This document shows positions 1-36,489 of a stretch of 36,489 nucleotides of DNA, piece after piece; position 1 is the stretch's first letter; every line of letters begins with the position of its first letter. The position numbers were made by a program, and so were the translations under genes. The DNA comes from a virus, in the IMG/VR virus record IMGVR_UViG_3300025369_000035, positions 1 to 36,489 of that record; one strand, given 5' to 3'. The notes beneath the pieces were generated by a model. That model was not told where the DNA came from and did not search any database. It saw only the letters and a list, made by a program, of their open reading frames with translations.

Positions 1-115
1 CTAATTGGTCAGCAAGCCTATCGTCAGCACCTTCTTGTACACTTTTACGGCTTGTTGCTTGTCTGCGAATTGATGCACGAATATCCATTGCATCTGCTAA
101 TTCATTTGCTGTCAT
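1..115 (-). CDS. Small protein with possible HTH start, cut by window edge
   Basis: Only the first 38 codons are present; the gene runs off the left edge of the window. The reading frame begins at the ATG at 115-113 behind a strong ribosome binding site (GAGGAGGG, about 3-4 bases upstream), so the start is well supported although the piece is short. The peptide opens MTANELADAMDIRASIRRQ, which reads like the first helices of a helix-turn-helix domain, but too little is visible to assign a family. It lies just downstream of the sigma-region-4-like gene, whose stop at 129-131 is 13 bases away, so the two are probably co-transcribed. Function unknown. Confidence 0.55.
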   Translation of the reverse strand, partial: MTANELADAMDIRASIRRQATSRKSVQEGADDRLADQL

Positions 116-128
116 TCCCTCCTCGCTT

Positions 129-311
129 TCATAAAAAATCTTCCTTATTTATTTTTCGATTTTTTAATTTAGTACGTATCTTTTTCAGAGCCGTCCTTTC
201 TATTTGTCCTGCTAAACTTCGTGTGATACCTAACTCTTTTGCTACTTCTTCTTGTGTCATGCCTTCAGGGTGTCCTTCAACATAACTAGGGCGTTTTTGT
301 TTCTTATCCAT
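129..311 (-). CDS. Sigma-70 region 4-like small DNA-binding protein
   Basis: This 60-residue protein consists almost entirely of one helix-turn-helix. Residues about 19-46 (TQEEVAKELGITRSLAGQIE, then a short basic helix) match the pattern of sigma-70 region 4, where the motif recognises the -35 element and ends in a Q-I-E-x-x-A-L-x-K-[IL]-R signature. No regions 2 or 3 are present, so it cannot act as a full sigma factor. Family knowledge suggests a transcription regulator that binds promoters or host RNA polymerase; that role is inferred. It is the second-to-last gene visible in the leftward early operon. The basic N terminus (KKQKR) fits DNA binding. Confidence 0.7.
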   Translation of the reverse strand: MDKKQKRPSYVEGHPEGMTQEEVAKELGITRSLAGQIERTALKKIRTKLKNRKINKEDFL

Positions 312-314
312 AGA

Positions 315-554
315 TCAGTTAATCGTGCGATTTTCGTAAGTGTCCATAACGTGTCCTGCAACGTGATTAGCGGCTGATACTAATAGCATAGGTACTTCTT
401 CCTCTTGTAGTTTTAGCCCAAGCACTTTAACTGTGCCTGTCTTTTTATCATGTACCACAAGCACCATCTCAATATCATCTAAGTCCATGCCTTCTTTAAT
501 CCATTCAACTGCCGCATCTAAAGCTTGTGTGCTATTCAGTTCGTTTATATTCAT
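315..554 (-). CDS. Conserved-looking phage protein of unknown function
   Basis: A 79-residue acidic protein with the pattern of a small alpha/beta fold: an N-terminal helix (ALDAAVEWIKEG), then strands (IEMVLVVHD, TVKVLGLKL), then a C-terminal helix (VPMLLVSAANHVAGHV). I do not recognise the family. Its ATG overlaps the stop of the VRR-NUC gene by four bases (ATGA), a strong sign of translational coupling and that both frames are real. No signal peptide or membrane segment is visible. Confidence 0.65.
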   Translation of the reverse strand: MNINELNSTQALDAAVEWIKEGMDLDDIEMVLVVHDKKTGTVKVLGLKLQEEEVPMLLVSAANHVAGHVMDTYENRTIN

Positions 555-853
555 TTCATTCTTTCTATTAAGTTAATTGCTTCTTCTAATACGTACAAAG
601 TATCTTCGTTGACCCACATAGACATACCACCTGCCTTATCTATCTTAGCCATTTCTGCACACTGTAATGCCGTTGGTTTGTTTTTACCTGCCTTACACTC
701 GATCGCTATAAAAAAACCTTTATAGCAAGCAATAATATCAGGAACACCACTACGTCCAAACCCACCGGTAACGGGGTAAAAATAGTAAGCGCCATAATCT
801 TTAAGCATTTTGGTAACTTCATCTTTAACTTTCTTTTCAGGAGTTTTCGCCAT
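551..853 (-). CDS. VRR-NUC domain nuclease (PD-(D/E)xK fold)
   Basis: The 100-residue protein is the length of a stand-alone phage VRR-NUC domain. The core is visible: G-R-SGVPDI with Asp39, the following strands, then IECKAG giving Glu52-x-Lys54, and Gln64 in the next helix. Together these form the D...ExK metal-binding site of the PD-(D/E)xK superfamily. Family members of this type are small nucleases that often cut branched DNA such as Holliday junctions, so a role in resolving replication or recombination intermediates before packaging is plausible but inferred. It overlaps its upstream neighbour by 17 bases and its downstream neighbour by four, so it is embedded in the early operon. Confidence 0.85.
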   Translation of the reverse strand: MAKTPEKKVKDEVTKMLKDYGAYYFYPVTGGFGRSGVPDIIACYKGFFIAIECKAGKNKPTALQCAEMAKIDKAGGMSMWVNEDTLYVLEEAINLIERMK

Positions 854-1055
854 CGTACATCACCTTTAGTTCATTGTTTCTTCTGCGTACAACTTCAATG
901 ACTTCCAATGCTTCATATATTTTTTGTATTTGTGCTTGTGCAAGCGTGTTATCGCCAACTTCGTTATACTTTAATGCTAGTATAACTTCAGCTTCAAGCG
1001 TACACAATGCGGCATTCTCTCGCATCAACGCAACCATTTCTTTACTAATAGTCAT
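837..1055 (-). CDS. Small alpha-helical phage protein, unknown function
   Basis: A 72-residue protein predicted to be nearly all helix, with heptad-like spacing of Leu, Ile and Val (residues 10-60), so it may dimerise as a short coiled coil. No recognisable catalytic motif is seen. Its end overlaps the VRR-NUC start by 17 bases and its start overlaps the MarR-like gene's end by 11 bases. That makes it a tightly coupled member of the early operon, possibly a partner of one of them (inference). Confidence 0.6.
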   Translation of the reverse strand: MTISKEMVALMRENAALCTLEAEVILALKYNEVGDNTLAQAQIQKIYEALEVIEVVRRRNNELKVMYDGENS

Positions 1056-1329
1056 GGGACAATTCCTTTATAAAATCAATGCCTTTTTTAGTCATAGTGA
1101 TGATAGTAACTCTTTTATCTTTAGGGTTTCTACCTTGCTTTAATAATCCTTTGTCTAACAAGTTTGTGAGATACTTATGGGTTGTTGCCAACGACATAAC
1201 ACCATGTGCCTTATCTAGTATGCTCTTGGTATTGGTACTACCTTGTTCGTCGACATAACCCAATATGTATTCTTCTGACCACGATACTTTGTAGCGTTGT
1301 CGTACTGGTTCTGTTTGATATAAATTCAT
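1045..1329 (-). CDS. MarR-like winged helix-turn-helix regulator
   Basis: A 94-residue protein with the order of a winged helix domain: a helix-turn-helix around residues 33-62 (TKSILDKAHGVMSLATTHKY, then LTNLLDKGLLKQG), followed by the wing with D71-K-R-V-T-I-I-T-M-T, close to the MarR signature DxRxxxxxLT, and a terminal helix. Typical MarR proteins have about 140 residues and dimerise through extra N- and C-terminal helices. This one is shorter, so dimerisation may differ. It probably binds DNA to tune early transcription; its target is not known. Confidence 0.72.
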   Translation of the reverse strand: MNLYQTEPVRQRYKVSWSEEYILGYVDEQGSTNTKSILDKAHGVMSLATTHKYLTNLLDKGLLKQGRNPKDKRVTIITMTKKGIDFIKELSHDY

Positions 1330-1341
1330 TTACTTCCTTTC

Positions 1342-1524
1342 TTAAAATGGTGCTTCATCTACTTCAAATGTTTTAAACTTCGTAGGTATGTGAACTATTC
1401 GTAGGTCTTCATCTTTAGCCACAAATGCTTCAGCTTCAGCTTTTGTAGCAAACCCCCGTAGGGGTCTGCCCAGTTCATATACCATGTATCGTATTGCCGT
1501 GAACACAGGTATATTTAACTGCAT
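1342..1524 (-). CDS. Small phage protein of unknown function
   Basis: A 60-residue protein. The middle part (GFATKAEAEAFVAKDEDLRI) resembles the strand-helix 'F-x-T-x-A-E-A-x-A-F' pattern seen in many small phage and bacterial alpha/beta proteins, but no function follows from it. The gene starts one base after the TAG of its upstream neighbour. An AAGGAG site lies 10 bases before the ATG, partly inside the neighbour's last codons, so translation is probably coupled. Confidence 0.6.
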   Translation of the reverse strand: MQLNIPVFTAIRYMVYELGRPLRGFATKAEAEAFVAKDEDLRIVHIPTKFKTFEVDEAPF

Positions 1525-1525
1525 A

Positions 1526-1765
1526 CTATCTATACTCCTTTCCGTCTAAGCGTTTAACATGATTACTAGGGTGACACAACCACTTGTTACCCATCTCTCG
1601 TAGCTTCTGATTAACTTTCTTATCATTGCTCTTACGTAGGTTTGCCATAACGTGTGGCGTTATTACGCCATGCAAAGGGTTATCGCTTATAACTTCTATC
1701 TCATCAATCGTTAAACCAAATACAGCACGACGTACTGAGTTAAAACCTTTTGAATATAATCTCAT
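1526..1765 (-). CDS. Small basic phage protein, unknown function
   Basis: A 79-residue basic protein. It reads as a short DNA- or RNA-associated protein (FNSVRRAVFGLTIDEIEVIS, later NLRKSNDKKVNQKLREMGN), but no family is recognised. The ATG at 1765 has AAGGAG upstream, 10 bases downstream of the DUF3150-like gene, with which it is probably co-transcribed. Confidence 0.6.
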   Translation of the reverse strand: MRLYSKGFNSVRRAVFGLTIDEIEVISDNPLHGVITPHVMANLRKSNDKKVNQKLREMGNKWLCHPSNHVKRLDGKEYR

Positions 1766-1775
1766 GTACTTCTCC

Positions 1776-2651
1776 TTAGAAACTGAACTTGTTTAAAATC
1801 TCATCGACATTAGCCTTGACCTCGTTACGAGTAGGCATATCCTTACGTAAGTCTTGAATATCAACACCATTGATAGCTTTCTCTAACGCCTTGCGTGCTT
1901 CTTCTAAGCTTTGATCGTTAGTTACATTAAGCGACTTAACTAGATTACATAAGTCATGTGCAGTATGCAGTAAGCTATCGTGGAATGTTCTTGTCTTGAC
2001 TTCTTGGTTAATAACATCTACGGCTAACCTGTCAGACATTCTAGCTAGATGGTCTTTGAGTCTAGTCTTTATATCACGCATCGCATTATCAATACGCTCG
2101 TCAGCAAGTTTGGAAAGCTTCTCCTTAATTTCTTTCTGAGCGTCATTACCTACGTCAATACGAAAATCACCTGCCGTTGGTACAGGCATGAAGTTAAGAC
2201 GGAAGTTAAAGCGATGAGCAATATCACTAGGTGCAGGGAAATCACTTCTGTTAAACATATCACCCAACGCCATAGCCTGAGCAGTAATCAGCGTAGGATA
2301 AACAGAAATAAATTCGTCAACTAAATCATTGAACTTACTTTCGTAGGTAGCCATCGTATCATTAAAGTCCATGAACTTAGCAGTAGGCAGTAAGCGAATA
2401 CCTGTATCACTCCACGGCAAGGTGTTGTTATACATATAGGTACGTACCTCACCTACTAACTGGTTGATAATCTCTAACTCTTTACGACCTGCGAGTAAGT
2501 TCTTGTTAACACGAGCCGCACCTTTATCACCTGCTTGCTTGCCTTTGAGAACTTCATCGGTGGTACTCTTATCTAACTTGCGTGCAGTCCATTGGCTTGC
2601 ATTAAACTCAACCAACATTGCACAAGTGTCGATGTTATATCTAGCGTTCAT
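1776..2651 (-). CDS. DUF3150-like protein of the MoxR/VWA module
   Basis: A 291-residue, largely helical, charged protein. The N terminus (residues 9-60) has the W-x-A-R-K-L-D pattern followed by a Lys/Gly segment. The middle contains FNDLVDEFISVYPTLITAQA and a conserved-looking FNFRLNFMPVP, and the C-terminal half is predicted coiled helix. This organisation matches, from memory, the DUF3150 family, which is often encoded beside MoxR-type ATPases and VWA proteins in phages and bacteria. That is the neighbourhood here, with the ATPase at 4524-5648 and the HEXXH/VWA protein at 3264-4514. The biochemical role of the family is unknown; an adaptor or substrate protein for the ATPase is an inference. 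Confidence 0.6.
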   Translation of the reverse strand: MNARYNIDTCAMLVEFNASQWTARKLDKSTTDEVLKGKQAGDKGAARVNKNLLAGRKELEIINQLVGEVRTYMYNNTLPWSDTGIRLLPTAKFMDFNDTMATYESKFNDLVDEFISVYPTLITAQAMALGDMFNRSDFPAPSDIAHRFNFRLNFMPVPTAGDFRIDVGNDAQKEIKEKLSKLADERIDNAMRDIKTRLKDHLARMSDRLAVDVINQEVKTRTFHDSLLHTAHDLCNLVKSLNVTNDQSLEEARKALEKAINGVDIQDLRKDMPTRNEVKANVDEILNKFSF

Positions 2652-2691
2652 ATTATGTTTTCCTTTAGTGTTAATTGTTTAAAAATAAATA

Positions 2692-2883
2692 TTAGTTATC
2701 TAAAAATGGGATGTCAGGTGTTTGTTTTGCTAGTGCGTAATACTCTAACTGTACCTTTGCAGAGTTAATCATTTTGCCTGCAATGTTTGCTAACTCGCCA
2801 GCTTCCTTGTGTTTAATGCTACCTGTACGTAGGTCATTAAACACTTGGGACAATTCATTTCTTAATTCAGTTACGTTTTTCAT
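2692..2883 (-). CDS. Small conserved phage protein (helical, ends PDIPFLDN)
   Basis: A 63-residue helical protein (ELRNELSQVFNDLRTGSIKH, then AGELANIAGKMINSAKVQLE, then a short tail PDIPFL). This pattern recurs in many tailed phages next to HNH-like or replication genes, but I know of no assigned function. The start overlaps the end of the neighbouring basic protein gene by 17 bases. Residues 27-50 look like one amphipathic helix, so it may bind a partner protein. Confidence 0.65.
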   Translation of the reverse strand: MKNVTELRNELSQVFNDLRTGSIKHKEAGELANIAGKMINSAKVQLEYYALAKQTPDIPFLDN

Positions 2884-3256
2884 GTTTAGCTTTCTCTCGT
2901 TTAATTAAAAGTTGTACACGTTTTGCTTCGGCTAGTTCTTTAGGTATGTCTGATGACTTAAGTCGTGTACCTTGAGCCATCTTTTCACGAACATACCAAA
3001 GAGGTAATGTTTCTCTTACTTTTTCTTTTTGCTTGCGTTTACACTCCTTTCCTTTCGGTGACTTGTTGTACAAAGTAGCTGCTTCTTTTTCTTTTGCAAA
3101 TACATAAGCACGTTTTCTATACGCTCTTTTATAAGCGTTTACTTTCTCCTTGTTTTTTTCGTAGTATCTTTTTTTTTGTTCCTTTTTTAATTCTTTCGCA
3201 CGAGGCGTACTGTTGTACGCCCTCCGTCGCTCTTTGAGTTCTTCCTCGCTAAGCAT
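2867..3256 (-). CDS. Lys/Arg-rich phage protein, possibly a degenerate HNH relative
   Basis: A 129-residue, strongly basic protein. The N-terminal half repeats the Y-x-x-x-K-E-K-x-x-x-Y-x-R pattern found as the arm of many phage HNH endonucleases, including the one at 17581-18045 here. However, no His-Asn-His motif and no Cys pairs follow. The C-terminal part (PLWYVREKMAQGTRLKSSDI, then PKELAEAKRVQLLIKRE) matches a tail common in phage small basic proteins. It may be a nucleic-acid-binding protein or an endonuclease that lost its catalytic core. The start has no strong ribosome binding site and lies 7 bases after the VWA gene, so re-initiation is likely. Confidence 0.6.
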   Translation of the reverse strand: MLSEEELKERRRAYNSTPRAKELKKEQKKRYYEKNKEKVNAYKRAYRKRAYVFAKEKEAATLYNKSPKGKECKRKQKEKVRETLPLWYVREKMAQGTRLKSSDIPKELAEAKRVQLLIKREKAKHEKRN

Positions 3257-3263
3257 CTACATC

Positions 3264-4514
3264 TCACGAATAAATACGAACAGTCTTACCACGTGATGCT
3301 ACGAATGAATCATTATCTACTGCACCAAACAACACAGGGAAGTCAGGCAAGCGATAGTCTGACTCGATGTAGCCGTCGGTCAGATAGATAATACCTTTTG
3401 GTTTGATACGATTACTCTCGATATACTCAGCGACACAGGTAACACGTGTGCCACCACCACCCACAGGCTTCATAAGCGAACCGATCTTGTGGTAATCAAT
3501 CGGCTTGAATATCTGCTCACCGACAACCTCGTACTCCCACCACAGTACACGCACAGACTCAGGGTTAAGATTCTGACAGATGCGTGCAATCTCACCGAAC
3601 ACAGTAGGATATAACCCACCCATTGAACCTGACGTATCGCAAGCAACAACAATCTCGCCAGTAGTCTCGCTGAAATGTGATGGCATGATGAAGCCTAAAG
3701 GTAGCATACGTTTGTTAGGGGGACTGTACTTGGAATACTCATCACCATCGCACACAGAAGCTAACCACTCCTTAACATACTCACGCCAGTTAGTATCACG
3801 CTTGACCAATGCACCATCTAACGCACCATTACCTACGCCCTTGCCTGCAATCTTCTGAGCAAGAATACTACCTTGATGGTTGGCATCACTAATCTGTCTG
3901 TCGTTGGTTTCTTTGATGTCATCTGAAATCTTACCAATGATATGCGAATCAAAGTCAGCGTCAATCGGCTTGCCATCAGGGTCAAAGAACACACGCATCT
4001 TGATGTCACCATCGCCATCATCATCGCCATCACCTTTAGGCTTGACGTTGATTGTCTTAGAGTTCTGCATAATATCTTTGAGAACCTGAACGAATGACCA
4101 GCCATAATACTTCTGATGTAACAACGGCTCAGGGTCAGTAGTCCACTCGACGAACTCAAGGTTAGGGTCGGCTTCGTGAATCATAGCGTTAACAACATAG
4201 TCCATAGCGATATTACTAGCAGTCGGCTCACGTTTACATATCTCGTCATACTCTGTGCAATGACGCAAGGCTTTATGTAATGTCTCATGGGCAACAACAA
4301 AGCGTAACTGCTTACGGCTCTGCTTCATAACAAACTCAGGGTTATACATAACGTCTCTGCCGTTAGTGCCTGCTGTTGATAACTCGTCGGTGAAAATGTT
4401 AACACCGACACAGGCAACGCCTGATAACTTAGCAAACTCTTTGTGATGCGTGAAGTCTACGTTAATAGCAATCAAGCGTTGGTCAGGGGACATACGATCA
4501 AATACTGTACTCAT
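3264..4514 (-). CDS. HEXXH metallopeptidase-like and VWA domain protein
   Basis: A 416-residue two-domain protein of the type called VWA-like metallopeptidase (DUF2201). Residues 60-115 carry VVAHETLHKALRH, a zinc HEXXH motif at 76-80, followed by NIAMDYVVNA with Asp105 as a possible further ligand. An Asp/Gly-rich linker spans 161-170. The C-terminal VWA domain has a complete metal-ion-dependent adhesion site: D293-x-S-G-S, Thr356 in GGGGTR, and Asp380 in LTDG. Partners of this kind work with MoxR-type AAA+ ATPases, and the ATPase gene lies 9 bases upstream in the same operon. Whether the HEXXH site is catalytic and what it acts on are unknown. Confidence 0.82.
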   Translation of the reverse strand: MSTVFDRMSPDQRLIAINVDFTHHKEFAKLSGVACVGVNIFTDELSTAGTNGRDVMYNPEFVMKQSRKQLRFVVAHETLHKALRHCTEYDEICKREPTASNIAMDYVVNAMIHEADPNLEFVEWTTDPEPLLHQKYYGWSFVQVLKDIMQNSKTINVKPKGDGDDDGDGDIKMRVFFDPDGKPIDADFDSHIIGKISDDIKETNDRQISDANHQGSILAQKIAGKGVGNGALDGALVKRDTNWREYVKEWLASVCDGDEYSKYSPPNKRMLPLGFIMPSHFSETTGEIVVACDTSGSMGGLYPTVFGEIARICQNLNPESVRVLWWEYEVVGEQIFKPIDYHKIGSLMKPVGGGGTRVTCVAEYIESNRIKPKGIIYLTDGYIESDYRLPDFPVLFGAVDNDSFVASRGKTVRIYS

Positions 4515-4523
4515 GGCTTCTCC

Positions 4524-5648
4524 TTACTTAGTTGTGAAATAAATCTTGTTGTCAGCTAACATCTTCTGAAATGGTGCGACTGTGATGAAGTTGCTAATCT
4601 TAGTCGTACTGTTTGCTACTGTGTTACAGAAGATAGACTGCATCTCGTTGCGTAAGCGTTGTGTATAGATAGTCGATGCCTCAGCTTCCTCACGTGAGTC
4701 GCAGTTAGTAATCAACTTGAACGCCATAACAATCTGTGCAACAGGACTGTCGGCTACACGTGCAGTCGTTGGACTCTTGATAATATCTTGATAGTCAGGG
4801 TTCTCGTTACCGAACCTGATATACGCACCCATAGCATCGGCAGTAGGCTTACCAATCGTACCCTCTAAAGCGTGTTGAAGTGTGTCGGCATCTAAGTAAT
4901 CTTTCTCTAACACAATGTCAGACGCACCATGTAACGAACGAGGGCTAGCGTATGCAGTCTGCATAACGCGTGGGTTAAATATCATATCGTTATCTTTCTC
5001 CATCGCCTTGCCTGAGAACTTGCCACCTTCCTCATAGTCAAGGAATGAATCGAATATACGTGGATACTGCTCAGCAAACGCAAGCACCTCACTCGCCATA
5101 CCACCACGATTGATAGCCCATGCTGACCACTCCTGTTGCGTAGGCTTACGCATAGTGACAAAGACTAGACGATTACGTAAGTGAGCCTGAATAGAATCAC
5201 CCAAGCCCTCAGCCGATAAGTTAGTAGCACAGAACACAACGCTACCCTCAGCCATGTGGTAGTTACCAACACGACGCTCATAAACAATCGGTGCTAGCAC
5301 GTCCTTGATAAACTGCTTAGCCTTAGCTATCTCGTCTAAGAATATGAATGATGGTCTAGCACCATTGATACCTTTCTGATTCTTGGTATTAACACCGAAG
5401 CGTTCGTTAGGTAACTCACGTGATACACCCAACTCTCTGTCAATATCAGGCATCCACACCGAGCCGTCAGACAACTGCGTGCAGTCGATAGGGTCAACGT
5501 GAATATGATTAGCAAAGAACGGGTCTTTAGCGAGGAAGTGAAACAAGCCAGTCTTACCGATACCATTCTCGCCCTGCACGATAATAGTACGCTTGTGACC
5601 AACACGTTTAATAAGATTTGCAACTTGAGTAAATGAAAGCATTGTCAT
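4524..5648 (-). CDS. MoxR-type AAA+ ATPase
   Basis: A 374-residue AAA+ protein. Walker A is GENGIGKT at residues 26-33, Walker B is FIFLDEI at 101-107, sensor 1 is in FCATNLSA (Asn143), and an arginine finger candidate lies in HLRNRLVF (about 158-160). The compact N terminus and the VWA partner immediately downstream point to the MoxR branch, whose members act as chaperones that remodel or insert cofactors into specific proteins. The ATG at 5648 is preceded by AAAGGA at a suitable distance. It probably forms a complex with the HEXXH/VWA protein; the substrate is unknown. Confidence 0.85.
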   Translation of the reverse strand: MTMLSFTQVANLIKRVGHKRTIIVQGENGIGKTGLFHFLAKDPFFANHIHVDPIDCTQLSDGSVWMPDIDRELGVSRELPNERFGVNTKNQKGINGARPSFIFLDEIAKAKQFIKDVLAPIVYERRVGNYHMAEGSVVFCATNLSAEGLGDSIQAHLRNRLVFVTMRKPTQQEWSAWAINRGGMASEVLAFAEQYPRIFDSFLDYEEGGKFSGKAMEKDNDMIFNPRVMQTAYASPRSLHGASDIVLEKDYLDADTLQHALEGTIGKPTADAMGAYIRFGNENPDYQDIIKSPTTARVADSPVAQIVMAFKLITNCDSREEAEASTIYTQRLRNEMQSIFCNTVANSTTKISNFITVAPFQKMLADNKIYFTTK

Positions 5649-5691
5649 ACGATTTTCCTTTAAGTAAATATAGTTGTTTGTTAATACGTTT

Positions 5692-5709
5692 GGGAGAGTT
5701 GTCTCTCCC
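5692..5709. repeat. Hairpin in the gap before the AAA+ gene
   Basis: GGGAGAG, a TTGT loop, then CTCTCCC form a perfect 7-bp stem in the 123-base gap between two minus-strand genes. No U-tract follows on either strand, so it is not a standard intrinsic terminator. It could be an mRNA processing or stability element, or a protein binding site. The rest of the gap is AT-rich, with no gene seen. Confidence 0.55.
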
Positions 5710-5771
5710 TGATTTAGTTATGTATATATTTTTACATAGTTTTTATTTCCTTTCAAGTAATTTGTTTAATT

Positions 5772-6755
5772 TTATTTTGTATACCATTTATGGGGTAACT
5801 TGTCACGGAACTGCCCCCAAGCCTTAAGCGTAGTGCCTTGCTTGATATTGAAAACACTCAGTAACTTGTTAGTAAACGATTTGTTAAAGTCTTCAGGCGA
5901 TACGCTTTCTATGACTTGATTGTGTAGAAGTCGTATCATATTGTCATGCTCTGCTAACTCCTCTGCTGATTTACCATGCCTGTAGAAGTAACGGAACGCA
6001 TTTAATGCATAGCCACGCTGACTAGCTAGAATGTTGAATACGTCTTGACCTGTTAGCATAACTGCATGAATGAATCTATCGCTGTTGAAGTTGAATGAAC
6101 CTACATCAAGCATGCTGTTAGACTCTGACGAAATTACACGTCGCAGTTCTTGGAAACTAAATGGTTCTTTGTATCCTGTGCCGAACGGCATACCTAAGTT
6201 GCCGTCTAACGTAGCGTCGGATTTATATTGTGGTAGTCTGAACTCGTTGAGCATAACTAAATGTTTGATGGCTTCACGTAAGTGCTTGCGTTTGCGTTTG
6301 TCTTCGGTTGACGATATCTTAGTGTAGATGTCCTCATGCCATGATTTATCTAGTATGAGTTTGTTCGACGCATTAAACACCAAACTAGCAGTCACGGCAG
6401 CAGTACGATAGCCACCACTCTGAACATACGGAACGTATACAGTCTTACCACAACTTGTTTCTAAATAGCCATAGTTCAACCGATGATTGTCTAAAAACAT
6501 AGTTGTTGTTGGGGTGTTAACGAACTTGACCTCTACCTTATACTCGCCTTGCTCGTTGGGTGGATAAAATTTAACTAACTCTGTATCGTAGCAACGATAA
6601 TAAACCTCGCCGTTGTCACGTTGATGTATGCCGTAGTGTGTCATGCCAACACCTCTCAAATAGCGTGCATGATCGGGCATATTTAACCATCTTCTACTGT
6701 GCTTTGGTGCTTGTGCTTTGTTGTATTTGTTTAATGCATCTGTATAACTTATCAT
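5772..6755 (-). CDS. Phage protein of unknown function (327 residues)
   Basis: A 327-residue soluble protein without signal peptide or membrane segments. It has a mixed composition rich in Tyr and Arg near the N terminus (HARYLRGVGMTHYGIHQRDN, then EVYYRCYDTELV), a basic helical segment around 150-170 (STEDKRKRKHLREAIKHLVM) and a C-terminal helical region. The N-terminal part suggests a beta-rich domain. I do not recognise the family. It sits immediately upstream of the AAA+ gene with a 123-base gap containing a hairpin, so it may belong to the same functional block. Confidence 0.6.
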   Translation of the reverse strand: MISYTDALNKYNKAQAPKHSRRWLNMPDHARYLRGVGMTHYGIHQRDNGEVYYRCYDTELVKFYPPNEQGEYKVEVKFVNTPTTTMFLDNHRLNYGYLETSCGKTVYVPYVQSGGYRTAAVTASLVFNASNKLILDKSWHEDIYTKISSTEDKRKRKHLREAIKHLVMLNEFRLPQYKSDATLDGNLGMPFGTGYKEPFSFQELRRVISSESNSMLDVGSFNFNSDRFIHAVMLTGQDVFNILASQRGYALNAFRYFYRHGKSAEELAEHDNMIRLLHNQVIESVSPEDFNKSFTNKLLSVFNIKQGTTLKAWGQFRDKLPHKWYTK

Positions 6756-6783
6756 AGTATTTTCCTTTAGGTTGTTAGTTTGT

Positions 6784-7512
6784 TTATGCTACTTGACTCA
6801 TATAAATATCTACTAAACTGCTATCTACTTGACCTCCCTTCTCATTAAAATACACGTTGTTACACGTGTAAACCTCAGCGATATTCTCGTCACTACACTC
6901 GTACTCATACGCTTCATACAACTTCTTATATATAGTGTTAGCGTATCGCTTGGCTTCTTCTAACACCCACTCTTGAATACTCTCAGGTGTTTTGTATTGG
7001 CAATCTGCATCTGCTTGGATTAGTTCATACGCATTATCGAACGTCATACCTTTTAATATTGAGTCCGTTGTTATGGTGTCACCTCGATTCATATACGCAC
7101 CAATATCGTAGTCCATACTCTCAACGCACATTGTCTCGCTGTGATAATACCTACTACTTGAACGATATATGCCGACGTTAGCAGCACCACCCCAAACAGA
7201 TTGAAACAAACAACGCCATGCTTCGAAGCCTATGCTATTGCCACCAAACATATCAATAAACTTAAGCATACCCACATGACCAACCCAACAAGCACCATCA
7301 CCTTGAGAATGAAAGCCTGTGTAGTTTATAACCTCAATACCAAACCCATACTCAAGCCCTTCGGCTTTATACTCATCAAGTAACTCGTTTGCCCACCAAT
7401 CTTCTACCCAATGCTCAATGAAGTCTTGGCGTGGCTTTTCTCTAGCATGAGCGTCGAGTTCGTCATACGTATACATAGTTACAGGTATTGTTAGTTTAGC
7501 CGTTACAGGCAT
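6784..7512 (-). CDS. Phage protein with FHSQGDGA motif (antitoxin-like annotation)
   Basis: A 242-residue protein. Residues about 60-82 carry INYTGFHSQGDGACWVGHVG, a motif I recall from a phage family often labelled 'antitoxin of toxin-antitoxin stability system'. That label is weak and no cognate toxin is visible here. The C-terminal half is acidic, with a long helix (ESIQEWVLEEAKRYANTIYK) and two Cys residues near the end (YECSDEN, VYTCNN). The start has AAGGAG upstream. A copy of the repeated GTGGAG/CTCCAC hairpin lies 22 bases before the start codon. Confidence 0.6.
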   Translation of the reverse strand: MPVTAKLTIPVTMYTYDELDAHAREKPRQDFIEHWVEDWWANELLDEYKAEGLEYGFGIEVINYTGFHSQGDGACWVGHVGMLKFIDMFGGNSIGFEAWRCLFQSVWGGAANVGIYRSSSRYYHSETMCVESMDYDIGAYMNRGDTITTDSILKGMTFDNAYELIQADADCQYKTPESIQEWVLEEAKRYANTIYKKLYEAYEYECSDENIAEVYTCNNVYFNEKGGQVDSSLVDIYMSQVA

Positions 7513-7533
7513 TTTGCTTCTCCTTAAGTTGTT

Positions 7534-7550
7534 GTGGAGGTTTTCTCCAC
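7534..7550. repeat. Copy 1 of the GTGGAG-N5-CTCCAC palindrome (intergenic)
   Basis: GTGGAG, a five-base GTTTT spacer, then CTCCAC. This is the only one of four copies outside a gene, placed between the 174-residue gene's stop (7558) and the next gene's start (7512). The other copies are at 9512, 11149 and 11712. In the minus-strand mRNA it would form a 6-bp hairpin just upstream of a ribosome binding site. Confidence 0.75.
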
Positions 7551-7557
7551 GTGGTTA

Positions 7558-8082
7558 TTAAAACTCGATTCTTACTGATGCTGTCTTGAGGGCTTTGTCT
7601 ACTGCGTCTTCTAACAAATCCTCTATTGCTTCTTTTACTGCGTCTTCTATCCTGTCGCACACAATGTCATCTAAGGCATCACGCACATCTACGTGTTCTT
7701 CTAAATCAAACTGGTGACTGAAATGCTCATGTATCCCATGCTCGATAAGGTCTCGCATACCTTCCTTAACCATATCCTCGATGTCATAGCGTTTATCCAC
7801 AGAGTCAGACAACTTAGCGTAAAGCCAATCAGCGTTTTCCAACGCCGTATCCACAGCCTCAACTAAACTGTCCTGAGAAGACTGATGATAGTGACTCTCA
7901 ATAAGAGAGCCTAGTTGTTGCATGGTTGTTGCTAGCGTATTGAATAACTCCTTGATGGTTGGTGTGTGTGGTATAGGTGCTGTGTCCATTGGTTGATATT
8001 GATTACCTGATAAACCTGTGATGATATACTCATTCATTTGCTTTTCCTTTTCTAGTGGTTGTAGTTTGCCTAGTCCTTCCAT
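7558..8082 (-). CDS. Acidic helical phage protein, unknown function
   Basis: A 174-residue acidic protein. The C-terminal half has repeated short helices with a D-x-x-E-x-x-V-x-x-x-I-x-D rhythm (residues 95-165), suggesting a coiled or helical-repeat structure. The listed ATG shares its A with the TAA stop of the upstream gene (TAATG) and is preceded by AAGGAGG, supporting this start. An alternative is Met16 (MNEYIITGL), which has a weaker AAAGGA site. No family recognised. Confidence 0.6.
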   Translation of the reverse strand: MEGLGKLQPLEKEKQMNEYIITGLSGNQYQPMDTAPIPHTPTIKELFNTLATTMQQLGSLIESHYHQSSQDSLVEAVDTALENADWLYAKLSDSVDKRYDIEDMVKEGMRDLIEHGIHEHFSHQFDLEEHVDVRDALDDIVCDRIEDAVKEAIEDLLEDAVDKALKTASVRIEF

Positions 8083-8525
8083 TACGCTTCCTCCTTTTTG
8101 GTTAATAAATATTTATCTAAATCAAACTTGTCATACTGTGTGTTGAACGGAACTTCCATAGATGTGTAGGTGTAAAAGTCATCGTCAGGTATCCAATCAC
8201 CCTCGCCATCGGAATCATTCTCAATGTCACCTTCCTCTTCGCCGATACATATAAACCGATACCCACAATCGTCAGGATACAACTCGACTGCCCAACTGTA
8301 TAACTTAGTGTGTGCCTTAACATCTTCATACGAGTCATACCACTTCACATCAATAGCGTAGAAGTTAATACGAGTATCGTGCGAAGAATCAAACGGCACA
8401 TCACAATCTTTTAGTGCGTCAATCAAATGCGTATCACCTGTTGCTAACACTACGTTAATATAATCGTCACGCTTCTCTTTACTACTAAAGTTAATAACGT
8501 ATGCTACTTCGCTTCTATAACCCAT
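8082..8525 (-). CDS. Conserved phage protein beginning MGYRSEVAYVI
   Basis: A 147-residue protein. I place the start at the ATG at 8525-8523 (MGYRSEVAYVINF) rather than 63 bases upstream. AAAAGGAG stands just before it, the upstream 52-residue gene ends one base before it, and 'MGYRS-V-Y-I' is the usual opening of this family in phages. The fold appears alpha/beta with Trp and Tyr residues (VKWYDSYEDVKAHTKLYSWA), then an acidic loop around 105-120. Function unknown. Confidence 0.72.
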   Translation of the reverse strand: MGYRSEVAYVINFSSKEKRDDYINVVLATGDTHLIDALKDCDVPFDSSHDTRINFYAIDVKWYDSYEDVKAHTKLYSWAVELYPDDCGYRFICIGEEEGDIENDSDGEGDWIPDDDFYTYTSMEVPFNTQYDKFDLDKYLLTKKEEA

Positions 8526-8526
8526 T

Positions 8527-8685
8527 TCACTTCTCCTTTTTGATTCTGTATTTAATAGATATGTGCCATCTTGGATTGTTATTCTCACAGTCGAACCATT
8601 TGTTTATAGTTCTGTGCTTGTATTGAATAACTGCACCATCAGCCCACGCTTTGATTAACTTCGCATGCCTATGCTTATACTTCAC
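8527..8685 (-). CDS. 52-residue phage protein with IKAWADGA motif, GTG start
   Basis: This short frame has a GTG start, reads MKYKHRHAKLIKAWADGAVI and ends WHISIKYRIKKEK. It matches, from memory, a very common small phage domain with the pattern 'H-x-x-x-I-K-A-W-A-D-G-A-x-I-x-Y ... Y-R-I-K'. The GTG follows the stop of the 76-residue neighbour by one base, and its own TGA ends one base before the next ATG, a neat relay of coupled genes. No strong ribosome binding site precedes the GTG, so coupling is probably needed. Function unknown. Confidence 0.72.
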   Translation of the reverse strand: MKYKHRHAKLIKAWADGAVIQYKHRTINKWFDCENNNPRWHISIKYRIKKEK

Positions 8686-8686
8686 A

Positions 8687-8917
8687 TCACACCCATCTAT
8701 ACTTCGGGCAGTCAGGTACAGTCTGCTTATTTCTACGCATGGCTATCGTGTCGACTAATAAATCTTTTAAGCCATGACGCATCTTGTCTAGTTCCCTACC
8801 TGTCTTGGCGTACAACCACGTGCGTAGTATGCCGTTGGTTTTACTAATACGTTCGGCAGGTTTTAACCCTCTGCGTTTCCACATTCTGTCTAATTCGGTT
8901 TGTGTTCTTGCTTTCAT
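8687..8917 (-). CDS. Small basic phage protein, unknown function
   Basis: A 76-residue basic helical protein (ELDRMWKRRGLKPAERISKT, then RTWLYAKTGRELDKMRHGL). The Arg/Lys and Trp content is compatible with nucleic-acid binding, but no family is recognised. Its ATG lies 4 bases after the stop of the preceding gene, and its stop is one base before the GTG of the next. Confidence 0.6.
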   Translation of the reverse strand: MKARTQTELDRMWKRRGLKPAERISKTNGILRTWLYAKTGRELDKMRHGLKDLLVDTIAMRRNKQTVPDCPKYRWV

Positions 8918-8921
8918 TTGA

Positions 8922-9101
8922 CTAAACCCCCAAGTATTCTTGCGTTTTCTTTATTGCGTCCATTGGGTCTTTAGCCATCACAACCCATTCCCTGTCTACG
9001 TTATTCACAACATACGTAACCTTATGCTTAACTAACTTGGCATCACTATTCATATCAACACAGCGTGCCACAAAACTATGTGGCTTCAAATCTTCATTCA
9101 T
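8922..9101 (-). CDS. Small phage protein, unknown function (59 residues)
   Basis: I place the start at the second ATG of an ATGATG pair (9101; the first, at 9104, is possible). GAGGAG stands seven bases before it and the longer upstream reading has no such site. The protein ends with a strand-helix unit (REWVVMAKDPMDAIKKTQEY) of the type 'V-x-A-x-D-P-x-x-A-I-x-x-x-x' common in small phage proteins. Its start overlaps the end of the neighbour through the repeated GGAGAGTGATGATGA cassette. Confidence 0.6.
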   Translation of the reverse strand: MNEDLKPHSFVARCVDMNSDAKLVKHKVTYVVNNVDREWVVMAKDPMDAIKKTQEYLGV

Positions 9102-9300
9102 CATCACTCTCCTCAGCATATTTCTCTGCTTCAATAATACAATCACCATCAAAGTCCTCGCATGGGTTTATCAAACCACTATCTAAAAGTTCCCTTGCTC
9201 GTTCTTCGGCTTCATCTTTACTATCTGCTTCAACATTCACATACCCTGAGAACGTCTCACTTATATACACAGTAAATAAATTCGGGCTACCATCACTCAT
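9094..9300 (-). CDS. Small acidic phage protein (TVYISETFSGYV), unknown function
   Basis: A 68-residue acidic protein with a strand-helix pattern: FTVYISETFSGYVNVEADS, then DEAEERARELLDSGL, then a negatively charged tail ending EESDDE. The V-x-A-D-S-x-x-E-A-x-x-x-A motif is common in small phage and bacterial proteins that fold as beta-alpha units. The start has AAGGAG with two ATG candidates (9303 and 9300); 9300 has the better spacing. The last codons double as the ribosome binding site of the next gene. Confidence 0.62.
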   Translation of the reverse strand: MSDGSPNLFTVYISETFSGYVNVEADSKDEAEERARELLDSGLINPCEDFDGDCIIEAEKYAEESDDE

Positions 9301-9469
9301 CATCACTCTCCTTTTTTAAGAACTCATGTGGGAACGCATCTATTAATCGCCTAGCATTACTGCTATCTGCCTTGAAGAACAACCTACCTAGTGCATGATG
9401 AAACCCACCGCCTGTCTCAACCATACGTCTTGCGTTGGCGTGTGCCAACCAGTAATCTAAATCATTCAT
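9293..9469 (-). CDS. 58-residue phage protein, unknown function
   Basis: A short frame starting MNDLDYWLAHANARRMVETG, with a second helix ending in ARRLIDAFPHEFLKKESDDE. Composition and helical pattern are typical of real phage genes. GGGAG precedes the ATG at normal spacing, the ATG overlaps the upstream stop as ATGA, and the stop overlaps the next gene's start. The protein contains clustered aromatic and His residues (GGGFHHALGRLFF), which may mark a binding surface. No known function. Confidence 0.72.
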   Translation of the reverse strand: MNDLDYWLAHANARRMVETGGGFHHALGRLFFKADSSNARRLIDAFPHEFLKKESDDE

Positions 9470-9618
9470 ACAACACTCCCTAACAAGTTAATAAAAACAT
9501 TAGACATTCTTGTGGAGATAACCTCCACAAAGTTCACATCAAAAAACGCAGACCAAAACATAATGCCAAACACAACACCAAACACCAGCATCAACAACCA
9601 CTCAATTAGATTCTTCAT
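9466..9618 (-). CDS. Single-span membrane protein, 50 residues
   Basis: The frame from the ATG at 9618 gives MKNLIEWLLMLVFGVVFGIM, a clear hydrophobic segment over residues 5-25, followed by a polar tail. A GAGGAG site lies seven bases upstream. The longer frame that extends to 9753 has no such site and overlaps another real gene, so I reject it. The tail contains VEVIST, encoded by copy 2 of the repeated palindrome. A membrane-interacting early protein is likely; a superinfection-exclusion role is possible but unproven. Confidence 0.65.
   Translation of the reverse strand: MKNLIEWLLMLVFGVVFGIMFWSAFFDVNFVEVISTRMSNVFINLLGSVV
9512..9528. repeat. Copy 2 of the GTGGAG-N5-CTCCAC palindrome (in a gene)
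   Basis: GTGGAG, ATAAC, CTCCAC. The arms extend to 8 bp (TTGTGGAG and CTCCACAA, 9510-9530). It lies inside the 50-residue membrane protein gene, where it encodes VEVIST on the minus strand. Confidence 0.75.
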
Positions 9619-9778
9619 CTTCTTTCTCCTCATTAAACGCATCATCAATCCAACAACTCGTAGCATCAAACGCAACTTGCATAGTCTCGCAGTCTGCATT
9701 GATAGACTCAATAATCGCATCAGCCTGTTCACTATTACAATCAACACCTTCAAACTCTAAACATATCATTACTCGCAT
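9602..9778 (-). CDS. 58-residue phage protein (MRVMICLEFEGVD)
   Basis: A short frame preceded by AAAAGGAG at good spacing. It begins MRVMICLEFEGVDCNSEQAD, has a helix (AIIESINADCETMQVAFDAT), then SCWIDDAFNEEKEDEESN. The beginning, the Cys-containing middle and the W-[IV]-D-D-A-F close to the C terminus match a widespread small phage protein, from memory. It overlaps the membrane protein start by 17 bases, so the pair is translated from a shared mRNA. Function unknown. Confidence 0.75.
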   Translation of the reverse strand: MRVMICLEFEGVDCNSEQADAIIESINADCETMQVAFDATSCWIDDAFNEEKEDEESN

Positions 9779-9796
9779 TTCAACTCTCCTTTTAAA

Positions 9797-10519
9797 TTAA
9801 ATACTACTAACATACCCATACTGCAACAACTCCTCAACACTAAACAAACCTTCCACACTTTTTGGTATCGCCTTTTTAAACGGCAAGTTATTTAATCTAC
9901 GCAACGCCTCCTCATAGAAACGTAAGTTCATCTCATAATAATTAGCGTGTATCCCTGACGCTACACCTCGACCCATTTCATTTATCATTCTGTCTATGTG
10001 GTCGTTCAACTTGTTACGTTGACTCTGTTTGTTTCTAGACAGCACGTTCGGGCTTTTAAATATCTCTCGATACACAGTATGAGGACTGGTGCGTGGCAAG
10101 GTATTATATTTTTCTTTTACTTTATCCTTGACTTCATCAGGCACGTAGTCAACCCATGTTGCGTTTGGTTTTGGCGATACGTTGTTCTTCTCTTTATCTT
10201 TCAACTCATCTCTCAATGCACGCAGAAGTGCTAGGTATTTAATGTTGAACTTATAATAAGCAGGGTTCGCTTCTTCATAGAGATGTTGGTGAGTAATAAT
10301 ACTTTGTATCGTATCTCTTAAGGGTGTTAGCACTACTGCCCATTCAGTCTTTAACCTAACACGTAGTTGTTTCTTTTGATTGTTAGCCCTACGCTTTTCT
10401 TTTAGTGCATCTATTCTTGCGTGTATGAATGCAACAGGCATACTTGGGTAGTTGCTTACCAAATAATTATAGATTTGTTTCGGCGTTGAATTACGTGTGA
10501 TTGGTTTACGTTTATTCAT
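9797..10519 (-). CDS. Phage protein of unknown function (240 residues, basic)
   Basis: A 240-residue basic protein. The first 20 residues (MNKRKPITRNSTPKQIYNYL) and a long helix at 40-60 (ALKEKRRANNQKKQLRVRLK) suggest nucleic-acid contact. The middle is helical, with a KDKEKNN linker near 110. It ends in hydrophobic helices (SVEGLFSVEELLQYGYVSSI). No family recognised. It is the first gene downstream of the 400-base non-coding segment, with a promoter candidate (TTGACA, 17 bases, GACAAT) 30-60 bases upstream of the ATG and AAGGA at its start. Confidence 0.6.
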   Translation of the reverse strand: MNKRKPITRNSTPKQIYNYLVSNYPSMPVAFIHARIDALKEKRRANNQKKQLRVRLKTEWAVVLTPLRDTIQSIITHQHLYEEANPAYYKFNIKYLALLRALRDELKDKEKNNVSPKPNATWVDYVPDEVKDKVKEKYNTLPRTSPHTVYREIFKSPNVLSRNKQSQRNKLNDHIDRMINEMGRGVASGIHANYYEMNLRFYEEALRRLNNLPFKKAIPKSVEGLFSVEELLQYGYVSSI

Positions 10520-10550
10520 TGTTAGTTCCTTTTTGTATGATTAAAGTTAT

Positions 10551-10579
10551 ATTGTCCACCTAACAGTCCATTGTGTCAA
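10551..10579 (-). promoter_or_regulatory. Leftward promoter candidate before the 240-residue gene
   Basis: On the minus strand, a perfect -35 TTGACA (10579-10574), a 17-base spacer and GACAAT (10556-10551) stand about 32 bases before the ATG at 10519. Both TGGAC units of the leftmost doublet lie within the spacer and -10, so a protein bound to them would block this promoter. The -10 matches only four of six consensus bases. Confidence 0.5.
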
Positions 10580-10776
10580 ACATTGTTATTCTTTTTTGTG
10601 CAGAGTAAGTCACCTCTTGTGCCTTTAAGTATATGGGTTTGCTGATGTTATGTCCAGTTGTCCAGTCTTTTTGGAATACTATAAACAATAAACCTTTTTA
10701 TAAGAATGTTAGTGCTTTAAATTAAAACAATGAATAAACTAACAACCCTATATATATAAATAAATAAATAATATAT

Positions 10777-10803
10777 ATTATATTGTGGACACTTGGACTT
10801 CAA
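10777..10803 (-). promoter_or_regulatory. Leftward promoter candidate at the AT-rich core
   Basis: On the minus strand, TTGAAG (10803-10798) and a perfect TATAAT (10782-10777) are separated by 15 bases, slightly short. The third TGGAC doublet fills the spacer and touches the -35. The AT-rich flank makes chance TATAAT matches more likely, which lowers confidence. Confidence 0.35.
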
Positions 10804-10918
10804 ATCTTCAACGCCTTATATATAAACGCTTGGGGGGTGTCCCGTGCTACGCTAAAAGAACTAACAATGTTGGACACGCTGGACGTTAGTGCAAAACAAC
10901 ACAACTCTCCATAACAAG

Positions 10919-11125
10919 TTAACGTATCTCCTTTCTCATCATGTCTGCGAGTCTTACTGATGTCATGGCTGTCCACCCTGTGTTGAGTGTATCTATGCCG
11001 TTCATCTTTCGCACAGCCTTGATTGCTTTGTTGAGTGAGTCATAGTAGTTGCCTACCTCTGTTACTTTGTTGTCTTGCTTGAATACTAATACCCATAGTG
11101 ATGCGTTGTTCTTTAGTGCTTTCAT
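10919..11125 (-). CDS. Small phage protein, unknown function (68 residues)
   Basis: I start at the ATG at 11125 (MKALKNNASLWVLVFKQDNK) because AAGGAG stands seven bases before it. The in-frame extension to 11251 overlaps another real gene and lacks such a site. The protein has a short hydrophobic strand (SLWVLVF) and a helix (SLNKAIKAVRKMNGI), an arrangement typical of small phage alpha/beta proteins. It lies directly to the right of the control region. No family recognised. Confidence 0.6.
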   Translation of the reverse strand: MKALKNNASLWVLVFKQDNKVTEVGNYYDSLNKAIKAVRKMNGIDTLNTGWTAMTSVRLADMMRKEIR

Positions 11126-11135
11126 AATGCTCTCC

Positions 11136-11306
11136 TTAGATGGTTGATGTGGAGAAAACCTCCACTTGATTGGATACTGCTTTTGCCTTACGGATACTGC
11201 TACTACGCTTACGGCGTGAGATGTTGATGTCCCACGCTTTACCATTAACACGATACGCCCTCATAATGCGTATGTGTATAGTTCTCTTTCGTGATATTGA
11301 TTTCAT
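11136..11306 (-). CDS. 56-residue basic phage protein
   Basis: A short frame from the ATG at 11306 with AGGAGG upstream and an ATGA overlap with the preceding gene's stop. The protein is very basic (MKSISRKRTIHIRIMRAYRV, then INISRRKRSSSIRKAKAVSN) and ends QVEVFSTSTI. The VEVFST part is encoded by copy 3 of the repeated palindrome, suggesting that the element was inserted or retained as a C-terminal extension. Nucleic-acid binding is plausible. Function unknown. Confidence 0.6.
   Translation of the reverse strand: MKSISRKRTIHIRIMRAYRVNGKAWDINISRRKRSSSIRKAKAVSNQVEVFSTSTI
11149..11165. repeat. Copy 3 of the GTGGAG-N5-CTCCAC palindrome (in a gene)
   Basis: GTGGAG, AAAAC, CTCCAC, inside the 3' end of the 56-residue basic gene, where it encodes VEVFST on the minus strand. 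Its 17 bases are the exact reverse complement of the sequence given for copies 1 and 4. Confidence 0.75.
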
Positions 11307-11521
11307 CGTGCCTCCTGATATATAACACCAAGTGCTAGGGTTGCACTAAGGGCATCTTTCAATTCGTTGAGTGTGTCGTTGCCATCTATGTATTTGGTAT
11401 CTACTGTTGCGTATAAGATGCAATCAAGTAAGAGTGCCGTCTGTTCAAGTGTTAGTTCGCTGAACGTGCTAAGTAGATGGCTGTGCTTTTGGTTTGGGTT
11501 TTTAATTTGAGTGTGTTTCAT
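11303..11521 (-). CDS. Small phage protein, unknown function (72 residues)
   Basis: A 72-residue helical protein: a polar N terminus (MKHTQIKNPNQKHSHLL), a hydrophobic helix (EQTALLLDCILYATV), then a second helix (TLNELKDALSATLALGVIYQ). It has AAAGGA upstream of the ATG, and its TGA overlaps the next gene's ATG (ATGA). Upstream is a structured 49-base element (11550-11598). No family recognised. Confidence 0.6.
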   Translation of the reverse strand: MKHTQIKNPNQKHSHLLSTFSELTLEQTALLLDCILYATVDTKYIDGNDTLNELKDALSATLALGVIYQEAR

Positions 11522-11549
11522 ATTTATTTCCTTTCGTTAAGTTAGATTT

Positions 11550-11598
11550 GACAGGAATTGAAATAGCAGTAAAGCCTCACCCTCTCGCAATCCCTGTC
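11550..11598. other. Structured intergenic element between two early genes
   Basis: Arms GACAGG-A-ATTG (11550-11560) and CAAT-C-CCTGTC (11588-11598) pair around a 27-base loop with one internal mismatch, giving a 10-pair stem. It lies in the 84-base gap between two minus-strand genes. No U-tract follows, so a terminator is unlikely. A small structured RNA, an mRNA processing site or a protein-binding leader are options. Confidence 0.5.
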
Positions 11599-11605
11599 GG
11601 TTTGA

Positions 11606-12016
11606 TTAAACATTGAGTAGTGCAACAAGTTTGCGTAACTGTGCTTTCGTGAAATCCTTATTGAGTTTGTTAGCACGTTGCACAATCGGGTCTACCTGTT
11701 TAGAACTTGTTGTGGAGGTTTTCTCCACATGGGTTGGCATATAATACTTAAGCATTGCTCTAGCCTGTTCCTCTTTCGCTGTGCCATGTGCGTTGAAACC
11801 AAGCGAACCTGTGTAAACACCTTTTTCAATCGTGATTGGTGTGACCTTCTTTTTCTTACCAATGAGTGTAGCAATAGCACTACGCAACTCTAACTGTTCC
11901 TCTAGGCTTGACTTGTTATAGATAGGCTTAACTGTATCCATAACTTCTTTGAGAGAGACACCAGCATCAATGTGTTTAGCAACAGCATCAATGTATTTCG
12001 TAAAGACAGCCTTCAT
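11606..12016 (-). CDS. First gene of the leftward early operon, unknown function
   Basis: I start at the ATG at 12016 (MKAVFTKYIDAVAKHIDAGV), which has GGAGG four bases upstream. The extension to 12040 starts with TTG inside the terminator stem. The 136-residue protein is basic, with a helical N terminus, a KKKKV segment near 68, and a C-terminal helix (QRANKLNKDFTKAQLRKLVA). The middle contains HVEKTST, encoded by copy 4 of the repeated palindrome. It lies immediately after an intrinsic terminator in the leader, so its expression requires read-through. A regulator or antiterminator role is speculative. Confidence 0.6.
   Translation of the reverse strand: MKAVFTKYIDAVAKHIDAGVSLKEVMDTVKPIYNKSSLEEQLELRSAIATLIGKKKKVTPITIEKGVYTGSLGFNAHGTAKEEQARAMLKYYMPTHVEKTSTTSSKQVDPIVQRANKLNKDFTKAQLRKLVALLNV
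11712..11728. repeat. Copy 4 of the GTGGAG-N5-CTCCAC palindrome (in a gene)
   Basis: GTGGAG, GTTTT, CTCCAC, the same 17 bases as copy 1, inside the 136-residue early gene. On the minus strand it is read in a different frame from copies 2 and 3 relative to its spacer, giving VEKTST. Confidence 0.75.
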
Positions 12017-12029
12017 AAAACCTCCAAAT

Positions 12030-12055
12030 AAAAAAGCCAAGCGAAGTGGCTTGGC
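12030..12055 (-). terminator. Leftward intrinsic terminator in the early leader
   Basis: On the minus strand, GCCAAGC (12055-12049), a six-base CACTTC loop and GCTTGGC (12042-12036) are followed by TTTTTT (12035-12030). It lies between the promoter at 12088-12096 and the GGAGG of the first early gene (12025-12021). No U-tract exists for the plus direction. Its position makes it an attenuator or antitermination target rather than an end-of-operon terminator. Confidence 0.85.
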
Positions 12056-12059
12056 AACA

Positions 12060-12259
12060 CACTAGCAATTCCTCACTAGATGACTCTATTATAACATATG
12101 GTATGATTCTAGTATCTATATTTACCCCACTACCCCCCAACCCACCTCAAATCGACGAGGACAGTCCAGTCCACTAGATCACTATTCCTCACACGCAACT
12201 TAAAAAAATGTCAAATTTTGTAAAAAATCCTATGAGTCATGTCAAATCTTAGACACTAG
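12060..12259. promoter_or_regulatory. Cluster of short repeats in the divergent control region
   Basis: CACTAG occurs four times in the same orientation (12060, 12074, 12172, 12254). ATGTCAAAT occurs twice, at 12208 and 12239, 31 bases apart (three helical turns). A GTCCAGTCCA pair (12164-12173) recalls the doublets at 10554-10884. These flank the extended -10 promoter, so they are candidate operator sites for phage regulators. No gene is seen in 12017-12317. Confidence 0.45.
12088..12096 (-). promoter_or_regulatory. Leftward extended -10 promoter of the early operon
   Basis: The minus strand reads TGTTATAAT, a full TG-N-TATAAT extended -10. The -35 is weak (TAGATA, with a 19-base spacer), as is normal for extended -10 promoters. 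Transcription would start near 12081, leaving about 26 bases before the terminator stem and about 65 bases before the first early gene. Confidence 0.65.
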
Positions 12260-12264
12260 CCAAT

Positions 12265-12294
12265 AAAAAAAGCCCCAACGCTTAGGATGGGGCT
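12265..12294 (-). terminator. Second leftward intrinsic terminator
   Basis: On the minus strand, AGCCCCA (12294-12288), a 10-base loop and TGGGGCT (12277-12271) run into T residues (12270-12265). It is oriented leftward like the other terminator. It would stop antisense transcripts from the late region or a short transcript from the candidate promoter at 12340-12348. Confidence 0.85.
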
Positions 12295-12317
12295 AAAGAA
12301 TACTAAAGGAAAAGCAA

Positions 12318-12425
12318 ATGTATGAGCACTTGCAACGCCAGTATAACAAAAAAATTAAAATACTGTTACAATCGAAACCATACGCGAACCCACCGCGCAA
12401 AAAAGAGAGGTTAACTTGTTATTGA
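12318..12425 (+). CDS. Possible 35-residue leader peptide upstream of terminase
   Basis: ATG at 12318 with AAAGGAAAAG upstream opens a basic 35-residue frame (MYEHLQRQYNKKIKILLQSK, ending KERLTCY). Its TGA at 12423 overlaps the TTG start of the terminase small subunit by 10 bases. It could be a real small protein, or a translated leader that couples ribosomes to the weak TTG start. No homologue is recognised, and the surrounding sequence also carries promoter-like elements, so confidence is modest. Confidence 0.4.
   Translation: MYEHLQRQYNKKIKILLQSKPYANPPRKKERLTCY
12340..12348 (-). promoter_or_regulatory. Second leftward extended -10 promoter candidate
   Basis: The minus strand reads TGTTATACT, another TG-N-TATA-type element, about 40 bases upstream of the second terminator's stem. 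It repeats the promoter-then-terminator arrangement seen for the early operon. No good -35 is visible. Confidence 0.35.
12343..12372 (+). promoter_or_regulatory. Rightward (late) promoter candidate
   Basis: An extended -10 TGTTACAAT ends at 12372, with a weak -35 ATAACA (12343-12348) 18 bases before TACAAT. It is the best rightward candidate before the terminase genes. It lies inside the possible 35-residue leader frame, so both cannot be fully used by the same transcript. Confidence 0.35.
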
Positions 12426-13012
12426 GTCACTTAGTAGAAGCAAATGAAGCAGACTTTCTACCTGTCCCAGAGGCAGAACGGCAAGACTTTACCTCTTTAA
12501 ATAAAATTTCTCCCTCACAAACACTTGACGCTCAGATAAAAACGACGGATTGGCTTGCCGATATTACCGGAGAGGACGACATGATCGTGTCAAAAGCGCA
12601 AGAAGCCAAAGCTGTTGAAGCATTCACCGCATTAATTAACGCCGACCCTAAAGCCAAAGAACAACTTCTAAAGTTAGAAGTACCAGAAGAGATTAGATCT
12701 ACGGTAGCAATGGTCAGCGCATACCAGTGGAAGTTTATTGAGCAGGCAGAAGAGCTTAGAAGCATGGCTGTAACAAAAATTGTGCAAGAAACTGACCACC
12801 CAGACGCTAGAATACGTTTAAAAGCTTTAGAAATGCTAGGTAAGGTTACAGAAGTCGCCCTATTTACTGACAGGGTACAGGTTAAAACTGAAGATGTTAG
12901 CGATGAAGAGCTTGAGAAACGTATTAAGGAGAAGCTTGGTAAGTTTATGGGTAAAGTAGAAGTTGTGGATGTGGAATCTAAACAGGTAGAAGGCGGCGAT
13001 GCTAAGTCCTGA
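12416..13012 (+). CDS. terS: Terminase small subunit
   Basis: A 198-residue acidic protein immediately upstream of, and overlapping by 14 bases, the large subunit, the usual place for the small terminase subunit that recognises phage DNA for packaging. The C-terminal half (ARIRLKALEMLGKVTEVALF, then TEDVSDEELEKRIKEKLGKF) matches the common phage pattern. The helical segment at about 105-145 is likely the oligomerisation region. The start is TTG at 12416 with GAGAGG upstream; no ATG in this frame lies near the start of the protein. Non-ATG starts in this position may limit its level. Confidence 0.82.
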   Translation: MLLSHLVEANEADFLPVPEAERQDFTSLNKISPSQTLDAQIKTTDWLADITGEDDMIVSKAQEAKAVEAFTALINADPKAKEQLLKLEVPEEIRSTVAMVSAYQWKFIEQAEELRSMAVTKIVQETDHPDARIRLKALEMLGKVTEVALFTDRVQVKTEDVSDEELEKRIKEKLGKFMGKVEVVDVESKQVEGGDAKS

Positions 13013-14516
13013 AGAACTACAAGCAGCGCAAAAAGCGCTACCACTAATGACAAAAGCGGAAAAGCTTAAGTTTCTAGAAGATTTAGAAGAAAAAGAACGT
13101 CGTGGTGAAATTGATCTAGCTAAAGATGACATGCTAGAGTTTGCTAAAAGAATATACCCCGGCTTTAAGATTGGACCACAGCACAGACGCTTAGCTAAAA
13201 TATTCCAAGATGTTGTTGAGGGGCGCAAAAAGCGCGTTATTATTAATATTGCACCAAGGATGGGAAAATCTGAGTTTAGTTCGTATTTATTTCCGGCATA
13301 CTTTCTAGGTAAATACCCTGAGAAGAAGATTATTATGGGAACCCATACAGCGGGTTTGTCAGAAGACTTTGGACGGCGTGTAAGAAACTTATTAGAAAGT
13401 GAGGAGTACCATGAAATATTTCCGGACACAGTTGTTGCGGATGACCAGAAGGCTGCGGGCAAGTGGAGTACTGGGGCAGGTGGACAATATTATGCCGCTG
13501 GTGTTGGCGGCGCTCTCGCCGGTCGTGGCGCTGATTTATTTGTTATTGATGACCCACATTCTGAGCAAGACGTTAAGTCAAATTCTCGTTTAGCGTTCGA
13601 TACTGCTTGGAGTTGGTTTCAGACTGGTCCGTTACAGCGTTTGATGCCCGGCGGAGCTATTATAGTCATTATGACTAGATGGTCATTACTTGACTTGACA
13701 GGACGATTGCTGGACTACCAGATTAAAAACCCTAATACTATTCCGTGGGAATTGGTAGAACTGCCTGCGATTCTTAACGAAGATACAGAAGATGAGAAAA
13801 GCCTTTGGCCCGAACAGTGGCCCCTTGAAGCGCTAAAGAATACGAAGGCATCTATTGATCCAAGATATTGGAACGCTCAGTATATGCAGAATCCAACCGC
13901 AGATTCTGCGGCAATAATTGGTAGGAAGGACTGGAATATTTGGGAAGCAGACGACCCACCTAGATGTGAGTATGTTATACAGTCTTGGGATACGGCGTTT
14001 GAAACTAAAACAACAGCTGACTATTCTGCATGTACAACTTGGGGCGTTTGGTATAACAATGAGGACAAAAACCAGCCTAATATTATTCTCCTTGACGCTT
14101 TTAAAGATAGGATGGCGTTTCCAGAACTAAAACAGATGGCACTTAAACATTACAAAGAGTGGCAGCCTGATGCGTTCATAGTGGAGAAAAAGGCAGCGGG
14201 GTCGCCGTTGATTCAAGAATTAAGAAGAATGGGTATACCGGTGCAGGAATTTACACCGTCGCGTGGTAATGATAAGATAGTGAGACTTAATGCCGTTGCT
14301 GATTTATTTACAAGCGGTAAAGTGTGGGCACCTGATACTAGGTGGGCACGTGAAGTTGTAGAAGAAGTTGCTTCATTCCCCGTAGGCGAGCATGATGACT
14401 ATGTGGATACGGTATCACAAGCACTACTTAGGTACAGACAGGGCGGGTTCATTAGCTTGGACTCAGATGAGAAAGAAGATTCGTATTTTAGAGCGCGCAG
14501 AGCCGCTTATTATTAA
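12999..14516 (+). CDS. terL: Terminase large subunit (packaging ATPase and nuclease)
   Basis: A 505-residue protein with both expected domains. In the ATPase, Walker A is APRMGKSE (about 85-92), Walker B FVIDDPH (about 181-187) and the coupling motif MTRW (about 225-228). In the C-terminal RNase H-like nuclease, the acidic residues are in SWDTAF (about 331), IVEKKAAG (about 395) and HDDYVD (about 465). It pumps DNA into the prohead at the portal and cuts concatemers. The start overlaps the small subunit gene by 14 bases. Confidence 0.95.
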   Translation: MLSPEELQAAQKALPLMTKAEKLKFLEDLEEKERRGEIDLAKDDMLEFAKRIYPGFKIGPQHRRLAKIFQDVVEGRKKRVIINIAPRMGKSEFSSYLFPAYFLGKYPEKKIIMGTHTAGLSEDFGRRVRNLLESEEYHEIFPDTVVADDQKAAGKWSTGAGGQYYAAGVGGALAGRGADLFVIDDPHSEQDVKSNSRLAFDTAWSWFQTGPLQRLMPGGAIIVIMTRWSLLDLTGRLLDYQIKNPNTIPWELVELPAILNEDTEDEKSLWPEQWPLEALKNTKASIDPRYWNAQYMQNPTADSAAIIGRKDWNIWEADDPPRCEYVIQSWDTAFETKTTADYSACTTWGVWYNNEDKNQPNIILLDAFKDRMAFPELKQMALKHYKEWQPDAFIVEKKAAGSPLIQELRRMGIPVQEFTPSRGNDKIVRLNAVADLFTSGKVWAPDTRWAREVVEEVASFPVGEHDDYVDTVSQALLRYRQGGFISLDSDEKEDSYFRARRAAYY

Positions 14517-14525
14517 GGATAAATT

Positions 14526-16952
14526 ATGGCAGTCGATAAATCGTTATACCAAGCACCCCAAGGACTAGAAGCCCTAGCAGATCAACCAGATATTGAGATC
14601 GAGATTGAAGATCCAGAAGCGGTACATATATCAGCAGGTGATATGGAGATCGACATAGAGAAAGATGGGGAAGATGACTTTAACCAAAACTTAGCTGAGG
14701 TGATGGACCCAAGTGAGCTACAGTCTTTAGCTGGGGATTTGAGTGAAGATATTAAGAACGATATTGACTCCCGCAAAGATTGGGAAAAAATGTACAAGGA
14801 AGGGATTACCCTACTTGGTCTAAAGTTTGAAGAAAGAACAGAACCGTGGGATGGTGCTTGCGGTGTGTTCCATCCGATGATTACAGAAGCGGTTGTTAGG
14901 TTCCAGTCTGAAGCTATTATGGAGACATTCCCTGCCCGTGGACCTGTAAGAACAAGTATTGTTGGTAAAGAAACGCCTGAGATTAAAGCAGCTGCTCAAC
15001 GCGTAGAAGAAGATATGAACTACCAGCTTACAGAAAAAATGCCTGAATATAGATCAGAGCACGAGAAGATGTTGTGGAACTTGCCAAGTGCAGGTTCTGC
15101 GTTTAAAAAAGTGTATTACGATCCAAATTTAGAAAGACAAGTTTCCGTTTTTGTACCGGCGGAAGATATATTAATTCCATATGGTACAAGTGATATTACG
15201 GTCTGCCATAGAATTACCCACCGTATGCGTAAAACAAAGAATGATTTGATAAAATTAATGCATGCTGGTTTTTATAGGGAAATTGAACTTGGAGAACCTC
15301 AAAAATTTTACACTGATATTCAGGACAAAAAAGATAAAGAAACTGGTTTCTCAGCGTCTTATGACGATAGATTCGAGCTTTATGAAATACACGTGGACCT
15401 TGACCTTCCCGGATACGAAGATACTGACGACGGAGAGGAAACCGGTATTGCGCTACCTTACGTAGTGACAATGCTACGTGGTACAAATGATATATTATCT
15501 ATTCGCAGAAACTGGAAAGAAGACGATGAGCTCAAACTTAAAAGACATCATTTTGTTCATTATCAGTACATCCCCGGCTATGGAGCTTATGGTTTTGGTT
15601 TGTTCCATTTGGTCGGAGGCTTTGCTAAAAGTGCTACCAGCATTATGCGCCAGCTTGTTGACGCTGGTACTCTTTCCAATTTACCCGGCGGATTAAAAAC
15701 TCGTGGTTTAAGAATTAAAGGCGACGATACTCCGATTGCTCCGGGGGAATGGCGTGATGTAGACTTGGGTAGTGGTAGTATGCGGGATAATATTCTGCCT
15801 TTGCCATATAAAGAACCATCTGCAACGCTGTATAACTTGTTAGGAACAATTGTAGAAGAAGGACGTAGGTTTGCTGCAACAGGCGACTTAAAGATTTCTG
15901 ATATGAGTAACCAAGCGCCAGTGGGATCTACACTAGCTATTTTGGAAAGAACGCTTAAAGTAATGTCTGCGGTGCAGGCTCGTGTACACTTCGCGTTAAA
16001 ACAAGAACTTCAATTACTAGCGGAGATTATTCGTGATTACACACCGGAAGACTATGACTATGATCCTGAAGAGGGTGGGCGCAATATTAAGCAATCTGAT
16101 TATCATAGGGTCGATATTCATCCTGTTTCCGATCCTAATGCTGCCACTCTTTCACAGCGAGTGGTTCAATACCAAGCAGTTATACAATTGTCCCAAACTG
16201 CCCCCCAAATATATAATCTTCCCCAGTTACACAGGCAAATGCTTGAAGTCCTCGGAATAAAACACGCAGATAAGCTAGTGCCGTTACCAGAAGATGAGAA
16301 ACCTACAGATCCTGTAACAGAAAATATGAAGGCGTTAAAAGGCGAACCACTAAAAGCCTTTATATTCCAAGACCATGAGTCTCATATTGCAGTGCACCAA
16401 GCAGCTATGACTGACCCTCTTGTTCAACAGATGATTGGGCAGAACCCACAAGCGCAGGCTATTATGGCGGCAATGCAGGCGCATATTGCAGAACACGTAG
16501 GGTTTGCATACAGACAGAAGATTGAAAAAGCATTGGGTGTTGCCTTACCTAGTCCTGAAGATACTCTGCCACCAGAGATTGAGAATCAAATTAGTAGGCT
16601 CATGGCTCAAGCATCTGGTCAAGTGTTGCAGGAAAGTAAAGCGCATATGGCTCAACAACAAGCCCAACAGAACGCACAAGATCCGATCTTGCAGATTCAG
16701 CAACAAGAATTACAGATAAAACAGCAAGAATTAGATATTAAGAAGAAAAAAATGATGGCGGATGTTGCAGCTAAAGCAGATGAAATTCACCTTAAACAAA
16801 TGGAGATTATGGATAAAAACAGAAACGAACAAGTTAGACTTGGTATGCAGGCAGGCAAAGATAAACAATCTTCGCAGTTAGAAGGACTAAAAGTTGGCGT
16901 TGATGTAGCCAAACATAAAGCTCAAATGAAAACAAATAAAGGAAATCAATAA
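14526..16952 (+). CDS. Portal protein
   Basis: An 808-residue protein that follows the large terminase after 9 bases, where portals are normally encoded. The N-terminal part (residues 95-200) has the pattern W-x-G-A-C-G-V-F-H-P, then E-A-I-M-E-T-F-P-A-R-G-P, recognised in large portal proteins of environmental podo- and siphoviruses. The middle is a long mixed domain. The last 120 residues are Gln/Lys-rich coiled helix, the likely barrel or crown extension. It forms the dodecameric ring at one capsid vertex and is the DNA entry channel. An AAGGA-type site precedes the ATG. Confidence 0.9.
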   Translation: MAVDKSLYQAPQGLEALADQPDIEIEIEDPEAVHISAGDMEIDIEKDGEDDFNQNLAEVMDPSELQSLAGDLSEDIKNDIDSRKDWEKMYKEGITLLGLKFEERTEPWDGACGVFHPMITEAVVRFQSEAIMETFPARGPVRTSIVGKETPEIKAAAQRVEEDMNYQLTEKMPEYRSEHEKMLWNLPSAGSAFKKVYYDPNLERQVSVFVPAEDILIPYGTSDITVCHRITHRMRKTKNDLIKLMHAGFYREIELGEPQKFYTDIQDKKDKETGFSASYDDRFELYEIHVDLDLPGYEDTDDGEETGIALPYVVTMLRGTNDILSIRRNWKEDDELKLKRHHFVHYQYIPGYGAYGFGLFHLVGGFAKSATSIMRQLVDAGTLSNLPGGLKTRGLRIKGDDTPIAPGEWRDVDLGSGSMRDNILPLPYKEPSATLYNLLGTIVEEGRRFAATGDLKISDMSNQAPVGSTLAILERTLKVMSAVQARVHFALKQELQLLAEIIRDYTPEDYDYDPEEGGRNIKQSDYHRVDIHPVSDPNAATLSQRVVQYQAVIQLSQTAPQIYNLPQLHRQMLEVLGIKHADKLVPLPEDEKPTDPVTENMKALKGEPLKAFIFQDHESHIAVHQAAMTDPLVQQMIGQNPQAQAIMAAMQAHIAEHVGFAYRQKIEKALGVALPSPEDTLPPEIENQISRLMAQASGQVLQESKAHMAQQQAQQNAQDPILQIQQQELQIKQQELDIKKKKMMADVAAKADEIHLKQMEIMDKNRNEQVRLGMQAGKDKQSSQLEGLKVGVDVAKHKAQMKTNKGNQ

Positions 16953-17158
16953 TGGATTTACAAGCACTTAGTTTTGTTGACGCTCTTAGAAAAAAATTAA
17001 GAGAGGATATGAACAATTACACTGACGACTTGGCAAATGGTCAGTGCTCAAACTTTGAAGTTTACAAAGAGCTCTGTGGGGTGATTCGAGGTCTAGCCTT
17101 AGCAGAGCGCCATTTACTTGACCTCGCACAACTTATGGAAGAAGACAACGATGAGTGA
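16952..17158 (+). CDS. Small head-module protein, unknown function
   Basis: A 68-residue helical protein whose ATG shares the last A of the portal's TAA stop (TAATG). Its stop overlaps the co-chaperonin gene's start by 8 bases. Acidic C terminus (LAQLMEEDNDE) and two Cys residues. Proteins of this size are common between portal and scaffold in related phages; role unknown. Confidence 0.65.
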   Translation: MDLQALSFVDALRKKLREDMNNYTDDLANGQCSNFEVYKELCGVIRGLALAERHLLDLAQLMEEDNDE

Positions 17159-17588
17159 CACCATCGCATTACCGGAACAGGGGTTAATTCTACCTCCGGG
17201 CGTAGTACCAGCAGCACCTGTAGTAGATGAAGAGTATGAAAAAGCGGAACAAAAAGCCAAATCAATGCCTACTCCAAGTGGGTTTAAGATTCTTTGCGCT
17301 TTAGTTGAAGCCGGTGATACGTTTGAAAATGGTCTTATTAAAGCAGATGAAACGAAGATGGTTGAGGAATTAACTTCTCCTGTTTTGTTTGTTATCAAAC
17401 TTGGACCCGACGCATATAAAGATGCAGAGAAGTTTCCGTCAGGACCGTGGTGTAGAGAAGGTGATTTTGTTATTACCAGACCATACACAGGGACAAGGAT
17501 GAAAATCCATGGCAAAGAGTTCCGGATTATCTATGATGATCAGGTTGAAGGTGTAGTAGAGGACCCTAGAGGTATACGCCGTGCTTAG
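17151..17588 (+). CDS. GroES-like co-chaperonin
   Basis: I start at the ATG at 17151 (MSDTIALPEQ), which overlaps the previous gene by 8 bases; an earlier in-frame ATG lies inside that gene. The 145-residue protein has an approximately 45-residue Pro/acidic N-terminal extension. It then has the Cpn10 layout: PTPSGFKILCALVE, the mobile-loop region ending around FENGLIKAD, G-P-D-A-Y then FPSGPWCREGDFVI, then Y-x-G-x-x-x-K and a final strand ending DPRGIRRA. GroES forms the lid of GroEL. Phage versions (such as T4 gp31) replace it for folding the capsid protein, consistent with a location in the head module. Confidence 0.75.
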   Translation: MSDTIALPEQGLILPPGVVPAAPVVDEEYEKAEQKAKSMPTPSGFKILCALVEAGDTFENGLIKADETKMVEELTSPVLFVIKLGPDAYKDAEKFPSGPWCREGDFVITRPYTGTRMKIHGKEFRIIYDDQVEGVVEDPRGIRRA

Positions 17589-18045
17589 TGAAAAACGGAT
17601 AACTCAAATACGTGCTTGGCAAAAAGCCAATCCTGAAAAGGTTAAAGCGGCTAAAAAACGCTATTATGCAACAGAGAAAGGCAAAGCGCAAAAACGCAAA
17701 GAAGATAAAGCGTATGTTGCTTCCGGCGGTAGATCTAAAATAGAAACACTTAGAGCTACTAAACCTCTTTCTGAAGCTAGAAAACAAGCACGCTTACGAT
17801 ACCAAATAGTTAGACGCAGTTTTGAAAAAAACTTATCTGAAATAGATAAGTTTGTGTTGAATGAGGCGGTTTCTTTAACGCGTCTACGAAATAAAATTGT
17901 TGGCGGTTGTTGGCATGTCGATCATATAGTGCCTGTTTCAAAAGGAGGCACTTGTGTATTTAGTAATCTTCAGGTAGTACCTGCTTTGTGGAATCAAAGT
18001 AAATCAAACGTACACACCGAGCGTTATTTCGGTGCTTTTAAGTAG
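17581..18045 (+). CDS. HNH endonuclease
   Basis: A 154-residue protein with a basic N-terminal arm (QKANPEKVKAAKKRYYATEK) and an HNH core: WHVDHIVPVSKGG (His112, Asp114, His115), N129 in FSNLQVVP, and the final N-x-x-K-S in WNQSKSN. No Cys pairs for a structural zinc are visible. Small HNH genes inserted in phage head modules are usually free-standing homing or nicking enzymes, and some assist DNA packaging. Start GTG at 17581, overlapping the preceding gene by 8 bases. Confidence 0.82.
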   Translation: MLSEKRITQIRAWQKANPEKVKAAKKRYYATEKGKAQKRKEDKAYVASGGRSKIETLRATKPLSEARKQARLRYQIVRRSFEKNLSEIDKFVLNEAVSLTRLRNKIVGGCWHVDHIVPVSKGGTCVFSNLQVVPALWNQSKSNVHTERYFGAFK

Positions 18046-18054
18046 GAGATATAA

Positions 18055-19020
18055 ATGAGTGATGATTACAAATTCCCAGATGAAATGGGTTTGGATGAAA
18101 ATCCAAAAAACGAAGTCGATGTTAATGTCGATGCTGAGACGGACATAGACATTGTCATTGAAGACGATACACCTGAACGCGATAGACGCGCGCAGCCTTT
18201 AAACCGTGAAGTAGAAGATCCAACAGATGAAGAGATTGAGCAGTATAGTAAATCTGTTCAAGCAAGGATTAAAGAACTTACACATGCAAGACATGATGAA
18301 CGTCGTGCTAAGGAAGCGCTAGCTAGAGAAAAAGCTGAGTTAGAAAGATTAGCTCATTCTGCGTTAGAAGAAAATCGTAAATTAAAGCAATACGTTCAAA
18401 CTGGTGAAGCTTCTTATGCTGAGACTTTAAAAGAGAAAGCAGAAGCAGAACTAGAAATGGCAAGACGTAATTATAAGGCTGCGGCTGATTCTTACGATGC
18501 TGATGTCATGCTTGAAGCACAAGAAAAATTGACGGAAGCAAAATTAAGATTAGAAGCAGCAAAAAATTTTCGTCCAACCCCTTTACAAAGTGATTTAAAT
18601 AATGTAAAAATAGAGGCACAAGTACCAGAAACACCGAGACTCGACGAAAGAACCTTGCGCTGGCAAGCAAAAAACCAGTGGTTCGGGGCACCGGGGTACG
18701 AAGAAATGACGGCTTTTGCACTAGGGCTGCACCAAAAACTAGTAGCTACGGGTTATGACCCGCGCACCGCAGAATATTTCGAGAGAGTAGACTCTCGCAT
18801 AAAGCAAGTTTTCCCTGAAGTATTTAAGAGTGAAGACGAACCAGCCCGTGTTGAGCCAACTAAAAAGCCTGCAACCGTAGTTGCATCTGCTACCCGTTCT
18901 ACGGGAGCAAAAAAACAGGTCAAACTTTCTGCAACAGCTAAACGCATAGCAGATAAATTTGGACTTTCATATGAAGAATACGCTAATCACGCTTTAAAAT
19001 TGGAGAACAACAATGGCTAA
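18055..19020 (+). CDS. Scaffolding protein
   Basis: A 321-residue highly charged protein. The N terminus (1-60) is Asp/Glu-rich, residues 70-190 are a long Glu/Lys/Ala coiled coil (KEALAREKAELERLAHSAL, LKEKAEAELEMARRNYKAAA), and the C terminus is basic, the part that typically binds the capsid protein. It sits between the portal and the major capsid protein, as expected for the internal scaffold that shapes the procapsid and is later expelled. No protease motif is visible, so it is probably released whole. Confidence 0.8.
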   Translation: MSDDYKFPDEMGLDENPKNEVDVNVDAETDIDIVIEDDTPERDRRAQPLNREVEDPTDEEIEQYSKSVQARIKELTHARHDERRAKEALAREKAELERLAHSALEENRKLKQYVQTGEASYAETLKEKAEAELEMARRNYKAAADSYDADVMLEAQEKLTEAKLRLEAAKNFRPTPLQSDLNNVKIEAQVPETPRLDERTLRWQAKNQWFGAPGYEEMTAFALGLHQKLVATGYDPRTAEYFERVDSRIKQVFPEVFKSEDEPARVEPTKKPATVVASATRSTGAKKQVKLSATAKRIADKFGLSYEEYANHALKLENNNG

Positions 19021-19465
19021 TAATCGCACTCAACGAGATCAGGAAACTCGTGAAAACAATCCTACACGTTATGTATATAAACCGCCTAGCGCGTTACCTG
19101 ACCCTACACCGGAACCGGGATTTAAATTCCGTTATCTTGCGGCTGAAGTTGGAGGTGAGTCAAATCACACTAACATGTCACAAAAATTCCGTGAAGGCTG
19201 GGTACCCGTAAAAGCAGTTGATCACCCTGAGTTACAGGTTGCTGGCAATAAAGACGGAAACGTCGAAATCGGTGGATTGATTCTTTGTAAAGCACCAGAA
19301 GAAATGGTGGAAGCACGCAGAGAACACTACGCTCAAGTTGCCGAAAACCAAATGGCTTCAGTGGACAATCACTTTATGCGTAACAATGATGCCCGTATGC
19401 CTTTATTTACTGACAACAAATCTACAGTAACTAGAGGACGCGGTTTTGGTAATGGTTCTAAATAA
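19013..19465 (+). CDS. Head-associated protein, unknown function
   Basis: A 150-residue protein with an N-terminal arm (MANNRTQRDQETRENNPTRY) and a globular part (FRYLAAEVGGESNHTNMSQK, then WVPVKAVDHPELQVAG). It starts inside the scaffold gene (8-base overlap) and lies just before the decoration-like protein, so a role in head assembly is likely. Exact function is unknown. Confidence 0.62.
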   Translation: MANNRTQRDQETRENNPTRYVYKPPSALPDPTPEPGFKFRYLAAEVGGESNHTNMSQKFREGWVPVKAVDHPELQVAGNKDGNVEIGGLILCKAPEEMVEARREHYAQVAENQMASVDNHFMRNNDARMPLFTDNKSTVTRGRGFGNGSK

Positions 19466-19484
19466 ACTTTTTTGGAGAAATTAA

Positions 19485-20111
19485 ATGGCTACTACGTCCA
19501 ATCCTTATGGATTAAAGCCGATCAATTTGATCGGTGGGCAGGCGTTTAATGGAGGTGTTATTCGTGAGATTGCACTGACAACAAACAACTCTGCCGCAAT
19601 GTATTCTGGCGATTTGATAAAGATCGCTGCTGGTGTTCCTAGTTCAGTTACAACAACCCCAACAACTACCACAGCTGGTACTATTGGTGTTTGCGTAGGT
19701 GTTCGTTATCAATTAGCTGGTCAACAGCTTGGTTATCCTTTATATGCTCAGTATTTACCAGCTAACGCTGTAACTTCTGGCTACACAAATATCTTTATTC
19801 GTGTTATGGATGATCCAGATGCTTTATTCCAAGTTCAAGCTTCAGGTTCTGTTACTGCTGCTAACATTGGTTCTAATGCACAGTTGACTAACTTTGGTGG
19901 TAATGCTACTTATGGTAACTCTACTATCCAATTGTTACAAAGCTCAATCTCTAACAGCAACGCTACATATGCAGTTCGTATCGTTGACTTAGTAAATGAG
20001 TCTTCAACATTTGGTGGTAACTTCCCATCTAATCCGGGCGACGCTTACACTGACTGTATCGTTAAACTGAACTTCGGTGTTCACGCCTATTACAACTCAA
20101 CTGCTAGTTAA
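19485..20111 (+). CDS. Head decoration-like structural protein
   Basis: A 208-residue beta-rich protein opening MATTSNPYGLKPINLIGGQA, then TIGVCVGVRYQ and a Thr/Ser/Asn-rich C terminus. The opening and position, immediately before the major capsid gene, match a phage head protein often annotated as decoration or minor capsid. GGAGAAAT precedes the start, consistent with high expression. An outer-surface stabilising role is inferred. Confidence 0.65.
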   Translation: MATTSNPYGLKPINLIGGQAFNGGVIREIALTTNNSAAMYSGDLIKIAAGVPSSVTTTPTTTTAGTIGVCVGVRYQLAGQQLGYPLYAQYLPANAVTSGYTNIFIRVMDDPDALFQVQASGSVTAANIGSNAQLTNFGGNATYGNSTIQLLQSSISNSNATYAVRIVDLVNESSTFGGNFPSNPGDAYTDCIVKLNFGVHAYYNSTAS

Positions 20112-20126
20112 TTAAGGAGCTAACAA

Positions 20127-21050
20127 ATGGCTATTTCACGTTCACAGCTCCTAAAAGAGCTACTCCCCGGTCTCAATGCCTTGTTTGGTCTTGAGTATAA
20201 ACGCTATGGCGAAGAGCATAAAGAATTGTACGAAACAGAGAAATCTGAGCGTTCATTCGAAGAAGAAACCAAACTTTCTGGTTTCTCCGCTGCTCCAGTA
20301 AAATCTGAAGGCGCACAAATTGCTTATGACAATGCGCAAGAAGCTTTTACAGCTCGCTACTCACACGAAACTATTGCTTTAGGTTTCTCAATCACTGAAG
20401 AAGCGATTGAAGATAACTTGTATGACTCTTTGTCTGCTCGTTATACTAAAGCTCTTGCTCGTGCTATGGCTTATACCAAGCAAGTTAAAGCGGCTTCTGT
20501 TTTAAATAACGGCTTTATCTCTGGTTCTAACAACCAGTATAACGGCGGTGACGGTGTACCTTTATTCAGTACAGCACACCCAACTGTTAACGGCGGTACA
20601 AACTCTAACGCTCCAACTACACCAGTTGATTTGAACGAAACTTCATTGGAAAATGCTGTTATTCAAATTGCTGCGTGGACAGATGAGCGTGGTCTATTGA
20701 TCGCTGCTAAGCCACGTAAGTTAATCATTCCACCTGCATTACAATTCGTTGCTACTCGTTTATTAGAGACTAACCTCCGTGTTGGTACTAACAACAACGA
20801 CATCAGCGCAATCGTAAATAACGGTTCTGTTCCTGAAGGTTACGCTGTTAACCACTTCTTGACAGACGTTAATGCATGGTTCTTGTTAACTGATGTTCCA
20901 AACGGTCTCAAGCACTTTGAGCGTATGCCTATGGCTACATCTATGGACGGCGACTTCGACACTGGTAACGTACGTTACAAAGCACGTGAGCGTTATTCAT
21001 TCGGATGGTCAGATCCATTGGGCGCATGGGGATCTTCAGGTTCATTCTAA
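20127..21050 (+). CDS. Major capsid protein, Mu gpT-like HK97 fold
   Basis: A 307-residue protein with the features of the Mu-like major head subunit: an N-terminal helix (LKELLPGLNALFGLEYKRY), the E-loop region around 40-70 (KSERSFEEETKLSGFSAAPV), SHETIALGFSITEEAIEDNL, and the capsid motif V-P-L-F-S-T-A-H-P. The C-terminal segment ends in GAWGSSGSF. AAGGAGC precedes the start. A strong intrinsic terminator follows 22 bases after the stop, as often found after the most highly expressed capsid gene. Confidence 0.9.
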   Translation: MAISRSQLLKELLPGLNALFGLEYKRYGEEHKELYETEKSERSFEEETKLSGFSAAPVKSEGAQIAYDNAQEAFTARYSHETIALGFSITEEAIEDNLYDSLSARYTKALARAMAYTKQVKAASVLNNGFISGSNNQYNGGDGVPLFSTAHPTVNGGTNSNAPTTPVDLNETSLENAVIQIAAWTDERGLLIAAKPRKLIIPPALQFVATRLLETNLRVGTNNNDISAIVNNGSVPEGYAVNHFLTDVNAWFLLTDVPNGLKHFERMPMATSMDGDFDTGNVRYKARERYSFGWSDPLGAWGSSGSF

Positions 21051-21072
21051 GTTTTACCCACTGTTGTACAGA

Positions 21073-21097
21073 CCCCGCTCACAAGGCGGGGTTTTTT
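21073..21097 (+). terminator. Intrinsic terminator after the major capsid gene
   Basis: CCCCGC (21073-21078), a seven-base loop TCACAAG and GCGGGG (21086-21091) are followed by TTTTTT (21092-21097). Classical form, 23 bases after the capsid stop. Confidence 0.92.
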
Positions 21098-21163
21098 CTT
21101 TATAAATCAAGCATTTAAAAATAGCATGCAATGTCACAATCTCTGCGGTATGATATATTTATC

Positions 21164-21508
21164 ATGCAAATTACACCTAAAGTTCTTGAATCGGTTTACA
21201 TAATGTTGTGTAACATTAAACCTTTTAGTGGGTGGAAATTACCATGCCCGGAAGAAATTAATTTTTCTGTAACTACTGATGAAGATGCGCTTGGCACGTA
21301 TCTTTTTAACGATGAAACAGAAATGCATGAGATAACTATTAGCAAAGCTAAATGTGGACATTTGGACACACTGATAAAAACGCTAGCGCATGAAATTATA
21401 CACATGACTAGAGGTAAGACTAGTAAATACGCAGCGCACGACTCATATTTTAGATATAAAGCTACGGTTATAGCTTTGGAGTTGGGGTTTGATCCCTTAG
21501 AGCTTTAG
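21164..21508 (+). CDS. SprT-like zinc metallopeptidase
   Basis: A 114-residue protein. The metal site is visible: LAHEIIHMTRG with HEXXH at residues 76-80, and a third ligand candidate His92 in KYAAHDSYF, the arrangement of SprT/DUF45-type peptidases. I start at the ATG at 21164, but neither this nor the ATG at 21131 has a ribosome binding site. TATGAT at 21149 is close enough to suggest a nearly leaderless transcript. Its end overlaps the HNH gene on the other strand by 41 bases. It might process virion or host proteins; no substrate is known. Confidence 0.62.
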   Translation: MQITPKVLESVYIMLCNIKPFSGWKLPCPEEINFSVTTDEDALGTYLFNDETEMHEITISKAKCGHLDTLIKTLAHEIIHMTRGKTSKYAAHDSYFRYKATVIALELGFDPLEL

Positions 21509-21851
21509 CAGCTTTTTCTTCCGCATAATGTACTTTTCTGTGGCAGTTTGCACATAACACAATACATTTTTTAAGTTCTTTTCTAGCAGCCCCGTAATTA
21601 TGCCCTTGTAATAGTTTGCTTACCTTTTTATTATCTGGGTGTCGTTCAACATGATGGAAGTCAAACGTAGCTGGATGGTTTTCACCACAATGCGCACAAC
21701 TTAATGTACTTTTAAATTCTTGCCATTCTTTTTTACGTTCTTTTTTTCTGTCAGAAATACGTTTTTTAGAAGCTTCTTTATTAGCTTCATAGTACTTAGA
21801 AGAGTACTCTTTATGCTTTTGTTTTCTAACAGCAGGATCTTTATATGGCAT
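21468..21851 (-). CDS. HNH endonuclease with zinc Cys pairs, opposite strand
   Basis: I start at the ATG at 21851 (MPYKDPAVRKQKHKEYSSKY). The 127-residue protein has a basic N-terminal arm, then SCAHCGENHPATFDFHHVER with C52-x-x-C55 and His66-His67, and LCANCHRKVHY with C100-x-x-C103 and His108. This is the zinc-stabilised HNH type. It is the only minus-strand gene in the rightward half, wedged between the metallopeptidase and a structural gene, so it looks like an insertion (homing endonuclease). The ATG abuts a perfect palindrome (21851-21868). Confidence 0.82.
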   Translation of the reverse strand: MPYKDPAVRKQKHKEYSSKYYEANKEASKKRISDRKKERKKEWQEFKSTLSCAHCGENHPATFDFHHVERHPDNKKVSKLLQGHNYGAARKELKKCIVLCANCHRKVHYAEEKAAKALRDQTPTPKL

Positions 21852-21868
21852 GTGTAATATATTACACA
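21851..21868. repeat. Perfect 18-bp palindrome at the HNH start
   Basis: TGTGTAATATATTACACA reads identically on both strands. It is directly upstream of the HNH ATG. A dimeric regulator operator, a hairpin in the HNH mRNA, or a nuclease recognition site are options. Confidence 0.7.
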
Positions 21869-21923
21869 AAAATATGTTACATGCAATTAAAAATGTTGTA
21901 TACTTTAACTAACTGGGTGATTT

Positions 21924-21968
21924 CTTATACCGGACTGCCCCAGCAGACGATGCAACGATTGGTATAAG
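21924..21968 (+). other. Structured leader of the next structural gene
   Basis: CTTATACC (21924-21931) pairs perfectly with GGTATAAG (21961-21968) around a 29-base loop rich in C and GA. It stands 27 bases before the ATG at 21996. It is too short for a tRNA. A protein-bound or conformation-switching leader RNA is plausible, and TATACT upstream (near 21900) could be the -10 of a promoter. Confidence 0.5.
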
Positions 21969-21995
21969 TGAACTTTTGCATAAGGACAATTTAAT

Positions 21996-22697
21996 ATGGC
22001 ACGCGCAACCTTTGAAGGACCAATTCTATCGGGCGACCAGCGTTTTGGCGCTTTACGTAACGTCGGGTACTCACAATTAGTACAAAACATAGATTTAGAC
22101 TTTTCTAATACAACATCAGGCACAAACACTTATTCTGGTACTTCTGGAAACTTTGTTGCTTCTAACACAATCCCTAACTTAAACGGTGTTGTTTATCAAC
22201 CATCTAGCTCTGTTTATCCTTCAGTAGCTCAAACAATCCCTGCCGACACAAATACAAATATTTATCGTGGCGCTGTTTTGTATGTACCAGCAGGCGCTGA
22301 TTTAGATAATATTTATGTTGACGTAGCTGCTTTATATGCTGTTACAGGTGGTACTGCTGCGGTTAGCTCACAGACAGTTTATGTATCTAATAACTATACA
22401 GCGGCTGGCGGTACACCAACATATTTTGCTACTGGCGCTATTGCTGCGGTTGGTCGTCAATCATTAGCTACATTTACTGGTACACAAATTATTAACCAGA
22501 CATCTACAAGTACTGATATTTTACAAGCTAACGGACAGCCTAATATTTCTCAAGTTGTTGTTACTGTTGCTATTGTTGGTACTAACTTATTAAGTGCAAC
22601 TGGTATTACTGGTCGTTATAACTTTACTTTACAATATAGCCAACCTGATAACAATATCGGTACAACAACAACTTACCCATACGGTAATTTTGATTAA
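21996..22697 (+). CDS. Virion structural protein, beta-rich
   Basis: A 233-residue protein opening MARATFEGPILSGDQRFGAL, a start recognised in phage head or tail structural proteins. The rest is beta-rich, Thr/Asn/Gly-heavy, with Tyr, consistent with a surface protein. AAGGA precedes the ATG. It is followed by an intrinsic terminator. The exact place in the virion is unknown. Confidence 0.65.
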   Translation: MARATFEGPILSGDQRFGALRNVGYSQLVQNIDLDFSNTTSGTNTYSGTSGNFVASNTIPNLNGVVYQPSSSVYPSVAQTIPADTNTNIYRGAVLYVPAGADLDNIYVDVAALYAVTGGTAAVSSQTVYVSNNYTAAGGTPTYFATGAIAAVGRQSLATFTGTQIINQTSTSTDILQANGQPNISQVVVTVAIVGTNLLSATGITGRYNFTLQYSQPDNNIGTTTTYPYGNFD

Positions 22698-22707
22698 TTA
22701 ATTCTCT

Positions 22708-22728
22708 GGGAGTTCCGGCTCCCTTTTT
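22708..22728 (+). terminator. Intrinsic terminator
   Basis: GGGAG (22708-22712), a TTCCGG loop and CTCCC (22719-22723) are followed by TTTTT. The stem is short but GC-rich. It separates two structural genes and may give graded expression. Confidence 0.8.
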
Positions 22729-22748
22729 AAAAGCTAAGGAGATTAATT

Positions 22749-23258
22749 ATGACAATGCAATATGATGTAAAATCGGCCCATTTTAGCGGCAGTGGTTTTG
22801 CAATTCTTGGGCGTACGCGTCTTAAAAATTTAATTTATTTAGGTACAGGAACGGCTGGCGGTATTGATTTGTTTGATACAACTGTAGCGCCAGTTAATGC
22901 TACTTATGGACGTTCCGGCAATACCATTACTATAACTTCAACAGCGCATGGTCTATCTACTGGCAATATTGTGGGTATTACATACAGTCCAGCTTCGGCA
23001 GTTTCTCCTGTTGCTGGTAATTATGTAATTACTGTTGTAGATGCCAATACTTTTACTATTACCGATATTAACTCTGGAACAATAGCGACTGGTACAAGCT
23101 GTATTTATTCTGGCACTGGTAGATGGATGGTCGGATACAATACCGGTACAGCGGTGCAACCATTCCAAGTTATTTTTTCCGGTGAAGGTGTATTGGCAAA
23201 CACGGGTATATATGTTGTTGAGACTAATATTTCATTCCAAACAATTCAATATGGATAA
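22749..23258 (+). CDS. Structural protein with inserted FCCH-like beta domain
   Basis: A 169-residue protein. The outer parts (MTMQYDVKSAHFSGSGFAIL at the N terminus, RWMVGYNTGTAVQPFQVIFS at the C terminus) form one domain. Residues 52-118 (GNTITITSTAHGLSTGNIVG, then GNYVITVVDANTFTITDIN) match a 'T-x-T-x-x-H-G-L-x-x-G-x-x-V ... Y-x-V-x-x-V-x-x-x-T-F-T-I' unit found as a module in many phage virion proteins. The module looks inserted in the host domain. A surface role is inferred. Confidence 0.65.
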   Translation: MTMQYDVKSAHFSGSGFAILGRTRLKNLIYLGTGTAGGIDLFDTTVAPVNATYGRSGNTITITSTAHGLSTGNIVGITYSPASAVSPVAGNYVITVVDANTFTITDINSGTIATGTSCIYSGTGRWMVGYNTGTAVQPFQVIFSGEGVLANTGIYVVETNISFQTIQYG

Positions 23259-23263
23259 TCAAT

Positions 23264-23524
23264 GTGGCTACTAAGAAGAAAGGACCCAGTCTTGCAGTTG
23301 GAAGAGGCGAAAAACTCCCGGTTTCTAAAGGGGCTGGACTTACTGCTAAAGGTCGTGCAAAATATAACAAAGCGACTGGGTCGAATTTAAAAGCCCCGCA
23401 GCCTGAAGGTGGACCTCGTAAGAAGTCTTTTTGCGCAAGAATGAGCGGTATGCCCGGACCAATGAAAGATGAGAATGGCAAACCAACGCGTAAAGCAGCA
23501 AGTTTAGCAAGGTGGAAATGCTAA
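23264..23524 (+). CDS. Small basic phage protein (DUF6321-like)
   Basis: An 86-residue Lys/Gly-rich protein: KKKGPSLAVGRGEKLPVSKG, AGLTAKGRAKYNKATGSNLK, then CARMSGMPGPM and a basic end. This matches, from memory, the DUF6321 pattern ('S-K-G-A-G-L-T-A-K-G-R-x-K-Y-N-x-A-T-G-S-N-L-K') common in environmental phage structural blocks. GTG start at 23264 with only a weak ribosome binding site. Function unknown; a DNA- or virion-associated basic peptide is possible. Confidence 0.6.
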   Translation: MATKKKGPSLAVGRGEKLPVSKGAGLTAKGRAKYNKATGSNLKAPQPEGGPRKKSFCARMSGMPGPMKDENGKPTRKAASLARWKC

Positions 23525-23766
23525 TGGAAATACGTGAAGTCATAATGATTTGGAACATTGTCATTACCATAGTAATGGCAGTTGTAGGTTTTTTCCTTAA
23601 GGAGAAATTCAATGAAATTCAGCGTCTTAGTATCTTACTTAACAGAACCCGTGAAGAAATTGCAAGAGACAGCGTCACTCAAGCAGAGATTGACAAAATT
23701 CTTGACCATATTGACCAACGGTTTAACAAGCTTGAAGACAAGATTAACCAACTTATTGCGAGATAA
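23524..23766 (+). CDS. Membrane-anchored coiled-coil small protein
   Basis: I start at the ATG at 23524, which shares a base with the previous stop (TAATG) and has GGTGG upstream. The 80-residue protein has one N-terminal membrane segment (VIMIWNIVITIVMAVVGFFL) followed by a long charged helix (RTREEIARDSVTQAEIDKIL, then DQRFNKLEDKINQLIAR). This layout recalls phage DUF7201-type proteins, sometimes placed near lysis genes. A holin- or spanin-like role is possible but unproven. Confidence 0.6.
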   Translation: MEIREVIMIWNIVITIVMAVVGFFLKEKFNEIQRLSILLNRTREEIARDSVTQAEIDKILDHIDQRFNKLEDKINQLIAR

Positions 23767-23768
23767 AA

Positions 23769-24293
23769 ATGCCAAGTAAATCGCAAGCTCAACACAATTT
23801 TATGGAAATGATTGCTCATAACCCTGCTATGGCAAAGAAAAAGGGCGTACCGCAATCTGTTGGTCGTGATTTTGAAAAAGCCGATAAAGGCAGAAAATTT
23901 AGAGAAGGTGGAGTTATGAAAAAAGAATCAATGAAAGAAGATATTAAACAAGATAAAGCAATCGTTAAGAAAGCTTTTAAAATGCACGACGCTCAAGAAC
24001 ACAAGGGCGAACATACAGATTTATCTAAACTTAAGAAGGGTGGGATGCCTATGAAAAAGATGGCTAAAGGCGGCGTTGCTGAGACCATGGGTCCTCGCAC
24101 AATGGCTAAAGATGTTGAAGCTGGTTCAAATAAATTAAAAGCTTTTGGTGAAAGCAAAGTTGAAAAACGTGGCGACACTAAAGGTAAAAATTTAGGTGAT
24201 TCAGGTCCTTCAGTGGGTATTCAAAAAATGAAAAAGATGGCTGCTGGTGGCTTAGCTACACGTGGTTATGGTATTGCTCGTAAAGGCAAATAA
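23769..24293 (+). CDS. Lys/Gly/Met-rich phage protein (MPSKSQAQHNFM)
   Basis: A 174-residue basic protein. The N-terminal 45 residues (MPSKSQAQHNFMEMIAHNPA, then VGRDFEKADKGRKF) follow a pattern seen at the start of many phage proteins of this locus (DUF3008-like, from memory). The rest is low complexity: repeated KKG, MKKMAKGG and MKKMAAGG blocks, with few hydrophobic residues. It looks intrinsically disordered. It may bind DNA or capsid; function unknown. Confidence 0.55.
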   Translation: MPSKSQAQHNFMEMIAHNPAMAKKKGVPQSVGRDFEKADKGRKFREGGVMKKESMKEDIKQDKAIVKKAFKMHDAQEHKGEHTDLSKLKKGGMPMKKMAKGGVAETMGPRTMAKDVEAGSNKLKAFGESKVEKRGDTKGKNLGDSGPSVGIQKMKKMAAGGLATRGYGIARKGK

Positions 24294-24295
24294 TC

Positions 24296-24691
24296 ATGGC
24301 TACCGAATGGCAGATGAAAAACAAAAAAACTGGCGATGCTGCTAGTAAAGAGTATGAACAAAGACTTGTAGATAAATACAAGAAACAGAATGCAGATGCT
24401 GGTGAAGCAGCTGTTAAAGGTATGACCGAAGGTCGTATGGATGCAATGGGTAATGCTTATAGAGGAGGCGGTAAAATTATGAAACATCATCACGAACACG
24501 TAGCAGCACATTTAAAAGAGCATGACGGCGGTATGTCTGCTAAACATCATCACGAAGAAATGTCTAAGCATAGTGGCGGTTTTAAACATCATCACGAGCA
24601 CGTACAAGCGATGTGTGGCGGTGGAATGGCTAAGGGTGGAATGACTCATGGCGATAGTTGCTTACCAACACACGGACGACACGATAAATAA
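24296..24691 (+). CDS. His-rich low-complexity protein with KHHHEH blocks
   Basis: A 131-residue protein. After a charged helical start it has three K-H-H-H-E blocks (KHHHEHVAAHLKEHDGG, KHHHEEMSKH, KHHHEHVQAMCGGGM), then MAKGGMTHGDSCLPTHGRH. The spaced His and Cys could bind metal such as Ni, Zn or Cu. Similar low-complexity proteins occur in the neighbouring run (23264-24939). No function is known. Confidence 0.5.
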   Translation: MATEWQMKNKKTGDAASKEYEQRLVDKYKKQNADAGEAAVKGMTEGRMDAMGNAYRGGGKIMKHHHEHVAAHLKEHDGGMSAKHHHEEMSKHSGGFKHHHEHVQAMCGGGMAKGGMTHGDSCLPTHGRHDK

Positions 24692-24939
24692 TGCGTGCTA
24701 GTCGGGGTATGGGTGCAGTAAGACCCTCAAAATTACCAAAACAGGTAGATAATTCTCCACCTGAAGGTGGTCCTGTCCCCGGCATTAAAAAAGGCGGAAA
24801 GGTTGGACTTTATGAAAATATTCATAAGAAACGTGCTAGGATGGCTGCGGGGTCTGGTGAAAAAATGCGTAAACCCGGTTCTAAAGGCTCTCCTTCCAAG
24901 CAAGATTTTATAAATTCAGCAAAAACGGCTAAAAAATGA
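24691..24939 (+). CDS. Small basic phage protein (MRASRGMG)
   Basis: An 82-residue basic protein whose first base is the last base of the previous TAA. It reads MRASRGMGAVRPSKLPKQVD, then KKGGKVGLYENIHKKRARMA and AGSGEKMRKPGSKGSPSKQD. This matches a small protein that recurs in environmental phage structural clusters (memory only). Lys/Gly-rich and probably disordered. Its stop overlaps the next gene by four bases. Function unknown. Confidence 0.6.
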   Translation: MRASRGMGAVRPSKLPKQVDNSPPEGGPVPGIKKGGKVGLYENIHKKRARMAAGSGEKMRKPGSKGSPSKQDFINSAKTAKK

Positions 24940-25688
24940 CAACTTCAGGCAGTCAATCGTTTAACTTAGACTTAACTGAAATAGTTGAGGAAGCTTTTGA
25001 GCGTTGCGGCTCACAGCTAAGGTCTGGTTACGATTTACGTACTGCGCGTAGATCTATGAATTTGTTATTTGCTGATTGGGCAAATAGAGGTGTTAATCTT
25101 TGGACTGTTGAACAAGGTCAGATTGTTTTACAACAAGGTGTTAACACATACTCATTACCTGTAGATACAGTAGATTTATTAGAACACGTTATCCGTACAC
25201 AAGCGGGACAACAAAACAACCAAGCTGATTTAACAATTTCACGTATTTCTGTATCTACTTACGCAACAATTCCTAACAAGTTACAACAAGCTAGACCAAT
25301 CCAAGTTTGGGTTAATAGGCAATCTGGGGCTACATATCCGCTTACAGATGAGCCAAGTTATGCAGATACTACAACAGGCGTAGATGCGCCTCAAATAACC
25401 GTTTGGCCCACTCCTGATGGATCTCAAACATATACATTCGTTTACTGGAGATTACGTCGTATACAAGACGCTGGTAATGGTGTGAATACGTTTGATATAC
25501 CTTTTCGTATGCTTAACGCTTTGACTGCTGGATTGGCATATTATTTAGCTTTAAAAATTGAAGGCGCAGAGCAAAGACTCGGCGTTTTAAAACAACAGTA
25601 TGATGAAGCTTGGGATTTAGCTTCTTCGGAAGACAGGGATAAGTCCCCTGTTAGATTTGTGCCACGTAGACAGTTTATCGCTCAATAG
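24936..25688 (+). CDS. Head-tail adaptor-like protein (P22 gp4-type candidate)
   Basis: A 250-residue protein. The beginning (DLTEIVEEAFERCG, then RTARRSMNLLFADWANRGVN, LWTVEQGQIVL) follows the pattern of gp4-like tail accessory or head-completion factors of podoviruses. The middle is beta-rich, and the C terminus has a helix (RMLNALTAGLAYYLALKIEG) and a basic tail. Such proteins attach below the portal and seal the head. The assignment is by pattern and position. Confidence 0.65.
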   Translation: MTTSGSQSFNLDLTEIVEEAFERCGSQLRSGYDLRTARRSMNLLFADWANRGVNLWTVEQGQIVLQQGVNTYSLPVDTVDLLEHVIRTQAGQQNNQADLTISRISVSTYATIPNKLQQARPIQVWVNRQSGATYPLTDEPSYADTTTGVDAPQITVWPTPDGSQTYTFVYWRLRRIQDAGNGVNTFDIPFRMLNALTAGLAYYLALKIEGAEQRLGVLKQQYDEAWDLASSEDRDKSPVRFVPRRQFIAQ

Positions 25689-25698
25689 GAGATAGTGT

Positions 25699-26115
25699 GT
25701 GCCTAATCAATTTTCTTCCGGTAAATATGCGATTGCGCAGTGCGATAGGTGTGGTTTTAGGTTTAAATTGTCCGTTCTTAGAAAAGAGATAATTAAAACT
25801 AAAAAATATGATTTAAAAGTTTGTCCTGAGTGTTGGGATCCTGACCATCCTCAGTTACAATTAGGTATGTATCCAGTCGAAGATCCACAGGCTGTTAGAG
25901 AACCAAGACCAGATACAACGTATTACCAAGCAGGTTTAAATGGCTTGCAAATAACTGAACAAAATGGTATAAGTATTAATGCAACTGGAACACCAACAAG
26001 CGGTAGTAGAGATATACAATGGGGTTGGAATCCTGTAGGAATGAAGTACGATTTAGGTGAAACACCAAATAATTTAATATCGGTTGTTGTAATTGGAACA
26101 GTATCAATTAATTAA
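25699..26115 (+). CDS. Zinc-ribbon virion protein
   Basis: A 138-residue protein with C-D-R-C-G-F-R-F and V-C-P-E-C-W-D-P (two CxxC pairs at about 15-18 and 43-46), the spacing of a small zinc ribbon, followed by an extended beta-rich tail. The core C-D-R-C-G-F-R-F-K-L-S-x-L-R-K and PECWDPDHPQLQLGMYPVED are recurrent in phage structural clusters. GTG start at 25699 after GGAG. Structural role in the connector or tail is inferred. Confidence 0.65.
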   Translation: MPNQFSSGKYAIAQCDRCGFRFKLSVLRKEIIKTKKYDLKVCPECWDPDHPQLQLGMYPVEDPQAVREPRPDTTYYQAGLNGLQITEQNGISINATGTPTSGSRDIQWGWNPVGMKYDLGETPNNLISVVVIGTVSIN

Positions 26116-26125
26116 GGAGTAACAC

Positions 26126-26281
26126 ATGGAAGATAAAAAAGAACAAAGTCAAACAGGCGCAACAGCGGTTAAAAAAACTAGCGGCGGCAAGACTAATGAA
26201 CAGATGCTTGCAAACGGGCATAATCGTTCTAAATTGATTAATCAGTTTGGTTCTACTAAGTTAAAAGGCGCAGGTAAATAA
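26126..26281 (+). CDS. 51-residue small phage protein
   Basis: A short frame between two structural genes, preceded by AAGGAG, reading MEDKKEQSQTGATAVKKTSG, then NEQMLANGHNRSKLINQFGS and ending KLKGAGK. Highly charged and likely disordered, with the same Lys/Gly bias as its neighbours. The stop is two bases before the next ATG. Function unknown. Confidence 0.65.
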   Translation: MEDKKEQSQTGATAVKKTSGGKTNEQMLANGHNRSKLINQFGSTKLKGAGK

Positions 26282-26282
26282 C

Positions 26283-26528
26283 ATGGCTAAAATTAACAAT
26301 AAACCGGCAGAAGCTTATGCTAAGCCACATACGATGTCTGGTAAAGAAGTAACTGGTGATTTACCTGAAATGTCTGTTGAATCTGGTCGTGACTACATGA
26401 ATAAAATGAATATTTCTGTAGGCAATGTTAATAAAGGTCCATATGCAGGCGTTAAAACAGATGGTATTGAAGTACGCGGACGTAGTAAACAAACTAAAGG
26501 TAAGTTAGCAAGAGGACCGATGGCGTAA
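26283..26528 (+). CDS. Small phage protein (81 residues), unknown function
   Basis: An 81-residue hydrophilic protein (MAKINNKPAEAYAKPHTMSG, then GDLPEMSVESGRDYMNKMNI, then a basic end). It follows the 51-residue gene by one base, and its last base overlaps the next ATG. No family recognised. The basic tail (RGRSKQTKGKLARG) may interact with DNA or another virion protein. Confidence 0.6.
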   Translation: MAKINNKPAEAYAKPHTMSGKEVTGDLPEMSVESGRDYMNKMNISVGNVNKGPYAGVKTDGIEVRGRSKQTKGKLARGPMA

Positions 26529-27490
26529 TGAATTACGAGACATTATCTAACACGATTCAAGCGTATGCTGAAAATACGGAGGCGTTGTTTGTTGCCAATA
26601 TTCCTGTATTTATTCAGCAAGCAGAAGAGCGTATATTTAATACTATTAACTTCCCATCGTTGCGTAGAAATGTAACGGGGTCTTTAACTGCTGGTAATAA
26701 ATATCTGTCTCTTCCGTTAGATTGGTTGTCTACTTATTCTATTGCTGTTGTTGATAATTCTGGCAACTATAATTATTTATTAAATAAAGACGTTAACTTT
26801 ATTCGTGAAGCTTACCCTAATCCGGGGTCTGCTAATTATGGTTTACCAAAGTATTACTCTATTTTTGGACCGCAATATACCTTACAAAATGAGCTGTCTT
26901 GTATTCTAGGTCCTACTCCTGACACAAGTTACCCTGTAGAACTGCATTACTTCTTTTATCCACCTTCAATTGTGCAAGGTATTATTACTTTGTTAAGTGT
27001 GGCTTCTTATTCTGTCGGCTCTTTATATACCACGGGCGTATATACAAACGTACCGCTAACTTATACAAACGGAGTTAATGGCTCAGGCGCAAATGCTACG
27101 GCAGATATTGTGGTGACAGGCGGTATAGTTAGTTCTGTTACGCTACAAAACGGTGGGTCAATGTACGTTGTAGGTGATGTTTTGACTGTATCTTCTTCTT
27201 ATATTGGCGGCACAGGTTCAGGTTTTTCAATAGCAGTAACATCAATCAACAACGCTACAGGCACATCATGGCTTGGTGATAACTTTGACCCTGTTCTTTT
27301 ATACGGTGCTATGCGTGAAGCTATGTTGTTTATGAAAGGTGAGCAAGACCTTGTTAAGTATTATGAAGATAAATACCAAGAAGCGCTTGGATTAGCTAAA
27401 CGTCTTGGGGATGGTCTGGAAAGAGGTGATAGTTACCGAGATGGGCAAACTAAACTTAATACTAATATTAAAGGCAACACTGTGGCATGA
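26528..27490 (+). CDS. Head-tail adaptor-like protein with inserted beta domain
   Basis: A 320-residue protein. Residues 1-155 (NTIQAYAENTEALFVANIPV, FIQQAEERIFNTINFPSLRR, then LGPTPDTSYPVELHYFFYP) and the C terminus (LGDNFDPVLLYGAMREAMLF, MKGEQDLVKYYEDKYQEAL) match a head-tail connector or adaptor. Between them, about residues 160-248 form an inserted beta module (TADIVVTGGIVSSVTLQNGG, then VVGDVLTVSSS), a pattern widespread in environmental phage virion proteins. The insertion interrupts an otherwise continuous fold. Its start overlaps the previous gene by one base. Confidence 0.72.
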   Translation: MNYETLSNTIQAYAENTEALFVANIPVFIQQAEERIFNTINFPSLRRNVTGSLTAGNKYLSLPLDWLSTYSIAVVDNSGNYNYLLNKDVNFIREAYPNPGSANYGLPKYYSIFGPQYTLQNELSCILGPTPDTSYPVELHYFFYPPSIVQGIITLLSVASYSVGSLYTTGVYTNVPLTYTNGVNGSGANATADIVVTGGIVSSVTLQNGGSMYVVGDVLTVSSSYIGGTGSGFSIAVTSINNATGTSWLGDNFDPVLLYGAMREAMLFMKGEQDLVKYYEDKYQEALGLAKRLGDGLERGDSYRDGQTKLNTNIKGNTVA

Positions 27491-27936
27491 TAATTCAAAC
27501 AGCTTGCACTTCTTTTAAAGTAGGATTGTTAAACGGAAACTTTAACTTTGGTACAGGCACAACTCAAACTTATTATATTGCGCTTTATACGTCTTTAGCT
27601 AACCTAAATGCATCAACAACCGCGTATACAAGTACAAATGAGATTGTTGGAAATGGCTATACTGCTGGAGGTAACCCTTTAACAATAAGTCAAATACCTA
27701 CATCTTCAGCTAACAGCACAACTGCATTCCTTTCTTTTGCGCCGGTTACATGGACTGGGGCTAATTTTGTAGCAAATGGCGCTTTAATATATTTAAACGG
27801 TACGGCTGGGGGTGTTACAAATCCTGCTATCTGTACATTAGACTTCGGATCTGCTAAAGTATCAACATCGGCAGGTTTATTTACAGTAACTTTTCCAACG
27901 GCGACTGCAACCACCGCCATTATTCAACTGCAATAG
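27487..27936 (+). CDS. Tail-associated structural protein
   Basis: A 149-residue beta-rich, Thr/Ser/Asn-rich protein opening IIQTACTSFKVGLLNGNFNF, then YYIALYTSLANLNASTTAYT, and ending in alternating strands. The pattern C-T-S-F-K-x-x-L-L-x-G ... F-x-I-A-L-Y-T is recognised in many phage tail or virion proteins. The ATG overlaps the previous stop (ATGA). Probably a surface or tail component. Confidence 0.65.
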   Translation: MIIQTACTSFKVGLLNGNFNFGTGTTQTYYIALYTSLANLNASTTAYTSTNEIVGNGYTAGGNPLTISQIPTSSANSTTAFLSFAPVTWTGANFVANGALIYLNGTAGGVTNPAICTLDFGSAKVSTSAGLFTVTFPTATATTAIIQLQ

Positions 27937-27944
27937 GAGCATAT

Positions 27945-28547
27945 ATGACAAACGAATTAGCCAGCTGCGGTGATAACGCTGTAGCAACCTTACAAGCAAA
28001 TGCAATTATTCCTGAAGGAATGGGCGTTGATGGATACTACCATGTTGAATGCCGTGATAAAGATGGTAATTTAAAGTGGACAGAAGAGTTTCCTAACTTA
28101 GTCGTAGCCGTAGGTAAACAGTTGATGCTGGATACTCTATTAAGAACATCAGGCACATATACGACAGTTGGACCGTTTTTAGGTTTGATTGGTAACAGTA
28201 CAACATTCGCAGCTACCGATACGATGGCTTCACATACATGGACAGAGTTTACTAACTATACCGTTGGTGGTTCAGCAGTTCGTGGAACAGCAGTATTTGC
28301 TGCATCTACTTCATCAGGAACAACCCCATCTAACGTGACTACATCTTCAGCTACTGCGATTACTTATACGATTACTGGTGGTGGCGGAACAGTTTATGGA
28401 TGCTTCTTGGTAACAGGTTCAGGTGCAGTTAGTACACAAAGTTCAACGGCTGGTACACTATATTCAGAAGGTAATTTTGCAGTGGCTAAAGCGGTTACGG
28501 CACTTGATACTGTAAGTGTTGTCTATAGTACAACTGCAACGTCTTGA
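27945..28547 (+). CDS. Tail-associated structural protein
   Basis: A 200-residue protein. An acidic N terminus (residues 1-30) leads to GYYHVECRDKDGNLKWTEEF, then NLVVAVGKQLMLDTLLRTSG, a pattern recognised in phage tail proteins. The remainder is Thr/Ser/Gly-rich beta structure (TYTITGGGGTVYGCFLVTGS). AGGAG precedes the ATG. It lies just before the fibre gene, so it may connect or accompany fibres. Confidence 0.62.
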   Translation: MTNELASCGDNAVATLQANAIIPEGMGVDGYYHVECRDKDGNLKWTEEFPNLVVAVGKQLMLDTLLRTSGTYTTVGPFLGLIGNSTTFAATDTMASHTWTEFTNYTVGGSAVRGTAVFAASTSSGTTPSNVTTSSATAITYTITGGGGTVYGCFLVTGSGAVSTQSSTAGTLYSEGNFAVAKAVTALDTVSVVYSTTATS

Positions 28548-28574
28548 TTTTAAACAGATTTTTAGGAGCGTCAT

Positions 28575-31500
28575 ATGGCGTTGACATTAAAAGACCGTGT
28601 ATTAGAAACAGCCTCAGCTCCGGGTACAGGAGCGGTTACGCTATTAGGTGCAGTAACAGGCTATCAGACTTTTTCTGCTGCTGTTGGTAATGGTAATACT
28701 TGTTACTACACCATTGCTGACCAGTCTGGTGCAAATTGGGAAGTTGGTATTGGTACATATTCATCATCAGGAAATACGCTTGCTCGTACAACGGTCTTAT
28801 CGTCATCTAACGCTGGTTCTACTGTTAACTTTGCTTCAGGTACACAGAACGTATTTGTAACTTATCCTAGCGAAAAAGCAGTTTATTTAGACGCATCAGG
28901 AAACGTACAGCCGTCTTTAGGAACAGCAACATTTAGTTCTATTACCGACTCAGGATTAACAAGCGGTCGTGTTACTTACGCTGGTACAAGTGGATTATTA
29001 CAAGATAGTGCTAATTTAACTTTTAACGGAACAACCTTAACGGCTAATACGCTTAATTTGACAAATGCTCTTGGTGTAGCATCAGGTGGCACAGGATTAA
29101 CAACATTAACATCAGGATATATTCCTTATGGAAATGGTACAAGTGCTTTTAGTTCTAGTAGTGGATTAACTTATAATGGCAGTACATTTTCTGTTACTGG
29201 AGCAATATCTGCAACTAGTCAAGTTAGTGGTACTAGTGGTTCATTTTCGGCTGCAACAGGTTCTCTATCATTAACTAATGCGTCTTATGGAAATATAGTA
29301 TCTACTAATACTTTATATATTGATACTTCTAGTGGTGCTATAAATATTAGACCTGCTGGTTCAACAATAGGAGCATTTTCAACAACAGGTTTAGCTATTA
29401 CAGGGGCTTTATCCTCTACTAATGACGCATCTATTCATGGTCTTACTGTTGGATTAGGTGCAAATTCAATATCAGGAAATACAGTATTAGGTATTAACGC
29501 TTTAAGTGGTGCAGTTACAGGCAATTACAATACGGCAATTGGTTTATCTGCATTGCTCACTAATACATCAGGTGGTTATAACTCAGCATTAGGTGTAGGT
29601 GCATTGCAATTAAATACAAGTGGTAATTACAATACTGCATTAGGTTTGCAATCTCTTAATCAAAACACCACAGCTTCAAATAATGTAGCAGTAGGCTACC
29701 AATCAGGTTATTCCAACACAGGTGCAAACAACACATTTATAGGATGGTCAGCAGGTTATTACAATACATCAGGAACTGCGAACGTAGCTTTAGGTTCAAA
29801 CGCCTATGCCAATGGTGGAACTTCTGCAACAGGCTCTTATAATATTGCAATAGGTTATGGTTCTTTATCAGGTATTCAAACAGGCTCTAATAACGTAGCT
29901 GTTGGATATCAATCACTTTATACTACTAATACAGCCTCTAATAACACAGCTGTAGGTTATCAGGCAGGATATAGTAATACTACTGGCACAGCTATCACGT
30001 CTGTTGGTGCATATGCTTTAACATCAAATACTACAGCTTCTTACAATACAGGATTAGGATATGGTGCATTAAGAGCAAATACAACAGGTTCATCAAATGC
30101 AGGTGTTGGTGCTTATACGTTATATTTAAATACTACAGGTTCTTACAATACTGCTTTTGGCGGATTAGATAGTGGTACTTTTTCTCCACTATATTCCAAC
30201 ACAACAGGTTCAAGCAATACCGCAATAGGTAGTGGTTCTTTAGGAAATAATACTTCTGCTTCATATAACACAGCAGTAGGTTATCAAGCTGGTTATTCAG
30301 GAACTACAGGTTTAGGTGGTTCAACTCATGTGGGATATCAAGCGGCATATTATTCAAATGCATTTAATAATAGTTTTGCTTATCAATCTTTATATTCAAA
30401 CACAACTGGATATAGTAATAATGCTTATGGTTATAGGTCTTTATTTTCAAATACTTCAGGTATTCAAAATACTGCTGTAGGTGACCAAGCACTTTATTCC
30501 AATACTTCATCAAATTACAACTCTGCTTTAGGCTATCAAGCTGGGTATAACTCAGTTTCGCAAGGTGATGTTTATATTGGCTATCAAGCTGGATATAACA
30601 ACTATAGTAATGGCGGAGTTACTGTTGTAGGTTATCAAGCTGGTTATGGAAATGGACAAACTAATAGTGGTGATGCATTAACAGCTTATGGTTATCAAGC
30701 TGCTTATTCAAATACTGGAGCAGGAATAACAGCTTTAGGTGCGGCTTCATTAAAATTAAATACCACAGGTGTATATAACACAGCAATTGGTTATCAGGCG
30801 ATGCAATCAAATACTACAGGCGATAGAATGACTGCTGTAGGTTGGAATGCTTTAGCGTCAAATACAACAGGGACAAGAAATAATGCATTTGGCGTTTCGT
30901 TATATTCTAATACAACAGGTAATAATAACAATGCATTTGGTAGAGATACTTTAGGTTCAAATACAACAGGGTCTAATAACACAGGTGTAGGTGATGCTGT
31001 TTTTGGATTTGTTACCACAGCAAACAGCAATACAGGATTAGGACACGCCGCTGGTTATTATGTAACAGGTGGTTCTAATGTGGCTATTGGTGATGCGGCT
31101 TTATATGGTGCTTCAGGAAATGCGTCAGGCACTTCAAATGTGGCAATTGGTGTACAGGCACTTCAAGCAAATACAACAGCATCAAACAATACAGCCATAG
31201 GCTATCAAGCAGGATATAATAATAGTTCAGCTACACAAAATGCTTTCTTTGGTGGAGCATCAGGGTTTTCAAATAATGGTAGCTACAACGTATTTCTTGG
31301 TCAAAACTCAGGCTATAACAATACATCGGGCGTACAAAATACTTATGTTGGTCAAGCTACTGGATACTATTATTATACTGGTTCAAATAATACAGCTTTA
31401 GGATGGCAAGCATTACTCGGTAATACTAACCCAGCAAACAATACAGGTTCATACAATACTGCAATTGGTAATCAATCTTTATTTTCAAATCAAACAGCAT

Positions 31501-32681
31501 CTAACAATACCGCTGTTGGTTACCAAGCTGGCTATGCTTACAATGGCACAAATGGATATAGTACATTTATTGGTTATCAAGCTGGTTTTGCAACAACAGG
31601 TGAGTACAATACTGTATTAGGTGCTTTAGCATTAAGTACAAATACAACAGGTACAGAAAACGATGCTTTTGGTGTTTCTGCACTTTTATCAAATACAACT
31701 GGAAGTTATAATGCTGGTTTTGGTAACTCTAGTTTACGATTAAATACTACAGGGACGTATAATGTAGCTATAGGTTGGGGCTCATTAAGAAACAACACCA
31801 CAGCAAATAGTGGAACGGCAGTAGGTTATCAAGCTGGCTACAATAATACAACAGGAACAATATCTGCTTTTGGGGCAAGTGCTTTATATTCCAATACCAC
31901 AGGTGGTACAAATGTAGGAATAGGAAATAGTGCTTTATATACAAACTCAACAGGTTCATCAAATACAGCAGTAGGACATCAAGCACTGGGAGCTAATACC
32001 ACCGCATCTTACAACACAGCAGTAGGTTATCAATCACTTTATACTCTTAATAGAACTGCTGATGTTAATTCTGCAAATACAGCTTTAGGCTATCAAGCTG
32101 GTTATCCGATTACAACTGGACCTGCAAATACTTGTTTAGGATATGGCACAGGAACAAGTCTTACAACTGGTTCAAACAATGTATATATTGGTATCAATAC
32201 AACTGCATCTAGTGGAAGTGTAAGTAATGAAATAGTAATTTCAGGAACTTCAGGAACAACAGGTAAAGGTTCTAACACAGGATTTATTAGTCCTAATGGC
32301 GGTGCTGTTTATCAAGGTAATAACTCAACTCTTTGGTCTGTAACTTCAGACCAAAGATTAAAGAAAAATATTGTAGATAACAATGTTGGGTTAGATAAAA
32401 TTACACAAATTCAAGTACGCAACTTTGAATATCGTTTACCTGAAGAAATTACAGAATTAAATAAATTAGATGCAATTAATATTACAGGAACACAAATTGG
32501 TGTTATTGCACAAGAACTTGCACAAGTATTACCTGATTGCGTAAAAACAGAATCTACTGGTGTTATGTCAGTTGATGCAAGCAATATTACTTGGCACTTA
32601 ATTAACGCAGTAAAAGAATTATCAGCACAAGTTACCGATTTACAAGCAAAACTTAAATCTGCTGGCGTAGCTGGCTTCTAA
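28575..32681 (+). CDS. Long tail fibre with YadA-like head repeats and S74 domain
   Basis: A 1368-residue fibre. Residues 1-110 (KDRVLETASAPGTGAVTLLG) are the attachment domain found at the start of many fibres. About 295-1220 hold tens of 14-16 residue repeats of the kind N-T-A-V-G-Y-Q-A-G-Y-x-N-T-T-G, resembling YadA/Hep_Hag head repeats, which make a left-handed trimeric beta roll. The last 120 residues (SDQRLKKNI, then IGVIAQELAQVLPDCVK) are an S74 intramolecular chaperone: the Ser of SDQRLKKN is the expected self-cleavage nucleophile, and the domain is lost after trimer assembly. Host receptor binding is the likely role. Confidence 0.88.
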   Translation: MALTLKDRVLETASAPGTGAVTLLGAVTGYQTFSAAVGNGNTCYYTIADQSGANWEVGIGTYSSSGNTLARTTVLSSSNAGSTVNFASGTQNVFVTYPSEKAVYLDASGNVQPSLGTATFSSITDSGLTSGRVTYAGTSGLLQDSANLTFNGTTLTANTLNLTNALGVASGGTGLTTLTSGYIPYGNGTSAFSSSSGLTYNGSTFSVTGAISATSQVSGTSGSFSAATGSLSLTNASYGNIVSTNTLYIDTSSGAINIRPAGSTIGAFSTTGLAITGALSSTNDASIHGLTVGLGANSISGNTVLGINALSGAVTGNYNTAIGLSALLTNTSGGYNSALGVGALQLNTSGNYNTALGLQSLNQNTTASNNVAVGYQSGYSNTGANNTFIGWSAGYYNTSGTANVALGSNAYANGGTSATGSYNIAIGYGSLSGIQTGSNNVAVGYQSLYTTNTASNNTAVGYQAGYSNTTGTAITSVGAYALTSNTTASYNTGLGYGALRANTTGSSNAGVGAYTLYLNTTGSYNTAFGGLDSGTFSPLYSNTTGSSNTAIGSGSLGNNTSASYNTAVGYQAGYSGTTGLGGSTHVGYQAAYYSNAFNNSFAYQSLYSNTTGYSNNAYGYRSLFSNTSGIQNTAVGDQALYSNTSSNYNSALGYQAGYNSVSQGDVYIGYQAGYNNYSNGGVTVVGYQAGYGNGQTNSGDALTAYGYQAAYSNTGAGITALGAASLKLNTTGVYNTAIGYQAMQSNTTGDRMTAVGWNALASNTTGTRNNAFGVSLYSNTTGNNNNAFGRDTLGSNTTGSNNTGVGDAVFGFVTTANSNTGLGHAAGYYVTGGSNVAIGDAALYGASGNASGTSNVAIGVQALQANTTASNNTAIGYQAGYNNSSATQNAFFGGASGFSNNGSYNVFLGQNSGYNNTSGVQNTYVGQATGYYYYTGSNNTALGWQALLGNTNPANNTGSYNTAIGNQSLFSNQTASNNTAVGYQAGYAYNGTNGYSTFIGYQAGFATTGEYNTVLGALALSTNTTGTENDAFGVSALLSNTTGSYNAGFGNSSLRLNTTGTYNVAIGWGSLRNNTTANSGTAVGYQAGYNNTTGTISAFGASALYSNTTGGTNVGIGNSALYTNSTGSSNTAVGHQALGANTTASYNTAVGYQSLYTLNRTADVNSANTALGYQAGYPITTGPANTCLGYGTGTSLTTGSNNVYIGINTTASSGSVSNEIVISGTSGTTGKGSNTGFISPNGGAVYQGNNSTLWSVTSDQRLKKNIVDNNVGLDKITQIQVRNFEYRLPEEITELNKLDAINITGTQIGVIAQELAQVLPDCVKTESTGVMSVDASNITWHLINAVKELSAQVTDLQAKLKSAGVAGF

Positions 32682-32693
32682 TAGGAGAATTAA

Positions 32694-33017
32694 ATGGCAA
32701 CAACTTATACAACCACAATCAATCAGATGTTTACAGTACCTAACCCAACAGGTTATGTTGTAAATATTTTGTTTTCCGTTAGTGGTACAGATGGCACACA
32801 TACAGCAGAAATTGGTGGCAACATTCAATTTACACCTGAGCAAAACGAACCAAACTACATACCTTACAATGAATTAACTCAAGCTGAAGTTTTGGGATGG
32901 ATTAATGCTGCAACTGATAATCAAGCAAATTATTATGCAAATATTGATGGTCAAATTAACAGCATGATTAATCCACCAGTATCACCAAGTTCACAACCAC
33001 TTCCTTGGTCAGCTTAA
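32694..33017 (+). CDS. Small fibre-associated protein (DUF7936-like)
   Basis: A 107-residue protein (MATTYTTTINQMFTVPNPTG, YVVNILFSVSGTDGTHTAEI, then PYNELTQAEVLGWINAATDN). The central 'P-Y-x-x-L-T-x-x-x-V-L-G-W-[IV]' resembles the DUF7936 pattern (from memory), often beside fibre genes. A fibre assembly or accessory role is inferred. AGGAG precedes the ATG. Confidence 0.6.
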   Translation: MATTYTTTINQMFTVPNPTGYVVNILFSVSGTDGTHTAEIGGNIQFTPEQNEPNYIPYNELTQAEVLGWINAATDNQANYYANIDGQINSMINPPVSPSSQPLPWSA

Positions 33018-33029
33018 TTTTAGGGTAAG

Positions 33030-33051
33030 CCATCAGCCCTTTTTGATGGCA
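33030..33051. repeat. Hairpin between fibre genes
   Basis: GCCATCA (33030-33036), an 8-base loop GCCCTTTT, then TGATGGC (33045-33051) form a 7-bp stem in the 51-base gap. The T residues lie in the loop rather than after the stem, so termination efficiency is doubtful. Confidence 0.5.
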
Positions 33052-33068
33052 ATTTATAGGAGAATGAA

Positions 33069-33290
33069 ATGAGTGAAAACACGAAAAAAACTCAAATCAC
33101 GATTGACGATGTAGAATATGTCTACGAAGATTTAGCAAAAGAGCAACAGATGCTATTTAACCATTGCATCGACTTAGACCGTAAAATTAGTTCTGCGCAA
33201 TTTAACCTTGATCAGTTAAGTGTAGGTAAGAATGCTTTTATGGAAATGCTCAAAAAATCTTTAGAGGCAAAACCTGAAGTAACAAACTAA
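33069..33290 (+). CDS. Small helical protein (DUF6447-like)
   Basis: A 73-residue acidic protein: ITIDDVEYVYEDLAKEQQML, then FNHCIDLDRKISSAQFNLDQ and SVGKNAFMEMLKKSLEAK. The layout, I-x-I-D-D-x-x-Y then a helix and a last helix with K-x-A-F/Y, matches DUF6447 from memory, found often next to fibre genes. It may act as a chaperone-like helper for fibres (inference). AGGAG precedes the start. Confidence 0.62.
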   Translation: MSENTKKTQITIDDVEYVYEDLAKEQQMLFNHCIDLDRKISSAQFNLDQLSVGKNAFMEMLKKSLEAKPEVTN

Positions 33291-33291
33291 T

Positions 33292-34800
33292 ATGTTTGGG
33301 ATAACCCCATTTGCTAAGGTATCATTTGCTGCGATTGGGGTGGCATTTGTAGTAGCAACAACAGAAGATGTTGGGGTTGCCGATTCTCAGGTCTTTAACG
33401 CACAATATGTAGCAAGCGTTACTGAAACAATAACACAGATATTTGATGTACAGAGTGAACAAGATAACTTCTTTGAAGGCATAGTAGAAACCCTAACGTC
33501 TGCCGACTCAAGTACGCAGGCTTCCGCATTTCTAGAATCACAAACCGAAAACATTACAAGTGCTGATACGGAAACAATTACGGCACAATTTGCCGTTAGT
33601 GATACAGAAAACATAAACCTAGCAGATACGCCAAGTATCAATGCTCAGTTTAGCGTAAGCGATACAGAAAACACAGGCATAGCCGATTCTAGTACACAGG
33701 CTTCATCTTTCTTAGAATCACAGACAGAAAACATTACTCTTGCAGATACAGAAGCGGCAAGTATCCAGTTCCAGTTCACCGTTACTGAGCCAATTACTAG
33801 TGCAGAGTTAGAGTCTATATCCGCCCAGTTTAGTGCGACGATTGTAGAAGCATGGGGTCAAACACCGTATAGCGTTCCTCAACAACCTAGTATTGCTTCG
33901 TTTGCGATGGCAGGAAGTCCGTTTGCAGGTAGCTTTAATACTGTTGGATTCTTAGAAAACCCATCTTATATAGTACAGGCAAACCTATTAGATTCAATTA
34001 CTGAAAACGCCACAATAACTGAAACTGAAACAATAACAGCTCAGTTCCCACTAAGCATAGCCGAAAACACAACGGTACTAGATACACCAACAATCACCGC
34101 TCAGTTCTTAGAAAGTTTAAATGAAAACTTTGGTATTGCTGACTTTAGTACACAGACATCATCTTTTATAGAAAGCTTAACTGAAGCAACAACAATCGCT
34201 GAGATTGATACGATAATTGCTGGATTTGTAGAGGCTATTGTTGAGCCGACTACATTAAATAATTCACAGAGTATAACCGCTCAGTTTGTAGAGATAATTG
34301 CTGAGGCAATAACAGTAGCCGATTCTAGTACCCAGCAGTCTAATTTCCTTGATAGTATTGTTGAAGCATTTACTATTTTAGACTCGCAATTTCCACGGGG
34401 ATGGATTAGAATTGACGATAGTGAAACGGCTAATTGGGGGTTCAGGTATCAGAATATTAATGAGATTGGCGGATTTGCAACAAGTACATTTGCTGGTGCA
34501 CCATTTGCGGGGTATTTAAATTTCTCAGGCATTGTACCAAGCCCAATCGTACCAGACACAAATTCTGCATGGACATTAATAAACGATACAGAGAACGCTA
34601 ATTGGAACTTTAAAAATCAAACAATTATTGAAATAGGTGGATTTGCTACTTGTACGTTTGGTGGTGTACCGTTTGCAGGATATTTAAGTTTTACAGGTAA
34701 CGTTCCTAACCCAATAGTGCCTGATACAAACTCAGGATGGACGCAGATTAATGATACACAAGGAAGTACTTGGACACTGATAGATGATTTTCAAGGATAA
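33292..34800 (+). CDS. Repeat-rich fibre or appendage protein
   Basis: A 502-residue acidic protein built mainly from about 14-15 copies of a 20-residue unit, T-E-N-I-x-x-A-D-[ST]-x-T-I-x-A-Q-F-x-x-S. One interruption (about 185-225) carries a 'F-A-x-A-G-S-P-F-A-G' module. The final 130 residues repeat that module twice (GGFATSTFAGAPFAGYLNFS; GGFATCTFGGVPFAGYLSFT), each followed by W-x-x-I-N-D-T. It probably forms an extended beta-solenoid or rod with repeated tip modules. No lead Met other than the ATG at 33292. Role inferred from fibre neighbours. Confidence 0.65.
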   Translation: MFGITPFAKVSFAAIGVAFVVATTEDVGVADSQVFNAQYVASVTETITQIFDVQSEQDNFFEGIVETLTSADSSTQASAFLESQTENITSADTETITAQFAVSDTENINLADTPSINAQFSVSDTENTGIADSSTQASSFLESQTENITLADTEAASIQFQFTVTEPITSAELESISAQFSATIVEAWGQTPYSVPQQPSIASFAMAGSPFAGSFNTVGFLENPSYIVQANLLDSITENATITETETITAQFPLSIAENTTVLDTPTITAQFLESLNENFGIADFSTQTSSFIESLTEATTIAEIDTIIAGFVEAIVEPTTLNNSQSITAQFVEIIAEAITVADSSTQQSNFLDSIVEAFTILDSQFPRGWIRIDDSETANWGFRYQNINEIGGFATSTFAGAPFAGYLNFSGIVPSPIVPDTNSAWTLINDTENANWNFKNQTIIEIGGFATCTFGGVPFAGYLSFTGNVPNPIVPDTNSGWTQINDTQGSTWTLIDDFQG

Positions 34801-34803
34801 ATT

Positions 34804-35967
34804 ATGGCAACTACCTATTCAACCTCACTTAACTTAGCCTATATTGGCACAGGCGATCAGTCTGGTACTTGGGGCGCAACAACTAATACGAACTTAAATC
34901 TTCTCGAACAAGCGATTACGGGTGTTGCAAGCATCTCTTTATCAGGGACATCATATACTTTAGTACCATTAAACGGCGTATCGGATAACCCTAGAAATAT
35001 GGTTCTTGTGTTTGGTGGAACTCCCGGCGGTACTGTTACAGTTACAGCGCCTTTAGTACAGAAGTTTTACGTCATCACAAACAATACTGCCTACAACATT
35101 ATTATGGCGGCAACGGGGGGTTCAATAAGTTTAACTATTCCTTCCGGAATTACAGCGCAATGCTATTGTGACGGATCAACAGGATTTTATTCAGCACAAA
35201 CAGGTTCAGCTGGTAACTTTTTAGTTAATGGTAATTTAAATGTTACTGGAAACACAGCAGATGTAGGAAACCTAAGCGTTAGTGGAACAGCGTCATTAAA
35301 CGGAACATCAACAGCGGTTACGCCAACATTAGGCGATAATTCTACAAAAATTGCAACAACGGCATTCGTGGCTACAGCTACAGGCGCGCTAGGAACTATG
35401 TCTGCCCAAAACGCTAATAGTGTATCAATTACAGGCGGGACAATTAATGGCACAACTATTGGTGGGTCAACAGCTGCGGCAGGTACATTTACAACTATAG
35501 CAAGTGGACAACAAACAGTAACAGGTTATACGGGTAGTAATCTATTATCAGCCTTAACAGCAGGTGTTTCAGTTACAACTAACTATACACCGTATGGGTC
35601 TACTACTGTTACTCTTTCAGGTATTGGTTTATATTCAAACTATTCACTTACTGCAATTACAAATACCAGTAATACTTTAAATATAAATGCAGCAGGCGCT
35701 ACTTTAACAAACGGGGCTTTTTCAGCCCCAACACTTACTTCAACAGTAGCAACAGGCACAGCACCATTTACAGTTACATCTACGACTCCTGTTGCAAACT
35801 TATCGGTAGGCGGTTCTTCTACAAAGATAGCAAATACTGGCGGATGGAATATAACCCCAACAGGAACAAAACTTTATTTTAGCTATAACGGAACCAATGT
35901 GGCTTCATTAGATTCATCAGGCAATTTTATTGTTACAGGTAATATTACTGCATACGGAACACCATAA
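34804..35967 (+). CDS. Tail fibre protein
   Basis: A 387-residue protein opening MATTYSTSLNLAYIGTGDQS, then GTWGATTNTNLNLLEQAITG, a fibre start recognised in many environmental phages. The middle has Gly/Ser/Thr-rich beta structure with G-S-A-G-N-F-L-V-N-G-N-L-N-V-T-G. The part TKIATTAFVATATGALG matches a common fibre connector motif (S-T-K-I-A-T-T-A-F-V-A). The end, NITAYGTP, precedes the glycine-rich tip gene. It probably forms a trimeric shaft. Confidence 0.75.
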   Translation: MATTYSTSLNLAYIGTGDQSGTWGATTNTNLNLLEQAITGVASISLSGTSYTLVPLNGVSDNPRNMVLVFGGTPGGTVTVTAPLVQKFYVITNNTAYNIIMAATGGSISLTIPSGITAQCYCDGSTGFYSAQTGSAGNFLVNGNLNVTGNTADVGNLSVSGTASLNGTSTAVTPTLGDNSTKIATTAFVATATGALGTMSAQNANSVSITGGTINGTTIGGSTAAAGTFTTIASGQQTVTGYTGSNLLSALTAGVSVTTNYTPYGSTTVTLSGIGLYSNYSLTAITNTSNTLNINAAGATLTNGAFSAPTLTSTVATGTAPFTVTSTTPVANLSVGGSSTKIANTGGWNITPTGTKLYFSYNGTNVASLDSSGNFIVTGNITAYGTP

Positions 35968-36489
35968 TGACTTTACCAGCTTCAGGAACCATTACTTTAG
36001 TTCAAATCCAAACTGAGTTTGGTGGTAGTAATCCAATTGGGTTAAATGAATATTACAAAGGTGGCTCATACGTTACTTCTAATGACTATGCACCTAACGT
36101 ACCTTCTAGCGGAGCAATTAGCTTAAGTAATTTTTATAACGCAAAAAAGAATACTTTAAATACTCAGACATTTACTTCTTCAACAACATTTACTTTGCCT
36201 TCAACCTCTAACGGAATATTAAATGTTTATGTTGTAGGGGGAGGCGGTGGCGGTGGTATGCATAGTGATTACTGGGGTGGTTACGGTGCTGACGGTGCTG
36301 CTGGTGGTATAGCTTCTCAAACAATTTCAGGATTAACACCCGGCAATACATACACTATTGAAGTAGGCGGTGGAGGTGGTGGTGGACATTATGGATATGG
36401 ATATAAAGATAATCCTTTTGCTGATGGGTTTGGTGGAGCTGGCGGCGGTCAATCTAGTGCTTTTGGCGTAGTTGCTGGAGGTGGTGGCG
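35967..36489 (+). CDS. Glycine-rich fibre tip/adhesin, cut by window end
   Basis: The ATG at 35967 shares a base with the previous stop (TAATG). The first 174 codons are present and the frame is open at the window end. The start (LPASGTITLVQIQTEFGGSN, then GAISLSNFYNA) is a known fibre-end motif. After residue 85, runs of six to seven glycines alternate with Tyr and His (VVGGGGGGGMHSDYWGGYGA), the style of glycine-rich tip adhesins that form polyglycine sandwich folds. Likely receptor recognition. Confidence 0.75.
   Translation, partial: MTLPASGTITLVQIQTEFGGSNPIGLNEYYKGGSYVTSNDYAPNVPSSGAISLSNFYNAKKNTLNTQTFTSSTTFTLPSTSNGILNVYVVGGGGGGGMHSDYWGGYGADGAAGGIASQTISGLTPGNTYTIEVGGGGGGGHYGYGYKDNPFADGFGGAGGGQSSAFGVVAGGGG

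Follow-up and report, generated by a model that had tools for sequence, protein, structure and literature searches.

The first leftward early gene of a virus from the IMG/VR collection is preceded by an extended –10 promoter and a leader of ~57 nt, in which a 5′-terminal hairpin is followed by a complete intrinsic terminator, with both hairpins conserved and covarying among relatives, the U tract of the terminator retained, and the parts of a regulatory switch that we searched for absent. This leader is conserved and previously undescribed, yet it is a variation on known attenuators, and promoter-terminator modules as such are already known. We consider that it has a little under an even chance of being a constitutive promoter-proximal attenuator, which would trim a strong early promoter and make a ~57-nt double-hairpin RNA.

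Anatomy of the early leader

The window, that is, the whole stretch of DNA analyzed here, is the 36.5-kb virus record IMGVR_UViG_3300025369_000035, which is partial. Its leftward genes occupy positions 1–12016, and the packaging and structural genes, which are rightward, start at ~12416. The minus strand carries, in succession, TGTTATAAT, the 5′ hairpin, the terminator stem-loop, UUUUUUAUUU, GGAGG, TTTT, and the ATG at 12016. The extended –10 element of the early leftward promoter, TGTTATAAT at 12088–12096 (minus strand), is correctly placed in an earlier note on this DNA, and a –10 is found in the same place in 57 relatives; no recognizable –35 lies upstream of 12096–12088. The motif TGNTATAAT has a single exact copy in the window, at 12096–12088, and since 2.6 copies are expected in shuffled sequences, the –10 motif alone proves nothing. 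From the –10 spacing, transcription is predicted to start ~5–8 nt past the –10, at 12080–12082 (minus strand).

The first element of the transcript would be the 5′-terminal hairpin CUAGUGA-GGAA-UUGCUAG (12062–12079, minus strand, with outer pairs to 12082/12058), as identified by folding and by covariation in relatives; the earlier note, whose coordinates for the leader were otherwise right, had overlooked this hairpin between promoter and terminator. It is followed by a 7-bp stem-loop with the loop CACUUC (12036–12055, minus strand; GCCAAGC-CACTTC-GCTTGGC in DNA, 12055–12036), which runs into TTTTTTATTT at 12035–12026, the U tract UUUUUUAUUU of the RNA (12026–12035, minus strand), so that a GC-rich stem-loop is immediately joined by a U tract, as in an intrinsic terminator. 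Its d'Aubenton-type score is 26.5, and when both window strands were scanned with loops of up to 9 nt, a limit that misses the RNA1 terminator described below, just one stem-loop (at 21073, plus strand) scored higher, with no stem-loop scoring above 20 in 20 shuffled windows. The sequence signature of the intrinsic terminator claimed at 12055–12030 is borne out, both by this score and by its covarying conservation in relatives. The same applies to the claim that there is no room for a promoter past it, as just 20 nt are left, made up of the U tract and the Shine-Dalgarno sequence of the first early gene (GGAGG, read from the sequence at 12021–12025, minus strand).

The first early gene itself (11606–12016, minus strand) encodes a mostly helical protein of 136 amino acids, and a gene is found in the same position in nearly all relatives. 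Its product has no PHROG or Pfam match, no homologues were found in sequenced phages or bacterial genomes, and its predicted fold (pLDDT 84) gave no significant match against the PDB and viral models. The proteins found at this place in relatives are 122–156 amino acids long and differ in their N-terminal parts, and many of them share a C-terminal helical tail, KQVDPV...L-(S/T)-x-x-(E/Q). The N-terminal part appears to be swapped or fast-evolving, a pattern that would suit a modular protein of host takeover or counter-defence. Nothing was found that ties this gene mechanistically to the leader. Elsewhere in the leftward block, a 60-aa protein (129–311, minus strand) resembles sigma-70 region 4 (Pfam E = 2e-8, PHROG sigma factor E = 6e-9) and is possibly a late-transcription or polymerase-modifying factor, and a 400-nt AT-rich noncoding gap (10520–10918) contains promoter-like sites at 10656–10628 and 10579–10551 and might be a further early promoter or an origin.

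Upstream of the early promoter lies a second leftward promoter-terminator unit, RNA1 (12264–12345, minus strand), with a –10 element TATACT at 12345–12340, a stem-loop at 12294–12271, and a U tract at 12270–12264. Its terminator ends transcripts from upstream before they reach the early promoter. In an alignment of 30 loci, RNA1 (~80–110 nt) is kept in nearly all relatives and comprises the –10, a GCAAG...UUGC hairpin, the CU-rich, anti-Shine-Dalgarno-like UUCUCCUU, and a strong terminator. Possibly, it is a small RNA. Read on the plus strand, bases of RNA1 give AAGGAGAAGCAAATG, which could begin a tiny ORF ahead of terS; the peptide of this ORF is not conserved. Also kept across relatives between terS and the early promoter are a G-rich block of the GGTTGGTGGGTATCGGGTGGGG type (12125–12148 in the window, minus strand, recognized by comparison of relatives), a box resembling GAGGAACAGTGTT, and copies of TTTGACA (12246–12240 and 12215–12209 in the window); a packaging site, an origin, or operators are conceivable roles for these.

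Covarying hairpins in related phages

A search with TerL provided 80 related loci with 79–100% TerL identity, which are part of roughly 600 TerL relatives. All relatives compared are metagenomic contigs, and no sequenced isolates with the leader arrangement were found; HTVC027P and DSL-LC04, isolates with ~50% identical TerL, were rejected as counterparts because their gene order around terL differs. An Rfam search of the window and four relatives gave nothing above the gathering score, and the leader itself had no match at E values up to 1.

Where a first-gene homologue is present, the promoter, hairpin, terminator, Shine-Dalgarno sequence, and ATG recur in differing sequence, with the exception of one locus (L012) that has the homologue and is missing the terminator. 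Eighteen leaders were used to build a covariance model for the leader (59 nt), which matched 19 of the 80 sources at E < 2e-6, once per genome and always directly upstream of the first leftward gene, and these matches include a locus from outside the training set (L037). Eight further contigs carry the leader, seven of which were retrieved through a pattern limited to the promoter and the first part of the 5′ hairpin; besides these, one contig ends inside the leader, and another (L101) is without it.

In the model alignment, which was fitted to structure and is thus biased in favor of pairing, double-sided changes are found at 13 of the 15 pairs, with 53 double-change cells compared to 13.5 in shuffles, 87.7% of the pair cells are paired (73.3% when shuffled and at most 46.8% when slid), and the covariation score is reached by no shuffle. 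The two helices contribute separately to this signal, in that the 5′ hairpin shows double-sided changes at all eight of its pairs among relatives, and the terminator stem, in which 98.7% of the cells are paired over 22 rows, shows them at five of its seven pairs. Taking the bias of the alignment into account, compensation is nevertheless seen directly in two close sisters with otherwise near-identical leaders, the stems of which read GCCGTGC/GCACGGC (L019) and GCCGAGC/GCTCGGC (L091). The near-identical loci L001–L005 vary too little to be informative, and the single-stranded parts of the leader (both loops and the linker) are variable among relatives. This conservation indicates that both leader hairpins are real RNA structures rather than a chance motif.

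Gain and loss of the terminator

Terminator class in the relatives was assigned by score, with 21 leaders scoring between 4.6 and 35.3 and the terminator-less relatives reaching at most 4.1, with a median of –50. The U tract directly follows the stem in every leader of the terminator class, including those with different stems, although the stem sequence varies. In the terminator-less relatives, the 5′ hairpin is directly followed by the Shine-Dalgarno sequence, or a GGGGAC...GUCCCC hairpin is present that has no U tract. Because the scores split into two groups and the U tract is kept, termination itself looks to be selected.

Of the 57 loci placed on a TerL DNA tree, 21 have the terminator and 36 do not; it is carried by 16 of the 19 members of one clade and by five loci scattered in the other, and its history takes six changes, of which at least five (gains or losses) are forced by well-supported branches. 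In essentially all loci, with or without the terminator, a 5′-terminal hairpin starts 4–9 nt past the –10, four of the automatic calls having been mended by hand and two being doubtful. The near-universal hairpin is therefore the constant element of the leader, and the patchy terminator an optional one. The distribution also means that early expression is not obligatorily gated by the terminator, in contrast to the earlier note, which had stated that such expression must cross it; this part of the proposal falls, and what stands is that transcription of the first gene from the early promoter does cross the terminator. Later genes of the operon could have their own promoters.

We also compared promoter quality between the two classes, scoring the –10 as matches to TATAAT plus TGn; –10 elements in the relatives were called automatically, with the hexamers of L019, L023, L029, and L033 corrected by hand and those of L071 and L086 being doubtful. 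The mean score is 6.6 with the terminator and 4.9 without it, with a p-value of 5e-6 that ignores kinship and is inflated by shared ancestry. Among independent pairs, about four out of five agree in –10 strength and terminator presence and almost none disagree, five pairs being a number with which significance is unreachable. Judged on these pairs, the association of strong –10 elements with the terminator is suggestive only, and it is what would be expected if the terminator trims an over-strong promoter.

Attenuation and its alternatives

Since transcripts of the first gene cross a terminator that appears to be selected, attenuation, one of three readings that the earlier note had taken to be implied, is supported as the plain reading of the leader. 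From the sequence comparisons, we infer termination, its efficiency, constitutive read-through, and a stabilizing role, in the following scheme. Host sigma70 RNA polymerase would initiate from the extended –10 promoter, the initial ~20 nt would fold as the 5′-terminal hairpin, and the complete intrinsic terminator would be met ~30 nt past the start, where a fixed fraction of the transcripts would stop to give a ~57-nt RNA with a hairpin at each end. The remainder would read through, exposing the Shine-Dalgarno sequence a few nucleotides on, and become early mRNA. The terminator would thus be a dose setter for a very strong promoter, not an on/off switch, with the short RNA as a by-product. The leader of ampC in Escherichia coli is a promoter-proximal attenuator without a leader peptide. 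Attenuators of this type resemble the phage leader in that the terminator lies a few tens of nucleotides past the start and directly before the Shine-Dalgarno sequence of the first gene; the phage leader differs in belonging to an early operon, in beginning with a covarying 5′-terminal hairpin, and in having no visible ribosome-dependent control. This hairpin probably shields the read-through mRNA from 5′-end-dependent decay and stabilizes both products, as 5′ secondary structure is known to stabilize mRNA in E. coli by protecting against RppH and RNase E (PMC3997798).

A switching leader, which had also been suggested, found no support. The best terminator-free fold is worse by 8.7–16.5 kcal mol–1 in 17 leaders, a gap that, within the energy models, excludes a riboswitch or mutually exclusive antiterminator fold, and no conserved leader ORF was found ahead of the terminator. 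Neither boxA nor a Q-type pause element was found, and these two also bear on conditional antitermination, in which read-through would be timed by a factor of the host or phage or by the 5′ hairpin acting on RNA polymerase in the manner of HK022 put. We regard this, the main rival of the attenuator, as rather unlikely. In its favor, the succession of promoter, downstream intrinsic terminator, and genes is the layout of the lambdoid Q-dependent late promoters and of Pseudomonas AlpA (PMC6606751, PMC9371919). The phage leader differs from these systems, however, in that a –10-like pause element of the Q/AlpA type (≥4/6) is found in none of the 21 terminator leaders. No protein-binding element appears to be common to the –35/–10 spacers, and no Q or AlpA-like protein or annotated antiterminator was seen among the leftward proteins scanned in the window of this partial record, which encodes the sigma-70 region 4-like protein described above. 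In eight of the 21 terminator leaders (L017, L018, L019, L020, L024, L029, L033, and L036), the spacer directly upstream of the –10 carries a palindrome, CCACAAN4GTTGTGG (arms of 6–7), which is found in none of the 34 terminator-less leaders and not in the window, and which is possibly an operator.

HK022 put consists of two adjacent stem-loops that bind RNA polymerase and acts as an RNA antiterminator. An RNA antiterminator of Tn916, canT, tested as a 452-bp fragment, works on a terminator between a promoter and its operon (PMC11658703). The phage leader shares with both a structured nascent RNA near the promoter, conserved here as the hairpin upstream of the terminator, with the terminator further on. 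We note, however, that the likeness to put is a superficial one of layout, and that the phage leader has one short hairpin adjoining the terminator, which is equally present in terminator-less relatives, arguing against a hairpin that serves read-through alone. With lambda N/nut (boxA, boxB), the leader has in common a small early-leader hairpin whose loop is GNRA-like (GGAA in the window), and it differs in having no boxA (GCUCUUUA-like) upstream of the terminator, the best match in the window having four mismatches in eight positions, and no identified N-like protein. Furthermore, the leftward genes that extend for 12 kb downstream were found to contain no other well-scoring intrinsic terminator (loops of up to 9 nt), which leaves a processive antitermination system with nothing evident to act on in the window's early operon.

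The short terminated RNA could instead be the product, a ~57-nt phage small RNA with the mRNA arising by read-through, which we consider improbable. Hairpins at both ends would make for a stable RNA, and the strong promoter is kept despite the terminator; as a weaker promoter would be a simpler route to the same output, this counts against the attenuator and gives a hint of some value in the short RNA or in conditional read-through. The variable loops and linker, however, provide no conserved single-stranded seed, and the RNA would be missing together with the terminator in 36 of the 57 relatives. That the stem-loop is a 5′-UTR hairpin shaping translation or mRNA stability with little termination is very unlikely, since, although GGGGAC...GUCCCC hairpins occupy the same place before the Shine-Dalgarno sequence in other relatives and a similar hairpin precedes another early gene in the window, this type is without the U tract that every member of the terminator class has, and several genomes carry both kinds in series. 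In the window and relatives, GGGGAC...GUCCCC-type hairpins sit ~8–15 nt before the Shine-Dalgarno sequences of early genes, the copy in the window being GUGGAGG-UUUU-CUCCAC (11163–11147, minus strand, without a U tract).

Returning to the attenuator, these comparisons describe a conserved RNA leader, composed of a 5′ hairpin and a terminator, in widespread uncultured aquatic phages, with selection on its structure and with its terminator half gained and lost. Sister lineages with and without the terminator provide a natural experiment on promoter strength versus a promoter-proximal terminator. It is a long shot that the 5′-terminal hairpin is a new cis-acting RNA of ~25 nt that would load on the escaping polymerase and license read-through where a terminator is present. 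The leader is also a compact system in which to test whether a minimal RNA can bring about antitermination.
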